DNA from: Wenzhouxiangella marina
GTDB taxonomy: Bacteria; Pseudomonadota; Gammaproteobacteria; Xanthomonadales; Wenzhouxiangellaceae
Length of the DNA: 64,000 nt
Reading direction: 5' to 3'
NCBI RefSeq assembly: GCF_001187785.1
Contig: NZ_CP012154.1
Coordinates: 2,784,501-2,848,500, forward strand
A program made the position numbers and the translations under genes. Below the pieces are notes generated by a model. That model was given only the letters and a program-made list of their open reading frames with translations. It was not told the origin of the DNA and did not search any database. This document shows positions 1 to 64,000 of this stretch, piece by piece; positions within the stretch are counted from its first letter, which is position 1, and each line of letters starts with the position of its first letter.

Positions 1-75
1 ATCCGACGCACACATCCCCACGCACCCACCCGGAACCGAACGAAGCCCATCGGCATCGCCGACCTAAACCGACAC
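1..75. repeat. Degenerate fragment of the large tandem repeat family
   Basis: The stretch shows the order CCGACgCACACATC, then CCGG, then CCGAACGAAGCC, then ATCG. The same order is found inside every unit of the arrays at 21.5-22.6, 24.0-24.8 and 28.6-31.3 kb (for example around 28797-28850). It stops 1 base before the stop codon of the phosphopantetheinyl transferase gene. It is probably the edge of another array lying outside the window. Confidence 0.55.
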
Positions 76-789
76 CTACCCCTTCGAGGTCTGCAGCCAG
101 TAGCAGCTCAAGTCCAGATCCTGGCCCGTCGGGATGGCCAGGTGGCCCAGGAGGCCGGCGGGCCAATCGGGCTTCAACAACTGCCACGCCTGCGGCCAAT
201 CCTCGGGCAGCTGGCGGATCTCGGTGGGTTCGCAGTCGAGTTCGATCTTGCCGAGGCTGCCGGCCAGGCCACAGCCGACGGCCTTGACCAGGGCTTCGCG
301 CGCGGTCCACTGGTTGAGAAAGCAGGACGAACGCTCGGGCTCGTCTAGCTGATCGATTCGCTCGCAGTCCGGGCCGCTGAAGTAGCGCCGGGCCAGGTCA
401 CCGGCACGGCGCATTTCGCGCTCGGCCTCGATGTCCACGCCCACCTCCTGATCGCGAACCAGGCCGATGGCCAGCCAGCGATCGGAATGCGAGACGTTGA
501 AACTCAGGCCACTGTCCTCATGAACGCCCCCGAGGCGCGGTTTGTCGTTGCGGTCGGACTGGATGACCTGGACATCCTTGCCCGGCAGGCCCAGGTAGCT
601 GCCCAGCAGCAGACGCAACACGAAGCGCTGCTGGATGCGACGCTTGAGCACGCGCTCCTTGCGCGTCAGCCCGGAAGGCCCGGCCTCCAGGGGCAGCTCG
701 TCGAGATCGGTCAGCCAGAGATGGACCTGCCCGGCCCGCGGCAGAGCCCGGCGACGAAGCGGCAGGGGCACGGACTGCCAGCGCCTCAT
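76..789 (-). CDS. Sfp-type 4'-phosphopantetheinyl transferase
   Basis: A 237-residue protein that should transfer the 4'-phosphopantetheine arm of CoA to a conserved serine of carrier proteins (acyl, peptidyl or polyketide carriers) in the cytoplasm. Visible family motifs are FNVSHS near residue 97, GVDIE near 116 (Mg-binding Asp and Glu), and WTAREALVKA near 162, which is the W-x3-K/R-E-A-x2-K signature with Arg in place of the usual Lys. The length fits the Sfp/EntD class rather than the short AcpS class. I chose the ATG at 789 because it overlaps the stop of the upstream Nudix gene as ATGA; the longer open frame to 858 lies inside that gene. The carrier protein target cannot be told from this window. 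Confidence 0.88.
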   Translation of the reverse strand: MRRWQSVPLPLRRRALPRAGQVHLWLTDLDELPLEAGPSGLTRKERVLKRRIQQRFVLRLLLGSYLGLPGKDVQVIQSDRNDKPRLGGVHEDSGLSFNVSHSDRWLAIGLVRDQEVGVDIEAEREMRRAGDLARRYFSGPDCERIDQLDEPERSSCFLNQWTAREALVKAVGCGLAGSLGKIELDCEPTEIRQLPEDWPQAWQLLKPDWPAGLLGHLAIPTGQDLDLSCYWLQTSKG

Positions 790-1715
790 GGCTCGGCCTT
801 CCAGACCCGAGCCACGCCGAAGGCGCCGTGCGACCTCGCCGTCTCCAGGTCCTCGCATTCCGAAGCCAGCACGGGCAGCGGCGACTGGGCAACTCGGGCT
901 TCGAAGTCGCCCCAGCCTGCCTCCACCGGCAGACAGATCAGATCGGCGTCGATCTCGCCGGCCTGCTCGAGCTCGGCCGCAGTTCTGACCGCCACCACGA
1001 CCAGACGATCATGCGGCAGTGGACGCGCCTCGAGCGAATTCAGGACGCCTGAACTCAGGCACACCCCATCGGCGCCCAGGCGCTCGGCCAGAGCCGGTTC
1101 GCCGTTGAGCAGCCAGCGCGCGCCAGCGCGCCGAGCCAGCTCACCACAGCGGCCAGCCACGGATTCCAGAAGGGCGGGATCGACACGATCGGCATTCAGT
1201 TCGAGGAAACGCTGGCCCGCGTCCAGACGCGCCTGCCAGTCGCCCAGGAAGGCCTCACCGGAATCGAAGGCATCGAAGCCCGGATCCCGCAGAAAGCACG
1301 GTTGGAGATCGAGGACCTGCAGCATCGGACGGTCGGCCGCCGGCATCGGCAGGCGGCGGGCGTCGGTCAGGGAATACCAGTCGACCGCCTGGCCCTCCCG
1401 GCCGTGCGCTTCCCCATGCCAGGCATCCACCGTCCGGATCAGCAGGCGGACGGTCTTGCCGGGATAGTGATGGGTCAGGCTGAGCAGGGGCTCGGAGTGA
1501 TCGACCTCGATACCCAGCTCCTCGTGCAGCTCACGCACCAGGGCCTGATGCGGCGATTCGCCGGGCTCGCACTTGCCCCCGGGAAACTCCCAGAGGCCGG
1601 CCAGATGCTTGCCTTCCGGCCGTCGGGCCAACAGCATGCGGCCGCGCTCGTCGCGAATCACGGCCGCGGCGACGAGCACTTCGGCACGCGCCATGGGCTC
1701 AGGCAGGGAACTCAT
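786..1715 (-). CDS. mutT: MutT-type Nudix hydrolase with C-terminal thiamine-phosphate-synthase-like domain
   Basis: A 309-residue protein. The N-terminal 130 residues are a Nudix domain: the box G-x5-E-x7-REL-x-EELGI starts in GGKCEPGES near residue 47. This is the MutT class, which cleaves 8-oxo-dGTP to the monophosphate and prevents A:T to C:G transversions. The rest resembles the TIM-barrel TMP-synthase-like domain that is fused to MutT in many gammaproteobacteria, but the usual thiamine-pyrophosphate-binding segments are degenerate (LVVVAVRT replaces the G-x-S-x-H type segment), so catalysis by that half is unlikely. It lies 48 bases after secA, the common place for mutT. The ATG at 1715 is the first start; an ATG at 1694 (MARAEVL) is an alternative. 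Confidence 0.88.
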   Translation of the reverse strand: MSSLPEPMARAEVLVAAAVIRDERGRMLLARRPEGKHLAGLWEFPGGKCEPGESPHQALVRELHEELGIEVDHSEPLLSLTHHYPGKTVRLLIRTVDAWHGEAHGREGQAVDWYSLTDARRLPMPAADRPMLQVLDLQPCFLRDPGFDAFDSGEAFLGDWQARLDAGQRFLELNADRVDPALLESVAGRCGELARRAGARWLLNGEPALAERLGADGVCLSSGVLNSLEARPLPHDRLVVVAVRTAAELEQAGEIDADLICLPVEAGWGDFEARVAQSPLPVLASECEDLETARSHGAFGVARVWKAEP

Positions 1716-1763
1716 CGCCGGGCCGGACGAGCCGACTCGCAGTCGAGTTCAGGCAAGCGGGCT

Positions 1764-4481
<2,718 letters not shown>

Positions 4482-4654
4482 GCAGAATCCGGTCGCAAAG
4501 CGCTCGACGATGATCTAGATTGAAGAATTCAACTTGGGGACGGACAGAGGCGGCCGCAAGCGGTCAGCCAAACATTGTAACGGAAGCCCGAGGGCCACTG
4601 CAGACCGCGACAGGAACCGCCCCGAGCCTTCGCTTTCCGATACCATCGTCAGGC

Positions 4655-4963
4655 ATGAAGGATCGTCCCGAACGAAGTGCCGTCGAGGTGGCCAGCGGTG
4701 ACCGCCGCCTGAGCGCCCTGCTGCGGGCGGCACAAGCCTATGAGTCGCTGGATCAACGCGTGCAACCGGTGCTCAGCCCGATGTGCCGAGGGCATGTCCG
4801 CGTGGCCTGCGTGGAAGACGGCTGCCTGGTACTCGCGGCCGAGTCGCCGACCTGGGCGGCCCGCGCCCGGCTGGAAGCGGAAAACTGCCTCGATGCGGCG
4901 CGCCAGATCTGGCCGCGACCGATCGATTCCGTTCGGGTGGTGGTGCTCAGGCCGGCGGCCTGA
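4655..4963 (+). CDS. dciA: DciA-type replicative helicase loader (DUF721)
   Basis: A 102-residue protein with the DUF721 fold: an N-terminal helix, then LDQRVQPVLSPMCRGHVRVACVEDGCLVLAAESPTWAARAR in pieces matching the KH-like core W-A-x-R-L-x-x-E pattern. DciA is the ancestral loader of DnaB in bacteria that lack DnaC. Its place between lpxC and secA is the standard place in Pseudomonas and relatives and supports the call. The start is the ATG at 4655; the open frame continues upstream to 4520, but the extra residues are low-complexity and not family-like. It converges on lpxC with a 39-base gap. The short length without a long C-terminal tail is usual for gammaproteobacterial copies. Confidence 0.82.
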   Translation: MKDRPERSAVEVASGDRRLSALLRAAQAYESLDQRVQPVLSPMCRGHVRVACVEDGCLVLAAESPTWAARARLEAENCLDAARQIWPRPIDSVRVVVLRPAA

Positions 4964-5002
4964 GCGAGGCAAGGCCGGGATCGGACCCGGCCGGTCGAGC
5001 AA

Positions 5003-5914
5003 TCAGATGGCCTGGGCCGGCTGCACGTAGGAGATCGGCGCGCGGCCGTCGTCCTGGTAGGTCACCTCTTCCCAGGCGCTGGCGTCGGCCAGCAGGGTAC
5101 GCAGGAGCTGGTTGTTGAGCTCATGCCCCGACTTGTAGCCGGTGAAGGTGCCGATGGGGTTGCGACCCATCAGATACAGATCGCCGATGGCGTCCAGCAC
5201 CTTGTGCTTGACGAACTCGTCCTCGTAGCGAAGACCGTTTTCGTTGAGCACCCGATAGTCATCGAGCACCACGGCATTGTCGAGGCTGCCGCCCAGCACC
5301 AGGTTGCGCTGGCGCAGGTACTCGATGTCGCGCATGAATCCGAAGGTCCGCGCGCGGGCGATTTCCTTCAGATAGGAGGTCGTCGAGAAGTCCATGTCGC
5401 AGTGGCAGGAACCACTGCGGATGACCGGATGGTCGAAATCGATGGTGAAATTGACGCGGAAACCGTCGAAGGGCTCGAAACGAACCCACTTGTCGCCGTC
5501 GCTGACTTCGATCGTCTTGCGCACGCGCAGGAAGCGCTTGGGCGCGCTCTGCTCGGCGATGCCCGCCGACTGGATCAGGAAGGCGAAGGGACCGGCACTG
5601 CCGTCCATGATCGGCACTTCCGAGGCGGTCAGATCCACATAGATGTTGTCGATGCCCAGACCGGCCAGGGCCGACATCAGGTGCTCGATCGTGGCCACGC
5701 GGACGCCGTCCTGGATCATCGTGGTCGACAGGGCGGTGTCACCGACCTTGTGCGGGTCGGCCTTGATCTCCACCACCGGGTCGAGATCGACGCGACGGAA
5801 GATGATGCCCGCATTGACCGGGGCCGGACGCAGGGTCATGACGACCTTCTCGCCGGTGTGCATACCCACACCGGTGGCCCGGATCACGTTCTTGAGAGTT
5901 CGCTGCTTGATCAA
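5003..5914 (-). CDS. lpxC: UDP-3-O-acyl-N-acetylglucosamine deacetylase LpxC
   Basis: A 303-residue zinc enzyme for the committed step of lipid A synthesis. Zinc and catalytic residues are visible: TIEHLMSAL (His about 79), [11 protein letters not shown] (His about 237, Asp about 241) and SGHELNNQ (His about 264). I placed the start at TTG 5914 because it gives IKQRTLKN directly after the initiator, the same N-terminus as E. coli LpxC, and a family-typical 303 residues. No ATG or GTG lies nearby; the open frame runs on to 6019 with unrelated sequence. An AGG lies about 11 bases upstream of the TTG. The weak start codon is in keeping with an enzyme whose level is kept low, but that is inference. 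Confidence 0.96.
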
Positions 5915-6060
5915 GGTCTGTAACCTGTCTGTGACAATGCGCCGGCGTAGGGTAGCACAACGAACGTGGCGAAAAAGCCCTTTTTCGTTGTTTTGGCAAC
6001 AAGTGTTGCCCCGGCGCAACAGACTCTGTCATTCAGACGTCATCCGAAGCGCCGAAGGCA

Positions 6061-6104
6061 ACGGCGCAGCGCCGCCGATGGCGAGCGCGGCGGCGCTGTG
6101 CCGT
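6061..6104 (-). terminator. Strong GC hairpin between ftsZ and lpxC
   Basis: CAGCGCCGCC (6067-6076) pairs with GGCGGCGCTG (6089-6098) around a 12-base loop. ACGG (6061-6064) and CCGT (6101-6104) extend the stem across a small internal bulge. No T-run follows on the minus strand, so it is not a classical intrinsic terminator. It could attenuate read-through from ftsZ into lpxC or protect the ftsZ transcript end. Confidence 0.4.
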
Positions 6105-6166
6105 CTCCAGACCTTGGACCCGCCCCGGCCCGGATCATTCCATCCGGGTGACGGGGAACTCGGCGA

Positions 6167-7324
6167 TCAGTCGGCCTGATTACGCAGGAAGGCCGGGATG
6201 TCCAGGTAGTCCATTTCCTTCTGTTCACCGAACAGCTTGCCGCTCTCGCGGCGGTCGTCCTTGCGCTCGTTGCGGGATTCGCTGTCCTCGGTGGCACGGA
6301 AGGCCGGACGGTTGTCGGTGCCGGTACGCACGACCTTCATCGGGCGCTGCTGCTCCTTGGGCTTCTGTTCGCCCAGGCCGGTGGCGACCACGGTGACGCG
6401 GATGTCGTCGGTCATCTCGGAATCGATCACCGTACCGATCACGACCGTGGCGTCCTCGCTGGCCAGATCGGCGATGGTCGTGCCGACTTCCTCGAACTCC
6501 TTCATGGTCATGTTCATGCCCGCCGTGACGTTGACCAGGATGCCGCAGGCACCATTGAGGTTGACGTCCTCGAGCAGCGGCGAACCGATGGCCGACTGGG
6601 CCGCCAGCAGGGCGCGATCTTCGCCACTGGCCGTGCCGGAGCCCATCATCGCCATGCCCATTTCGCTCATCACCGTGCGCACGTCGGCAAAGTCGACGTT
6701 GATCAGGCCCGGACGGGTGATCAGCTCGGCGATGCCCTGGACCGCGCCGGACAAGACCTGGTTGGCCGACTTGAAGGCGTTGAGCAGGGAAATCTCCGAG
6801 CCCAGCACGCTCAACAGCTTGGCGTTCGGGATGGTGATCAGGGAGTCGACGTGATGGCCCAGTTCATCGATGCCCTGCTGGGCCACGGCCAGACGGCGCT
6901 GGCCCTCGAAGGGGAAGGGCTTGGTCACCACGGCCACGGTCAGAATGCCCATGTCCTTGGCGATCTGGGCGACGACCGGCGCAGCGCCGGTCCCGGTACC
7001 ACCGCCCATCCCGGCAGTGATGAAGACCATGTCCGAACCGGACAGCATCTCGCTGACCCGCTCGCGGTCCTCGAGCGCGGCCTGACGGCCGACTTCCGGG
7101 TTGGCACCGGCACCCAGACCCTTGGTCACACCCGAGCCGATCTGCAGGGTGGACTTGCCCGAGAAATTGCGCAGGGCCTGTGCGTCGGTGTTGACGCAGA
7201 TGAACTCGACGCCCTCGATGGCCGATTCGACCATCTGGTTGACGGCGTTGCCGCCGCCACCGCCGATACCGACGACCTTGATGGTCGCTCCCGGGGTGTA
7301 GTTTTCGATCAATTCAAAAGGCAT
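6167..7324 (-). CDS. ftsZ: Cell division tubulin FtsZ
   Basis: A 385-residue GTPase that polymerises into the Z ring. The GTP-binding glycine loop [12 protein letters not shown] is near residue 104, the N-terminal nucleotide site is [13 protein letters not shown] near 19, and the T7 loop region NVDFADVRT is near 206. The last residues, [14 protein letters not shown], are the conserved C-terminal peptide that binds FtsA and ZipA. The linker before it is charged ([11 protein letters not shown]). An unusually good ribosome binding site, AAGGAGAT, lies 6 bases upstream of the ATG, consistent with the high cellular level of FtsZ. It is separated from ftsA by a 142-base gap, the largest within the cluster, which may hold an extra promoter as it does in E. 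coli. Confidence 0.98.
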
Positions 7325-7466
7325 GTTGGATCTCCTTACAAGCTCGCCATATCAACAACAACCATCGAACCGAACGGGTCGACGGCATGGGCCTTCTTGG
7401 TGGGCCCTTGTGCCGCCGCCCTGCAACGGTCCGAATCTCGATGGGAAGAGGTCTGATGCATTTCGC

Positions 7467-8696
7467 TCAGAACTCCCCCTGAAACCAGTGTTTGATGCGC
7501 TCCCACAGGCTTTCCCCACCCCGCCCCAGCGGCGTGCGGTGCCGCCCGTCGGCACGCGATCCATAGATCAGCAGCCCCACGCCGGTGGCGTAGATCTGGT
7601 TGCTGACCACTTCCGACAGGCCGGTCACGCCCTGGGGAGTCCCCAGGCGCACCGGCATGTGCAGAATCTCCTCGGCCAGTTCGACCACTCCTTCCATCTT
7701 CGCGCCGCCTCCGGTCAGAACCAGACCGGCCGGAATCATCGATTCGAAGCCGGACTGACGCAGCTGCTTGTGGACGTGGTCGAACAGTTCGCGATAGCGC
7801 GCCTCCACCACCTGGGCCAGGGTCTGGCGCTCGAGGCGGCGGGGGTCGCGATTGCCCACGCTGGGCACCTGGATGGTCTCGTCGCTCGACACCATCTGCT
7901 CCAGGGCGCAGGCGTACTTGATCTTGATTTCCTCGGCGTGCACGGTCGGCGTGCGCAGGGCCACGGCGATGTCATTGGTGACCAGGTCGCCGGCGATCGG
8001 GATGCAGGTCGTGTGGCGGATCGCGCCTTCGGTGAACACCGCCACGTCCGTCGTGCCCGCGCCGATATCGACCAGGGCGATGCCGAGATCGCGCTCGTCG
8101 TCGCTGAGCACGGCGTGGCTGGAAGCCAGCTGCTGCAGGATCAGATCGTCGACCTGCAGGCCGCAGCGGGCCACGCACTTGGTGACGTTCTGGACCGCAC
8201 TGACCGCCGCCGTGACCAGATGCACGCGCGCCTCCAGGCGCACGCCCGACATGCCCACCGGCTGGCGGATGCCATCGGTGGAGTCGATGACGTATTCCTG
8301 CGGCAGCACGTGCAGGATGCGCTGATCGGCCGGCACGGCCACGGCACGGGCGGACTCGAGCACGCGCTCGACGTCGCCATCGACCACTTCCTTGTCGCGA
8401 ATGGCCACCGCCCCGTGCGAGTTCAGCGAGCGCACGTGGCTACCGGCGATGCCGGCAAAGACCGAATGAATCTCGCAGTCGGCCATCAGCTCGGCCTCCT
8501 CGACCGCGCGCTGGATCGACTGCTCGGTGGATTCGATGTCCACCACGACGCCGCGCTTGAGGCCGCGCGAGGGGTGCGAGCCCAGGCCGATCACCTCGAC
8601 CTGACCGTCGGCCTGGATCTCGCCGACGATGGCGACGATCTTGCTGGTGCCGATGTCCAGGCCGACGACCAGCGATTTCTCGGGGCGCTTAGCCAT
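7467..8696 (-). CDS. ftsA: Actin-like cell division protein FtsA
   Basis: A 409-residue membrane-attached actin homologue that anchors FtsZ filaments and recruits later division proteins. The phosphate-1 loop GLDIGTSKI is near residue 12, the second phosphate loop VDIGAGTTDV near 205, and the adenosine motif VLTGGGAKM near 335. The C-terminal amphipathic helix SLWERIKHWFQGEF is the membrane target. The true start is the ATG at 8696 (MAKRPEKS), overlapping the ftsQ stop by 8 bases; the open frame extends further but only through ftsQ sequence. Confidence 0.97.
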   Translation of the reverse strand: MAKRPEKSLVVGLDIGTSKIVAIVGEIQADGQVEVIGLGSHPSRGLKRGVVVDIESTEQSIQRAVEEAELMADCEIHSVFAGIAGSHVRSLNSHGAVAIRDKEVVDGDVERVLESARAVAVPADQRILHVLPQEYVIDSTDGIRQPVGMSGVRLEARVHLVTAAVSAVQNVTKCVARCGLQVDDLILQQLASSHAVLSDDERDLGIALVDIGAGTTDVAVFTEGAIRHTTCIPIAGDLVTNDIAVALRTPTVHAEEIKIKYACALEQMVSSDETIQVPSVGNRDPRRLERQTLAQVVEARYRELFDHVHKQLRQSGFESMIPAGLVLTGGGAKMEGVVELAEEILHMPVRLGTPQGVTGLSEVVSNQIYATGVGLLIYGSRADGRHRTPLGRGGESLWERIKHWFQGEF

Positions 8697-9441
8697 GCTG
8701 CTCGTCCTCCAGGGTCTCCGCGTGCTCGGCCCAGCGCACGGCCAGGCCATTGGTGTAGCGCAGGTCGACGCGTTCGGGCCGGCGCTCCGGCTCGGCCAGG
8801 TCGTCATGCACGGAAATGAAGCGGCTCAGACGCTCGCGCACCTGTTCACGCCCCAGCAGCAGCTCCAGGCCGGTGCCGAGACGAACGGTCCAGGCACCGC
8901 GCTCGTCGAGGTGCATCTGGCGGATATCCATGCCGATGCGACCGAGCTCGCGGCGCATCCACAGCCACTCCTGCAGCACGTCCTGGCGGCGATTCTCCGG
9001 CCCGCTCAGGCGAGCCAGGCCCTGCATGTTCTGGCTGCCGGTGACCGTGAACACTTCACCCCGGTCACTGAACAGGCTGGATTCGTTCCAGCGCGCGACG
9101 GGCTGATGCTCGCGGATATGAATCCGCAGGGCATCGGGCCAGTGGCGGCTGACCTCGGCCACCGCCACCCAGGGCAGGGCCTGGACCGACTCGCGGACCC
9201 GCTCCAGATCGGCCGAGAAGAATCCACGCGAGGCCGGCCCGGCGGCCGCCGCCCGGATCTGGCTGGCCGAGGTGCGCTGCAGCTCCCCCTCGACATCGAG
9301 CCAGTTGATCGGCCAGCGATCCGCGCCGATCAGACCCGAACGCAGCCACAGGGCGCCGAGCAGCACGCCGCCCAGCAGCACCAGGGTCGCCATCGTGGCC
9401 GGCCCGATCAGTCGTTCCGGCTGGTCGTCAGAATTCGCCAT
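8689..9441 (-). CDS. ftsQ: Cell division protein FtsQ
   Basis: A 250-residue bitopic inner-membrane protein of the divisome, linking FtsB/FtsL to the late proteins. It has a short cytoplasmic N-terminus, a single membrane segment near residues 17-38 (ATMATLVLLGGVLLGALWL), then a periplasmic POTRA domain (VEGELQRTSASQIRAAA onwards) and the FtsQ-specific domain with the GLELLLGREQVRERLSRF segment. Start ATG 9441 gives MANSDDQPERL; it lies 34 bases inside the ddl 3' end. The longer frame upstream is ddl shadow. Confidence 0.95.
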   Translation of the reverse strand: MANSDDQPERLIGPATMATLVLLGGVLLGALWLRSGLIGADRWPINWLDVEGELQRTSASQIRAAAAGPASRGFFSADLERVRESVQALPWVAVAEVSRHWPDALRIHIREHQPVARWNESSLFSDRGEVFTVTGSQNMQGLARLSGPENRRQDVLQEWLWMRRELGRIGMDIRQMHLDERGAWTVRLGTGLELLLGREQVRERLSRFISVHDDLAEPERRPERVDLRYTNGLAVRWAEHAETLEDEQHG

Positions 9442-10334
9442 ACCAGTTCCTCGAAATCGATTCCGGCGGCCTTCGCCGCCTTGGGCACCAGGGAGCTCTC
9501 GGTCATCCCCGGCGTCGTATTCACCTCCAGCAGCCACGGCTGCCCGTCGCCATCGAGCATCAGGTCGACGCGACCCCAGCCCGCCGCGCCGGTCACCGCA
9601 AAGGCTTCCATGCACAATTCGGCCAGCGAGCGCTCGCGCGCCTCATCCAGGCCACAGGGGCAGCGATAGCGGGTGTCGCCCGACTCGTACTTGGCCGCGT
9701 AGTCGTAGAACTTCCGGGTCGGCTCCAGGCCGATCAGCGGCAGCACCTCGCCATCGAGCACCGAGGCGGTGTATTCCTGGCCGACGATGCACTGCTCGAC
9801 CAGAACGGTGTCGTCGAACTCCAGCGCCGCGGCGATCGCGCCCGGCAGTTCACCCGCCTCGTCGACCCGGCTCATGCCGATGCTCGAGCCCTCGTGCGCC
9901 GGCTTGACGAACAGGGGCAGGCCCAGGGCCTGGAGGATCGATTCGGCTGCCTCGACCTCGCGTGCCACCTGCCAGCGCGGCGTGGGCAGACCGCAGGCCG
10001 CCCAGACGCGCTTGGTCTGCAGCTTGTCCATGGTCAGCGCCGAGCCGAGCACGCCCGAGCCGGTGACCGGGATCCCGTAGAGGCGCAGCGCACCCTGCAG
10101 GGCGCCATCCTCGCCGCCGCGACCGTGCAGCAGGTTGAAGACTCGGTCGTAGTGGCCCGCCGCGACCTGCTCGAGCAGGCGACGCGGCCCATCGACGACG
10201 CTGAACTGCACACCCAGGCGCTCCAGCGCGCCGGCCACGGCCTGGCCACCGCGCAAGGAGACTTCGCGCTCGGCGCTGTCACCGCCGACGACCAGGGCGA
10301 CGTGGCCCATGGATTGCGCGTCACGACGGGTCAT
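9408..10334 (-). CDS. ddl: D-alanine--D-alanine ligase
   Basis: A 308-residue ATP-grasp enzyme joining two D-alanines for the peptidoglycan stem. Key segments are GGDSAEREVSLRGG near residue 17, the HGRGGEDG loop near 70, the VKPAHEGSSIGMS ATP-grasp strand near 143, and LEVNTTPGMTESSLVP near 270 with the metal-binding Asn and Glu and the dipeptide-site Ser-Leu. The length fits DdlB. The start overlaps the murC stop as ATGA, and its 3' end overlaps ftsQ by 34 bases, so the two are probably translationally coupled. Confidence 0.97.
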   Translation of the reverse strand: MTRRDAQSMGHVALVVGGDSAEREVSLRGGQAVAGALERLGVQFSVVDGPRRLLEQVAAGHYDRVFNLLHGRGGEDGALQGALRLYGIPVTGSGVLGSALTMDKLQTKRVWAACGLPTPRWQVAREVEAAESILQALGLPLFVKPAHEGSSIGMSRVDEAGELPGAIAAALEFDDTVLVEQCIVGQEYTASVLDGEVLPLIGLEPTRKFYDYAAKYESGDTRYRCPCGLDEARERSLAELCMEAFAVTGAAGWGRVDLMLDGDGQPWLLEVNTTPGMTESSLVPKAAKAAGIDFEELVWRILTTSRND

Positions 10335-11761
10335 GCACTCACCTCCTGTTGCGCCTTGCGCAGGCGCGCGGCCAGCTGGCCGACGTCGCCGGCGCCCATG
10401 ACCAGCAGCAGATCACCGTCCCGGCAGATCTCGTCGAGGCGCTCGGGCACCTCATCGATGCCGGCGGCGCGCGCCAGCGGCAGTTCGTCACGCTCGAGCA
10501 CGGCTCGGGCCAATGCGTCGCTGTCGATGCCGGCGATCGGCGCCTCGCCGGCCGGATACAGGTCCAGCAGGACCAGGGCGTCGGCCTCGGCCAGCACGCG
10601 GGCAAAGGCGTCGAACTGATCCCGGGTCCGCGTGTAGCGGTGCGGCTGGAAGGCGAGCACCAGACGACGATCCGGCCAGCCGGCGCGCGCGGCACGAAGC
10701 ACGGCGTCCAGCTCGGTCGGGTGGTGTCCGTAGTCCTCGAAGGCCAGCACCTTGCCGCCACCGAATTCGAGTTCGCCGATGCGAGCGAAGCGCCGACCGA
10801 TGCCGCCGAACGCCGCCAGGCCACGGGCGATGTCGGCGGCGTCGATGCCCAGCTCCCAGGCGACGGCCGCCGCACCGAGGGCATTGAGCACATTGTGTCG
10901 ACCGGGCTGGACCAGGCTGACCGGCACGCCCTCTTCGGCACCCGGCAGCCAGAGCAGGAAGTCCATCCGCGGACCGGTCTGCGACAGGCCCGTGGCGCGC
11001 ACATCGGCGCCCTCACCGAAGCCGTAGGTGACGACGTTCCGCCCGACCTGACCGACCAGCTCGGCCACGTGCGGGTCGTCGAGGCACATGACGGCCACAC
11101 CGAAGAACGGCAGGTGGCCGAGAAATTCGAGAAAGGCGTGCTGCAGCACGTCGAAGCTGCCCTGGTAGGCGTCCAGGTGATCGCGATCGATGTTGGTGAT
11201 CACCGAGATCACGGGCTGGAGCTTCAGGAAGGAACCGTCACTCTCGTCGGCCTCGGCGACCAGGTAGCGGCCCTCGCCCAGGCGGGCGCTGGAACCGAAG
11301 GCGTTGACCAGACCTCCGACGATGAAGGTCGGGTCGAGCCCGGCCTCGGCCAGGATGCTGGCGATCAGCGAAGTCGTGGTGGTCTTGCCATGCGTGCCCG
11401 CCACGGCGATGCCCTGGCGGAAGCGCATCAGCTCACCGAGCATTTCGGCGCGCGCCACCACGGGAATGCGGCGCTCGCGCGCGGCCTGGATCTCGGGATT
11501 GTGCTCGGGTACGGCCCCGGAGACGACGACCACATCCGAGCCGTCCTGATTCTCGGCGCGATGGCCGATCCGGATCTCGGCCCCGCGCTGGCGCAGACGG
11601 GCCACGGTTTCGGACTCGTGCAGATCGGACCCGCTGACCTCGAACCCGAGGTTGATCAGCACCTCGGCGATGCCGCTCATGCCAGCACCACCGATGCCGA
11701 CGAAGTGGATCCGGCGGACGCGATGCATCAGATTCGGGGCCGGTCGGCCAGCGCGGCTCAT
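10331..11761 (-). CDS. murC: UDP-N-acetylmuramate--L-alanine ligase
   Basis: A 476-residue Mur ligase that adds L-Ala to UDP-MurNAc. The N-terminal Rossmann segment HFVGIGGAGMSGIAEVL (near residue 20) binds UDP-MurNAc, the P-loop GTHGKTTTTSL is near 121, and the C-terminal region has the DYGHHPTE motif near 350 typical of MurC. It starts with an ATGA overlap at the murG stop and ends with an ATGA overlap at ddl. The separate murB found in some clusters between murC and ddl is not present. Confidence 0.97.
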   Translation of the reverse strand: MSRAGRPAPNLMHRVRRIHFVGIGGAGMSGIAEVLINLGFEVSGSDLHESETVARLRQRGAEIRIGHRAENQDGSDVVVVSGAVPEHNPEIQAARERRIPVVARAEMLGELMRFRQGIAVAGTHGKTTTTSLIASILAEAGLDPTFIVGGLVNAFGSSARLGEGRYLVAEADESDGSFLKLQPVISVITNIDRDHLDAYQGSFDVLQHAFLEFLGHLPFFGVAVMCLDDPHVAELVGQVGRNVVTYGFGEGADVRATGLSQTGPRMDFLLWLPGAEEGVPVSLVQPGRHNVLNALGAAAVAWELGIDAADIARGLAAFGGIGRRFARIGELEFGGGKVLAFEDYGHHPTELDAVLRAARAGWPDRRLVLAFQPHRYTRTRDQFDAFARVLAEADALVLLDLYPAGEAPIAGIDSDALARAVLERDELPLARAAGIDEVPERLDEICRDGDLLLVMGAGDVGQLAARLRKAQQEVSA

Positions 11762-12819
11762 CGGGCCACCTCCAGGCAGACATCGGCCACGGCCCGCCCT
11801 GCCCTCGGCCGGGCCAGGGCACGGGCGCGGCCGGCCATGGCGGCCAGCTGCTTGCGGCTCAGCGAGGCCAGACGCTCGGCCAGACGCTCGGGGGTGAATT
11901 CGCGCTGCGGCAGCAGCCAGGCGGCGTGGGCCGCGGTCAGGTACTCGGCGTTGGCGGTCTGGTGATCGTCCACGGCGGCCGGGAACGGCACCAGCAGGGC
12001 CGCGACCCCGGCGGCGGCCAGCTCGGCAACGGTCAGGGCACCGGCCCGGCAGATCGCCAGGTCGGCCCGGCCCCAGGCCTCGGCCATGTCGTCGATGAAC
12101 TCGACCACCTCGCCCTCCACGCCCGCGGCCCGATAGGCCTCGAGCGTGCGTTGATACTGACGGCCGGCCTGATGCACGATGCGCGGCCGCGCCTCGGCAG
12201 GCAGACGGGCCAGGGCCTGCGGGATCACTTCCGCAAAAGCCAGAGCACCCTGACTGCCCCCGATGACGAGCAATTGCAGCGGCCCGCTCCGATCGGCAAA
12301 GCGAGCTTCAGGGTCCGGCAGGGCGGCGATGTCGTCGCGCACGGGATTGCCGCAGTGCTCGGCACCCTTGAGCACGGCGGGGAAGCCGCTCATCACGCGC
12401 GCGGCCAGTGGCCGCAGCCAGCGATTGGTCAGACCGGCAATGGCGTTCTGCTCGTGGAGCACCAGGGGGATGCCCATCAAGCGGGCCATGACGCCACCGG
12501 GGCCGGCCACGTAGCCGCCCATGCTGAGCACGCAATCGGGCCGGTGACGACGCAGGATCCGGCGCGCCTGGACCATGGCCTTGAGCACGCGGAACGGGGC
12601 CACCAGCCAGCCCAGCAGGCCGCGGCCGCGCAGGCCGGCGATGTCGATCGTGTCCAGTTCGATGCCGGCGGCCGGCACCAGGCGATTCTCGAGGCCGTTC
12701 GGCGTGCCCAGCCAGCGGACCTCGACGCCTTCGGCGCGGAGCTCGCGAGCCACGGACAGGCCGGGGAAGATGTGCCCACCGGTGCCACCGGCCATGATCA
12801 GAACCCGTGCCCGACTCAT
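11758..12819 (-). CDS. murG: Lipid II synthase MurG
   Basis: A 353-residue membrane-associated glycosyltransferase that adds GlcNAc to lipid I on the cytoplasmic face. The glycine-rich loop MAGGTGGHIFPGL near residue 9 and the UDP-GlcNAc region GGSQGA (near 190) plus CRAGALTVAELAAAG (near 260) are diagnostic. Two ATGs are possible: 12828 and 12819. I prefer 12819 because it overlaps the ftsW stop as ATGA, the rule throughout this operon, and gives MSRARVLIMAGG. Confidence 0.96.
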   Translation of the reverse strand: MSRARVLIMAGGTGGHIFPGLSVARELRAEGVEVRWLGTPNGLENRLVPAAGIELDTIDIAGLRGRGLLGWLVAPFRVLKAMVQARRILRRHRPDCVLSMGGYVAGPGGVMARLMGIPLVLHEQNAIAGLTNRWLRPLAARVMSGFPAVLKGAEHCGNPVRDDIAALPDPEARFADRSGPLQLLVIGGSQGALAFAEVIPQALARLPAEARPRIVHQAGRQYQRTLEAYRAAGVEGEVVEFIDDMAEAWGRADLAICRAGALTVAELAAAGVAALLVPFPAAVDDHQTANAEYLTAAHAAWLLPQREFTPERLAERLASLSRKQLAAMAGRARALARPRAGRAVADVCLEVAR

Positions 12820-14015
12820 ACGGACCATCCCCCGCGCCGACGGCGCGGCCGTTCGAGCTCGACGCGTTTGAGCTCCCAGTCGATCCGGAGCACCAGGGCG
12901 ATGGCGGCGATCGTCATGATCAGGCTGGAGCCACCGGCCGAGACCAGCGGCAGGGTCAGACCCTTGGTCGGCAGCACGCCCAGGTTGACGCCGATGCTGA
13001 CCAGGGCCTGCAGACCGATCCAGAGCGCGATGCCCCAGACCACGAAGGCGGAGAAGGCGCGCTCCATGGTCAGGGCCTTCAGGCCGATGCGAAACATCTG
13101 GCCCACCAGCAAGACGAACAGGCCGAGCACCAGCACGATGCCGACCAGGCCAAGCTCCTCGGCCAGCACGGCGAAGATGAAATCCGTGTGCGCTTCGGGC
13201 AGGTAGTAGAGCTTCTGCACGCTGGAGCCCAGGCCGACGCCGCCGATCTGACCACGACCGACCGCGATCAGGGCCTGGATCAGCTGGAAGCCGCCCGAAT
13301 AGGGGTCGGCCCAGGGATCGACGAAGCTCATGACGCGGCGCAGACGGTAGGGCTCCATCGCCGCGAAACCGAACAACGGAATGGCCGCGCTGCCGAGCAG
13401 GAACAGGTGCTTCCAGGCCGCACCGGCGAGCCAGATCATTCCCGCGACGATCGCCACCAGCACCACCGCCGAACCCATGTCCGGCTGCATCAGGAGAATG
13501 GCCGCCATCAGACCCACGGCCGCCAGCGGTTTGATCGTATCGATGAAGCGCGCGCGGTTGAGCTCCGGGCGACGCGACAGGTAGCCGGCGACGTGGATGA
13601 TCAGCATCAGCTTGACCACTTCGACGACCTGGAAGCGCGTCACGCCCAGGTTGATCCAGCGGGTCGCGCCGTTGACCTCGTGCCCGAGGCCGGGAATGAA
13701 GGGCAGCATCAGGATCAGCACGGCCGCGGGCAGGCAGGCGCGCGCCAGCAGCTCCAGCTGCGGCGTGCCGATGAAACGGAAGCTCAGGGAGGCGACCAGG
13801 GCCACGCCGATGAACATCAGATGGCGCTGGACAAAGTGCCAGGGCCCGACGGAGAAGTTCTCGGCCACGGCCATCGAGGTCGACGCCACCATGATCAGGC
13901 CGATGCTCAACAGCAGGGAGGCCGTGATCACGATCACCGGGTCGAGCCCCACGGTCCGGGGCATTTCTCCCCAGCGGGACGCTTGACGGTGCTTGGCGCT
14001 CGTGCGTGCAGTCAT
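12816..14015 (-). CDS. ftsW: SEDS peptidoglycan glycosyltransferase FtsW
   Basis: A 399-residue polytopic protein with about ten membrane segments that polymerises lipid II at the septum together with FtsI. The SEDS catalytic Asp region is in LMQPDMGSAVV near residue 175. HTDFIFAVLAEELG (near 290) and GLTLPLVSAGGSSL (near 350) are the signature segments. The RWINLGVTRFQVVEVVKL stretch replaces the common QPSE/QPAE motif by QVVE, a variation also seen in other gammaproteobacteria. It starts only 5 bases after mraY ends; the position normally held by murD is absent. Confidence 0.96.
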   Translation of the reverse strand: MTARTSAKHRQASRWGEMPRTVGLDPVIVITASLLLSIGLIMVASTSMAVAENFSVGPWHFVQRHLMFIGVALVASLSFRFIGTPQLELLARACLPAAVLILMLPFIPGLGHEVNGATRWINLGVTRFQVVEVVKLMLIIHVAGYLSRRPELNRARFIDTIKPLAAVGLMAAILLMQPDMGSAVVLVAIVAGMIWLAGAAWKHLFLLGSAAIPLFGFAAMEPYRLRRVMSFVDPWADPYSGGFQLIQALIAVGRGQIGGVGLGSSVQKLYYLPEAHTDFIFAVLAEELGLVGIVLVLGLFVLLVGQMFRIGLKALTMERAFSAFVVWGIALWIGLQALVSIGVNLGVLPTKGLTLPLVSAGGSSLIMTIAAIALVLRIDWELKRVELERPRRRRGGWSV

Positions 14016-14020
14016 CGGCT

Positions 14021-15097
14021 TCAGCGCACCTTCATCGTGGCCAGGCTGAACAGCACCAGCATCACGGCGATGATCCAGAAGCGGACGATCACCTTCGGCT
14101 CCGGCCAGCCCTTGAGTTCGAAATGGTGGTGGATCGGCGCCATCCGGAAGATGCGCTTGCCCGTGAGCTTGAAGGAGGCGACCTGCAGGATCACCGACAG
14201 GGTCTCGATGACGAAGATGCCCGCCATGACGACGAAGATCAGCTCCTGACGCACGGCCACGGCGATCAGGCCGAGCGCGGCGCCGACGCTGAGCGCGCCG
14301 ATGTCACCCATGAAGACCTGGGCCGGATAGGTGTTGAACCACAGGAAGCCGAGCCCGGCGCCGGCCAGGGCCGCGCAGAACACGGCCAGCTCGCCCACGC
14401 CCGGCACGTAGGCCAGGCCGAGGTAGTCGGCGAAGATCGTATGGCCCGTGGCGTAGGCGAAGATGCCCAAGCCTGCGGCCACGAAGACCGCCGGCATGAT
14501 CGCCAGGCCGTCCAGGCCATCGGTCAGATTGACCGCATTGGACGAGCCCACGACCACGAAATAAGTCAGCACGATGAAGCCCAGGCCAAGCGGGATGGCC
14601 ACGTCCTTGAAGAAGGGCACGTACAGGGTGGTCGCGGCCGGCACGTCGGCCGTGGTGTAGAGGAACACGCCCACGGCGAGCGCAGCCAGGGACTGCAGCA
14701 GGTACTTCCAGCGCGCCGACAGCCCGGCGCTGTCGCGGTACTTGAGCTTCTTGTAATCGTCGACGAAGCCGATGGCGCCGAAGGCCACGGTCACGAACAG
14801 CACGGTCCAGATGTAGCGGTTGTTCAGGTCCGACCACAGCAGGGTGCTGAGCACCAGGGCAATCAGGATCATCGCCCCACCCATGGTCGGCGTGCCGGCC
14901 TTGGACTGATGGCTTTCCGGCCCGAGCTCGCGGATCGGCTGGCCGTACTGGCGTCGCACCATGTGGCGGATGAAGAAGGGGCCGATGAGCAGCGACACGG
15001 CCATCGCCGTCATCGCCGCCATGACCGTGCGGAAGGTGATGAAGCGGAACAGCGCGATGTCCAGCGCCAGCAGATGTTCGATGATCCAGGCCAGCAT
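14021..15097 (-). CDS. mraY: Phospho-N-acetylmuramoyl-pentapeptide transferase MraY
   Basis: A 358-residue polytopic enzyme that makes lipid I from UDP-MurNAc-pentapeptide and undecaprenyl phosphate. Catalytic and metal residues are visible in GFVDDYKKL (Asp-Asp near residue 117), [14 protein letters not shown] (near 188), [15 protein letters not shown] (near 264) and the [11 protein letters not shown] triple-His loop (near 326). Its start shares one base with the murF stop (TGATG). Confidence 0.98.
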
Positions 15098-16431
15098 CAG
15101 TGTTTCTCCCCGATCATGGCGCGGACGATCCGTTCCATGGCGCTGGAACGCGAGCCCTTGACCAGGCAGACCACGTCAGCATGAATGGCGTCGGCCAGGG
15201 CGCTCGCCAGGGCTTCGTGGCCCTCGAAATGTTCTGCGCCCGGCCCGAAGGCGCGACTGGCCGCGGCGGCATGGGCACCCAGCGTGAACAGTCGGCGCAC
15301 GCCCAGATCGGCGGCGGACTGCCCCATCTCGGCGTGCAGCTTGTCGCTGTCCGGGCCCAGCTCGGCCATATCCCCCAGCACCAGCCAGGCCTCGCCCGGC
15401 AGCTCGCTGAGCACCTTCAGACCGGCATACAGGGACGCAGGATTGGCGTTGTAGGTGTCGTCGATCAGGGTCCAGCCGGCCTCGCTGCGATGGCTTTCCA
15501 GGCGTCCCGGCAGGCTATTGATCGAGGCCAGGCCCGCCGCGATCTCGGCTGCCGGCACGTCGAGGGCAAGGGCGACGGCGGCGGCAGCCGCGGCATTCAT
15601 CCGATTGTGCTCACCGGCCACCGCCAGGGTGGTTTCGATGCGACCGACCGGGGTGTCCAGATTCAGCCGTCCCGCCGGACCATCCAGCAGGCGCACCTGG
15701 GCAGCCTCGGAACGGCCGAAGCTCAGGCGCTGGCAGTGCGCGGCACGGGCCTGCCAGTCCGCGAAGAAGCGATCGTCGGCATTGATCACGGCGACGCCTT
15801 CGGCGGGCAGGCTCTCGAACAGCTCGCCCTTGGTGCGGGCCACGCCTTCCAGGCTGCCGAGACGCTCCAGATGGGCCGGTCCGGCATTGGTGACCACACC
15901 GACCCGGGGCCGGGCCAGGGCCGCCAGATCGCGGATATCTCCCGCCTGACCGCAGCCCATTTCGATGACTGCGAAGCGGTGCTCGCGCTCCAGGCGACCC
16001 AGGGTCACGGGCACGCCCAGTTCGTTGTTGTAGTTGCCGCGGGTGGCCAGGGTTGGACCGACCCGGCTCAGGATGGCGGCGATCATTTCCTTGACCGTGG
16101 TCTTGCCGTTGCTGCCGGTCACGCCGACCACGATCACGTCCAGCGCTGCCCGCCAGGCCGCGGCGATCGACTGCAGCGCGACGGCCACGTCCGCGACCTC
16201 GATCTGCGGCAGATCGACATCGAGGCGGCGGCTGACCAGGGCCGCCGACGCGCCGGAGCGCGCGGCCGCCTCGACGAAGGCATGGCCATCGACGCGCTCA
16301 CCGGGCAGGGCCACGAACAGCTCACCGGCCTGCAGCTTGCGGCTGTCCAGGCAGAGACCGCGAATGGCCACGTCCTGACCGCTCATGCGTCCTCCGCAGG
16401 CCTGGGTGGCGGCGCTGAGCAACATGTCCAT
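15097..16431 (-). CDS. murF: UDP-MurNAc-tripeptide--D-alanyl-D-alanine ligase
   Basis: A 444-residue Mur ligase adding the D-Ala-D-Ala dipeptide. The P-loop [14 protein letters not shown] is near residue 103. [15 protein letters not shown] near 130 is the MurF-specific loop, and [12 protein letters not shown] near 325 is the conserved C-terminal segment. It sits directly downstream of murE with a one-base overlap and directly upstream of mraY. Confidence 0.97.
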
Positions 16432-17906
16432 CAGGCGGCCCTCCCGAAGGCGGAGCGAACGGCATCGAGATCGGAAAAGGCATGGCGCTGATCGCCGACC
16501 ACCTGCTCGGTCTCATGACCCTTGCCGGCAATCAGGATCACGTCTTCGGGCGCGGCCTCGGCCAGGGCCCGGGCAATCGCCTCGGCCCGGTCCAGCAGGA
16601 CCTGCGCGCGCTCGGGGTGGCGCATGCCGCCCTGGATCGCGCGCACGATGCTCAGGGGGGCTTCGTGGCGCGGGTTGTCATTGGTCAGGATGACCCGGTC
16701 GGCCAGGGCTTCGGCGATCCGGCCCATCATCGGGCGCTTCTCGCGATCACGGTCCCCACCGCAGCCGAACACGCACCAAAGGGCGCCGGGCTCCAGGGTC
16801 CGCAGGCTCTTCAGGGCCGTTTCGAGAGCATCGGGGGTGTGCGCGTAGTCGATCACGGCCAGGCCACGACCGGCCTGGGCGATCGGCTGCATCCGACCGG
16901 GGACGGGACGGAGCGCGGCGATGCGACGAACCAGTTCCTCGGCGCTCAGGCCCCGGGCATCGAGTTCGACGGCCACGATCATCAGGTTGTAGAGGTTGAT
17001 CTCGCCGAGCAGGCCCGAACGAATCTCGAGGGAAGGGGCTGCGTTCAATCCATGCAGGGTCGCCACCAGACCATCGCGATCGGCGCGCAGCCCTTCGGCA
17101 TGCACATCCGCGCCCTGCTCCGCCCGTACCGCCAGGGTCCGGAGTCCGCCCGAGCCGGCCAGGCGCTCGGCCAGCTCGCGGCCGAAGGCATCGTCGACAT
17201 TGATGATCTGGCGCTCGCTGGCGTAGTCCTGGAACAGCCGCGCCTTCGCCTCGCCGTAGGCCTGCAGATCGGCGTGGTAGTCCAGGTGGTCGTGGCCCAG
17301 GGTCGTGAAGATCACGGTCCGGAAGCGAAGCCCGGCCAGGCGCTGCTGGTCCAGGGCGTGCGAGGAGGCCTCGAACACGACCGTGCGCTCGCCCGCATCC
17401 GCCAGTTCGCTCAGATGACGGTAGACGCTGAACAGGTCGGGGGTGGTGTGCGTTCCGGCACGATGCGCACCCGGACGGCCGATGCCGAGGGTGCCGATCA
17501 TCGCAGCATCCAGCGCCTGGGCCAGCAGCCAGGCGACAGACGTCTTGCCGTTCGTTCCGGTCACGGCCAGCAGTTCCAGGCGCTCGCAGGGATCGCCCCA
17601 GCAGCGTCGAGCCAGCTCGGGCAGCTGCACGGCCAGGTCGTTGACTTCGATCATCGCCAGACCGCGACGGTCCGGCACCGGATGAGCGCCGTCATGCAGC
17701 ACTGCGACCGCGCCGCGCTCGATGGCCTGGTCGATGAATTCCATGCCGTGGCGGCGGTGACCGGCCAGGGCCACGAAGACGTCACCGGGCTCGGCGCTGC
17801 GAGCATCGAGCACGAGCGACGAAAACTCGACGGCCGGCGCGCGGCCCGGCGTGACCAGGCCTTCGAGCAGTCGATCGAGCATGCGCGGGCTGCGGGCCTC
17901 AGTCAT
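16431..17906 (-). CDS. murE: UDP-MurNAc-L-Ala-D-Glu--meso-DAP ligase
   Basis: A 491-residue Mur ligase that adds the third stem residue. The P-loop VTGTNGKTSVAWL is near residue 110. DNPRHEAP near 407 is the motif that marks meso-diaminopimelate rather than lysine as substrate, which fits a Gram-negative wall. IAGKGHE near 460 is the conserved C-terminal end. It overlaps ftsI by 8 bases and murF by 1 base. Confidence 0.97.
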   Translation of the reverse strand: MTEARSPRMLDRLLEGLVTPGRAPAVEFSSLVLDARSAEPGDVFVALAGHRRHGMEFIDQAIERGAVAVLHDGAHPVPDRRGLAMIEVNDLAVQLPELARRCWGDPCERLELLAVTGTNGKTSVAWLLAQALDAAMIGTLGIGRPGAHRAGTHTTPDLFSVYRHLSELADAGERTVVFEASSHALDQQRLAGLRFRTVIFTTLGHDHLDYHADLQAYGEAKARLFQDYASERQIINVDDAFGRELAERLAGSGGLRTLAVRAEQGADVHAEGLRADRDGLVATLHGLNAAPSLEIRSGLLGEINLYNLMIVAVELDARGLSAEELVRRIAALRPVPGRMQPIAQAGRGLAVIDYAHTPDALETALKSLRTLEPGALWCVFGCGGDRDREKRPMMGRIAEALADRVILTNDNPRHEAPLSIVRAIQGGMRHPERAQVLLDRAEAIARALAEAAPEDVILIAGKGHETEQVVGDQRHAFSDLDAVRSAFGRAA

Positions 17907-19602
17907 CGCCGCTCACCTCGGCCTGCACCATCAGCGCATCGAGCTGATCCGGCGGCACGTTGAACAGGCGCAGGCCCGCATCCATGACGCGAGCGAACAC
18001 GGGCGCGGCCACCTGGCCGCCGTAGTATTCCTCACCGCCCGGATCATTGATGACCACGGTCGCCGCCAGTCGCGGGCGCGAAGCGGGGGCGAAACCGGTG
18101 AAACTGGCCACGTAGCGATCGTTGTAGCCGCCACCACCGGCCTTGCGTGAGGTGCCGGTCTTGCCGGCCACGCGGTAGCCCGGGATCGCGGCGCGCGTAC
18201 CCGTGCCACCGGGCTGGGTGACGGTTTCCATCATCAGCGCCAGCTGGCGGGCGAGTACGGGGTCGAGTACCGACTGGGGTGGATTGTCCGTGTCCAGAAC
18301 GAAGGTCGGCTGGCGCAGGCGGCCGCCATCGGCGATCGCTGCCGTGGCACGCGTCAGCTGCAGGGGCGTGACCGACAGGCCATAGCCGTAGGCCAGGGTG
18401 GCCTGCTCGAGCTTGCGCCAGCGCTCGTAGTCGCGGAGCACGCCGGCCGATTCTCCAGGAAAGCCGGTGCCCGTGACGTTGCCGAAACCGAAGCGCGAAT
18501 AGACGCCCCAGAGGTGACGGGCGTCCATGCTCAGCACCAGGTCGACGATGCCGACGTTGGAGGACTTGGTCAGCAGGTCGGTGACGGTCAGTTCGCCGTA
18601 GTTGCGGACGTCTCGAATCGTATGGCCGGCCACTTCCATGGTGCCCGGCGAGGTATCGACGACCATCTCCGGCGTGGCGATGCCGGCCTCGAGCACGGCG
18701 GCCATGGCGAAGGGCTTGATCACCGAGCCCGGCTCGAGCACGTCGGTGACGGCCCGGTTGCGCAGCCCATCGGACACGCCGCGCTCCGGCGCATTGGGGT
18801 TGTAGCTGGGGTAGTTGACCATCGCCAGCACCTCGCCGGTGCCGACGTCCATGACCACGATCGAGCCCGAGCGGGCCTCGAATTCCATCACTGCCGCCTT
18901 CAGCTCACGGAAGGCCAGGTACTGCAGGCGCCGGTCCAGGGTCAGCTGCAGATCGCGGCCGGGCTGCATCTCGCGCACCAGCTCGACTTCCTGCACCGTT
19001 CGTCCGAGACGGTCCTTGATCACGCGCTTGGCGCCGGGCTCGCCCTGCAGCCAGCTGTTGTAAGCGAGCTCCAGGCCTTCCTGGCCGAAGTCATCGATAT
19101 TGGTGAAACCCAGCACCTGGGCCGTCACGTCGCCGGTCGGGTAGAAGCGGCGGTACTCGCCTTCGAGATGGACGCCCGGAATGCCCAGCGCCATCACGCG
19201 CTCGGCCAGATCCGGGTGCACGCGGCGCTCGAGCCAGACGAACTCGCGGCTGGCGCGCTGGGTCAGGCGGCGCTCCAGCTCTTCGGCGGGCATCTCCAAT
19301 AGGCTCGCCAGCATCGGCAGCTTTTCCGATTCCTGCAGCAGGGTGCCGGGGTGGGCCCAGATCGAATCGACGGGCGTCGACACGGCCAGCGGCTCGCCAT
19401 GGCGGTCGAGAATGCTGCCCCTGACGGTCGGGATCGCCACCTGGCGCAGGAAGCGGGCCTCGCCCTCGCTCTGCAGGAACTCCGATTCCATCACCTGCAG
19501 GTTCACCGCCCGACCGACCAGCACCATGCAGGCCAGCAGCATCACCCCGGCGGTCAGCCAGAGGCGAATGATGCTCTGCGAATGGGGGTTCGGCGCACTC
19601 AT
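17899..19602 (-). CDS. ftsI: Septal transpeptidase FtsI (PBP3)
   Basis: A 567-residue monofunctional class B penicillin-binding protein that cross-links septal peptidoglycan. It has a cytoplasmic tail, one membrane segment near residues 15-37 (LWLTAGVMLLACMVLVG), a PBP dimer domain beginning RGSILDRHGEPLAVS, and a transpeptidase domain. The active-site motifs are SVIK (EPGSVIKPFA), SSN (TKSSNVGIV) and KTGT (AGKTGTSRK). The start ATG 19602 overlaps the ftsL stop as ATGA; the longer frame upstream is ftsL shadow. Confidence 0.97.
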   Translation of the reverse strand: MSAPNPHSQSIIRLWLTAGVMLLACMVLVGRAVNLQVMESEFLQSEGEARFLRQVAIPTVRGSILDRHGEPLAVSTPVDSIWAHPGTLLQESEKLPMLASLLEMPAEELERRLTQRASREFVWLERRVHPDLAERVMALGIPGVHLEGEYRRFYPTGDVTAQVLGFTNIDDFGQEGLELAYNSWLQGEPGAKRVIKDRLGRTVQEVELVREMQPGRDLQLTLDRRLQYLAFRELKAAVMEFEARSGSIVVMDVGTGEVLAMVNYPSYNPNAPERGVSDGLRNRAVTDVLEPGSVIKPFAMAAVLEAGIATPEMVVDTSPGTMEVAGHTIRDVRNYGELTVTDLLTKSSNVGIVDLVLSMDARHLWGVYSRFGFGNVTGTGFPGESAGVLRDYERWRKLEQATLAYGYGLSVTPLQLTRATAAIADGGRLRQPTFVLDTDNPPQSVLDPVLARQLALMMETVTQPGGTGTRAAIPGYRVAGKTGTSRKAGGGGYNDRYVASFTGFAPASRPRLAATVVINDPGGEEYYGGQVAAPVFARVMDAGLRLFNVPPDQLDALMVQAEVSGDD

Positions 19603-19895
19603 GGGCGATGCTCCACGGTGGCTTCGGCCCAGGGGGCCTCGATCAGGATGCCGACCCGCTCGGGACGCTCCATGTCCAGCTCGGCGCGGGCCTGACGCTC
19701 GATGCGGCCGGACTCGGCCAGCCAGGCCTGCTCGAGCTGGAGCCGGCTCCACTCGACCTTGGCCTGATCGCGCTCTGCCTGCGCCGCCTGCAGAGCGACG
19801 AACAGCTCACGCGAGGTGTGGCGCTGCGCCACGACGGCAATCGCCGAGGCCAGCAGGGCAAGCAGCAGCACGATGAACATCGACCAGCGGATCAT
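19599..19895 (-). CDS. ftsL: Cell division protein FtsL
   Basis: A 98-residue bitopic protein of the FtsQLB complex. A membrane segment at residues 6-27 (MFIVLLLALLASAIAVVAQ) is followed by a leucine-zipper-like coiled coil (LFVALQAAQAERDQAKVEW) and a short C-terminal part. FtsL sequences are poorly conserved; position between rsmH and ftsI, size and topology are the evidence. The ATG at 19895 overlaps the rsmH stop as ATGA. Confidence 0.93.
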   Translation of the reverse strand: MIRWSMFIVLLLALLASAIAVVAQRHTSRELFVALQAAQAERDQAKVEWSRLQLEQAWLAESGRIERQARAELDMERPERVGILIEAPWAEATVEHRP

Positions 19896-20836
19896 GCCGG
19901 GCCCTCCGCGAGTTTCTCGAGCACGCGCAGGCGCGAACTGCGGGCACGAGGATTGGCAAGCAGTTCGGCCTCTGCGGGCCGAATCAGCTTGCCGATGGTG
20001 CGGGCGCGAGGTTTGAAATCGGGGGCCACGGGCAGACGGCGGCTGGCCGGCGGCGCCGAGCACAGGCGCTTGAAGGCCTGCTTGACGCGACGGTCTTCGA
20101 GCGAGTGGAAGCTGATCACGGCCAGGCGGCCGCCGGGTGCGAGGACGTCGACGGCCTGCTCGAGGGCGGAATCGAGGGCGCCGAGCTCATCGTTGACGTG
20201 AATCCGGATGGCCTGGAAAGTGCGCGTAGCGGGGTGACGGTCCGCAGGTGAAGGCCCTGCGGCCCGGGCGACGATGGCGGCAAGTTGGGCGGTTCGCTCG
20301 ATCGGCTGTTCCGCTCTGGCCATGACGATGCTCCGTGCGATCCGGCGCGAGAATTTCTCCTCTCCGTACTCGTAAATCACTCGGGCGATTTCGGCTTCCT
20401 CGGCCCGCGCCAACCAGTCGGCCGCCGACTCGCCCCGTGCCGGGTTCATGCGCATGTCGAGCGGACCGTCGTCGCGGAAACTGAAACCCCGCTCCGGCGT
20501 ATCCAGCTGCGGTGAGGACACCCCCACATCCATCAGCAGCGCATCGATCCGGCCGCGCAGACCGAGTTCATCGGCCATGCGCCCCAGCTCGGCAAAATTG
20601 CCTTGCCAGATCGTCACCCGCTCATCGCCGGACAGCGTCGAGCGGGCGTGTTCGATGGCCTCCGGGTCCTGGTCGATCACGACCAGGCGCCCTTGCGGCC
20701 CGAGCCGGTCCAGCATGGCCCGGCTGTGCCCGCCGCGACCGTAGGTGGCATCCACCACGCGGTCGTCGGGCTCGATCATCAAAGCCTCCAGCGCCGGCCC
20801 TAGCAGCACCGGCACATGTTGGGAGTTGCTTGCCAT
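19892..20836 (-). CDS. rsmH: 16S rRNA (cytosine1402-N4)-methyltransferase RsmH
   Basis: A 314-residue SAM-dependent methyltransferase acting on C1402 in the ribosomal P site. It begins with the typical HVPVLLGPALEAL, followed by DATYGRGGHSRAML (SAM motif I, near residue 30), LLMDVGVSSPQLD near 107 and GFSFRDDGPLDMRMN near 124. The end SRLRVLEKL is also typical. I place the start at ATG 20836; a GTG one codon earlier is possible. It follows mraZ by 6 bases. Confidence 0.97.
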   Translation of the reverse strand: MASNSQHVPVLLGPALEALMIEPDDRVVDATYGRGGHSRAMLDRLGPQGRLVVIDQDPEAIEHARSTLSGDERVTIWQGNFAELGRMADELGLRGRIDALLMDVGVSSPQLDTPERGFSFRDDGPLDMRMNPARGESAADWLARAEEAEIARVIYEYGEEKFSRRIARSIVMARAEQPIERTAQLAAIVARAAGPSPADRHPATRTFQAIRIHVNDELGALDSALEQAVDVLAPGGRLAVISFHSLEDRRVKQAFKRLCSAPPASRRLPVAPDFKPRARTIGKLIRPAEAELLANPRARSSRLRVLEKLAEGPA

Positions 20837-20842
20837 CACCGC

Positions 20843-21295
20843 CTACAGGACCAGCTGGGCCATCTCGGCGGAGGCCTGCTCCTGGATTTCTTTTTCTTCT
20901 TCGATCCGGCGCTGGTTCAGGACGGTCTCGTTCCAGAGTTCGAAACGCTGACCCATGCCCATCATCACCACGCGCTTTTCCAGTCCGGCCACCTGACGAA
21001 GCGTCAGCGGCAACAACACCCGTCCGTTGCTGTCGGGCTCCAGCATCGTCGCCGACCCGACGAGTCGGCGCTGAAGGCTTCGATGCGAGGGATTGAAGGT
21101 CGACAGGCCCATCACCTGCTCACGCACCCGTTCCCATTCGGGCTCCGGATAGATCCAGAGACAGCCCGCGTCGAAGGCGGAATAGGTCAGCACCAGTTTT
21201 CCGTCGCAAGCGGCATCCAGATCCTCGCGATAGCGCGTCGGGATCGCCATGCGACCCTTCGCGTCGAGGTTGATTGCCGTCTCACCGAAAAACAC
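20843..21295 (-). CDS. mraZ: Transcriptional regulator MraZ
   Basis: A 150-residue protein with two SpoVT-AbrB-like repeats: N-terminal FGETAINLDAKGRMAIPTR and internal LEPDSNGRVLLPLTLR. MraZ forms ring-shaped oligomers and represses the dcw operon from repeats just upstream of itself. The start is GTG at 21295, giving MFFGETAINLD; a purine-rich AGTAGGAA lies a few bases upstream. The five direct repeats at 21312-21356 are its likely operator, so autoregulation is expected. Confidence 0.96.
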   Translation of the reverse strand: MFFGETAINLDAKGRMAIPTRYREDLDAACDGKLVLTYSAFDAGCLWIYPEPEWERVREQVMGLSTFNPSHRSLQRRLVGSATMLEPDSNGRVLLPLTLRQVAGLEKRVVMMGMGQRFELWNETVLNQRRIEEEKEIQEQASAEMAQLVL

Positions 21296-21311
21296 CGATT
21301 CCTACTCCGCT

Positions 21312-21356
21312 CCACTAAAGAACCACTTTTTCCCACAATTTACCACTTGGCGCCAC
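21312..21356 (-). promoter_or_regulatory. MraZ operator: five direct GTGG boxes
   Basis: On the plus strand CCAC occurs at 21312, 21323, 21333, 21343 and 21353, that is GTGG boxes on the coding strand at 11, 10, 10 and 10-base spacing. All lie on one DNA face and end 17 bases upstream of the mraZ start. Known MraZ sites are TGGG- or GTGG-type boxes repeated at 10-base intervals in front of mraZ, so this is the expected autoregulatory site. Having five boxes is more than the three in E. coli. Confidence 0.8.
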
Positions 21357-21477
21357 GATAGCCCTCAGGCGCCTCAGTGTCAAGGACCACGGGCGTTTGC
21401 GGGAATTGGGGAGTGGGTCACGGAAATGCCCGGGGTGGGCGGAAGGGAGAGGATTCCGGGTTACGGGTTGCGGGCGA

Positions 21478-22563
21478 CTCGATGCCTGGGACATCCGTGC
21501 GTCGGGTTGCCCGTGATGCTGGCTACATTGCGCCGTCGGGTTGACGGAGATGTCGGAGGCATGGACCGTCGGGCGCGTGGGCCCGACCTACGGTTCTCCG
21601 ACATCGTGCCCGGTGCGCCACCGGTGCCGATCAACGGCACCCCGGACCATCGAATGCCCCGCGCCCGACCAACATCGACCATCCGCATCGAAACCCGGCG
21701 TAGGTCGGGGCCACGTCCCCGACGGTCCATATCCCAGGCATCTCCGTCAACCCGACGGCGAGATCCGCCAATGGCCATCAAAAACCCGACACACACATCT
21801 CGCAGTCGTCAACCGGGTCCCAACGAAACCATCGCAACCGATCGCCAACGGGAACGGGGGCCTCCGCATCCACCTCGTTGCCTGGGACATCCGTGCGTCG
21901 GGTTGCCCGTGATGTCTGCAACATTGCGCCGTCGGGTTGACGGAGACGTTTGAAACATGGACCGTCGGGCGCGTGGGCCCGACCTACGGTTCTCCGACAT
22001 CGTGCCCGGTGCGCCACCGGTGCCGATCAACGGCACCCCGGACCATCGAATGCCCCGCGCCCGACCAACATCGACCATCCGCATCGAAACCCGGCGTAGG
22101 TCGGGGCCACGTCCCCGACGGTCCATATCCCAGGCATCTCCGTCAACCCGACGGCGAGATCCGCCAACGGCCACCAAAAAACCCGACACACACATCTCGC
22201 AGCCGTCGACCGGGTCCGAACGAAGCCATCGCGGCCGATCGCCAAAGGAACGGGGGGCCTCCGCATCCACCTCGATGCCTGGGACACCCGTGCGTCGGGT
22301 TGCCCGCGATGTCTGCAACATTGCGCCGTCGGGTTGACGGAGATGTTTGAAACATGGACCGTCGGGCGCACGCGCGGCCAGTCTCCGGCGCGGCGCTTCT
22401 GGCCTGCGGCCAACCGCACCACGCCTCCAACCTGCGCTGGCCCGACCTACGGTTTGCCGACATCGTGCCCGGTGCGCCATCGGCGTCGATCCACGGCACC
22501 CCGGACCATCCGAGGCGCCGCGCCCGACCGACATCGAGCCCGCGAATCGCGGCCCGACGGCCG
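21478..22563. repeat. Tandem repeat array 1 (396/462-bp family)
   Basis: The GCGCCCGACC anchor of the unit recurs at 21661, 22057 and 22520, giving units of 396 and 463 bases. The size difference is explained by a variable segment between GTCGGG and CCCGAC: 20 bases long at 21568-21587 and 21964-21983, and 86 bases long at 22361-22446. Each unit also contains a pair of inverted arms of about 60 bases. The array fills the whole gap between the mraZ operator and the ppnN stop codon. Open frames cross it on both strands, but only because unit lengths are near multiples of three; I see no gene. Confidence 0.9.
22361..22446 (+). repeat. 86-bp variable cassette, forward orientation (array 1)
   Basis: Bounded by GTCGGG at 22361 and CCCGAC ending at 22446, with 74 bases between. 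The same cassette in the same orientation is found at 28974-29059, 29437-29522, 29898-29983 and 30361-30446. Confidence 0.8.
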
Positions 22564-22564
22564 A

Positions 22565-23983
22565 TCAAACGATCCGATAGCAGGGCTCGTAGACTTCGCC
22601 GCCGGGGAGCTTCATGCGGTGCTGGGCCACGAAGCGGGTGAGCAGCTGGTCCAGGGCCTCCATGATCTCCGGCTCGCCCTGGATCTGGAACGGGCCGTGC
22701 TCGCGGATGGCGCGCACGCCGTTCGGCTTGACGTTGCCGGCGACGATACCGGAGAAGGCCCGGCGCAGATTGGCCGCCAACTCGTGGCGCGGCAGATCAC
22801 GGGAGATCCGCAGCTCGGACATGGCCTGGTGGGTCGGCTCGAAGGGGCGCTGGAAATCGGGGTCGATCTTCAGCAGCCAGTTGAAGTAGAAGGCGTCATT
22901 GACCTGGACGCGGAAGTCCCGCACCCGCTCGATCCCGGCGGTCATCTCGCGCGCCACCGCCACCGGGTCATCGATGATGATCGAATAGAGCTCGCGCGCT
23001 TCCTCGCCGAGCGTCAGGCCGATGAAGCGGTCGATTTCCTCGAAGTAGTCGCCTGCCGAGGCCGGGCCGGTGAAGATCAGCGGCAGCGGCATCTCGCGGT
23101 TGGCCGGATTGAGCATGACGCCGAGGATGAACAGGATCTCCTCGGCCGTCCCTACCCCGCCCGGGAAGACGACGATGCCGTGACCGATGCGGACGAAGGC
23201 CTCCAGACGCTTTTCGATGTCCGGCAGGATGATCAGCTCGTTGACGATCGGGTTGGGGGACTCGGCGGCGATGATGCCCGGCTCGGACACGCCGACATAG
23301 TGCCCCGGCAGCGTGCGTTGCTTGGCATGCGCGATGGTCGCGCCCTTCATCGGCCCCTTCATCGCTCCCGGGCCACAGCCCGTGCAGATGTCACGACCCC
23401 GCAGGCCGAGCTGGTAGCCGACTTCCTTGGTGTAATCGTATTCTTCACCGCTGATCGAGTGACCGCCCCAGCAGACCACCAGGTTCGGCTCGCGCTGGGC
23501 GTCGACGACGCGCGCATTGCGCACGATCTCGAAGACGGCATTGGTCACGCCTTCGCTGTCGCTGAGATCGAAGTAGGGATTGGGGTGGATCTCGGTCTCG
23601 AAATAGACGATGTCCCGCACCACGGCCGACAGCAGCTCGCGAATCCCGTGGATCATCTTGCCGTCGACGAAAGCACAGGCCGGCGCGTTCTGCAGATCGA
23701 TCCGCATGCCGCGATTGACCTGATGCACCTGGATCTGGAAATCGTGGTACTTGGCCAGCATGGCCTCGGCATCGTCACCCTGCTCGCCCGAATTCAGCAC
23801 CGCGAGCGCACAGCGACGCAGCACTTCCCCCATTTCTTCCGAGGCGTTGGACAGGCGCGCGACTTCCTCGCGCGAGAGCATGTTGAGGGCACCAGCGGGA
23901 TAGACCGAGGTCGTCACCCGATCGGACTGGCAACTCGGCGTGGTCTGCATTTCGGCTTGAGAATCCATGTCTTTACTTGTCAT
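22565..23983 (-). CDS. ppnN: Nucleotide 5'-monophosphate nucleosidase PpnN (LOG family)
   Basis: A 472-residue enzyme that cleaves purine and pyrimidine nucleoside 5'-monophosphates into base and ribose 5-phosphate; the E. coli homologue YgdH/PpnN is stimulated by (p)ppGpp. It matches that protein across its length: FVDGKMIHGI, VVCWGGHSI, CTGCGPGAMKGPMKGA, the LOG-family signature PGGVGTAEE near residue 300, and the end FVAQHRMKLPGGEVYEPCY. The start is uncertain: ATG 23983 (MTSKDMDSQ) gives 20-30 extra residues compared with E. coli; ATG 23968 is an alternative, and no clear ribosome binding site decides. It is a lone gene with repeat arrays on both sides. Confidence 0.93.
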   Translation of the reverse strand: MTSKDMDSQAEMQTTPSCQSDRVTTSVYPAGALNMLSREEVARLSNASEEMGEVLRRCALAVLNSGEQGDDAEAMLAKYHDFQIQVHQVNRGMRIDLQNAPACAFVDGKMIHGIRELLSAVVRDIVYFETEIHPNPYFDLSDSEGVTNAVFEIVRNARVVDAQREPNLVVCWGGHSISGEEYDYTKEVGYQLGLRGRDICTGCGPGAMKGPMKGATIAHAKQRTLPGHYVGVSEPGIIAAESPNPIVNELIILPDIEKRLEAFVRIGHGIVVFPGGVGTAEEILFILGVMLNPANREMPLPLIFTGPASAGDYFEEIDRFIGLTLGEEARELYSIIIDDPVAVAREMTAGIERVRDFRVQVNDAFYFNWLLKIDPDFQRPFEPTHQAMSELRISRDLPRHELAANLRRAFSGIVAGNVKPNGVRAIREHGPFQIQGEPEIMEALDQLLTRFVAQHRMKLPGGEVYEPCYRIV

Positions 23984-24049
23984 TGTTGTTCGAGGTAAGC
24001 GATCAAGAGTAAAACAAATCCGGGCTGAAGGCACAGTCAATTTCTGCTG

Positions 24050-24770
24050 TTCGATCGGATGGCGTGGGCACCCCGCATGACCGGATGCCCGGGGTCGAAG
24101 GGTGCCATCGCGGCCGCCCGCACCCGTTGGCCAAGGGAAACCGGCGGCCTCCAGATCACCTCGATTACTGCAACGTCTGCGCGTCGGGTTGCCCGCCATG
24201 TCCGGGGCATTGCGCCGTCGGGTTGACGGAGATATTGGATGCATGAACCGTCGGGAGCGTAGCCCGGAGGCAAGGAGCGGTTTGCCGCAGGCAAGAAGCG
24301 CCTTGGTGCAGGGCGGCCACGCGTGTGAGCCCGACCTACGGTTCCTTCACCATCGGGAGCCTCGCGCCGTCGCATGCCCATGGATTTCGGCAATATCCGT
24401 GCGTCGGGTTCTCCGGGGTGCCTGGAACATTGCGTCGTCGGGTTGAAGGAGACCTCGGATGCATGGACTACGGTTTCTCCGGCACCGTGCCCAGTGCGCC
24501 ACTGTGGTCGATCAACGGCATCCCGGATCATCGGATGCCCCGCGCCCGACCAACATCGACCATCCGCATCGAAACCCTGCGTAGGTCGGCCCCACGCGGC
24601 CGACGGTCAATGTCGCAGGCATCTCCGTCAACCCGACCGCGAGATGCGCCAACCACCTCCAAAAACCCGACACACAAATCTCGCAGCCGTCACCCGCGCC
24701 CGAACGAAGCCATCGCGGCCGCCCGCAACCGATCGCCAAGGAAAACGGGTGGCCACCAATTCCACACCCC
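24050..24770. repeat. Tandem repeat array 2 (divergent copies of the 396/462-bp family)
   Basis: Two more diverged, partial units lie between ppnN and the TonB receptor terminator. Recognisable pieces are CGTCGGGTTGCCCG (near 24180), GCCGTCGGGTTGACGGAGAT (near 24215), the anchor GCGCCCGACC at 24542 and CTCCGTCAACCCGACCG near 24620. The variable segment appears once inverted (24250-24335) and once missing altogether (near 24472, where GGACTACGG joins the two flanks). Confidence 0.85.
24250..24335 (-). repeat. 86-bp variable cassette, inverted orientation (array 2)
   Basis: Between GTCGGG (24250) and CCCGAC (ending 24335) lie 74 bases that align without gaps to the reverse complement of the cassette at 28974-29059. 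Shared runs include AGCG, GGAGGC, GCGGTT, GCCGCAGGC and AGAAGCGCC. The length is identical to the forward copies, so only the orientation differs, with about three quarters of positions conserved by eye. Confidence 0.75.
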
Positions 24771-24805
24771 ACAAAAGAAAACGGCCAGCGCGAGGCTGGC
24801 CGTTT
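24771..24805 (-). terminator. Rho-independent terminator of the TonB receptor gene
   Basis: On the minus strand AAACGGCCAGC pairs with GCTGGCCGTTT (24795-24805 with 24779-24789) around a 5-base loop and is followed by TTTCTTTTG. It lies 25 bases after the receptor stop codon. Confidence 0.9.
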
Positions 24806-24829
24806 CCGGTCTGACGGTTTGAGCTTCGA

Positions 24830-27800
24830 TCAGAAATCGTAGCGCAGGGTCAGACGGATTTCGTAGATCGAGCGACTTGCAGAGGTGAAGTCGACCGGAT
24901 CGTTATCGAAATCGTTGTAGCGGTAGACGCAGTCCGACGCGCTCTGGCAGACCGTGCGCGGATCGTCACCACGCAGGGCCGGAGCACCGTCCACGCCCAG
25001 GGCGTTCAGGTCGGCCACCGAGATCAAGTCAGCCTGGACGATGTTGGCCTGGCCGAAGCTCGGGCCATCGTCCCAACGACCCCAATCGCTGTCGATCAGG
25101 TTCAGGACGTTGTCGATGTCGAGAATCAGCTTGAAGCGATTGTCGCCAATGAAACGGTCCAGACCCGGGATGCCCGGCAGTTCCTGCTGGATACGCAGAT
25201 CCCAGACGCTGTTCCAGGCCGAGCGATTCGAGTACGGGTCGTGGATCTGACCGGTCGAAATGCCGTTCTGGTTGACGTAGTTGAAGAAGCCTTCCACGTC
25301 GAAGCCGGAACCGTAGACCACCAGCGGATCGTTACCCGGGCTCGGGATGTAGAGCGGGCTGTTGTCGAACGGGCTCTCACCGGCACCGGCGCGACCGAAC
25401 AGGGCGTTCGAAGAGCTGATGTCGAAGGCCGTGCTCCACTGGTCGCCGCTCAGGAACTGACCGAACAGGTCGAAGCGGGTGCTCAGATCACCGATGAAGG
25501 TGTTCTCGTAGCCCAGAGCGATCTTGAAGGCATGCTCGGTCTGGAACGGCGACACGGTCGGATCCGGGTTGTTGCGATCCGTGGTGTACAGCGAACGCCA
25601 GTTCGAGATACCGCGCGACGAGGTGCCCGGGGTCGGGGACTCGACGTCCTGGTAAGCGTAGCTGATGTCGAAGTTGAAGCCGTTGTCGAACACCTTGGCC
25701 AGCTGCAGGGTGAAGGTGTGCGACTCGGCACCGTCGACGTTGCCCAGCTCGGTCAGGTTGATGATGTCCAGATCGTTCAGATCGGCATAGATCACACGAC
25801 CGTCCGGAGCCACACCGGTCGGCAGGGCATCGGCCAGGTTGGTCTGGGCCAGGTTGCGCCAGGTGAAGCCGTCACGCGAACGGGTGTACAGGTACTGGGC
25901 GGAGAACAGGTAGTTGTTGCCCCAGTCCATGCCGAAGAAATCATTGATGTCGAAGCTCCGCTCGAAACGCAGCGAGGCCTTCCAGTCCGACGGGGTTTCG
26001 AAGTCGTCGGCAATGTAGTCGATCGGCACGCCGGAGCCACCGTTGGCAACCGCTGCGATCAGCTCGGCCGGGACGTTGAAGATATCGGCATTGGTGACAT
26101 TGCGCGAACGGGCGAAGTTGGTCAGCGGCTGGAAGGCGTTGGAGGTCCAGACCTTCGGATCGCCACCGGCGAACAGACCGAAGCCGCCGCTGATGGTGGT
26201 GCGGGCCCACGGCTGCCACAGGAAGCCGACGCGCGGCATGATCAGATCATTGCCGTCGAGGTTGTTCGAGCTGTCGACGCCGTAGGTGTCGAAGATTTCC
26301 TGGCTGAAGGCCGGGGAATCGCTCTGGTCGAAGCGCTCGTAGCGCAGACCATAGCTCAGTTCGAAGTCCGGCGTGACCGCCCAGCGATCCTGCACGAAGA
26401 AGGTCAGCTTGTTGTAGCCCCACTCGGAGGCGCCATCGTTGACGTTGTTCGACGGCACGTTGACGTAGTCGACGAAAGCCGGGGTGCGGTTCAGCAGCTG
26501 CTGCGGGGTTTCGAAGACGAAACGACCGTTGGAGCTGGCCAGGAACAGGTTGAACAGGTTGTACTCTTCGTACTCGGCACCGAAGGTCAGGACGTGGTCG
26601 CCGAAGAAGTAGTCACCGGAAGCGAAGATCTGCAGACGGTCGTCTTCGAAGACGTTGGCGTGACGGAAGCGGTCGCAACCCAGGATGAAGGCGCCACCCT
26701 GGTCTTCGCCCAGCAGACCTTCGAACGGCGTGCCGACCAGGTCAGCCTGCTGCCAGTCGTCCAGCTCGAAGGCACCGACGCCGGCACCGGCGCGGCAGTT
26801 CTGACCACGAGAGAACTCCTTGTAGTTGATGCGGAGCGTGGTCGAGAAGTTGTAGGTCCAGTCGGAGAACAGCTGAGCCGTGTAGGCTTCCAGATCCACC
26901 GGAATGTCGTACCAGGCCGAGACGAACTCGCCGGCGCCGACGCTGGTACCGGTTTCTTCCGTGCTCTGGTAGGTGAAGGACGCGCGGTGGTCGTAGTTGA
27001 TGTTCCAGTCGACCTTGGCCAGCAGACGCTCGGAGGTCTCCGGAATCTGCGAAGCAGCCGGACGGCCCTGGGCGTTGAAGCCATACAGGTCCTGGACCAC
27101 GTTGGTCACGGTGGTGAAGAAGGCCGGATCGATCTGGTTGTCGCTGTCGAAGCGAGCGAAGTCAACCGGAGAGCTGGTGTCGTACTCATCGTAGGAGAGG
27201 AGGAAGAACAGGCGGTCCTTGATGATCGGACCGCTGACGAAGAAGCCGTACTCTTCTTCTTCGAACTCGCCCGCGTTGAAGCGACCGCCGTCGTAGTCGT
27301 CGCCGATGAAGCTGTCGTCCTGGTAGGCGTAGTAGATCGAGCCGTCGAACTCGTTGCTACCGGACTTGGTCACGACGTTGACCAGACCGCCGGTGAAGCC
27401 GGAGGTGGTCACGGAGTAGTCGGAGGCGACCAGGGTGGCCGACTCGATGACGTCCAGGTTGATGGGCGAACGCGCGGTGGCGTAGGTGTTGCTGCCCAGA
27501 CCGAAATCGTCCTGCTGCAGGGAGCCGTCGATGGACAGACCGTTGAAGCGCGGGTTGGTACCGGCGACGGTCAGCTCACCCGTGGAGTCGGAGTTGGCCA
27601 GCGGATCACGGGCGATCGTCTTCAGGACGTCACGCTCGGTGGTCGGCATGTTGGCGATGTCGCGCGCGGAGTAGGTCGAACCCACACCGTTGTTCAGCTC
27701 GACAGCGGCCGGCAGGGCCACGGAGGTAACGGTGATGGCGTCCAGGTCCGCCGTGTCGCCTTCGAGGACGAAGCGGAACGGATCCTGCGAACCCGGCTGC

Positions 27801-28123
27801 AGGAAGATCTCGTCGAGATCGCTGCCGCGGTAGTCGTCAGCGGTGACGGTGATGCGGTAGGGACCACCGACACGCAGACCGCTCTGGAAGAACTGGCCCG
27901 ACGGACCCGTTTCCGCGGTGCTGACGGTGCCGGAGGGAACGTGGACGATCTCCACGACGGCATTGGCGATGCCTTCCCCGCTCTGGTCAGTGACCTGACC
28001 ACGGATGTTTGAGGAGGTGACCTGTGCCATGGCGCTGACTGCGAAAAGCAGGCTGAGCAGCGCGAATGACAGCGAAGACACCGTCCAGGCCGTTAATCCT
28101 CTTGAGGATCCGAAGGATTTCAT
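24830..28123 (-). CDS. Oar-like TonB-dependent outer membrane receptor
   Basis: A 1097-residue protein. Residues 1-33 are a signal peptide ending AVSAMAQ. Residues about 35-125 are a carboxypeptidase-regulatory-like beta-sandwich (NIRGQVTDQSGEGIANAVV), as in the Oar family. A plug domain follows (ARDIANMPTTERDVLKTIA, GLVNVVTKSGSNEFDGS), and the rest is a large beta-barrel ending in the outer-membrane terminal motif LTLRYDF. Oar-like receptors are common in Xanthomonadales and are linked to peptide or large-substrate uptake; the ligand here is unknown. Start ATG 28123 has GGAG 6 bases upstream and gives a proper signal peptide; the frame open to 28210 is not coding. The gene is alone, with a terminator downstream. 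Confidence 0.93.
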   Translation of the reverse strand: MKSFGSSRGLTAWTVSSLSFALLSLLFAVSAMAQVTSSNIRGQVTDQSGEGIANAVVEIVHVPSGTVSTAETGPSGQFFQSGLRVGGPYRITVTADDYRGSDLDEIFLQPGSQDPFRFVLEGDTADLDAITVTSVALPAAVELNNGVGSTYSARDIANMPTTERDVLKTIARDPLANSDSTGELTVAGTNPRFNGLSIDGSLQQDDFGLGSNTYATARSPINLDVIESATLVASDYSVTTSGFTGGLVNVVTKSGSNEFDGSIYYAYQDDSFIGDDYDGGRFNAGEFEEEEYGFFVSGPIIKDRLFFLLSYDEYDTSSPVDFARFDSDNQIDPAFFTTVTNVVQDLYGFNAQGRPAASQIPETSERLLAKVDWNINYDHRASFTYQSTEETGTSVGAGEFVSAWYDIPVDLEAYTAQLFSDWTYNFSTTLRINYKEFSRGQNCRAGAGVGAFELDDWQQADLVGTPFEGLLGEDQGGAFILGCDRFRHANVFEDDRLQIFASGDYFFGDHVLTFGAEYEEYNLFNLFLASSNGRFVFETPQQLLNRTPAFVDYVNVPSNNVNDGASEWGYNKLTFFVQDRWAVTPDFELSYGLRYERFDQSDSPAFSQEIFDTYGVDSSNNLDGNDLIMPRVGFLWQPWARTTISGGFGLFAGGDPKVWTSNAFQPLTNFARSRNVTNADIFNVPAELIAAVANGGSGVPIDYIADDFETPSDWKASLRFERSFDINDFFGMDWGNNYLFSAQYLYTRSRDGFTWRNLAQTNLADALPTGVAPDGRVIYADLNDLDIINLTELGNVDGAESHTFTLQLAKVFDNGFNFDISYAYQDVESPTPGTSSRGISNWRSLYTTDRNNPDPTVSPFQTEHAFKIALGYENTFIGDLSTRFDLFGQFLSGDQWSTAFDISSSNALFGRAGAGESPFDNSPLYIPSPGNDPLVVYGSGFDVEGFFNYVNQNGISTGQIHDPYSNRSAWNSVWDLRIQQELPGIPGLDRFIGDNRFKLILDIDNVLNLIDSDWGRWDDGPSFGQANIVQADLISVADLNALGVDGAPALRGDDPRTVCQSASDCVYRYNDFDNDPVDFTSASRSIYEIRLTLRYDF

Positions 28124-28470
28124 GAACGTCTCCATACAAATTTTTGGCGTGACAAGCGGTAAAGCGGGCAATCCCCAGGGTCGCTGGAACTCCCCTCTGG
28201 CATGACTCATCCATCGAGCACTGATCCAGTCCGACCAGTGTAGGGATAAGTCATTACGCCCATATTACACGAATTTAACATCCCCCGTCGCGCCGAAAGC
28301 GGCCCGGAAGGCCGTTATTTGACGCACATCACGGGATTTTCCGAGGGCTCCGCGAGCATTGCCTTTCTTGGCGGGGCTCCAGCGCCGATGACAGGACGCG
28401 CGAAAACCGGAAAATCTCGATCAGGGCCTTGCTGCCCCGAGAATCCTTCCGCTATAATGGCGAGCTTCGT
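28124..28470. other. Divergent intergenic region between the TonB receptor and tRNA-Pro
   Basis: It contains the untranslated leader and presumably the promoter of the receptor gene on the minus strand (an AT-rich patch with TAATAT and TTAAAT around 28238-28285, no convincing pair of boxes) and the tRNA promoter on the plus strand (28429-28458). I see no gene in it. Confidence 0.6.
28429..28458 (+). promoter_or_regulatory. Sigma-70 promoter of tRNA-Pro
   Basis: TTGCTG (28429-28434), an 18-base spacer and a perfect TATAAT (28453-28458), ending 12 bases before the mature tRNA 5' end. Transcription should start about at 28465. Confidence 0.8.
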
Positions 28471-28547
28471 CGGGGTGTAGCTCAGCCTGGTAGAGCACTG
28501 TCTTCGGGAGGCAGGGGCCGGAGGTTCAAATCCTCTCACCCCGACCA
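28471..28547 (+). tRNA. tRNA-Pro (anticodon CGG)
   Basis: A 77-base cloverleaf. Acceptor CGGGGTG pairs with CACCCCG, the D arm is GCTC/GAGC, the anticodon stem is CTGTC/GGCAG around loop TTCGGGA (anticodon CGG, reading CCG), the T arm is GGAGG/CCTCT with TTCAAAT, and the 3' end ACCA is encoded. It has its own promoter and a strong terminator 32 bases downstream, so it is a single-gene unit. Repeat array 3 begins within 60 bases of that terminator. Confidence 0.96.
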
Positions 28548-28578
28548 GTATCACGATGGTCGGCCCCAAACGACGCGG

Positions 28579-28614
28579 AAAGCCCGGCAGGTTCGCCTGC
28601 CGGGCTTTCTTTTT
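28579..28614 (+). terminator. Rho-independent terminator of tRNA-Pro
   Basis: A 13-base perfect stem, AAAGCCCGGCAGG with CCTGCCGGGCTTT (28579-28608), closed by a TTCG tetraloop and followed by CTTTTTG. Confidence 0.95.
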
Positions 28615-28639
28615 GTCTGCGATCTTCACCGCGACGTTC

Positions 28640-31260
28640 GAGAGCCGAGCATCCGTGCCTGGGGTTCTCCGCGCCCGACCAACATCGACCCCGCAAACCG
28701 AAACCCGGCGTAGGTCGGGGCCACGTCCCCGACGGTCCATATCCCAGGCATCTCCGCCAACCCGACGGCGAGATCCGCCAACGGCCATCAAAAACCCGAC
28801 ACACACATCTTGCCGCCGTCAACCGGGTCCGAACGAAGCCATCGCAACCGATCGCCAATGGAACGGCTGGCCTCCGCATCCACCTCGTTGCCTGGGACAT
28901 CCGTGCGTCGGGCTGCCAGTGATGTCTGCAACATTGCGCCGTCGGGTTGACGGAGATGCCTGGGATATGGACCGTCGGGCGCACGCGCGGCCAGTCTCCG
29001 GCGCGGCGCTTCTGGCCTGCGGCCAACCGCACCACGCCTCCAACCTGCGCTGGCCCGACCTACGGTTTGCCGACACCGTGCTCGGTGCGCCACCGTTGCC
29101 GATCAACGGCACCCCGGACCATCGGATGCCCCGCGCCCGACCAACATCGACCCCGCAAATCGAAACCCGGCGTAGGTCGGGGCCACGTCCCCGACGGTCC
29201 ATGTCGCTGGCTTCTCCGTCAACCCGACGGCGAGATCCGCCAACGGCCATTAAATGCCCGACACACACATCTCGCCGCCGTCGACCGGCTCCCAACGAAG
29301 CCATCGCGGCCGATCGCCAACGGGAACGGGTGGCCTCCGTATCCACCTCGATGCCTGGGACATCCGTCCGTCGGGTTGTCCGTGATGTCTGCAACATTGC
29401 GCCGTCGGGTTGACGGAGATGCCTGGGATATGGACCGTCGGGCGCACGCGCGGCCAGTCTCCGGCGCGGCGCTTCTGGCCTGCGGCCAACCGCACCACGC
29501 CTCCAACCTGCGCTGGCCCGACCTACGGTTTGCCGACACCGTGCTCGGTGCGCCACCGTTGCCGATCAACGGCACCCCGGACCATCGGATGCCCCGCGCC
29601 CGACCAACATCGACCCTGCAAATCGATACCCGGCGTAGGTCGGGGCCACGTCCCCGACGGTCCATATCCCAGGCATCTCCGCCAACCCGACGGCGAGATC
29701 CGCCAACGGCCACCAAAAACCCGACACACACATCTCGCCGCCGTCAACCGGGTCCCAACGAAGCCATCGCGACCGATCGCCAACGGAACGGGGGCCTCCG
29801 CATCCACCTCGATGCCTGGGACATCCGTCCGTCGGGTTGTCCGTGATGTCCGGGACATTGCGCCGTCGAGTTGACGGAGATTTCGGATGCATGGACCGTC
29901 GGGCGCACGCGCGGCCAGTCTCCGGCGCGGCGCTTCTGGCCTGCGGCCAACCGCACCACGCCTCCAACCTGCGCTGGCCCGACCTACGGTTTGCCGACAT
30001 CGTGCCCCGGTGCGCCACCGGTACCAATCAACGGCACCCCGGACCATCCGAGGCGCCGCGCCCGACCAACTTCGACCCTGCAAATCGAAACCCTGCGTAG
30101 GTCGGGGCCACGTCCCCGACGGTCCATGTCGCTGGCTTCTCCGTCAATTCGACGGCGAGATAAGCCAACGGCCATTAAATGCCCGACACACACATCTCGC
30201 CGCCGTCGACCGGCTCCCAACGAAGCCATCGCAACCGATCGCCAACGGAACGGCTGGCCTCCGCATCCACCTCGATGCCTGGAACATCCGTGCGTCGGGT
30301 TGCCCGTGATGTCTGCAACATTGCGCCGTCGGGTTGACGGAGATGCCTGGGATATGGACCGTCGGGCGCACGCGCGGCCAGTCTCCGGCGCGGCGCTTCT
30401 GGCCTGCGGCCAACCGCACCACGCCTCCAACCTGCGCTGGCCCGACCTACGGTTTGCCGACACCGTGCTCGGTGCGCCACCGTTGCCGATCAACGGCACC
30501 CCGGACCATCGGATGCCCCGCGCCCGACCAACATCGACCCCGCAAATCGAAACCCGGCGTAGGTCGGGGCCACGTCCCCGACGGTCCATGTCGCTGGCTT
30601 CTCCGTCAACCCGACGGCGAGATCCGCCAACGGCCATTAAATGCCCGACACACACATCTCGCCGCCGTCGACCGGCTCCCAACGAAGCCATCGCGGCCGA
30701 TCGCCAACGGGAACGGGTGGCCTCCGTATCCACCTCGATGCCTGGGACATCCGTCCGTCGGGTTGTCCGTGATGTCCGGGACATTGCGCCGTCGAGTTGA
30801 CGGAGATTTCGGATGCATGGACCGTCGGGCGCGTGGGCCCGACCTACGGTTTGCCGACATCGTGCCCGGTGCGCCACCGTTGCCGATCAACGGCACCCCG
30901 GACCATCGGATGCCCCGCGCCCGACCAACATCGACCCTGCAAATCGATACCCGGCGTAGGTCGGGGCCACGTCCCCGACGGTCCATATCCCAGGCATCTC
31001 CGCCAACCCGACGGCGAGATCCGCCAACGGCCACCAAAAACCCGACACACACATCTCGCCGCCGTCAACCGGGTCCCAACGAAGCCATCGCGACCGATCG
31101 CCAACGGAACGGCTGGCCTCCGCATCCACCTCGATGCCTGGGACATCCGTCCGTCGGGTTGTCCGTGATGTCCGGGACATTGCGCCGTCGAGTTGACGGA
31201 GATTTCGGATGCATGGACCGTCGGGCGCGTGGGCCCGACCTACGGTTTCCCGGCGTCGTG
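28640..31260. repeat. Tandem repeat array 3 (396/462-bp family, about 5.6 units)
   Basis: The anchor GCGCCCGACC recurs at 28671, 29133, 29596, 30058, 30520 and 30917, giving spacings of about 462, 463, 462, 462 and 397. Four units carry the 86-bp cassette (28974, 29437, 29898, 30361) and the last two carry the 20-bp short form (30824-30843 and 31220-31239). Inside each unit, the arm around GACGGTCCAT...CCGTCAACCCGACGG is repeated inverted about 250 bases later as CCGTCGGGTTGACGG...ATGGACCGTC. The array ends about 7-30 bases from the rarA stop codon. Long open frames occur on both strands across it, but their translations are the same low-complexity Arg/Pro-rich repeats in several frames, so I call no gene here. 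Confidence 0.92.
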
Positions 31261-31266
31261 CCGCGT

Positions 31267-32571
31267 TCAGCCCCGTTGCCGTAGCTTTTCCCAGAATTTC
31301 AGGCGTTTGACGATTTCGCGTTCGAAGCCGCGTTCGGGCGGCTGGTAGAAGCGTTCGCGCTGCATCTCGTCGGGGAAGTAGTTCTGGCCGGAGAAGCCCT
31401 GCTCCGTGTCGTGGTCATAGGCATAGCCGTCGCCATAGCCCAGGTCCTTCATCATGCCGGTGGGCGCATTGAGGATGTGCTTGGGCGGCATCAGGGAGCC
31501 GGTGCGCCCAGCGGTCTTCCAGGCCGACTTCTGCGCCCGGTACAGGGCATTGGACTTGGGCGCGGTGGCCAGGTAGACCACCGCCTGGGCGATCGCCAGC
31601 TCACCCTCGGGCGAGCCCAGCACCTCGAAAGCCTCGCGAGCGGCCAGGGCCTGAGTCAGGGCATTGGGATCGGCCAGACCGATATCCTCGGAGGCAAAGC
31701 GAATCAGCCGCCGCGCCACATAGAGCGGGTCCTCGCCACCGGCGAGCATGCGCGCCAGCCAGTACAGGGCCGCATCGGCATCCGAGCCGCGCATGGACTT
31801 GTGCAGGGCCGAGATCAGGTTGTAATGCTCGTCCCGGTCCTTGTCATAGGCAGCCGCACGGCGCTGGACCAGACGCATCAGGGCATCCGGGCCGATCGCT
31901 TCCTCGCCCTCGCCCACCAGATCGAAGATCGCCTCGACCATATTGAGCAGGTAGCGACCATCGCCATCCGCCATCGCCCGCAGCAGCGCCCTCGCCTCCG
32001 CATCCAGCGGCAGCTCGCGCTCGCTCAGGCGCTCGGCCCGCCCCAGCAGGCGATCCAGGGCCGCGTCGTCCAGGCGCTTGAGCACCAGCACCTGCATCCG
32101 CGATAGCAGGGCCGCGTTCAACTCGAAGCTCGGGTTCTCGGTCGTGGCCCCGACCAGGGTGATGGTGCCGTCCTCGACGTGCGGCAGGAAGCTGTCCTGC
32201 TGCGAACGATTGAAACGATGGATCTCGTCAACGAACAGCAGGGTCCGACGACCGTTCTGGCGCCGCAGCCGCGCAGCCTCGAAGATCTTCTTCAGCTCCG
32301 CCACGCCGGAGAAGATCGCCGAGATCTGGACGAACTCCAGATCGCCCACATCGGCCAATAGCCTCGACAGGGTGGTCTTGCCGGTGCCCGGTGGCCCCCA
32401 GAACACCAGGGAGCTCACGCGGCCGGCCTCCACCATGCGCCGCAGTGGACCCGAGTCGCCGAGCAGATGATCCTGACCAACGACGTCATCGAATCCCTTC
32501 GGCCGCAGGCGATCGGCCAGGGGGGCGTCGTCAGCCGACGATTCGATGTCCGATGCGAAGAGATCGTTCAT
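31267..32571 (-). CDS. rarA: Replication-associated recombination protein RarA (MgsA)
   Basis: A 434-residue clamp-loader-like AAA+ ATPase acting at stalled replication forks. Walker A is FWGPPGTGKTTLSRL near residue 58, Walker B is LLFVDEIHRFNRSQQD near 112, sensor 1 is LVGATTENPSFELN near 140, and the arginine-finger region is ALLSRMQVL. The C-terminal tetramerisation domain includes MRGSDADAALYWLARM and the ending RGFEREIVKRLKFWEKLR. Start ATG 32571 gives MNDLFASD; the frame open to 32604 is longer but not family-like. The usual neighbours lolA and serS are not next to it here. Confidence 0.96.
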   Translation of the reverse strand: MNDLFASDIESSADDAPLADRLRPKGFDDVVGQDHLLGDSGPLRRMVEAGRVSSLVFWGPPGTGKTTLSRLLADVGDLEFVQISAIFSGVAELKKIFEAARLRRQNGRRTLLFVDEIHRFNRSQQDSFLPHVEDGTITLVGATTENPSFELNAALLSRMQVLVLKRLDDAALDRLLGRAERLSERELPLDAEARALLRAMADGDGRYLLNMVEAIFDLVGEGEEAIGPDALMRLVQRRAAAYDKDRDEHYNLISALHKSMRGSDADAALYWLARMLAGGEDPLYVARRLIRFASEDIGLADPNALTQALAAREAFEVLGSPEGELAIAQAVVYLATAPKSNALYRAQKSAWKTAGRTGSLMPPKHILNAPTGMMKDLGYGDGYAYDHDTEQGFSGQNYFPDEMQRERFYQPPERGFEREIVKRLKFWEKLRQRG

Positions 32572-32798
32572 GGCCCGCCATGCTACCGCGTCCAGCCCGG
32601 CCATGGCGTGCCGCGCCGGACCAGGCTGCGAGTCTGGGGGTGCGGTCTGGACCTCCGAATGTGACAGCGCAGCGTTGGAGCAGGCGCCCTGCCCCGCCCG
32701 AGCCCCCCGGAACCGCGGTGCGGCCCGGGATGCTCGTGACGACTGCCACCAGGCGGGCGTTCAGCGCCGCAATGCAACGGCGCCGAAAAGGCCGAGAC

Positions 32799-35700
32799 TT
32801 ACCTGCCCGGCTGGTTGCCGCTCAGGCGCAGGGTGGGGTCACCGAGGAGCGTCCAGTTGGTGACCAGATCGTTCATATGCAGTTCGGCCGCATGGATTCT
32901 CGCCTGCTGGATCGCTCCGCCCAGCGTGTCGCCGGCCACGAGCCCCTCGAGCACCGTGCGCATGAAGATCTCGTTCTGCAGGTAGTTCGACAGGGTCGCG
33001 GCGCCGTGGACGGCCACCGCCCCGTTGGTCGCAGCCACCGGCACACCCGAGGTGTCGACCTCGAACCCGTTCATCAGACGGTGGGCCAGGGTCTCGCTGA
33101 ACGGCGAGGTGAAGTAGCTGGTGTAGCAGGCGGCCGTACTGATCAGGGTCGGAAGGCCCTGGTTGCCGAGCTCAGCGACGTCACCGGAGGTCAGGATGCC
33201 CTGGAACGACCACAGGGTCGGCGAGCCGTGCCCGGAGAACCCGGTCAGGGTCCGGCCATTCTCGAGCGCCTGGAACAATTGCTGACGGGCCAGATCGGGC
33301 GTTCCGCCCTCGTCGATGATCTCCTCGAAGAAGATGCGGTCGATGTTGCCTTCGGGCCAGCCGGTGCCGCGCAGGATGTCGAGCATGCGCTCGGCCTGGT
33401 TCGAGAAGGGCTGAATCTTCGGATCGTTCTCGTCCGTCAGCCAGACCGCCGACCGATCGGCAGCGAGGCGGCCCTCCCAGTCGAACACCTTCTGCACGCT
33501 GACCCGCAGATCATCGAGGGTGCGTACCGGCCAGCGACCCAGTGCGAGATCCGACAAGCCGTCGCCGTCGAGATCGGCAAGTCGTGCGTCACTCGGGGTG
33601 TGGGAAACGTAGCTGGTGCCCGCGTAATGGGTCGGGATGAAGCTCAGGCTGCCGAGCTCGTAGCGATCACGATAGTCGTAGCTGTCGCCGCCCACCAGCA
33701 GGACGTGCGAGACCTTCGAGCTCGAAAGCGCATCGACCAGGAAGTGGTTGACGGCGCCAGGCAGCGGCATGCCGCCACCGTAGTGCAGCTGGATGTCGGT
33801 GATGTCGACCACCGACACCGTCCATCCGCCCTGCTGACGATGCGCGACGTAGTCGTTGAGCGGGTGCGAGTCGCTCGGATCGGCCGGCAGGAAGGCGGGA
33901 TGCACGATCAGCAGCAGCTCACCCAGGCCCGAAGCCAGGTCGGCCGACTCGACGCCACCGATCAGCGTCGGCTGGACGAAGGCATCGCTCGTCGACACCC
34001 AGTAGGCCGGATCAGCCGCATCGCGCTCGGACAACAGCGGGAATTCGGCGACTTCGCGACCCACGGCAGTCACGGGAATTTCGAAGAGCGACTCGCCATC
34101 CCAACCGAAGGCATGCATCGAGCCGGTCCGACGGAAGCCGTCGACCCGCAGACCCTGATCACTCGCGGTGACGAGAGGCTCCGCGATGTACAGCGCATTG
34201 CCCTTGGCGCGCATGGCCACCGGGTAGCTCAGGGACACCGAGTCGAGCAGGCTGTGGCTGATGACCTCCAGACCGCCCGGCGAGACCACCGTCACCGTGT
34301 TCTCGCCCTGGAAGAAACGATCCCCCGGCACGTCGATGTCGATCAGCTGAGTGGTCTGGCCATCGAAGAAGTAATCCTCGAATTCCTCGCCGTTGACGAA
34401 CACCTGGATGCGGTGATTGGGGCTGGCAGGCATGTCCGTCAGGCCGGCGATCCGGACGCGGACGCGCGCTGTCATGTCACGGCGCATCTCGCCGCCGACC
34501 TCGAAGCTCGCGTTGTAGCGGTTCGCGCTACTGCTGTTGGACCGGAGCCGGTACATGAACCACGGATCCGGGTTGGCGTTGAAGGGGCTGTAGGTCGCGT
34601 CCTCCTCGACCGTCTGGACCGCGTAGTGAAGATCCGAGAAGCGGGTCGGCCGATCACCGAGGCGATCTAGAGGCCGGGCCGACAGCGCGGCCTCGGGACG
34701 AAGCTCGACCCGATACACGTACTCGTCGATATAGAGCGAATCGGGCGCATCGGGCAGCTCACCCCAGAACAGGATGGCGCGCTCACGAGCCACGCTGCTG
34801 CCGCGGCGATTCCCCGAGGTGGTCGTCGACAGGACGCGGGGCACCGGCACGCCGTTGCGCGTGACCGCGATGTCGTCGACTCTCACGCCGGTCAGATCCA
34901 GGCCCGCCTGGCGGAGCGTCTCGAAGCTGATCTGCTGCATGCCCGGCTGGCTGACCTTGAAGTCCACCGCGCTCACCGTCGCGCGCGCGCCCGCCGTCTC
35001 GCGGCGCCAGGCGTTTCCAATCGCGCGATAACCACGCCCGCGCATGCGATTTTCCGCCGCCTGACGGATCGGCGTCCAATCGATCTGATCGGCGTCGTTT
35101 TCGCGCCCGAAGGCACCGCCGACGCGGAAGTAGCCGTACATCTCTTCGGCGCCGAAGTTATCCACCGCCGTGATGACCAGGTCACCGATCTCGCCGCGGC
35201 TCACGCCACGGATCACTTCCGTGTAGTGCTGCGGCTCGACGATGCCCTCGGCTTTCGAGGGGATCATCTCCGGCGTCAGTAGCTCGAGACCGCCGCCACG
35301 CGTCACACCCCAGACGTAGAAGCCCTGGTTGTTGGTTTCCGAGGCGGTCGACCAGCGCACTTCCAGGCCTTCGCGAGTGAAGGTCGACTCGAAGGCGTGG
35401 ATGCTGACCGGGATCGTGCCGGAATCCATCAGGTGGTCCTCGACCTCACCGTCGGTCTGGAAACCGAACGGAGACGGGTCGGAGAAGAAGCCGTTCGTGC
35501 TGTCGGTGGTGATCCGGAAGCGCGCGAAGGTGTCATTCAGGGTCAGGCTGTCAGCGGCCGTGTAGCGCCAGACCAGCACCACGACGCCCTCGCAGTTGGC
35601 GGGGATATTGCCGGTGGTGAAGTCGGCCCCGCCGATCGATGAGCCCGCGGCCAGACCACTGGCCGAGCAGCTACCGCCCGAATCGACCAGTCCCGTCGCA

Positions 35701-38700
35701 CCGACGCGGACGGCAGCGGCGGAGCGGCCGCAGTTCGCCGAAATCTGGCCGTCGGTACCGCAGGTATTGCCGAACACGCCCGACCCGCCGAAGTCGACCC
35801 AGCCGACCAGCTGGGCATCGCTTCCGGTCGGATTGACCACCCGAACCGCAGCGCAGTACTCGAATACATCGCCCACCGGGTCGTTGGTCATCTCCACGCC
35901 GTCGCAGGACACGGCCTGTCCGGTGCTGAAGGAGCGGAAGTCGGCCAGGGCCACGCCTTGCTCGTCACCGAGGTCGCCGTCGGCGAGCACCGAGGCGATC
36001 CCGTCCGTGTCCGCATCCGTATCGTTCGCGCCCGGGTTGCCGACGGCATTGCCATAGGCGGCCATCCAGGGCCCGCTGATCACGTGATGCGGGCCATTGG
36101 CCGCCAGCGGCGTGCTGTAGCTGGCGGGCGCATCGCCGAAGTCGGTCGTGGACACGTAATTGACCGTGACCGTGTCGTTGTTGGACTGGTCTTCGGGCGT
36201 GAAGGCGAAGGCGATGTTGGTGACGCTGCCGGCGGTGGCGTCCGCGACCGTGGCGGTGTAGCTCGCCGTGCAGACGACCACTTCGCCCGGGTTGAAGAAG
36301 TTGTCGCCATTTCCAACGGTGCTGAGCGCGGGGCAGGAAATGATGCCGATCACGTCGTCGTTGATCTGGACCGGCCCCCGCAGGGTGGCGAAGCCGGTGT
36401 TCTCGACGGTGAAGCTGTAGTTGATCACCTCACCGGCAAAGCCGAAGCTGGCGCGATCGGCGCTCTTGACCAGGGTGATCTCGGTGGTCGCATAGGTCGC
36501 GGAATCGCTGTCCTGCACTGGCGTGCCATTACCCGTTCCAGTGGCCGTCGCCGTGTTGACGAAGACCCCGGCCGTGCCGGCGTTGACCGGCCCGATGATG
36601 CAGACCGCGATGTGGTCCGTAGGTTGGAGCGGATTAACCACGGGCAGAGCAAAATTCGACGGGCAGCCCGAGGTATCGACCTGGGGATTGGGATCAATGA
36701 AGTTGACGTCGACCAGCGGCGTCTCACCGATATTCTCGATCGTCAGCTTGTAGAAAACCTCGCCGCCCAGCGGCAGGGCCAGGTAGTCCGCCCAGCCCGC
36801 TTCCGGGTCGTTCAGCAGGCCGACCTGCTTGAGCATCTGGATCCCCGGGATGGGCTCGTCAACCAACAAGGTCGCATCAGCCTGATTGCCCGTGTAGGTG
36901 ACGCCCTGGAAGACGTGCGTGACGGTGCTTGTCTGGTTGTCGAATTGTGCCGGCAGATCGCCCGGCGTCAATCCGGGCACGACCACGTTGATCTCGAGCT
37001 CGCAGACCTGGCCACCGAGGATCTCGCCGTTGCTGAAGTTCAGAGCCGAGCCGTCCCAGGTGAAGCTGAACGCCCCGCCGCAGTTGCCGTTGTCGGAGAA
37101 GACGATCGGGCTCGCCGCAGGCACCATGGCCACGGGCGTCGTGGGCAGCGTATCGGTAAAGGCCACCTGGCTGATCGTCAGGGTCGGATCGTTGTTGGTG
37201 ATCTGGAAGGTCAGCGTGCTGCTGCCTGCCGTGTTCAGCAAGGGGTTCGGATCGAAGGTCTTGTCGATCGAGGCCGGCGGGGGCGGCGGCAGGACCACGA
37301 GCGTGTCGGTGGCGCTGTTACCGGGCAGGGTCTCGTCCGCGTCGACCGGGTCGCTGATGTTGATGTTGTCGCCGATGCTGTCCGAGGTCACATCGACCGA
37401 CAGGGTGCAGGACGCGCCGCCGGCGAGCACGGCATCGGTCAACAGCAGGACCGTCGGGTCGCCGCCGTCCAGGCCCCAGGTGCCGCCGCAGCCCGTGTTC
37501 ACGAAGCTGCCGCCAACGCTGGTCATGCCGGGCGGGAGCTCGTCGCGGAAGGTCACGCCGTTGAGGGCATCGGCCGGGTTCGGGTTGGTGACCGTGAAGG
37601 TCAGGGTCGAGGGTTCACCGGGGTAGACCGTCGAGGGGTTGAAGACCTTGGCGAGCGTCGGGGGTGTCAGGGCCGTGATCGTCGTACAGATTTCGCCCTG
37701 ACCGGTAAAGTTAGCCGAATGAATTCGAATGGGGATATTCGAGTTGTTACTCGCGCCGGAAACAATAAGTCGGAAAAATGTATTCCCGGCAGGGTTCAGG
37801 TTAGTAAGGTTGGCCACCGAAAAGGTGGAAGGCGGGCTTCCCGAATTGACAGGGCCCCACTGCGCCGCATTCTCCGTAATGCTTCCCGCTGGACCATAGT
37901 CAAGGGTGATCGTCGAAGGCCCATTGTTGTTCTGACGTGATACCACGAAGCTCAGATTGACCAAATCGAGGCCGGTGGTATCAAGCACGAACTCGTAGTA
38001 GCGATTGTTGGTTCTCGCTGTACCAACGGCTTCTCCATTGGGGACTGACGTTTCCCAACGATTGTTATTGTCAACTGTAGTGACAACACCAGCGCCAGCT
38101 GCCGTAGTGACGCCAAAATCATTCACGACTGGTCCTGTCGTTGGATGATTCGGGTTATTGAGCGACTCGAAGCTCGACCATTCAGCAACGCTGGATCCTG
38201 GCGCGATCGGCGTGCATTGAACTGGCGGCGGCGGCTCAGCAACCACGGTCAGCGTGGCCGTCGCCGTATCCGAGGGCGTGGTCGCATCGCCGACGAACAG
38301 GTCGACGGAGTTGAGCAGATCGAAGGGATAGGTCGCACCGACGACCGCGGGCACGGTCACGTCGACGAGGATGGTACAGGTGCTGTTCGCGGCGATGACG
38401 CCACCGCTGAAGTCCACTGTCGCCGTGCCCGGCGTTGCCACCAGGGTGCCGCCGCACGAGCTGCTGGCGTTGGCCGGGTTGGCCACCAGCATGCTGCCGA
38501 GCGAGGGGATGCTGGGCAGGGGGTCGATGAAGCGGTAGCCCGAGACCTCGAAGGGGTTCGGGTTGGAAATGGTCAGGCGCATCGTGGAGGTGCCGTCGGC
38601 GGCGATCGTCGACGGCGTGAAGCGCTTCTGGATCGTCGCATCGGTCGGGTCACTGATGATGATGTCACCCGGCGACTGGTTGACGTCCGTGTTGTAGTGG

Positions 38701-39662
38701 AAGCTGCTGCCCGACTTGTCGTAGATCAGGGCCAGCAGGGCGACCTGCTCGCCACCGCCCGCGATGATGTCGATTTCATAGACGGTGGTGATCGGCCCCC
38801 CGGCCTTGCCGGTTTCGAGGCAGGACAGGTAGTTCGGGCTGTTCGGATCCGGCTCCCAGAGGCAGCCATCGGCATACAGACTGGGGTTCGGGACCGGCAC
38901 GCGCGTCGGCGGTGCGGTCAGGGCGCTGTAGGTCGTCTCGACGGACTTGACCTGAAAGATCGTGTTCGACAGGGTCAGGAAGGACTGCAGCTGCTCGTAG
39001 GCCGTGGCGGTCTGGGTGATCAGCTCGATGAAATAGGTCTGGCCCACGGCCAGGTTCAATCCGCCGCCGGCGCCCAGGATCTGCCAGTCGGACTGGTTCG
39101 CCTGCTGGCCCCAGCGAATCTGCTGGGTGGAGTTGCGGTTCTGGGAAATCAGGCGCTCGACGTAGATCTGGCGCGGCGTCGGGCTGGAAAAGATCAGCGC
39201 TGAGTCATTGTCGGTCGCGTCGATTCGATAGGGCCGGATCTCGTCGAAGGCCGCCGCAGAGCGCGTCAGCTGGATCTCGAAGTAGGCGTCGAAGCACTCG
39301 CCCACACCGAGCGGACCCGATTCCAGGGTCGACAGGGAGCCGGGACGGGTAAAGATGAACGCGTCGTTGAGGTCTTCCCATATGAAATTGACTGTCGCGT
39401 TGCTGATCGCCGTATCGGTGCAGACCCGAGCCCCGACCGGAAAGAGTTCCGGCCCGCTGGTCAGCGGACGGTTGCTGTCCAGGCCGACCACATCCCAGGT
39501 GATGGGCGTCACGGTCAGATCGGCCAGTGCGTGGCCTGCCATCACGAAGCTCAACACCAGCGCCCCCACGCTGGCACGCAAGCCTCGGACCCACGGCTTC
39601 GAGCGAAGGTCGGACCCGGAAACCCCGGCTCCACCCCCCCAGTTCAAGACCCTGATCATCAT
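32799..39662 (-). CDS. Giant exported protein: DUF11-like repeats, GEVED domain, C25 gingipain-like peptidase
   Basis: A 2287-residue protein. The start is the first ATG of a tandem ATG-ATG at 39662, 5 bases after AAGGGG; the signal peptide ends AGHALA near residue 48. Domain order: a lead region (50-335), DUF11-type beta repeats starting at KRFTPSTIAADGTSTMRL (about 337-490), an inserted AT-rich domain (about 492-657), more DUF11-type repeats (to about 1165), a GEVED-type domain from FGDAPASYST to DGEVEDHLMD (about 1175-1411), a WSTASETNNQGFYVWG segment, and a C25 cysteine peptidase domain (about 1915-2280) with FSGHGSPTLW (His near 2143) and STAACYTSYF (Cys near 2178), the expected catalytic pair. 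It ends LLGDPTLRLSGN without a membrane anchor, PEP-CTERM or recognisable sorting tail. Probable surface or secreted protease-adhesin; the substrate is unknown. Confidence 0.85.
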   Translation of the reverse strand: MMIRVLNWGGGAGVSGSDLRSKPWVRGLRASVGALVLSFVMAGHALADLTVTPITWDVVGLDSNRPLTSGPELFPVGARVCTDTAISNATVNFIWEDLNDAFIFTRPGSLSTLESGPLGVGECFDAYFEIQLTRSAAAFDEIRPYRIDATDNDSALIFSSPTPRQIYVERLISQNRNSTQQIRWGQQANQSDWQILGAGGGLNLAVGQTYFIELITQTATAYEQLQSFLTLSNTIFQVKSVETTYSALTAPPTRVPVPNPSLYADGCLWEPDPNSPNYLSCLETGKAGGPITTVYEIDIIAGGGEQVALLALIYDKSGSSFHYNTDVNQSPGDIIISDPTDATIQKRFTPSTIAADGTSTMRLTISNPNPFEVSGYRFIDPLPSIPSLGSMLVANPANASSSCGGTLVATPGTATVDFSGGVIAANSTCTILVDVTVPAVVGATYPFDLLNSVDLFVGDATTPSDTATATLTVVAEPPPPVQCTPIAPGSSVAEWSSFESLNNPNHPTTGPVVNDFGVTTAAGAGVVTTVDNNNRWETSVPNGEAVGTARTNNRYYEFVLDTTGLDLVNLSFVVSRQNNNGPSTITLDYGPAGSITENAAQWGPVNSGSPPSTFSVANLTNLNPAGNTFFRLIVSGASNNSNIPIRIHSANFTGQGEICTTITALTPPTLAKVFNPSTVYPGEPSTLTFTVTNPNPADALNGVTFRDELPPGMTSVGGSFVNTGCGGTWGLDGGDPTVLLLTDAVLAGGASCTLSVDVTSDSIGDNINISDPVDADETLPGNSATDTLVVLPPPPPASIDKTFDPNPLLNTAGSSTLTFQITNNDPTLTISQVAFTDTLPTTPVAMVPAASPIVFSDNGNCGGAFSFTWDGSALNFSNGEILGGQVCELEINVVVPGLTPGDLPAQFDNQTSTVTHVFQGVTYTGNQADATLLVDEPIPGIQMLKQVGLLNDPEAGWADYLALPLGGEVFYKLTIENIGETPLVDVNFIDPNPQVDTSGCPSNFALPVVNPLQPTDHIAVCIIGPVNAGTAGVFVNTATATGTGNGTPVQDSDSATYATTEITLVKSADRASFGFAGEVINYSFTVENTGFATLRGPVQINDDVIGIISCPALSTVGNGDNFFNPGEVVVCTASYTATVADATAGSVTNIAFAFTPEDQSNNDTVTVNYVSTTDFGDAPASYSTPLAANGPHHVISGPWMAAYGNAVGNPGANDTDADTDGIASVLADGDLGDEQGVALADFRSFSTGQAVSCDGVEMTNDPVGDVFEYCAAVRVVNPTGSDAQLVGWVDFGGSGVFGNTCGTDGQISANCGRSAAAVRVGATGLVDSGGSCSASGLAAGSSIGGADFTTGNIPANCEGVVVLVWRYTAADSLTLNDTFARFRITTDSTNGFFSDPSPFGFQTDGEVEDHLMDSGTIPVSIHAFESTFTREGLEVRWSTASETNNQGFYVWGVTRGGGLELLTPEMIPSKAEGIVEPQHYTEVIRGVSRGEIGDLVITAVDNFGAEEMYGYFRVGGAFGRENDADQIDWTPIRQAAENRMRGRGYRAIGNAWRRETAGARATVSAVDFKVSQPGMQQISFETLRQAGLDLTGVRVDDIAVTRNGVPVPRVLSTTTSGNRRGSSVARERAILFWGELPDAPDSLYIDEYVYRVELRPEAALSARPLDRLGDRPTRFSDLHYAVQTVEEDATYSPFNANPDPWFMYRLRSNSSSANRYNASFEVGGEMRRDMTARVRVRIAGLTDMPASPNHRIQVFVNGEEFEDYFFDGQTTQLIDIDVPGDRFFQGENTVTVVSPGGLEVISHSLLDSVSLSYPVAMRAKGNALYIAEPLVTASDQGLRVDGFRRTGSMHAFGWDGESLFEIPVTAVGREVAEFPLLSERDAADPAYWVSTSDAFVQPTLIGGVESADLASGLGELLLIVHPAFLPADPSDSHPLNDYVAHRQQGGWTVSVVDITDIQLHYGGGMPLPGAVNHFLVDALSSSKVSHVLLVGGDSYDYRDRYELGSLSFIPTHYAGTSYVSHTPSDARLADLDGDGLSDLALGRWPVRTLDDLRVSVQKVFDWEGRLAADRSAVWLTDENDPKIQPFSNQAERMLDILRGTGWPEGNIDRIFFEEIIDEGGTPDLARQQLFQALENGRTLTGFSGHGSPTLWSFQGILTSGDVAELGNQGLPTLISTAACYTSYFTSPFSETLAHRLMNGFEVDTSGVPVAATNGAVAVHGAATLSNYLQNEIFMRTVLEGLVAGDTLGGAIQQARIHAAELHMNDLVTNWTLLGDPTLRLSGNQPGR

Positions 39663-39866
39663 TTTTCCCCTTTTCAAGAAGCCGAGAGACAATTACTACA
39701 GAGCATACAATAGAATCGGGCTCTACACAGCACGACTTGACTGTCGTGGAACGCCCGGAAATGGATCGGCATGGTAGACTGCTATCAAGAGCGGTTCATC
39801 GGACGCTCCGGCATTCTCCATGAACCCGAAGAAAATCGTTTCGATAAAGGGTGGGAACAGATCTTC

Positions 39867-40076
39867 ATGAACACGGAAAACAAGCAATCCTCCGAGGCCG
39901 AAGCACCGCTGCCTTACGAAAAGCCGGAATTCAAGCGCCATCGGCTGGACATCATCACCCTGGGGGGGACGCCGGGTTCGGGTGATTCCGGGGCGCCTGG
40001 AGCCGAGGAGAACGCCGGCAGTGGCGTGGGACATGAGGAAGAGGGCTGGGACGACAACGGCGGAAAGGATTGGTAG
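39867..40076 (+). CDS. Lasso-peptide-type RiPP precursor
   Basis: A 69-residue peptide directly upstream of a lasso cyclase homologue. The leader contains Y17-E-K-P20-E-F22, the YxxP element recognised by RRE domains in lasso systems, with Phe where Leu is more usual. Thr31 stands at position -2 of the predicted cleavage site (DIITL|GG), the conserved lasso position. The predicted core begins G33-G-T-P-G-S-G-D40, placing an Asp at core position 8 for an 8-residue macrolactam ring. The remaining 29 residues are Gly- and acid-rich and end GGKDW, long for a lasso tail. The start ATG 39867 is chosen because the upstream in-frame part (from 39771) has no leader character. Cleavage site and ring are inferred from family rules. 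Confidence 0.78.
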   Translation: MNTENKQSSEAEAPLPYEKPEFKRHRLDIITLGGTPGSGDSGAPGAEENAGSGVGHEEEGWDDNGGKDW

Positions 40077-40094
40077 TGATCCCCTGCTGACGTC

Positions 40095-40106
40095 GGCGGG
40101 TTCGCC
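40095..40106 (+). promoter_or_regulatory. Small hairpin between precursor and cyclase genes
   Basis: GGCG-GGTT-CGCC sits in the 47-base gap after the precursor stop. A stem-loop in this place could lower expression of the enzymes relative to the precursor; the stem is only four pairs, so support is weak. Confidence 0.25.
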
Positions 40107-40123
40107 CCCCTGTCCTGCCCGGC

Positions 40124-41962
40124 ATGCCCTTCCTGCTGCTCGAGCGCGCCCGCTTCGCTGAAGGTCCGAACGAATCGTCGTGGACATCATCGCTGGCCCC
40201 GACCCGCATCCCTGCTGACCGCTGGTCCAGAGTCACCTCCGCGGACTGGACCCTGGCAGTCGCCCCACCCGCTCGTTGCCTGCTCTGGCGAGACTCCATC
40301 GCAGCCGCGCCTCCCTCCGAGACACGCCACTCTGAACCACGCTTTCTGATTGCCTTCGATGGCTTCCTGAGCAACGCCGCCTCGCTGAGGGACGGCGTTG
40401 CCGGCCATGCCAGCGGACCCATCGACGAACTCGAACTGATCGCGCGCCTGCTCGAGGCCGGCGGCCCGGCGGCGCTGGACCGGCTCGACGGCAACTATGC
40501 GCTCTGCGTCATCGACCCGGCGGCCAACACCGTCCTCGCCCAGCGCGATCGCCTGGGCGGCCGGGCCCTGTACTGGTCGCAGACCGGCCATCGACGGGCG
40601 CTGGCCACCAACAGCGCCAGCCTGGCGACCCTGAACGGCCGGCCCGCGGCGGAGAACGAAGGGTTTGCCGCCCGCTTCCTGGCCTTCGACTACCAGCGTG
40701 AAACTTCCGAAAGCGCCTTTGCCGGGGTACATGAACTCCTTCCCTGGCAGCGGCTGAGCATGACCAGCGCCGGCGCGGAGCTGAGCGATCGCGACACGAG
40801 GCTGAACCTCGACCTGCCCGACCACTCCGACCGCGAGTGGATCGACCTGTTCCTGAGCCGCTTCCGCTCCAGCGTCGAGGCCAATCTGGGCGGCCATGAT
40901 GATGTTGCCATCATGCTGTCCGGCGGCCTGGATTCCGGTCCCACGGCCGTGCTCGCCCAGGAGCGGCTGACTGGCACGGGGCGGAGCCTCAGACCGGTCA
41001 GCTGGACACTGCCCAGCCACCCGCGGGCCAATGAAGCCCGCTGGATCGAACGGATCTGCCAGCACTTGGAGATACCGCTGAACGCCTTCGAAGGCGACGC
41101 ACTCCAGCCCTTCGACGAGCTGAGTACGGCGGCGATCAGCCCGGACCTGCCCTTCTACAACGCCTTTCGACCGCTGATCCAGCGCTGCTACGAGCTGGCG
41201 GCAGCGCTGGATTGCCGAGTCATCCTGAACGGCAATGCCGGCGACCTGATCTACCCGCCGCGATCCCTGTTGCTGATCGATCAGTGGCGGCGCTTCGGCC
41301 TGTCCGGCGTCGCCCGGAGCCTGAAGGAGATTATTCAGGTGGGCGGACTGCGCGGACTCCTCCGGGATCCGGCCGTCCGCCACCCGATCGGACGGCGACT
41401 TCCCTTCCGAAGGCAGCGCAACGCCACGCCCTGGCTGACGCCCCGGGCGAACAGGCTGCTAGAGGACCGGGAGGGCCTCCAGCCGCCCGGCGTCGATCGG
41501 CATGCCTACCCGGACTACGCGCGCCAACTGCTCGGCCGCAGGATGAGCTTTGGCCGCGCCCAGGAGAACAACTTCGCCCACATGCACGGCATCGAGCGAC
41601 GGGATCCCTTTCACAACCAGCCACTGGTCGAACTGATGCTCCAGATGCCCTTCGATCTGAGTTTCCGCGAGGGCTACGACAAATGGATCATGCGCCAGGC
41701 CATGATCGGGAAGATGCCCGAGGTGCTCCGCAAGAAACCTCGGACCGGACGACTCAACAGCTTCTTCGAGACGGGCTTCAGCAACAATCGATCGAGGATT
41801 CATGGATTCCTGTTCGAATCCAACCGCAGCTGGCAGGCCTACGTCGAACCCGACTACATCGATCGAGCGCTCAGCCGGCAGAAGGCCAGCGCCAGGGAGC
41901 AGATGGTCGTCAACCAATGCATCGGCTACGCCCTGTGGCGCGACTACTGGGAGAAAGCCTGA
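40124..41962 (+). CDS. Lasso cyclase (asparagine-synthetase-like, C protein)
   Basis: A 612-residue asparagine synthetase B homologue. The N-terminal half is the glutaminase-like fold (RFLIAFDGFLSN, DRLDGNYALCVID, LAQRDRLGGRALYW), but the residue after Met is Pro, so the catalytic Cys of true glutaminases is missing. The C-terminal half has the ATP pyrophosphatase loop MLSGGLDSG near residue 265 and the FHNQPLVELMLQMP and KWIMRQAM segments near 495-530. In lasso pathways this protein adenylates the Asp/Glu side chain at position 7-9 and closes the ring on Gly1. It lies between the precursor and B2, as expected. No clear Shine-Dalgarno precedes the ATG. Confidence 0.88.
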   Translation: MPFLLLERARFAEGPNESSWTSSLAPTRIPADRWSRVTSADWTLAVAPPARCLLWRDSIAAAPPSETRHSEPRFLIAFDGFLSNAASLRDGVAGHASGPIDELELIARLLEAGGPAALDRLDGNYALCVIDPAANTVLAQRDRLGGRALYWSQTGHRRALATNSASLATLNGRPAAENEGFAARFLAFDYQRETSESAFAGVHELLPWQRLSMTSAGAELSDRDTRLNLDLPDHSDREWIDLFLSRFRSSVEANLGGHDDVAIMLSGGLDSGPTAVLAQERLTGTGRSLRPVSWTLPSHPRANEARWIERICQHLEIPLNAFEGDALQPFDELSTAAISPDLPFYNAFRPLIQRCYELAAALDCRVILNGNAGDLIYPPRSLLLIDQWRRFGLSGVARSLKEIIQVGGLRGLLRDPAVRHPIGRRLPFRRQRNATPWLTPRANRLLEDREGLQPPGVDRHAYPDYARQLLGRRMSFGRAQENNFAHMHGIERRDPFHNQPLVELMLQMPFDLSFREGYDKWIMRQAMIGKMPEVLRKKPRTGRLNSFFETGFSNNRSRIHGFLFESNRSWQAYVEPDYIDRALSRQKASAREQMVVNQCIGYALWRDYWEKA

Positions 41963-42436
41963 GTGTTGGCTCGCTGGCGCCAGCTGTCGCGGATGGAGCG
42001 CCGCGCGCTCTGGCCAGCGGCCTGGCGCCTGCTGCTGGCCAGGCTGTGTCTACTCGGGGGGATTCGCCGCGCTCAGCGTTGGCTGGGCGACGTAGGAGCG
42101 CTGAAGCTGCCAGAGCAGCTCGGAGAGGAGGACCAGGGCCAGGCGCGCCCGGGCGGAGTGGGCCTGCCGGAGCCTGACATGGTCATCTGGCAGCATCGCG
42201 CCACGGCCCTGAAACGCATCGGCGCTCGCATCCCCGACACCCACTGCCTGGCCCGCGCCCTGGCCCTGCGCTGGTGGATGCGAAGCCAGGGCCTGCCGGC
42301 CGAGATGCGAATCGGCGTGCGCCAGGGCTCGGCAGGGATCGAATCCCACGCCTGGGTCGAACTGGACGGGATCGCGATGGATGAAACGGCCGAGATCGTC
42401 GCCCGCTTCACCACCGTGGACTTCGGGGAAGGATGA
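41963..42436 (+). CDS. Lasso peptide biosynthesis B2 protein (transglutaminase-like leader peptidase)
   Basis: A 157-residue protein that begins with GTG immediately after the cyclase stop codon, so translation is coupled. The C-terminal half carries the transglutaminase-like catalytic set: Cys95 in PDTHCLARALALRWW, His129 in ESHAWVELDG and Asp135. B2 proteins remove the leader so that ring closure can follow. The N-terminal part (ARWRQLSRMERRALWPAAWRL) is the short helical region of the B2 family and is not an RRE domain, so leader recognition must come from another protein. Confidence 0.87.
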   Translation: MLARWRQLSRMERRALWPAAWRLLLARLCLLGGIRRAQRWLGDVGALKLPEQLGEEDQGQARPGGVGLPEPDMVIWQHRATALKRIGARIPDTHCLARALALRWWMRSQGLPAEMRIGVRQGSAGIESHAWVELDGIAMDETAEIVARFTTVDFGEG

Positions 42437-42464
42437 GAGGCCGAAGCGCATCGGCCCGGGAGCT

Positions 42465-43520
42465 TCAGGGCGAGCGCTTGCCCAATCGAGAACGCATCCG
42501 GCGCCAGTAGGCACCGATCAGCGCCACGGGGCGATCGACCCCGTAGCGTTCGCGCATGTGTTGAGCGGGTGGAAAGAAGGTCGAGCGCAGGCGCCGGAGC
42601 TTGCGGCGCGGGCCCGGCTCGCAGGACAAGGAAAACAGGTAGGCGCGCAGCGGATGGCCACTCAAGGCGATCAGGCGCGTCGGGCGCTGGTCGGCGCCCT
42701 CCGCTTCCAGCGAATTCAAGACATCGGAAGGCACGGGCGTGTTCAGCAGCGCCACGGTCTGCCGCAGGACCCCCGCCAGCAGGCCGCTGAGCTGCCGATC
42801 CGCCGCCAGGCGCAGCAGCTCGTTCACCGCAGCTTCATCCAACTGCACCCAGAGCAGGTCGATGTCGAGCAGCCAGCCCAGGGGCCTGGGCTCGTCGTAG
42901 AGGTTGTCGTACCAGTGCATCGCGGCGTTCAGTAGCGCATGGACCGGACACTGACCCTGAACACCCGGCCCCAGGCCGGGCATCTCCACCGACGCCGCCC
43001 ATTGCTCTTCGAAGGACAGACGATCGCGCAGGACGGGATGGTTGCGATTCGCCCAGTGCAGGTCGACGCTCCAGGCACCGGAGGGATGCCTTGCCATCCA
43101 GGGCTCCTGCTCCACCGGCGTGCCACCCGGCACGGACCAGACCGGCCGATAGCCCAGGCTCGTCAGCGCGACGCGGGCCGCGGCAAGCTGGGCGGGGTCG
43201 ACCAGCACATCCAGGTCGGATCGCCAGCGCTGATTCGGTGCCGGGTAACAGCTGTAGGCCAGCAGCGCGCCCTTCAGCGGCAGCATACGAAGGCCGGCCT
43301 CGACCAGGCCATGGAACACCCGACGCTCTTCCTCGATCTGTGCGACCGGCACCACCGGCCGCTCGGCCAGGACGGCCCTTGCCAGCGGCAGCAGGGTGGC
43401 GGGAATCAGCCCACGCTCGGCCAGCAGTTCCGCCGGCCCGAGCAGGCGGTGCCGGATCAGCCACTGGATGCGCTCTGCCGGGCCCGGCAGGGCCGCCAGG
43501 CGTTCGGGCAGGCTCGCCAT
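42465..43520 (-). CDS. Nucleotidyltransferase-family protein (NTP_transf_5-like) of the lasso locus
   Basis: A 351-residue protein with the family core MLPLKGALLAYSCYP followed by RWRSDLDVLVD near residue 105, where the Asp-x-Asp pair should bind metal, and a later VDLHWA segment near 160. Members of this family often accompany lasso and other RiPP clusters (for example with tailoring of the paeninodin type); the exact reaction is not established. The ATG at 43520 follows GAGG by 4 bases; a TTG at 43535 would add five residues. It ends 28 bases from the B2 stop, facing it, and lies 38 bases after the ABC exporter gene. Confidence 0.75.
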   Translation of the reverse strand: MASLPERLAALPGPAERIQWLIRHRLLGPAELLAERGLIPATLLPLARAVLAERPVVPVAQIEEERRVFHGLVEAGLRMLPLKGALLAYSCYPAPNQRWRSDLDVLVDPAQLAAARVALTSLGYRPVWSVPGGTPVEQEPWMARHPSGAWSVDLHWANRNHPVLRDRLSFEEQWAASVEMPGLGPGVQGQCPVHALLNAAMHWYDNLYDEPRPLGWLLDIDLLWVQLDEAAVNELLRLAADRQLSGLLAGVLRQTVALLNTPVPSDVLNSLEAEGADQRPTRLIALSGHPLRAYLFSLSCEPGPRRKLRRLRSTFFPPAQHMRERYGVDRPVALIGAYWRRMRSRLGKRSP

Positions 43521-43558
43521 CAAGCCTCGCGGCAACTCATCGGCTACTCACCGGCAAC

Positions 43559-45388
43559 TCATCGGGCAAGTCGTCGTTCGAACTGTCGAAACACGCTCGC
43601 CTGACGCTCGAAGGCCTGTCGGTAGCGCCCATCGGCCTCGATCAGTTCCGCATGGCTGCCCTGCTCGACGATACGGCCTCGATCGAGCACATGGATGTAA
43701 TCGGTCCGGCAGAGCGTGGACAGGCGGTGACTGATCAGCAGGACCGAGCGCCCCTCGAGGCGCTCGCGAAAGTTCTGGAACAACTCGAATTCGGCCTCCG
43801 GATCCAGCGCGCTGCTCGGCTCGTCCAGGAGCAGAATCCGGCTGGGCCCGAGCAGAGCGCGAGCCAGAGCGATGCGCTGCCATTGCCCGACGCTGATCTC
43901 CTGTCCCGACTGGAAGCTGCGGCCCAGCAGGGTCTCGTAGCCCTTCGGCAGGCGCTGGATGAATTCGTCGGCGCCGGCACGGATCGCGGCCTGTCGGATC
44001 GCGTCATCACGCTCCGGGCCATCGACGTGGCCGAAGCGGATGTTGTTGCTCACGGTGTCGGCATAGCGACCGAAATCCTGGAAGACCACCCCGATGCGGC
44101 GACGGACTTCATCGAGATCGAGTTCCCGCAGGTCGACGCCATCCAGGCTGATCCTGCCGTCCTGCGGGTCGTAGAGCCGGCACAGCAGCTTGACCAGGGT
44201 GCTCTTGCCCGAGCCATTGGCCCCCATCAGGCCGACGATGCGGCCCGGCGGCAACTCCAGGTCGACGCCTTCGAGAACCGCTCGGTCGGAGCCCGGATAA
44301 CGGAAACTCAGTCCCTCGACGCGCAAACGGGGCACCTCCTCCGTCGCCAGCGCGGTCGGCGCCGGCGGGCTGACCAGGCGCGGCCGGTGATCGAGAAACT
44401 CGAACACCCACTTGAGATACAGCTGATCCTCGTAGACGCGACCCAGCTGGCCGATCAAGCCCTGCGCGGCCGTCTGCGCCCGCTGGAAGACCAGCACCAG
44501 CAGCACCAGATCGCCCAGGGTCTGGCGCCCTTCCCTGGCGCCGAAAGCGGTGACGGCCAGGGCCGCGAAGAAGGCCAGCGCCGCCAGCACCGAGATCGAC
44601 AGCTCCAGCAGGCTGCGACGGCGATTGAAGGCCAGGCGCCGCTGCCGTAGACCCCGCATGATGCTCGCGAAGCGCTCCCGCAGGACCGAGCCCAGGCGAT
44701 AGGCCCGCACTTCCCTGGCCGGCAGATCGCTGGTCAACAGCCAGTCCAGGTAGGAGGCCCTGCGCTCCGCCTCGGCCTGGGTGGCCGCCCAGGCGTGCAC
44801 GCGCCGGGCGAAGACCAGGCGTACGGTCAGTGCCGGCAGCAGAGCCGCGAGCAGCAAGGCCAACAGCCAGACATTGATGGTGAAGATCAGGCTGGCCAGG
44901 CCGACCATCAGGCCCAGACTGCCCAGGGCCAGCAGCAGATTGCCGGTGATCTGGGCGGGCCGCTGCACGCCGGCGCGGCGCGCGCGCTGCAGGGAATCGA
45001 AATAGGCCGGGCTCTCGAAGAAGGCCAGGTCGGCACGGATGGCCTGGGCCTGGATACGATCCTGCAGGTGCTCGGCGACGACCGACGACTGGGCCTCGCG
45101 GGCCAGCCCGGCCAGGGTACGGAACACCAGCAGGGACAGGAGGGCCGCGGCGATCACCGCCAGCGATCGCACCAGGCTGGCGACCGAAGCGGCCTGCTCC
45201 AGCAGGACATCGCCCCCCGTCCAGGTATCGACCAGGCTCTTGACCAGCACCAGCACCGCCAGACCGGCCAGGATCTCGAGCAGCATCAGGCCGCTGGACA
45301 GCATCGACCAGGCAGGCGACGCCGTCCAGACCAGGCGCATGGCTCGCCGCAGCGTGGCCCAGGGTGACCTGGCGCGATCGGAGGTCAT
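43559..45388 (-). CDS. ABC exporter (fused permease-ATPase), probable lasso peptide exporter
   Basis: A 609-residue type I exporter half-transporter. Six membrane helices lie in residues about 20-320, and the ATPase follows with Walker A GANGSGKST near residue 383, Q-loop VVFQDFG, signature ISVGQWQRIALAR, Walker B ILLLDEPSSALD and H-loop LISHR. The signature SVGQ (instead of SGGQ) is the form often seen in RiPP exporters. No N-terminal C39 peptidase domain is present, which fits leader removal by B2. Its start overlaps the ydcF-like gene as ATGA. Export of the mature peptide and self-protection are inferred from context. Confidence 0.85.
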   Translation of the reverse strand: MTSDRARSPWATLRRAMRLVWTASPAWSMLSSGLMLLEILAGLAVLVLVKSLVDTWTGGDVLLEQAASVASLVRSLAVIAAALLSLLVFRTLAGLAREAQSSVVAEHLQDRIQAQAIRADLAFFESPAYFDSLQRARRAGVQRPAQITGNLLLALGSLGLMVGLASLIFTINVWLLALLLAALLPALTVRLVFARRVHAWAATQAEAERRASYLDWLLTSDLPAREVRAYRLGSVLRERFASIMRGLRQRRLAFNRRRSLLELSISVLAALAFFAALAVTAFGAREGRQTLGDLVLLVLVFQRAQTAAQGLIGQLGRVYEDQLYLKWVFEFLDHRPRLVSPPAPTALATEEVPRLRVEGLSFRYPGSDRAVLEGVDLELPPGRIVGLMGANGSGKSTLVKLLCRLYDPQDGRISLDGVDLRELDLDEVRRRIGVVFQDFGRYADTVSNNIRFGHVDGPERDDAIRQAAIRAGADEFIQRLPKGYETLLGRSFQSGQEISVGQWQRIALARALLGPSRILLLDEPSSALDPEAEFELFQNFRERLEGRSVLLISHRLSTLCRTDYIHVLDRGRIVEQGSHAELIEADGRYRQAFERQASVFRQFERRLAR

Positions 45389-46146
45389 GCCCAGCCCTTC
45401 AGCCGGTAGTACCAGAGGCCGACGATTTCGTGGATCAAACGCGTGCTGTCCCGCAGCGAATTCGCATTGGGCAGCAGGTTGCGGGTCCAGGAACCCGTGG
45501 TCTCGCCCCAGTGGTAATCGGTCGCCGCGGGCACCGGATCGAGCCCGGCCGAACGAAACGCGGCCAGGGAACGCCGCATGTGCAGGGCCGAGGTCACCAG
45601 AATGAGCTCATCCCACCCCCGGACACGGGCCAGCGCGGCGACATTGATGGCGTTCTCATGGGTGGTCGAGGATTCGCTTTCCAGCACGATGGCCTCGTTC
45701 GGCACGCCCAGAGCAAGCAGATAGGCTCGACCGGCCTCCGCCTCGCTGGTCTGGCCCTGGCGATCCGGCGAATGGCCGCCGGCCACGACGATCAGCGGCG
45801 CCCGGCCCGCCTGGTACAGACGCGCCGCATGCCAGTAGCGATCCACCGCGACATTGCCGTCGGGATAGACCCAGCCCTGGCGATGGAACAGTCCGCCGCC
45901 CAGGACCACGATGGCCTGAGCCGGCTCGACGACCTCGGCCGCCTGCGGCGGATAGGCGGCCTCGAAGCGCTCGATCGCCCAGTCGGAAAACAGGGGCATG
46001 GACCAGATCGTCAGCCAGGCCAGGCCTGCCGCCATGCAGATCGCGCCCCAGGCGCGCCGCCGCAGAAAAAGCAGCAGCAGGCCCAGAAGCAGTGCCGCGA
46101 AGAAGGTGCCCAGCGGATAGATCAGAAAATCCAGCAGTTCGGCCAA
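45385..46146 (-). CDS. YdcF/ElyC-family membrane protein (DUF218)
   Basis: A 253-residue protein with two N-terminal membrane segments (LIYPLGTFFAALLLGLLLLFL, then AWGAICMAAGLAWLTIW) and a DUF218 domain: AIVVLGGGL near residue 80, VVAGGHSPDR near 120, ESSTTHENA near 158 and VTSALHMRRS near 183. E. coli ElyC affects peptidoglycan and enterobacterial common antigen lipid carrier use. The start is a TTG at 46146; no better start precedes the first membrane segment. It is the first gene of the three-gene minus-strand unit with the exporter and the nucleotidyltransferase. Confidence 0.85.
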   Translation of the reverse strand: MAELLDFLIYPLGTFFAALLLGLLLLFLRRRAWGAICMAAGLAWLTIWSMPLFSDWAIERFEAAYPPQAAEVVEPAQAIVVLGGGLFHRQGWVYPDGNVAVDRYWHAARLYQAGRAPLIVVAGGHSPDRQGQTSEAEAGRAYLLALGVPNEAIVLESESSTTHENAINVAALARVRGWDELILVTSALHMRRSLAAFRSAGLDPVPAATDYHWGETTGSWTRNLLPNANSLRDSTRLIHEIVGLWYYRLKGWA

Positions 46147-46527
46147 TTCGTTCTATGGATCGGACAGCGACGCAGCCTGTCCGTCTTCAACAGACTCGAG
46201 TTCAACATTGAAGAGTCTTGCTTCTTCCGGGGGTCTCGTCACTCGCAACAGTTCGATCGACTTCTCATCGAGGTCCGCTGCAAACACGGCGACTCGATCC
46301 GGTTCCCTGCTCGTCATCGCTTTGCCTGATTACGCACGAGACTCAGCCATTCCCTGAAAAGTTCGAACCGCAGATTGCGCAGATGAGCGCAGATTCATCA
46401 AGCAAGGATGCTGAGCGGACAGGAGGAACGTACGGGCGCCATGACGAAGGGTCTCTCTGTCTGCGCAATCTGTGTAATCTGCGGTTGCGCTTTTCGAAGG
46501 CCGAGATTGATACGTGATCAGGTCGCT
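46147..46527. other. Intergenic region with no gene between ydcF-like and legC-like genes
   Basis: 381 bases. The only structure I see is the inverted repeat with tandem GCAGAT motifs (46366-46486). Open frames crossing it run into the neighbouring gene in another frame and look non-coding. Confidence 0.6.
46366..46486. repeat. Inverted repeat with tandem GCAGAT motifs
   Basis: The left arm AACCGCAGATT (46366-46376) matches AATCTGCGGTT (46476-46486) inverted, and CAGATTGCGCAGA (46371-46383) matches TCTGCGCAATCTG (46460-46472) inverted. GCAGAT recurs at 9-10-base spacing within the left arm. The arms are about 75-100 bases apart. It could be a small mobile or REP-like element. Confidence 0.7.
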
Positions 46528-47697
46528 TCATTGAGGTGGCACGCTGGAAGGAATCGTGACCAGGCGCGAAAAGATATCCTCCGTCACCGGCAGATCGCCG
46601 CGAGCGCAGGCCCGATAGAACTCCAGCTTGTGCATGGGCGTCCAGATGGCCCTGGCCATGATGCCCTGGGCGTTCAGGCCCTCGAGGAAGGCATCGCGGG
46701 TCGCTTGGCCGTCGGCGAGAAAGGCGTTGTACCAGTAGTTGGAGCGCGCCTGGGCGGGCTCGCGAAGGAAGCGATAGGGCGTGCCATCGAACCACTCGGC
46801 GTAGCGTTCGGCCAGCGCGCGCTTGCGCTCGACGAAGTCCTCCAGGCGGCTCAGCTGCGCCAGGCCCAGGGCGGCGTTCAGCGCCGGCATGCGGTAGTTG
46901 TAACCGATCTCGTCGTAGCGGTAGTGCCAGGGCTCGTCCTGCTTGGCAAGCGTGGTGAGATGAAGCGCGCGCGCGGCCAGCTCCTCATCATCGGTGACCA
47001 GGGCCCCGCCGGCAGCCGAAGTGACCGTCTTGTTGCCGTTGAAGCTGAACACCCCGATGTCGCCATGCCGGCCCGCATGCCGATCCTGATAACGCGAGCC
47101 CATGGCCTCGGCGGCGTCCTCGACGACCCGCAGGCGCCACTGGCGGCAGACCGCCACGATCTCGTCCATGCGCGGCGGGTGGCCCAGGGTATGCACGGGC
47201 ACACAGGCGCGGATGATGTGGCCGGTAAACCGGTTCCAGCAGCGCCCATCCCCGCGCACTTCCGCGTTGGCCTCCAGCCAGGCCGCCAGGCTGGCCGGCG
47301 ACATGCCAAGGGTGTCTTCATCCACATCCACGAACACCGGGTGGGCCTGGCAGTAGCGGATGGCGTTGCAGGGCGCGATGAAAGCCAGGGACTGGATGAT
47401 GACCTCGTCATTCGGCATGACGCCGGCGACCATCAAAGCGGTGTGCAGGGCCGCGGTCCCGCTGTTGGTGGCCACCGCATGCGGCGCACCGGTCACTGCC
47501 GCCAGCGCCTGCTCGAAGGCCGACACTGCCTCACCGATCGTGGACACCTGGCCTGAGGCCAGCACCTCGGCGACAGCCTCGGCCTCGAGCGCACCCAGCC
47601 TCGTGTCGTGCAAGGGAATGAAATCGCCTGCCCCGAACTCCGCGCGGACCCGTGCCGCGAGCTCATCGATCAGAGACGACTGGATCGCCGGCTTCAT
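46528..47697 (-). CDS. LegC-type PLP aminotransferase (DegT/DnrJ/EryC1/StrS family)
   Basis: A 389-residue sugar aminotransferase. It opens with FIPLHDTRLGALEAEAV and GQVSTIGEAVSAFE, the LegC-group N-terminus. ATNSGTAALHTAL near residue 78 is the cofactor phosphate loop, EDAAEAMGS near 193 holds the PLP Asp, and FSFNGNKTVTSAAGG near 218 holds the Schiff-base Lys. LegC-like enzymes make UDP-linked 4-amino sugars on the way to bacillosamine or legionaminic-type sugars. No matching dehydratase or legionaminate synthase is in this window, so the exact sugar is open. It is the last gene of the polysaccharide operon. Confidence 0.87.
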   Translation of the reverse strand: MKPAIQSSLIDELAARVRAEFGAGDFIPLHDTRLGALEAEAVAEVLASGQVSTIGEAVSAFEQALAAVTGAPHAVATNSGTAALHTALMVAGVMPNDEVIIQSLAFIAPCNAIRYCQAHPVFVDVDEDTLGMSPASLAAWLEANAEVRGDGRCWNRFTGHIIRACVPVHTLGHPPRMDEIVAVCRQWRLRVVEDAAEAMGSRYQDRHAGRHGDIGVFSFNGNKTVTSAAGGALVTDDEELAARALHLTTLAKQDEPWHYRYDEIGYNYRMPALNAALGLAQLSRLEDFVERKRALAERYAEWFDGTPYRFLREPAQARSNYWYNAFLADGQATRDAFLEGLNAQGIMARAIWTPMHKLEFYRACARGDLPVTEDIFSRLVTIPSSVPPQ

Positions 47698-48854
47698 GGC
47701 CTCGCCGCGCGTTCCGCCAGCACTTCGCGATACAGGGCCAGGGTCGCTTCGTTGACGGTCTCGTCGGAGAATTCCCGAACCACCCGCTCGCGGGCAGCTC
47801 TTCCCATTTGCTGGCGCAAGTGCTCGTCTTCCAGCAGGGTGCGGATCGCATCGGCCAGGGCCCGGCCATCACGGGCGGGCACCACCCGGCCCTGCACACC
47901 GTCGTCGACCACGTCCCGGCAACCGGGCACGTCGGTGGTCACCAGCGGCAGACCACAGGCACCGGCCTCGATCAGGCTACGCGACAGACCCTCGCGATAA
48001 CTGGGCAACACGAACACGTCCAGGGAATTCAGGAAGGACGGCACATCATCCACATGGCCGGTGAACTCGACGTTGGGCAGGCCCCGCCAGCGCGCCAGCG
48101 TGCGCTGATCGATCGCTGCCGGATTGCCCGGGTCCGGGTCGCCGGCAATCAGGAACTCGACTTGTGGAAACTGCTCATGAAGCGCACGAGCGGCCTCGAT
48201 GAATTCCCCGACACCCTTGTCGTGCAGCAGGCGCGCCAGCAGACCGACCCGCAGCCCCGAGCCCGAACGAGCACGTGAGGCCGGCGCAAAACGATCGACG
48301 TCCACACCCGAGCCGGGAATCAGGCGCACCCGCGCCGGGTCCAGCTTGAACTGCTCGAGCATCGTGGCCTGGTCGGTGGGGTTCTGGACGACGGTCCAGG
48401 CGTCCTTGGAATTCAGCGCCCTTCGGATCAACGGACGCAGTCCGAGGCGCAGCAGGCGATGCTTGAACGACTGCCCGGTAAAGGCATAGCCCATGCCCGT
48501 GACCGCGTTGATTCGGACGCAGTCCCTGCCCAACGATGCCATCCAGGTCAGCAAAATCGAGGTCAGGGTGAAGGAGTGGATGATGGAAGGCTGGAAGTCA
48601 TCGATCAATCGAGACAGAAAGCGACGGGAGGCCAGGCTTGACCGCAACATTGCCGACTTGCTCTGACGGCGGAAGGGGAGCGGCTGCCAGTCGAAGCCCT
48701 CTTCGAATAACTTCTGGCCGAAGGGACCAGGTGGCGAGACACACGCCAGGGTTCCGAAGTGTTCGCCCGCCGAATCTATCAAGCGCCTTCGAAAGTTGTA
48801 CAGATACCAATCGGTATTGGCGAAAAAAAGCACCTTCAAGTCAGTGAATATCAC
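47694..48854 (-). CDS. Glycosyltransferase family 4
   Basis: A 386-residue GT-B enzyme. The N-terminus KVLFFANTDWYLYNFRRRL is characteristic of the group including PglA/PelF-like GT4 enzymes. The C-terminal domain has GLLARLLHDKGVGEFIEAA near residue 200, then ADPDPG and the E-x7-E nucleotide-sugar motif SYREGLSRSLIEAGA near 300. The start is unclear: GTG 48854 has a GGGGA 7 bases upstream and overlaps the previous gene by 14 bases; TTG 48839 would begin directly with KVLFF. Its 3' end overlaps the aminotransferase start as ATGA. Confidence 0.85.
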   Translation of the reverse strand: MIFTDLKVLFFANTDWYLYNFRRRLIDSAGEHFGTLACVSPPGPFGQKLFEEGFDWQPLPFRRQSKSAMLRSSLASRRFLSRLIDDFQPSIIHSFTLTSILLTWMASLGRDCVRINAVTGMGYAFTGQSFKHRLLRLGLRPLIRRALNSKDAWTVVQNPTDQATMLEQFKLDPARVRLIPGSGVDVDRFAPASRARSGSGLRVGLLARLLHDKGVGEFIEAARALHEQFPQVEFLIAGDPDPGNPAAIDQRTLARWRGLPNVEFTGHVDDVPSFLNSLDVFVLPSYREGLSRSLIEAGACGLPLVTTDVPGCRDVVDDGVQGRVVPARDGRALADAIRTLLEDEHLRQQMGRAARERVVREFSDETVNEATLALYREVLAERAARP

Positions 48855-49680
48855 GGTAGGTCCCCAGCTTGAACCCGTACTCTTTTGCAATCGCTCTTAG
48901 CGTGCCCTGCACTAGGTAGCGGTATTCAGCCTCAGCGATTTCACCGATCGAGGTAAATCCCCTCATTCGTGCCGCTGACCTGACTGGATGAACCATCAAT
49001 TCATAGACCCGGCCGTCCAACCCACCCAATAAGCCTCTGTAGTGCTCATCGGTCAAGACCTCCGGAATTCGGGGCAAGTCAAACACACTGATGATCTGAT
49101 CATTCCATTTCAACTTGCCCCGCCAAGGCCTAGTTGCGGAATCGATCATCCGCTTCAGCACCGCCCTACGCAGCGACCTGGCGGGACTTCGCGTAGGTCC
49201 TTTACTGACCCATGGCACGCGCAATCCGAGTTGTTTGCCCTCGCAAAATCTCGCAACAACACCGAAGATCGCTGGCGATCCATGGACATGCTGATGACTG
49301 TCGATATGCGTCGGCTGGATCCCGGCGTCTAGCAGCCGCTGATACTGAGCGTGCAGCTCCTTCTCTATATGCAATGCATTGACCATGCCCAGAGCAGCTC
49401 GAGCAAGCAAGGACTTTCGGTCACGGAATTCACCGTCCCGATTCACAAGGGAATGCACCGAAGCAGCTTGGGAAATCGGCCTGCCCCAGGTGAGATTGAA
49501 GTGGAGACCAACACCAAGACCTGGATTCTCGGCACTCAACGACACTGCCTGATCAAAGGCCGATCCATTCGCGATCAGAGTAGCGCTAGTCAGTGCATTC
49601 CTTTCATAACAGTCGATGATGCCCAGATTACTGGACTCGTTCAGACCGAAATCGTCGGCATTGACGATCAGCAGACTCAT
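48841..49680 (-). CDS. ChbG/HpnK (YdjC)-family carbohydrate deacetylase
   Basis: A 279-residue metal-dependent deacetylase of the YdjC fold. Metal ligands are NADDFG near residue 7 (Asp-Asp), GLHFNL near 57 and HIDSHQHVH near 125. Family members deacetylate N-acetylglucosamine-containing oligosaccharides or hopanoid glucosamine. In an exopolysaccharide operon it probably deacetylates a lipid-linked or sugar intermediate; this is inference. It overlaps the upstream ATP-grasp gene by 4 bases and the downstream glycosyltransferase. Confidence 0.85.
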   Translation of the reverse strand: MSLLIVNADDFGLNESSNLGIIDCYERNALTSATLIANGSAFDQAVSLSAENPGLGVGLHFNLTWGRPISQAASVHSLVNRDGEFRDRKSLLARAALGMVNALHIEKELHAQYQRLLDAGIQPTHIDSHQHVHGSPAIFGVVARFCEGKQLGLRVPWVSKGPTRSPARSLRRAVLKRMIDSATRPWRGKLKWNDQIISVFDLPRIPEVLTDEHYRGLLGGLDGRVYELMVHPVRSAARMRGFTSIGEIAEAEYRYLVQGTLRAIAKEYGFKLGTYRDIH

Positions 49681-50855
49681 CGCCAGCGGCCCATCGCCTT
49701 TCTCACAAAGCCGAAGGGCTCCATCACTGCTGGCATCGGATCACTCCAGGAAAAAACTGGCCAGGACCTACCCCGAACATCCCGTGCGCTTTCCAGATCC
49801 GGCGCTGGCAGGGGAAACTCGCGCGGGGGAGACTTGTAGAAACGGGCTGCGGCCAAGTCCTTGAACAGGTACCTCCAAAGCACATCGGACTGCTGAATCG
49901 CCCCCTCGCAAGATGGGCGCCCCATGAGTTCATCGACAGCACTAGCAAGAATCGACCTGCCGCTGTCCTTTGCAATCTGGAACCACAGCGTTGGCCTCGG
50001 GTTGATCTCAATCAGCTTGAGCCTGCCATCTCTGGGATCGCGCTTGAACTCGGCGCCGCAAACCCCCTTGTAGGCGAGAGCCCTGAGAAAATCGACAGCG
50101 ATCTCCTCTGACTCGAGACATCGCTCGGACGACACAAGAGAGGCCGATCCAAAGCCTGCGGGATACTGCCGCAACTTCCGGCCAGAGAATCGGGACAGAA
50201 GCTGCCCTTCACTTCCGAACGCCAACGCAACCAGCCGAATGTCCGACTCTGGACCCGGAATCAGCTCCTGGACCAACCAATTGCCAGTATCTCCAGCCAG
50301 CACATTTACTGCAGCAGACAAGTCCGAGCGACTCCTCAGAACCAACAGCTTTTTTCCCGCGAGTCGATGCCTAGCCTTGTGAATCAACTCGGGCTTCAGA
50401 ATGCACGGAAAGATCAGTTGGTCAGTGATGGCTTCCACATCAGCCGCGCGGCGAACGCGCCAGACTGTTGGCGTCGCTACACCATGCTCGCGACAACACT
50501 CGTAAAATAAAGCCTTGTCCAGAAGCTTACCGGCGACACTTCGATAGCAATCGAAAAATCGGAAGCGGGAAACAAGGTGGTCGCAACTATTGATCAGTTG
50601 CTCGATGAAGAAGTCATTGGTGGGCACGAGAACAACCCCCTCCTGCCTGCCAGCCGGCTGTATCTCACTCAACTTATCGACGACCGCCCCCAGGGACCCT
50701 TGATATCGGCCTGCGTTGATCAATCTGGAATACCAGGCACAGCCCTTGCTCTGATCCAACAACGCTACCCTATATCCGGAAGCCGACAATTCGCGCACTG
50801 CATATAGCGCGGTGGGGGAAGACCCCAGAACAACCGCAAGCGGAGTGTTGCGCAT
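49677..50855 (-). CDS. ATP-grasp carboxylate-amine ligase-like protein
   Basis: A 392-residue protein with a Rossmann-like N-terminus (AVVLGSSPTALYAVRELSASGY) and an ATP-grasp domain: FPCILKPELIHKARH near residue 145 supplies the ATP-binding Lys, LVQELIPGPESDIR near 200, and GRLKLIEINPRPTLW near 285 the metal-binding Glu and Asn. Similar proteins in glycan loci attach amino acids or other amines to carboxylated sugars, but the substrate cannot be read from sequence. The ATG 50855 shares one base with the stop of the EpsG-like gene (TGATG); the frame open to 51005 is that gene's shadow. Confidence 0.82.
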   Translation of the reverse strand: MRNTPLAVVLGSSPTALYAVRELSASGYRVALLDQSKGCAWYSRLINAGRYQGSLGAVVDKLSEIQPAGRQEGVVLVPTNDFFIEQLINSCDHLVSRFRFFDCYRSVAGKLLDKALFYECCREHGVATPTVWRVRRAADVEAITDQLIFPCILKPELIHKARHRLAGKKLLVLRSRSDLSAAVNVLAGDTGNWLVQELIPGPESDIRLVALAFGSEGQLLSRFSGRKLRQYPAGFGSASLVSSERCLESEEIAVDFLRALAYKGVCGAEFKRDPRDGRLKLIEINPRPTLWFQIAKDSGRSILASAVDELMGRPSCEGAIQQSDVLWRYLFKDLAAARFYKSPPREFPLPAPDLESARDVRGRSWPVFSWSDPMPAVMEPFGFVRKAMGRWR

Positions 50856-51904
50856 CAAATCATCCAGCTCTGGTAGGGGACATAGCAGGAAGCCGCATGT
50901 CGCGATTGACTGAACCAGACAAAGAGGTAGAGTCCGTACGCCAGAAATGGAAGGAACACGGCGATTTTCCTGCTTCCTGGCGCGAACACACTGTGCGCTA
51001 TACACACAAGCGTCAGGATACTGACCGGCATGACATAGAATCCAAGTCGATGCAGAGCGACCGAAGAAATCAAGCCAACCAATGGCAAGCTGAAGGCAAT
51101 GAGCGAGAAAAGCCGCAGAAGGGGATAGAGCCTGGGATGGTTACGCTCGACCAGTTTCCGTTTCCACTCGAAGACTACAAATGGAACGATGGCAATTGCG
51201 TATCTGAACCAGGCACCGGAAGAGGAATTTTCGCCGAATTCCTGTTCGATATACCTTGCTTCGTACAATTCAACGCGCTCCCCCATCAAGAAGGCTGCGA
51301 TCGGCCCCAGAACCAATATGGCCGCTGATAACCGAACAAAGGAAATCTCTCTTCTTGCAAGCAGCGCGATGGGCAAGAAAATGAGCACTGAGGCGTGAAA
51401 GAATGAGCCGAACAGGATCCAGAAGGCCGAAACAAAAGTTCGCTTCTCCACAAAGGCGGCTAGTGAAAGCAATAGGAAACCGAGCGCCAGCGCCTGACGG
51501 AGTCCGGACATACCCAGCTGCACTACCAAGATGGGAAACATCAGCACGAGCACGTCCAATGGACGCTCACTCAGCTTCGAAAATCGCAGGAGACAGAGCA
51601 GATAAATCACGGAAGAGACCAGAATCAGAGCTTCGTAATCGAAGCCCCCTTCGATCAGGGCAAAATTCAGCAGATGAAAGCCCGACTCCGCTTCAGATAG
51701 CAAGGAAGTCCAAGTCTCTTCAAGATAGAAATTCTCGAAGCGAAGCAGATAGCCGGTGTAATCACAACCAACCTCGAAGCGGGTGCCGGCAAAGAAAACG
51801 AGCACAGCCACCATCACCCAGAGGGCAATCCGTGCGCTTCGCTTCCTCCGAATCTGGAGAGCGGCCAGCGCGCTTGTCCAGAAAAGCACCAAATAGGTAG
51901 CCAT
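50855..51904 (-). CDS. EpsG-family polysaccharide polymerase (Wzy-like)
   Basis: A 349-residue polytopic protein with about ten membrane segments starting ATYLVLFWTSALAALQI. The loop RFEVGCDYTGYLLRFENF near residue 42 is the EpsG signature (G-D-Y-x-x-Y). GLRQALALGFLLLS near 140 and FHASVLIFLPIALLA near 175 (with His) are also typical. It probably polymerises repeat units in the periplasm after Wzx flipping. Start ATG 51904 shares one base with the stop of the upstream gene. Confidence 0.85.
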   Translation of the reverse strand: MATYLVLFWTSALAALQIRRKRSARIALWVMVAVLVFFAGTRFEVGCDYTGYLLRFENFYLEETWTSLLSEAESGFHLLNFALIEGGFDYEALILVSSVIYLLCLLRFSKLSERPLDVLVLMFPILVVQLGMSGLRQALALGFLLLSLAAFVEKRTFVSAFWILFGSFFHASVLIFLPIALLARREISFVRLSAAILVLGPIAAFLMGERVELYEARYIEQEFGENSSSGAWFRYAIAIVPFVVFEWKRKLVERNHPRLYPLLRLFSLIAFSLPLVGLISSVALHRLGFYVMPVSILTLVCIAHSVFAPGSRKIAVFLPFLAYGLYLFVWFSQSRHAASCYVPYQSWMI

Positions 51905-53004
51905 CAGACTGCTTTTCTTCTCTGATCTGCGACTGCGTGCAGATTCGCGGCCAGTTTTCGGGCGATATCCTGGGGCGCAAAGCGTTCGGCCACCTCTATT
52001 CTTGCGGCTCGGGCCATGCGCTGACGCAGCCTGGTGTCTTCGATCAATCGAGCAAGGCTTCCGACCCAATCCGATTCGGAATTGCAGAGGAAACCCGTGC
52101 GCTCATGGTCGATTAGCTTGAGGTTGTATCCGATCGCTGAGCAAACCGGGACCACGCCGGCAGCCATGTAGGTCCTTGCCTTCCCGCCGGACTTGCCGAG
52201 TGCCCAGGGCTCGTTGGGCAGCGGCATCAGTCCGACATCGAAATCCAGCAAGGCCCCAACTTCTCCTTCAAAGCTCCAATCCAGACGCTCCCAGGGCACG
52301 CCCTCCATCCAGAAATCGCCACCGCCCATCTGCTTGAATTGCACCTGCGGAAAGCGAGAGGCGATCTGCTTGAGCGCGGGCTGAATAGCAGTCAGATACT
52401 TGACTGTCGATGTCGAACCGAGCCAGCCAACAACGATCCTTGATGAATCAATTCCGTTTCTGGCAGAGTCACGCGCTTTGAAGCGGTTGACATCTTCCGC
52501 CACCTCCAGAGTAACGGCGTTTGCCCCCATCCCCATCGCCTGCTCTCTCAACCAATCATTCCCGGCAAGGACACGATCTGCCACCCGAAAGAGCTCCATC
52601 GTCTTCCGGGGGGAGCGAAAGAAGGTAGCCAGAGGGTTGAAACGGCTAGGCTTTGCTATGAAGAGTGCGTCATCATAATCAAAAACAAGTCCCACCCGAG
52701 AGCTCAACCAACGCTCCAACAACGGGGGACCGAAAGGCAGGAGCTCGCGCTGAAGGACTACGACGTCGAATCTCCGCCCACTCCAGGCTGCGAAAACTCG
52801 CTTTGCAACCGCGAGCATTGTCCGCGAAAGCTTGGCACCGAATCGACCCTTTGAGAAACTGAGCCGATACATCTCCTCATCCATGAAACTCTGGACCTCG
52901 GCCTGTACTCCAAATGACTCCAGGAAAGGGAGATACTGGAAAACTCGATAGCGACTGGATGCCCCACTGTAGGGGTATCGAGTCAGAAACAACACCCTGA
53001 TCAT
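51904..53004 (-). CDS. Glycosyltransferase (GT-B, GT4-like)
   Basis: A 366-residue protein beginning IRVLFLTRYPYSGASSRYRVFQYL, typical of a GT4-like subgroup that lacks the usual glycine loop. FDYDDALF near residue 125 and GWLGSTSTVKYL near 205 are conserved in the group. The C-terminal part contains LPNEPWALGKSGGKARTYMAAG near 285 in place of the common E-x7-E motif. Start ATG 53004 chosen for family fit; the gene lies 8 bases downstream of the preceding glycosyltransferase. Confidence 0.82.
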   Translation of the reverse strand: MIRVLFLTRYPYSGASSRYRVFQYLPFLESFGVQAEVQSFMDEEMYRLSFSKGRFGAKLSRTMLAVAKRVFAAWSGRRFDVVVLQRELLPFGPPLLERWLSSRVGLVFDYDDALFIAKPSRFNPLATFFRSPRKTMELFRVADRVLAGNDWLREQAMGMGANAVTLEVAEDVNRFKARDSARNGIDSSRIVVGWLGSTSTVKYLTAIQPALKQIASRFPQVQFKQMGGGDFWMEGVPWERLDWSFEGEVGALLDFDVGLMPLPNEPWALGKSGGKARTYMAAGVVPVCSAIGYNLKLIDHERTGFLCNSESDWVGSLARLIEDTRLRQRMARAARIEVAERFAPQDIARKLAANLHAVADQRRKAV

Positions 53005-53012
53005 TCGGCTCT

Positions 53013-54218
53013 TCAACGCGGTGAGTGGTCGGCCGTTATCTGTCGATAGAGCTCGGCATAGCGAGCGGCACCCCACTTCAAGGAAAAGAACCGCTCGGCC
53101 GTTTCCCTGCACCGTTTCGACAACTCAGGATCCTTCAGCAGCAATTCCAACTCCTCGATCGACGAAGCGATCTGCAAGGGATCTCCGCTCTTCAACAAGA
53201 CACCCACCCGATTCTCGGAGATGATCTTCCCGACGTCACCGACCCCTTCGTTCGCGACCACAGGAATCCCACTGGCCAGGACCTCGGCCAGTCGGGTCGG
53301 GCAACTCCCCAGCTTGCTCAAGCCGCTGGTGAAGAACATCACCGAAACATCGTGGTTACTGACTACAGTGGGCATTTCCTCCGGCAGCCGAGGCCCGATC
53401 TGCAACCGTTCGCTCAGGGTCCCGTCAGGGTCCAGCGCCTGGCGAACTCGCCACGGATCGTCGCGAGTGACGATCTCGAAGGTGGCATTTTCATCATAAA
53501 GGGCAACGGCATGAACCCATGCTGCCAACCAATCAAGGCGGAACCAACCGCTCAAGACCGTCCCGACACAGCCATGCACCCGTGACCCGCTCTTTGCTTT
53601 CGAAGAAAGGTTGAACCGTTGAAGATCCGCACAAGTTGGGATTACCTCGATGCGCTGATTTTCGAGCTCCGTCGGATATTGCTGCCTCAGATAATCGACA
53701 GCGGACTTTGTCAAAGACACCACGGCCGCGGCATCCCGGAGGCAAACCCGCTCGATCCGAAGAATCGCCTTATGAACCAGAGATCCACGCCGAAGCCGGC
53801 CCGCCGTGATCATCTCTTCCGGCCACAGCGCCCGCATATCGAAGATGAATGGCGTTCCCGTCAAGCGCCAGACGACCCAGGCGACAGCGGCCGGAAGATA
53901 GGACCGGGCGTGGACAAGACCGACGTTATCGCGCCGTACTCGCCGCCAGGCGCGCCAGGCCATGCCTAGCACGCTCAGGACCGGAGCCAGCAGTTTCGGG
54001 CCGCTGCGAAATCGGCGCGGCAGCCAGTTGATCGAGTGTTCCACACAAATCTCCCGCGCCGCCATCATTCGCGCGGCGTCGGCCCAATCCCCGGCTTTTT
54101 CACTGGTCATCAGCGTAATCCGGAACTCGTCCGACAAGCCGCGCAGATAAGAAAAAACCTGGCTCTGACCCAGCGGCTCCAAAAGGCCGTTACGGGTGAG
54201 GTACAGAGTCGTTGTCAT
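53013..54218 (-). CDS. Glycosyltransferase family 4
   Basis: A 401-residue GT-B enzyme. The N-terminus TTTLYLTRNGLLEPLGQSQVFSYLRGL fits the GT4 subgroup with an L-G-Q-S-Q loop. FIFDMRALWPEE near residue 125 is a well-conserved element of that subgroup. The C-terminal part has SGLSKLGSCPTRLAEVLASGIPVVANEGVGD in segments around residue 300, with the conserved C-P-T/V-K/R and nucleotide-binding loops. It starts with ATG overlapping the upstream gene's stop (ATGA). Confidence 0.85.
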   Translation of the reverse strand: MTTTLYLTRNGLLEPLGQSQVFSYLRGLSDEFRITLMTSEKAGDWADAARMMAAREICVEHSINWLPRRFRSGPKLLAPVLSVLGMAWRAWRRVRRDNVGLVHARSYLPAAVAWVVWRLTGTPFIFDMRALWPEEMITAGRLRRGSLVHKAILRIERVCLRDAAAVVSLTKSAVDYLRQQYPTELENQRIEVIPTCADLQRFNLSSKAKSGSRVHGCVGTVLSGWFRLDWLAAWVHAVALYDENATFEIVTRDDPWRVRQALDPDGTLSERLQIGPRLPEEMPTVVSNHDVSVMFFTSGLSKLGSCPTRLAEVLASGIPVVANEGVGDVGKIISENRVGVLLKSGDPLQIASSIEELELLLKDPELSKRCRETAERFFSLKWGAARYAELYRQITADHSPR

Positions 54219-55312
54219 GTCGGGAACAATAATTCCAGATACTTTCGGGCAGCGATGTCCGGCGCAAACTCCGCCGCCCTGCGACGTAAATTGGCTGAGT
54301 CCGGGGGATTCACCAGCACATCTCCCATGGCCTCGGCCAGAGCCACTTCATCGCCGACCGGGACAAGCCGTCCAAACCGGCCGCCTTCGAGAATCTCTGC
54401 TGGACCAAAAGGACAATCGGTGCATACCACGGGCGTGCCCTGGGCCATGGCCTCCACGATGACATTCCCGAATCCTTCGCGGTCCGATGTCAAAACGAAG
54501 AGATCTGCACTTGCATAAAAAGGCGCCGGATCGTCGTGAAAGCCAGCAAAAACCACCTGCTCAGCCACGCCCAGATCGTTAGCGAGGTGACGTAAATGCT
54601 CCTCCAACTCACCCGCACCGACCAGCATCAGTGTCGCCGGAGTCGACTCCAGAAGCCGTGCGAAGCCGCGGAGAAGCAATGCGTGATTCTTCACGGCCTT
54701 CAATCTGCCGACAGTGACAATTCGCTTACCTTTGCGTTTACCCCAAAACGATTCTGCTGGTACCGTGTCCGTGATCGAATCGCATCCTCTATCCCGCACA
54801 GGATTGTGGATGAACTGAACTTCGCCTTCGCGAAGAAAGGCAAGGCGCCGCATGTCCTGGGCAACACCGTGCGAGACGCCGATCCGGGCCGATGCCAAAC
54901 GGTAGCCCAGCGCAGTCGAAAGCCGCATGGCTGCACGATGCATTCGCCCATGACCTGAATACTGAGACGATAGGACCCCGTGTTCAGAAACCAACACTCG
55001 AATGCCCCGTCCGGCCATACGTGCCGTAACGGCAGCAATAGTCGTCAACGGCCACATTGCAGCAAGAAGCGCGTCAGGTCGGGCTTGGCGCAGATACCGG
55101 ATAAGCGGCAACGGCAGAGCACGAACGCGAGGTGTATCGAGGTCAACTATGGAAAAACCCGCGCGCGCCTCCTCAAGCAGCTCGCCGCGTGCCTGCTTCA
55201 GGACGAATTCTACTTCGCAACCGAGCCGCTTGAACTCATAAGCCAAATCAAGATTGACGTGCTCGGCCCCACCGCCACGGAGGTCAGGAAGCAATATCGA
55301 GATCGATTTCAC
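54215..55312 (-). CDS. Glycosyltransferase family 4
   Basis: A 365-residue GT-B enzyme. It has the glycine loop LPDLRGGGAEHVNLDLA near residue 8, the interdomain VTVGRLKAVKNHALLL near 195 and the E-x7-E motif SDREGFGNVIVEAMAQG near 275. The start is GTG 55312. A clearly related but broken N-terminal copy lies at 56262-56459, so this gene is one of a duplicated pair. Confidence 0.88.
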   Translation of the reverse strand: MKSISILLPDLRGGGAEHVNLDLAYEFKRLGCEVEFVLKQARGELLEEARAGFSIVDLDTPRVRALPLPLIRYLRQARPDALLAAMWPLTTIAAVTARMAGRGIRVLVSEHGVLSSQYSGHGRMHRAAMRLSTALGYRLASARIGVSHGVAQDMRRLAFLREGEVQFIHNPVRDRGCDSITDTVPAESFWGKRKGKRIVTVGRLKAVKNHALLLRGFARLLESTPATLMLVGAGELEEHLRHLANDLGVAEQVVFAGFHDDPAPFYASADLFVLTSDREGFGNVIVEAMAQGTPVVCTDCPFGPAEILEGGRFGRLVPVGDEVALAEAMGDVLVNPPDSANLRRRAAEFAPDIAARKYLELLFPT

Positions 55313-55341
55313 TTGCGCCTGGCTTGCTGATTATTCTTATC

Positions 55342-56238
55342 TCAGCTCCAGTCACACAAACTGCGAATGTCAGCGATTTCTCCAAGCTCATTGACTCGCA
55401 GATCATGTTGCGGAAGCAAAAGGTAATTCCGGCCCGCTAAATTCCCAGGCTTATCTGTCATTTCCAGCCGCTCGTCAATCTGGTAGAACACATAGCCGGG
55501 CAACGCAGCGGCAAGGCGCATACCTATAGTTTCATTGAGAATCTCGATTAGCATCGCAGGCTGATCGCGCTCAATACATCGACTCGCACCTTCGATCACT
55601 TCCGGTTCATGCATCTCGACGTCAATTTTCATTACTTGAACTGACCCCACATTTTCGGTCTCAAGAAGATCATCAAGCCGAAGCGCCTGCACTGAAACCG
55701 CTTCCATGTCTGCGCCCAGCATTTTTGGGTTTAGCGACGCGGAATATGCGTGAGACCCGCCTGGGTCGAAAAGTAAGACGTTACAACTGTGATTTGAAAG
55801 TGCGACGTTGAATGCGCGGGTCCGAAATCCATTCAGCGAAATATTATGCAAAAGGCGCTTGTAGACGCGACTCAGGGGCTCGACAGCAATAACAACTGAC
55901 TCAGGCCTTGCCGCCTGTGCACTCAGAGCATAAACCCCAGTATTCGCACCTATGTCTATTATCGTAGTGGCATCACGAATGAGCCACAGCCAGGTTAGGA
56001 GCGAAGTCCGTTCCCAACCAGCCCCGAAGCCTGCCCAAAACAGGTCGTTTTCCACTTGATTGCCAAAATGCTGTAGTTGCAAACTGGCGCCGTTCGGCAT
56101 ATCGAGGGAGAATGGTCCGCAGAAATGAAAGTGACGATAGATCCTCTCGGGCGGGCGCCACACTCGTCGCAACGCATGCATTGCTGCAGGCTTGAAGGGG
56201 ATTGAAGCATAGATAGCTCTGGCAAGGTGTTTTAGCAT
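55342..56238 (-). CDS. FkbM-family methyltransferase
   Basis: A 298-residue SAM-dependent methyltransferase. The SAM loop IIDIGANTGVYALSA near residue 93, AVEPLSRVYKRL near 118 and the FkbM signature VMKIDVEMHEPEVIEGA near 200 are visible. FkbM enzymes O-methylate sugars or polyketides; here a glycan hydroxyl is likely. The DNA is less GC-rich than the dcw genes, suggesting a different origin for this part of the operon. Confidence 0.87.
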   Translation of the reverse strand: MLKHLARAIYASIPFKPAAMHALRRVWRPPERIYRHFHFCGPFSLDMPNGASLQLQHFGNQVENDLFWAGFGAGWERTSLLTWLWLIRDATTIIDIGANTGVYALSAQAARPESVVIAVEPLSRVYKRLLHNISLNGFRTRAFNVALSNHSCNVLLFDPGGSHAYSASLNPKMLGADMEAVSVQALRLDDLLETENVGSVQVMKIDVEMHEPEVIEGASRCIERDQPAMLIEILNETIGMRLAAALPGYVFYQIDERLEMTDKPGNLAGRNYLLLPQHDLRVNELGEIADIRSLCDWS

Positions 56239-56261
56239 GGCTGTCGCTGCCTCATCGTGGT

Positions 56262-56459
56262 CTCGCGCGTATATATCGATTCGGCTCGCTGCCGGTATCG
56301 AGGTCGCCTGTTGAACAACTCGCGCGCCTCTTTGAGCAACTCGCCCCGTGTCTTCATCAGGACAAATTCAACCTTGTGCCCGAGCCGCTTAAACTCAATC
56401 GCCAAATCAAGACTGACGCGCTCTGCGCCACCGCTGGCGAGATCCCGCAGGAGAAACAC
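56262..56459 (-). pseudogene. Truncated, frameshifted N-terminal remnant of a GT4 glycosyltransferase
   Basis: From GTG 56459 (overlapping the TAG of the preceding gene, with AAAGGA just upstream) the frame reads FLLRDLASGGAERVSLDLA, then EFKRLGHKVEFVL and TRGELLKEARE. This matches LLPDLRGGGAEHVNLDLA and EFKRLGCEVEFVL of the intact enzyme at 54215-55312. After EARE a two-base loss relative to that gene shifts the frame; in the restored frame DLDTGSEPNRY can still be read, then all similarity ends at the FkbM gene. The longer open frame to 56561 only extends into the upstream gene. Confidence 0.8.
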
Positions 56460-57529
56460 TATCCTTTTGCTTGTTCTGGACGCAAGGCCCGCTTCACTTT
56501 CAAAGAGATTAATTTCAAGAATATATAGAATCTTGGGCCAAACGTCCGACATAAAAACCAATGCTTATATTGAGACGGCGCCTCCCTCAACACTCTTAAT
56601 CTATAACTTATATCTGATGCTTTATACCAGTCCAATTGGAGGTGAGAAAATGCCAGGCGCTCGTCAAGTTGAGCAACGTCAATTCGATCAGCATATTTCT
56701 GATTTTGAGCAACTATTTCTTTCATATATGACAAAATATTTATTAGCCTTTTGATTTCGTTCGGGCGCGCTTTTTCTGCCACCTCAACGGCAGACCACGC
56801 AGGCTTAACAACGGAACTTTTCGAAATCGATTCAGCGTGAATCCGATATTTAACAAGAGGTTTCGCGATACGCATTATCTTGCAATCTTCCAACTGCGCA
56901 ATGAAGTTAAGTGGTGCATCTTCACTCATTACGGGAAGCTCACTTGCAGGAAGCTTTTCCAGAATGCTCCGATCATACGCAGAGCTTGCGCCGTAAACAA
57001 ATACAGACGACGAAATTTCTTTCACCCAATGCAACCTTGAATGCGAGTCATCCTTTGGCTCCCAATATCTTTGAACGACCTTACCTGAACCATCGATCAG
57101 CTCACATGATGAGCAGATAGCGTTTGCCCCGCTTTTCCAGGCCTCGACCAAAGTTCTGCTCCTTTCTGGATAGGAGATATCATCACCTGCGGCCATTACC
57201 ACAAATCTTCCACGAGCTAACTCGGTTGTCCTACGCACATGGCCAAGAACACCAAGGTTAACTACGTTGCGATTAATGACAACTTTATGCGGCCCGCGAT
57301 ACGCTTTCGCCATCTCCGCTATGATCTCGAAGGTGCGGTCGCTCGAACAATCGTCCGACAGGATTATCTCTAGCGGCGAATAGGTCTGCGCGAACGCGCC
57401 CTCGACCGCCTCGCGAATGTACTTCTCCTGGTTGTAGGCAAATACGGCAAAAGTCACCAGGGGGCGATCAGCGGTTCCCTCGGGCAAATTCTTGTTTCCA
57501 TAAACCGCTATCTCAGCGCCAGAATCCAT
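56459..57529 (-). CDS. Glycosyltransferase family 2
   Basis: A 356-residue GT-A enzyme. It begins near residue 25 with PLVTFAVFAYNQEKYIREAVE, then LEIILSDDCSSDRTFEI and VVMAAGDDISYP, the D-x-D-type region near residue 125, with a C-terminal helical extension. The start ATG 57529 lies 22 bases inside the flippase gene; the longer frame to 58081 is flippase shadow rich in Arg and Gly. Codon use here is less GC-biased than upstream. Confidence 0.87.
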   Translation of the reverse strand: MDSGAEIAVYGNKNLPEGTADRPLVTFAVFAYNQEKYIREAVEGAFAQTYSPLEIILSDDCSSDRTFEIIAEMAKAYRGPHKVVINRNVVNLGVLGHVRRTTELARGRFVVMAAGDDISYPERSRTLVEAWKSGANAICSSCELIDGSGKVVQRYWEPKDDSHSRLHWVKEISSSVFVYGASSAYDRSILEKLPASELPVMSEDAPLNFIAQLEDCKIMRIAKPLVKYRIHAESISKSSVVKPAWSAVEVAEKARPNEIKRLINILSYMKEIVAQNQKYADRIDVAQLDERLAFSHLQLDWYKASDISYRLRVLREAPSQYKHWFLCRTFGPRFYIFLKLISLKVKRALRPEQAKG

Positions 57530-59016
57530 ATTCTCAATCTCTCTCCAAATTTGGCGACTTGGGCGAGCCGCCCGGTTGCGGCGCTGGTTGATGATAATCG
57601 CATCAAAGACCAAGCCGCCAAAGCGCAAGCGATCGATATGCCTAGCGTTGCTCCGATGATGTCCGACACACGCGCAGCGAGTTCCACCGCGATGGCGGCC
57701 AGAATGACCAGCATGGCCTGCGCCTTGACTGCCCTGCTCCATCGAAACCCGATCTGGACGCCTCCCAGCCAGCGGACCAGCGGCAGGTAGATCAGGTACA
57801 TGCCCAGGAACGCAACGCCTGTCGCGGCAATGCCCATAAACGGCATTGCGACGGCAACGCCTGACACCAGCACGACGATGGCGACGGATTCGGTGATGAC
57901 GAAGGTCTTGCCTGCCGCACCGGCTAGAAGTACAAATCCCAGCGGCCAGGCCATCACTTTCAGGATGTCGCCGAGCAATTGCCAGCGCAGGATCTCCACG
58001 GCAGGGGCGAATTCGGCGGTGTAGAGCAGCCGAATCACCCAGGGAGCGAGTGCCAGCATGGCGATCAACACCGGCCCGCACAGCAGCACGGCGACTTCGG
58101 TCTGTTCGTTGACCAGGCGGACGGCGGCTTCCCGCTCGGTAATGGCCGCTGCGAGTCGTGGATAGAAATCCGTGCCCATTGCTCCGAGGACGAACGTGAG
58201 ATAAGTCATGCCGATTGTCCAGGCGGCCTGGAACTGGCCCAGGGCCTCCGTGCCAAGTTCACGCTGCACCAGCACGCGCACCGCCAGCTGCCCGGCGACC
58301 GTGATCAGACCACTGATCATGAACGCGAAGCCGAGACGAGCCATCGCGCTCCATTCCTTTGCCAGGGCACGTGGAGCCGCAACCTCTCCCGCAGCCGGTT
58401 CAAGCCGGCGAACGTAGTAATGCCCGAGCAGGAACGTTACGACAGGGGCGATCAGGACCATCCCCAGCAGGCCCTGCTCGCCCCAGATCATCAGCGCCGC
58501 AACGCCGAGCGCGGCACCGATTATGCCGTTGGCGACCTGAATCCGTGCGATATCGCCAATCCGGCGCAAGCCTCGCAGCAGCGCCATCTGTGCCCCGGCC
58601 GCGACCGTCAGGCCCACACCCAGGGCCAGCCAGGCAACTTCGATGGCACGCTCCGGCTGATCGATGAATCGCGCCGCAATCCATTCGCTGGCCAGCCAGA
58701 ACAGCAATGCGCCGACAACGCCTTGAATCAAGGTGCCCCAGAACAGCGCCCGACGTACAACGGCGATGCCCTCTGCCCCGGCGTCCGCGCCTGCGGCAGC
58801 GACCTGCCGCGTGCCGGAGTTGGCGATTCCCAGACCTGCTACCTGACCCGCAGTTTGCATCAAGCTCTGATACAGCCCGACCAGCCCGACCCCGGCCGGC
58901 CCGAGCAGAACGGCAGCCGCCTTCATCTTGGCCAGGCCGGCAAGAATGTTGATCACCGACGCCCCGCCGATGATCGAGCTGGCGCGCAGGATGGTGCGGT
59001 AGGAGTTTTCGCTCAC
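57508..59016 (-). CDS. Wzx-type O-antigen/exopolysaccharide flippase
   Basis: A 502-residue polytopic protein of the MOP superfamily with about 12 membrane helices. The N-terminus ([39 protein letters not shown] in parts) matches the WzxE-like group, which moves lipid-linked repeat units across the inner membrane. The start is GTG 59016, overlapping the upstream stop as GTGA. It sits between the amino-sugar genes and the glycosyltransferases. Confidence 0.9.
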
Positions 59017-60113
59017 TGAGTGGCGGCTCGAACGGCCTCGATGACTTCGTACGCGGCTGTTGGTGAGAGTTGCGGCCCCATCGGCAGGCTCATCACGTTC
59101 GCCGCAAGCTGTTCGGCAATGGGCAGACTGCCCTCAGGCAATTCAAGATCGGCATAGGCCTGCTGGCGATGCGGCGCGATCGGGTAGTGGATCAGCGTTC
59201 CGATTCCGGCCTCAGTAAGTCGCTGTTGCAATCGGTCGCGCTCGGCGCTCTGGACCACATACAGATGCCAAACCGGATCGGCCCAGCCGGGCACGAAAGG
59301 CAGAGTCGGACCCGTATCCGCAAGCCGCTCCGAGTAGATTCTGGCGATTTCCCGTCGCCGCTCGGTCCATTCGTCGAGCACCTCCAGCTTGACGCGGAGG
59401 ACGGCAGCCTGGATCGGGTCGAGGCGAGAGTTGACCCCCCGCTCCTCGTTGACGTATTTCCGCGCCGAGCCGTAGTTGCCCAGAATCCGGATACGGTCGG
59501 CGATCGCCGCATCGTTGGTCGTGACCGCGCCAGCATCACCCATGGCTCCCAGATTCTTTCCCGGGTAAAAGCTCCAGCAGACCGCATCCCCATGTGAGCC
59601 GATGCGTCGTCCGCGACACTTTGCGCCGTGCGCTTGAGCGGCGTCCTCAATCAGCTTCAACCCCCGCATCTTCGCGAGCTCAGCAATCTTGTCGATCTCT
59701 GCAGGCTGGCCATAGAGATGAACCGGCAGGATCGCGCGGGTAGCCGACGTGATCGCGGCCTCGATCTTTTCTGGTGTGATGTTGTACGTCTGAGGGTCGG
59801 GCTCAACAGGCTGAATGGTTGCGCCCACTGCACTGACTGCAAGCCAGGTTGCGATGTAGGTATTGGAAGGCACGACGACGCCGTCGCCGGGACCGACACC
59901 GCAAGCACGCAGCGCAAGAACAAGCGCATCGAGGCCGTTGCCAACGCCTACGCAGTATCGAGCTTCGCAGTATTCTGCCCACTCAGCCTCGAAGGCTTCG
60001 ACCTCTACCCCACCAATGTACCAACCGCTCTGAAGCACACGTGCAACGGCTGCATCGATTCCTGGCCTAAGTTCGCGATAGGCCGCACCTAGATCAAGAA
60101 AGGGAACTATCAC
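59013..60113 (-). CDS. FdtB/QdtB-like dTDP-3-keto-6-deoxyhexose aminotransferase
   Basis: A 366-residue PLP enzyme of the DegT/StrS family. [17 protein letters not shown] at the N-terminus, [21 protein letters not shown] near residue 28, EDAAQAHGA near 155 (PLP Asp) and [15 protein letters not shown] near 180 (Schiff-base Lys) match the 3-aminotransferases that make dTDP-3-amino-3,6-dideoxyhexoses. The ketoisomerase needed just before it is the C-terminal half of the upstream gene, which strengthens the assignment. RmlA/RmlB for dTDP-4-keto-6-deoxyglucose are not in the window and may be elsewhere. Confidence 0.88.
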
Positions 60114-60871
60114 GCTTTGCGCCTTTCAATTTCCTTTAGAAAATCGTCGTAGGTTCGAAGATAGTCCTCGGGTTCGTAAGTTCTGGATGCAAAAACAAGC
60201 AGAACGGCATCTGGGCTGTATCGATATTGTGTACCCCAGATCATTTCAGGCATAAAAACCCCCATATCCGGCCGATCAAGTGTCACTTCGCAGCGGTTTT
60301 TACCATCATCCAAAAGCACTCGGCACGAGCCGTGTAGGCAAATCAGAAATTGTTGGCAATGCTTATGAGCATGTTCACCGCGAATTTCCATGGACGGAAC
60401 ATCGAATACTACAAAGTAGCGGGCCGGCACGAAGGGGACCTCGTTCGGCAGTTCCCCCACACTTAGCGCCCCTCGCACATCAAGGATTCGTCGCATGAGA
60501 AATAGCTTGGACATACCTACGCCCAAATTGACGCGCGTGGGTCGCGGCAAATGGTTGAAGGCGTGAATATCAACGTGTTTCGGATCTGGTCCGCGCTGGG
60601 TGCCATCTCCATCACGATAGCCGACGACCTGTGCCGGGTTTCCTTGGACAATAGCATTCGGTGGAACAGATCGAAGGACCACAGAGCCGGCTTGGACCCA
60701 TGCGCCTTGTCCGATCGTTACATCGGCGCCGATCACTGCAGCCGCATCAATCCGCACATTTGATCGAATGATAATTCCCTCCCCGGCAAGGACAACCCTT
60801 GGACCAAATGTCACCGATTCGGCGATTATTGAGCCCTCAGGAATGAAGCAATCCTGGATCTTTTCGATCAT
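60110..60871 (-). CDS. Bifunctional acyltransferase / dTDP-3,4-ketoisomerase (WxcM/FdtD-like fusion)
   Basis: A 253-residue fusion. Residues about 5-90 are a left-handed parallel beta-helix made of hexapeptide repeats ([17 protein letters not shown] to [12 protein letters not shown]), an N-acyltransferase. Residues about 115-250 are a cupin of the FdtA/QdtA type, with [16 protein letters not shown] near residue 170 carrying the conserved histidines and [12 protein letters not shown] near 215. Fusions of this layout (WxcM in Xanthomonas, FdtD in Shewanella) supply both the isomerase before and the acetylation after the FdtB-type aminotransferase that follows. The hexapeptide part is short, so its activity is less certain than the cupin. 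Confidence 0.85.
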
Positions 60872-61014
60872 CCTTTAATACTCCCCTTGTGGATTTCCGC
60901 TGACCGACCGCTCAGAAACAACCTACTCCAGAGCCTGATGAGCATGCCCCCTATACTTGCGCCCATTGGATCATCGTGGAAGCAATAGAATCGTTTGATC
61001 TCAATGACAAACAT
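60868..61014 (-). CDS. Possible small ORF (48 residues) before the FdtD-like gene
   Basis: An ATG at 61014 opens a frame of 48 codons (starting FVIEIKRFYCFHDD, ending IHKGSIKG) whose TGA overlaps the next ATG as ATGA, like most junctions in this operon. I recognise no family. It could be the tail of a decayed gene in the 224-base gap. Not supported beyond the overlap. Confidence 0.25.
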   Translation of the reverse strand: MFVIEIKRFYCFHDDPMGASIGGMLIRLWSRLFLSGRSAEIHKGSIKG

Positions 61015-61095
61015 ACCGACCGTCTTCGAAGAGAGCCAGGGCTCCTCTGTCTTTCTCGATTCTCGATAAATCGTCGCCCCCGGAAATGGCAGGCC

Positions 61096-61833
61096 TCATC
61101 TCATGACTCTTGCTGGAATACCGGCTACCAAGGCATTCTGAAGCACGTCACGCGTTACGACTGCGCCTGCGGCAACAGTCGCTCCTTCACCGACCTCTAC
61201 TGCGGGAAGAAGGGTTGCGCCTGCCCCAATGACACAGCCTTTGCGCAAAATTGGACCTTGGCAAAGCTCTTGTGAATAGCCACCGCGACCAATCAAGTTG
61301 TCATTGGCTGAGCCAACCATTGTACTTATAAAGACGTCATCCTCTATCAACATGTTTCCAGTAAGGTGGGTCAAATCCATGACCTTGACGCGATTGCCGA
61401 TCGATGTTGCATAGTTGACCGTTACGTAACGACTGACTATGCAGGATTGACCAATCGTGCAGCCCTCCCTGATTGATGCTCCATCTCCAATCAGCGTGCC
61501 AGAACCTATGGTGACATCATAAAAAATCACCGCATTCGGGCCGATTGAACAACCCGCGCCTACCGATAGCTGCTTCTCGTACTTAATCGGCCTCGAAGTT
61601 GCACCGGCACCTTTGGGCTCTTTACCCAAGAATGCTCCCGGAAACACCTCGACATCATCCCCCAATTGCACACCGTCTTCGATGATCACGTTTGGATGAA
61701 TTCGGACATTTCTCCCTAATCTGGCGCCAGCACGCACAATGGCAAATTCACCTATGACAGTGCCTTCACCAATTTCCCTGGCCTCGACAACCGCCTTGTT
61801 CGAGACCCTAACTTCACTCGTTATATCAATCAC
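61096..61833 (-). CDS. Hexapeptide-repeat acyltransferase (LpxA/LbetaH fold)
   Basis: A 245-residue protein made almost entirely of I/V-x-G-x-G-x type hexapeptide repeats ([19 protein letters not shown] to [18 protein letters not shown]), ending with the typical PARVMR of sugar O- or N-acyltransferases of the WbbJ/VioB type. An inserted segment [18 protein letters not shown] near residue 72 also occurs in transferases of aminosugar N-acylation. The start is GTG 61833 with AGGGGA 6 bases upstream. It is the first structural gene of the operon; the donor acyl group is unknown. Confidence 0.85.
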
Positions 61834-61924
61834 GGGATTCCCCTTTAGTTAGCGGCGTCGCTGAGAAAAAAATCATGGTACGAATTAACTCGACGAGCCA
61901 AATTCCGATCCACCGCCTGGAGTG

Positions 61925-62257
61925 TCAAACTTTTTCCCCTGCAGCATCCACTTCGGACTTCAAACGCTCGATTTCATCGAGGAGCGCGTCTCGTTCAACA
62001 AGCTTCCGCTTCAAGTACCGCCTCGTTATAAGAATTTTCGCGGCGATCCCCTGAGGTGTCAGTTGGTAGATGTAGCGATGCTTTGCGGGGCTGCGGCTGA
62101 AGTTGCCGGCCTTGACCCAGCCCTTCTCGATAAGGGCGCGCAGGCAGTAGTTCACCTTCCCCAGGCTGATATCTAGCTCGCGCGCCAGGGCTCGCTGGCT
62201 CAGGCTGGGGTCGGCGTGGAGAGCACGCAGCAGCTTCAGTCGCGTTTCGAGGTTCAG
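61925..62257 (-). CDS. MarR-family EPS-associated transcriptional regulator, probable CTG start
   Basis: The reading frame encodes LETRLKLLRALHADPSLSQ, then RALARELDISLGKVNYCLRALIEKGWVKAGNF, LTPQGIAAKILITRRYLKRKL and a short coiled coil, the winged-helix layout of the small regulators next to exopolysaccharide loci. Only the part after GTG 62155 has a standard start, but that would delete the first half of the helix-turn-helix. The frame is open back to a TAG just upstream of 62265 and offers only CTG (62257) as a plausible start, giving 110 residues as in the family. It probably controls the downstream polysaccharide operon. Confidence 0.72.
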   Translation of the reverse strand: MNLETRLKLLRALHADPSLSQRALARELDISLGKVNYCLRALIEKGWVKAGNFSRSPAKHRYIYQLTPQGIAAKILITRRYLKRKLVERDALLDEIERLKSEVDAAGEKV

Positions 62258-62350
62258 GGGTGAGCTCTAATCAGGCAAGGTCGTGATGGTTTGCCGCCGG
62301 GCACGCTACCGCCCTTGGGCGGGCTTCCCAATTCAGCGTTTTGGAAGGTG

Positions 62351-62406
62351 GTTGAACGCGGCGTCGGTCAATCGCGTTCAACGGTTGAACGAGTGGAGGT
62401 TACAAT
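62351..62406. promoter_or_regulatory. Inverted repeat GTTGAACGCG/CGCGTTCAAC with possible promoter
   Basis: GTTGAACGCG (62351-62360) and CGCGTTCAAC (62373-62382) form a perfect 10-base inverted repeat with 12 bases between, and a third GTTGAAC follows at 62384. TTCAAC (62377-62382) with an 18-base spacer to TACAAT (62401-62406) could be a plus-strand promoter overlapped by this operator-like site. The region is the divergent control region of the polysaccharide locus. Confidence 0.45.
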
Positions 62407-62465
62407 GCCCCGAGAATCCGCACAAGGCCCACTGCGCAGGTCGAGGATGGCCCGAGGCATGGCAG

Positions 62466-62488
62466 GGAGTGCCAGCGGCTGGCACTCC
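62466..62488. repeat. 23-bp near-perfect palindrome
   Basis: GGAGTGCCAGC and GCTGGCACTCC are exact inverted 11-mers with a single G between them. No T-run follows on either strand, so it is a REP-like or protein-binding palindrome rather than a terminator. Confidence 0.6.
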
Positions 62489-62584
62489 GACCGATGCTTG
62501 ATTCGGGCGGGCTCGAGTTCCGCCTCCTTCGCGAGGCCTCCGCCAGGCCGATCGTCGGCGGATTTTTCCCGGAAAAATAAGCAT

Positions 62585-62613
62585 TTGACGCTTGTTTGAT
62601 TGAAGGATAGAGT
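62585..62613 (+). promoter_or_regulatory. Likely sigma-70 promoter of the exported protein at 62685
   Basis: TTGACG (62585-62590), a 17-base spacer and TAGAGT (62608-62613). The leader that follows has two nested inverted repeats (AAAGGCC/GGCCTTT and TCGGGAA/TTCCCGA, 62614-62657) before the GGGGAAG ribosome binding site. Confidence 0.5.
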
Positions 62614-62684
62614 AAAGGCCTATTCGGGAAGTTGCGCCTGCTTTGGCCTTTTCCCGAGAAATCAATACTTTGGGGAAGTTGTAG

Positions 62685-63716
62685 ATGCTTGCTTTTGCGC
62701 GGCTCGGGTCGTTTCTTTTCAAGGGTGGGATGTTGGGCCTGGGTCTGGCCGCGTCAGGCATGGCGCTGGCCTCACCGATCGGTTCGCTGCAGATCGACGG
62801 GTCGGTCAGCATCGAAGCGCCTGGCAGCGGTGCCGCGGTGCCGATACGCAACACCGAGTACACCCTGTTTTCCGATGACCGCATCATCACCCGCAGCGGC
62901 TCTGCCCTGCTGGCGCTGGACATCGGCGGGTCCATCGGCCTGGCGCCCTCCTCGGCCGCCACGGTCAGCGTGGACTCGCAGAGCGGTGCGGTGACGGTCA
63001 GCCTGGATCAGGGCACGCTGCTCTACAGCCTGCCAAGCATGGCCGGCCAGTTCCGGGTGGTGGTCGATGACTTCGAACTGCAGACCTCACCGGGCGAGGG
63101 CCAGGCGCTGAACGTGGAGGCGCCGATCGACACCCTCTCCGGGGTCATTCGCCGCCTCGACAATGGCCAGATCGACGTCGCCGTCGAATCGGGCATGCTG
63201 TCGATCGTCACGGGCAAGGGTTCGCGCTACAACGTGGCCGCGGGCGACCGGCTCGGCCTGATGGCCAGCCTGAGCGATGCCGAACCGCTCCTGACCCAGG
63301 TGACGGGTGCGGCCGAAGAAGAAATGATCCGGATCGAATCGCCCGAACTGGTCGAGACCAACGAAAACTTCCGCATCCGCTGGGATGGGATTTCGAACGC
63401 GTCGGAGTCCTTCATCGCCATCGCCGAGCGCGGCGCCGAGCCGGAAGAGTTCCAGCGCATTGTCAGCACCGAAGAGGGCCCGATCCTGCTGCTGGAAGCG
63501 CCGGACGACGAGGGCGACTACGAAATCCGCTTCATCGACGGCGACACGGGCCTGGTCACCAGCTTCGTCTACCTGAAAGTGGTGGACGATGAACTGCTCG
63601 GGGCCTGGTGGATGCGCGAGCGCTTCGGCGCCCTGGAACTGGCCGGCGGCATTCTCGTCGGTGGCGTGATCGGCTACTGGATCAAGGATTGCGACCCGAT
63701 GCCGGTCAGCCCCTGA
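62685..63716 (+). CDS. Exported protein of unknown function, FecR-like beta domain
   Basis: A 343-residue protein with a signal-like N-terminus (LGSFLFKGGMLGLGLAASGMALA) and a GGGGAAG ribosome binding site 6 bases before the ATG. Residues about 35-185 are a beta-rich region (SIEAPGSGAAVPIRNTEYTLFSDDRIITRSGSALLAL) that resembles the FecR-type periplasmic domain in pattern: a threshold-type D-R-I-I/V-T-x2-S-G-x-A motif. The C-terminus has a glycine-rich membrane-like segment (LELAGGILVGGVIGYWI) followed by DCDPMPVSP. It stands first in the plus-strand direction, ahead of a probable Wza-type lipoprotein. Function not known. Confidence 0.7.
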   Translation: MLAFARLGSFLFKGGMLGLGLAASGMALASPIGSLQIDGSVSIEAPGSGAAVPIRNTEYTLFSDDRIITRSGSALLALDIGGSIGLAPSSAATVSVDSQSGAVTVSLDQGTLLYSLPSMAGQFRVVVDDFELQTSPGEGQALNVEAPIDTLSGVIRRLDNGQIDVAVESGMLSIVTGKGSRYNVAAGDRLGLMASLSDAEPLLTQVTGAAEEEMIRIESPELVETNENFRIRWDGISNASESFIAIAERGAEPEEFQRIVSTEEGPILLLEAPDDEGDYEIRFIDGDTGLVTSFVYLKVVDDELLGAWWMRERFGALELAGGILVGGVIGYWIKDCDPMPVSP

Positions 63717-63781
63717 TCTCTCGGGCCCATCGCTCTGGAAGTGCTTTGAATCGAACGTCGCCCCGTTGCCTGCTCTCCCAC

Positions 63782-63808
63782 ATCAGGATGGCCACTCGCC
63801 ATCCTGAT
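63782..63808 (+). terminator. Hairpin covering the start of the downstream lipoprotein gene
   Basis: ATCAGGATGGC (63782-63792) pairs perfectly with GCCATCCTGAT (63798-63808) around CACTC, followed by TGGTTTGTGG. It may be a weak terminator of the preceding gene or a structure that hides the ATG at 63788. Confidence 0.5.
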
Positions 63809-64000
63809 TGGTTTGTGGTCCGCCTGATTACCGCCCTGGCCCTGCTCGCGCTGCTGTCGGCCTGCGCGTCCGGCGGCGCCAATCGCGACATGGCCGATTT
63901 CCAGGAGGAGTTCGCCTCGCAGGCGCGCGTCGACAGCATCAACGAGCAGCTGCTGAGCTTTGCAGCCACGGCCGATCTGGAAGCGCAGGATTACCGCATC
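63788..64000 (+). CDS. Lipoprotein, probable Wza-type polysaccharide exporter (partial, cut by window end)
   Basis: 71 codons up to the window end. A signal peptide with lipobox LLSA|C (LITALALLALLSACASGG) is clear. The visible mature part ends LLSFAATADLEAQDYRI; an x-DYRI element is where the polysaccharide export domain of Wza proteins begins (YRIGPGD-type), so an outer-membrane exopolysaccharide exporter is likely, but the deciding domain is outside the window. The start is ATG 63788, which lies inside a perfect hairpin, or GTG 63815, which gives a shorter, more typical signal peptide (MVRLITALAL). Confidence 0.6.
   Translation, partial: MATRHPDWFVVRLITALALLALLSACASGGANRDMADFQEEFASQARVDSINEQLLSFAATADLEAQDYRI

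Follow-up and report, generated by a model that had tools for sequence, protein, structure and literature searches.

Introduction

Among described lasso-peptide systems, the bsf cluster of Bradymonas sediminis is closest to the locus analyzed here; according to the accessible part of its description, BsfK phosphorylates core residue 3 with the aid of BsfB1 (PMC10368454). In the paeninodin and pseudomycoidin pathways, as outlined in the available text of PMC9266682, HprK-like kinases modify a C-terminal Ser, and pseudomycoidin also has a nucleotidyltransferase as a tailoring gene. Pandonodin, a proteobacterial lasso peptide of the class IV long-tail type with two tail cysteines in a disulfide, has the record tail length in the accessible portion of a review (18 residues in a total of 33; PMC13352647).

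We analyzed a stretch of 64,000 nucleotides from Wenzhouxiangella marina (the window), which holds a lasso-type locus. As far as bsf is set out in the same source, the two systems share the A, B1, B2, C, D, kinase and nucleotidyltransferase gene types, a YxxP leader, a predicted Gly1-Asp8 ring, Ser or Thr at core position 3 (Thr3 here) and a C-terminus other than Ser, but they differ in residue -2 (Thr here, Ile in bsf), in the position of the leader Tyr and Pro (-16/-13 here, -17/-14 in bsf), and in that here B1 and the kinase lie 257 kb away, the core has 37 residues and a C25 peptidase gene stands beside the precursor gene (PMC10368454). The HprK-like kinase and the nucleotidyltransferase recall paeninodin and pseudomycoidin as described in the part of PMC9266682 available, whereas the precursor ends in KDW; C-terminal phosphorylation as in paeninodin was therefore rejected. 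The long tail resembles that of pandonodin, as summarized in the accessible review text, but is predicted to extend 29 residues past the ring (loop plus tail) in a strongly acidic core devoid of Cys (PMC13352647). Finally, the peptidase shares with gingipains and PorU a C25 domain and its catalytic His and Cys; unlike these, it occurs in Lysobacterales, adjoins lasso genes and has a long N-terminal region of DUF7933/DUF7507/DUF11 repeats. Among open-licence papers, we found no report of a lasso-C25 pairing, or of a lasso link for gingipains or peptidase C25.

Results

The genes for a lasso-type precursor (A), macrolactam synthetase (C), leader peptidase (B2), nucleotidyltransferase (NT) and ABC exporter (D) span positions 39867-45388. 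On the forward strand, the asparagine-synthetase-type C gene (40124-41962, 612 residues) is followed by that of the transglutaminase-like B2 (41963-42436, 157 residues), whose GTG start codon lies immediately 3' of the C stop codon. A sequence-only reading of this DNA had placed a nucleotidyltransferase and an ABC exporter with an SVGQ signature on the facing strand, and both are present there: NT (42465-43535) matches PF14907, and SVGQ can be read in the exporter (43559-45388, 609 residues). NT homologues adjoin lasso genes in other genomes and, by analogy, the gene may be a PsmN-type tailoring gene, while exporter homologues adjoin a lasso B2 gene in locus L032 and B1/kinase homologues in L064. 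A DUF218/ElyC-like gene (45385-46146, reverse strand) overlaps the exporter start by 4 bases and perhaps shares its transcript; a pathway role of its product is doubtful. On the other side of A, across a gap of 174 bases, lies the divergent gene of a C25 (gingipain/PorU-type) peptidase of 2297 residues (32799-39692, reverse strand). Scanning of positions 39600-40200 revealed no promoter-like site.

Precursor A (39867-40076, forward strand, stop codon at 40074-40076) has 69 residues, divided into a leader of 32 (39867-39962) and a core of 37, GGTPGSGDSGAPGAEENAGSGVGHEEEGWDDNGGKDW (39963-40073). The leader motif YxxP (Tyr17 and Pro20, i.e., -16 and -13), the Thr at -2 and the Asp at core position 8 (codon 39984-39986), all pointed out in the sequence-only reading, are found in this reading frame, and alignment of relatives places the predicted macrolactam ring at GGTPGSGD (39963-39986). 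Our comparison covered 43 precursors (E < 1e-4) from retrieved loci, the window's own excluded, which gave 35 distinct sequences, one of them unparsed. In the 34 parsed cores, Gly1 and Asp or Glu at position 8 were invariant (34/34 each; Asp in 26), a conservation partly favored by the parsing pattern, which accepts only Gly or Ala at position 1 and, at 8-9, only an acid or Gly; the unparsed precursor (G184) has Gly1 and Glu8 by eye. Thr-2 was present in 33 of the 34 (Ala in G030), and position 3 was Ser or Thr in 32, the exceptions being G016 and G344. Hence, the Gly1-Asp8 ring proposed earlier is supported by its relatives, in which a loss of Gly1, Thr-2 or the acidic residue 8 was seen only as the Ala of G030. 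By analogy with Ser3/Thr3 in the available description of BsfA (PMC10368454), the phosphate is predicted to be placed on Thr3 (39969-39971). For a full-length core that has lost one water, the calculated monoisotopic mass is 3523.41 Da, to which a phosphate would add 79.97.

The tail of 29 residues, previously noted as unusually long, is indeed present; it consists mostly of Gly and acidic residues, gives the core a net charge of about -8 and makes it the longest that we observed. Since three relatives with cores of 32-35 residues have similar tails, with a Trp among acidic residues, the tail looks like real coding sequence, and a frame artefact was rejected; moreover, the retention of acidic residues around the Trp suggests that the tail has a role. 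Cores of at least 27 residues in the order set are the window's own (37) and those of G030 (35), G012 (35), G016 (32) and G099/G105 (27), and in another order G741 has a 34-residue core on a contig that begins just upstream of A.

Protein C begins with MPFLL and thus lacks the glutaminase Cys2, as the sequence-only reading had stated for this asparagine-synthetase homologue; it contains a PF00733 domain and the motif SGGLDS, and it scores 124.7 bits against the best lasso cyclase model, far under the curated cut-off of 525. When genome contigs were searched with the C sequence alone, no relative was found; an alignment used instead returned 12 loci. B2 matches NF033537 (lasso_biosyn_B2) with 56.4 bits (cut-off 33), and among solved structures the B2 alignment retrieved none of a lasso protein. 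The catalytic triad had been read as Cys95/His129/Asp135. Its first two members stood, being kept in 10/10 aligned B2 proteins; the third was probably misassigned, because the Asp135 column holds Asp in 5/10, whereas that of Glu141 (His+12) holds Glu in 8/10. Asp135 was consequently rejected as the triad acid, and Glu141 is the likely one. Homologous precursors in many genomes keep the motif and adjoin C, kinase and B genes, which indicates that the lasso-type locus is more than a chance assembly. It looks like a genuine lasso-peptide pathway, with a product that is very probably a lasso-type peptide, and the earlier interpretation gains support from the core conservation in relatives and from the B2 score above the curated lasso cut-off.

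No B1/RRE gene was found in the lasso cluster of the window, although such clusters normally include one. The best candidate adjoins an HprK-like kinase gene 257 kb away on the chromosome; it belongs to the PqqD family, with NF033530 as its best lasso model (47 bits, under the cut-off of 70); its closest solved structures are TbiB1 (E=1.3e-4) and, as a weak match, TfuB1 (E=0.075). The kinase carries, by eye, PLHAAA, GDQGAGKS and SDD, corresponding to the His, GxxGxGKS and DD motifs given in the accessible part of PMC10368454. In the congeneric genome G027, homologues of the remote B1, of B2 and of the remote kinase are adjacent, which ties the remote pair to lasso synthesis; on the other hand, two further congeneric genomes (G006 and G009, both incomplete assemblies) yielded B1-like genes and no B2, C or A of such type, so the remote B1 may serve other peptides. 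Split lasso gene arrangements recur in G016, G079, G073 and G092. The absence of B1 from the cluster, the remote B1/kinase pair and the C25 neighbor had all been missed by the sequence-only reading.

The peptidase matches PF01364 with 173.7 bits (cut-off 23) and is probably secreted. Its catalytic motifs are SGHGSP (His) and STAACYT (Cys), and both catalytic residues are conserved in 53/53 C25 domains. The closest solved structure is PorU (E=2.1e-8), followed by gingipain R2 (E=0.0022), and residues 1575-2292 match the PorU model NF033707 with 126.8 bits, under its cut-off of 420.

Of 42 genomes, 12 had a C25 gene in the precursor locus, where 0.47 were expected (p about 1e-14). In this comparison, three of the 45 precursor-bearing genomes (G118, G282 and G369) were omitted as weak matches whose loci were not retrieved, and the C25 number is, for some loci, a candidate count. 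When profile seeds and one near-copy were left out, the linkage was seen in 7 of 29 genomes against 0.33 expected. It was found in four families, and C25 also adjoins A/C in metagenome-assembled contigs labelled Acidobacteria and Anaerolineae; the other 30 of the 42 genomes have no C25 within the retrieved locus, some of these contigs being short. On the C tree, C25-linked cyclases are clustered (6 changes against 11.6 on shuffling, 0/500 as low), and on the C25 tree linked and unlinked domains are intermingled (13 against 16.8, 17/500 as low). The distances of C and C25 correlate across 13 modules (Mantel r 0.77, p 5e-5), which vertical inheritance alone would produce.

The arrangement of these modules is variable. 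In G079, C, A and C25 occur together at each of three loci, and a separate one carries NT-B2-B1-K; one A-C pair has two C25 genes in G016 and in G181 and three in G050, and in G096 a single C25 gene lies between two A-C pairs. C25 is divergent from A in the window, convergent in G030, and upstream or downstream elsewhere, and in G012 and G034 the neighbor is an S8 subtilase instead. Among 15 C25 loci outside known precursor loci, partly chosen as unlinked and several on contigs of only 3-8 kb, a lasso gene occurred only in G059 (C) and G186 (B2), indicating that many C25 genes have no visible lasso gene; the others were the second C25 copy of the window's own genome (L094), G012:C36, G023:C95, two each in G028 and G070, and those of G082, G093, G076, G089, G066 and G110. 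A sixteenth (G003, L100) gave no lasso match in tblastn.

Discussion

The gene set, the conserved ring residues, the remote B1 candidate and the protease linkage are read from the sequence. We propose that the locus is part of a chromosomally split lasso pathway and that its precursor belongs to a large Lysobacterales family, some members of which stand beside a secreted C25 peptidase. The remote B1 (about 257 kb off) would bind the YxxP leader and, as inferred from BsfA/BsfK/BsfB1, help the adjacent HprK-like kinase to phosphorylate core Thr3. B1 and B2 would then remove the 32-residue leader after Leu-1, and C would activate Asp8 and close the Gly1-Asp8 ring around the tail, giving a threaded product. 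The phosphate may be elaborated by NT, and the peptide would leave the cell via the ABC exporter to regulate, most likely inhibit, the divergent C25 as its functional partner. Overall, the best explanation, which we regard as probable, is a Gly1-Asp8 lasso peptide that bears a phosphate and has a functional link to C25, perhaps as its regulator.

The genomic linkage makes a functional coupling of the lasso peptide and C25 likely. Regarding its form, we only tentatively favor an inhibitor or other regulator of C25, inhibition being the foremost option, since two or three C25 genes accompany a precursor in several genomes and the S8 neighbor in G012 and G034 fits a C25-specific inhibitor less well. 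C25 numbers ranging from one to three per precursor, together with the variable gene order and orientation and the mixing of linked and unlinked C25s on the tree, would suit two independent members of an arsenal (e.g., for predation or competition) that stand together for co-expression only. This is possible, though we lean against it, given that the three separate G079 loci each have C, A and C25 and that the linkage extends over four families and contigs labelled as two other phyla. It is somewhat unlikely, as a more specific version of the coupling, that each A-C pair yields a lasso peptide controlling its one to three neighboring C25 proteases as inhibitor, chaperone or activator, with a remote B1-B2-kinase set able to serve several modules.

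Alternatively, C25 might act as a maturase that trims the long acidic tail after export, so that the mature lasso would be as short as those of relatives (about 17-21 residues). All order-set cores of at least 27 residues adjoin a C25 or an S8 gene, the protease class switches from C25 to S8 while the position beside A stays constant, and S8 proteases mature other RiPPs extracellularly, according to the available part of PMC10885120. Nevertheless, C25 also adjoins cores of 17-24 residues that need no such trimming (G050, G063, G073, G079, G096, G147 and G181), four of the five long-core loci (G099/G105 counted as one) belong to a single family, and the long core of G741 has no protease in view, on a contig that starts just before A; along with the tail role suggested by the acidic residues kept around the Trp, this makes trimming unlikely. 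Although the peptidase is nearer in sequence to PorU, the type IX secretion sortase, than to gingipain R2 and matches the PorU model, if under its cut-off, we give little credence to C25 being a transpeptidase that cuts the lasso peptide or attaches it at the cell surface. Equally improbable is the idea that the RiPP cluster has decayed or is not of the lasso type, and that without B1 its precursor is not processed to a lasso. The window cluster has no RRE gene, and both C and B1 diverge from the curated models; against this, the ORFs are intact with their key residues conserved, the genome does contain a distant RRE gene, and split lasso loci recur in other genomes.

To our knowledge, the natural role of many lasso peptides is not known. 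A strong statistical link to one protease family in several bacterial families points to a concrete candidate partner for the peptide and may explain why such clusters exist. If true, lasso peptides dedicated to C25 would represent a new biological role, shared by a number of families within a single order and perhaps by other phyla. Should the 37-residue core stay whole, it would exceed the 33 residues of pandonodin, which has the longest tail according to the accessible part of PMC13352647. Additionally, the split arrangements suggest that A-C modules may function apart from B1/B2, and mining rules that expect these genes together could miss them.

The Lasso Precursor and Its Relatives

All genes named by the sequence-only reading were found where it had placed them, in the window's sequence and by domain search. 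The precursor gene A (39867-40076, + strand) indeed encodes 69 aa: a 32-aa leader, in which YxxP takes the form YEKP and a Thr lies two residues before the core start (Thr-2), and a 37-aa core that begins GGTPGSGD and continues for 29 residues. The macrolactam synthetase C (40124-41962, +) lacks the glutaminase Cys, as claimed (N-terminus MPFLL). SGGLDS is kept, and the leader peptidase B2 (41963-42436, +) starts at the first base past the C stop codon. The proposed B2 triad held in part: Cys95 and His129 occur in 10/10 aligned B2 proteins each, but position 135 is Asp in five, and Glu141, 12 residues beyond His129, is Glu in eight; on this alignment, Asp135 was probably a wrong choice of acid.

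Among 398 genomes of the order, 45 matched a profile built from 12 precursors (E <= 0.01; own genome and seeds counted), as did, among 369 genomes of the class, five besides the own one (E 0.001). Homologues that did not keep Gly1, Asp8 or Thr-2 had been named beforehand as refuting the lasso assignment; the 34 distinct cores, parsed with a pattern partly biased toward Gly1 and the acid, keep Gly1 and Asp/Glu8 in all cases and Thr-2 in 33, along with Ser/Thr3 (32/34), Ser9 (31/34) and Gly10 (33/34). The precursor of the congeneric MAG G016 (G numbers denote compared genomes, G000 being the own one) carries Ile3, although its cluster includes a kinase homologue.

The core is as unusually long as had been claimed: 37 aa, while 30 of the 34 distinct related cores measure 17-24 aa and the remaining four 27 (G099/G105), 32 (G016), 35 (G030) and 35 aa (G012). 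Since long tails with Trp amid Asp/Glu recur (core positions 29 and 37 in the window, 28 in G016 and G030, 24 and 34 in G012), the predicted tail looks like a selected feature. A 34-aa core from another order (G741) has a Tyr/Asp-rich tail without Trp. A review names pandonodin as the record, with an 18-aa tail within 33 aa (PMC13352647). No report on a Wenzhouxiangella lasso peptide was found among open-licence papers.

A Candidate Remote RRE Protein and a Kinase

The window's lasso cluster contains no gene for an RRE (B1) protein. The better of two PqqD-family matches in the genome, a B1 candidate at C1:2567213-2567488 within a 112-aa frame, lies ~257 kb from A and adjoins an HprK-like kinase gene (C1:2567627-2568604). 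It matches lasso PqqD models with scores under their cut-offs and, among solved structures, TbiB1 (E 1.3e-4) and, weakly, TfuB1 (0.075). Because homologues of the remote B1, B2 and the remote kinase stand side by side in the congeneric G027, the three plausibly share one pathway. In G016, the B1 homologue is on a contig other than that of A, C, kinase and B2. B1-like genes adjoin the same gene, phosphate-transporter-like in our reading, in five genomes of the genus (G000, G016, G006, G023 and G028; loci L036, L059, L057, L058 and L056). In G006 we found no B2, C or A of the studied type, hence such a B1 may predate, or serve more than, the window's cluster. G079 has a separate NT-B2-B1-K locus (nucleotidyltransferase, B2, B1, kinase), whose visible stretch includes neither A nor C; NT-B2-B1 loci of this kind occur in G073 and G092. 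PF13471 (B2-type) matches, some weak, were present in 18 of 20 genomes checked and absent from G030 and G105.

In the bsf cluster of Bradymonas sediminis, Ser3 of the precursor BsfA is reported to be phosphorylated by the kinase BsfK with help from BsfB1, and ring closure is predicted on Asp8 (PMC10368454). The window's core has Thr3 at the matching position; hence, by analogy, phosphorylating Thr3 is what the remote kinase is likeliest to do, and aid from B1 may explain why the two genes stay together.

By our reading, the B1 homologues of G009 and G029 sit amid polysaccharide-type genes. In the window, sugar genes (46528-48890; LegC-type aminotransferase, glycosyltransferase) lie upstream of the exporter gene (43559-45388, -), on the same strand.

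A C25 Peptidase Linked to the Lasso Genes

Divergent from A across a gap of 174 bases lies a gene (32799-39692, -) for a 2297-aa C25 peptidase with DUF7933/DUF7507/DUF11 repeats and an N-terminus that appears signal-like; the solved structures closest to its C25 domain are PorU and then gingipain R2. A C25 gene was found in the precursor locus of 12/42 genomes (own, G016, G030, G181, G050, G073, G079, G099, G105, G063, G096, G147), spanning four family codes (f1, f4, f8, f11), versus 0.47 expected if each genome's C25 genes were placed at random (p ~1e-14). Without profile seeds and a near-copy the figure was 7/29 versus 0.33 (p 1.6e-8) and, without the own family also, 6/28 versus 0.32 (p 3.8e-7). 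C25 immediately precedes A on the same strand in G063, G079c, G147 and G181, and immediately follows it in two G079 loci; G079 has three loci each with C, A and C25. On two MAG contigs labelled Acidobacteria and Anaerolineae, labels that are possibly wrong, C25 lies immediately ahead of A-C-K and, with its final 65 residues only on the contig, of C-A-K-B1-B2. In G012 and G034, homologous S8 subtilases (42% identical) stand immediately upstream of A in place of C25.

In 30/42 genomes C25 was not seen in the fetched precursor locus, and four of these (G040, G051, G060, G067) have the full NT-C-A-K-B2-B1 order. Nor is the pairing one to one: two (G016, G181) or three (G050) C25 genes surround a single A-C pair, and one lies between two pairs in G096. 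Among C25 loci without previously known linkage, 2/15 had a lasso gene. Linked and unlinked domains are intermixed on the C25 tree (13 changes versus a shuffled mean of 16.8; 17/500 shuffles as low). C25-linked cyclases cluster on the cyclase tree (6 changes versus 11.6 shuffled), so the linkage may be old and since lost in part. Distances of C and C25 correlate (r 0.77), as joint inheritance would also give.

Among the open-licence matches listed, there was no report pairing a lasso peptide with a C25 peptidase or gingipain (in the one listed paper that mentions both lasso and gingipain, the latter stood solely within a reference), nor such a pairing for lasso peptides of Lysobacterales/Xanthomonadales or with secreted proteases.

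Possible Role of the Peptidase

Starting from the gene set, conserved motifs, candidate remote B1 and protease linkage established from sequence, we propose that the remote kinase would phosphorylate core Thr3, the ring would close between Gly1 and Asp8, and the exported product would regulate the neighbouring C25 peptidase. Trimming of the long tail by C25 is not much less likely; C25 is also linked to precursors whose short cores need no trimming, which argues for regulation instead, as does G079, where C25 is accompanied by its own A and C at three separate loci. Mere co-expression of the two is likewise nearly as probable as the regulator role that we favour.

A second C25 peptidase of the own genome (G000:C1:1125621-1126661) has no lasso genes within the 19 kb examined (L094). 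In the window (31267-32604) as in G016 (L023 13513-14922), the C25-lasso region is bordered by a gene for a RarA/MgsA-type ATPase, hence the two regions may occupy one chromosomal place, rearranged.

G034 (L064, G034:C2) encodes two distinct precursors (7757-7951 and 3829-4065), one immediately after the S8 subtilase gene and with VLQG in place of TLG ahead of the core, the other beside C and NT and ending in Ser, as expected for C-terminal phosphorylation. In G028 (L065, G028:C303), of the same genus, a lasso-type precursor outside the window's family (6746-6952) ends in Ser-Ser, with homologues of the kinase, B1, B2 and C nearby.
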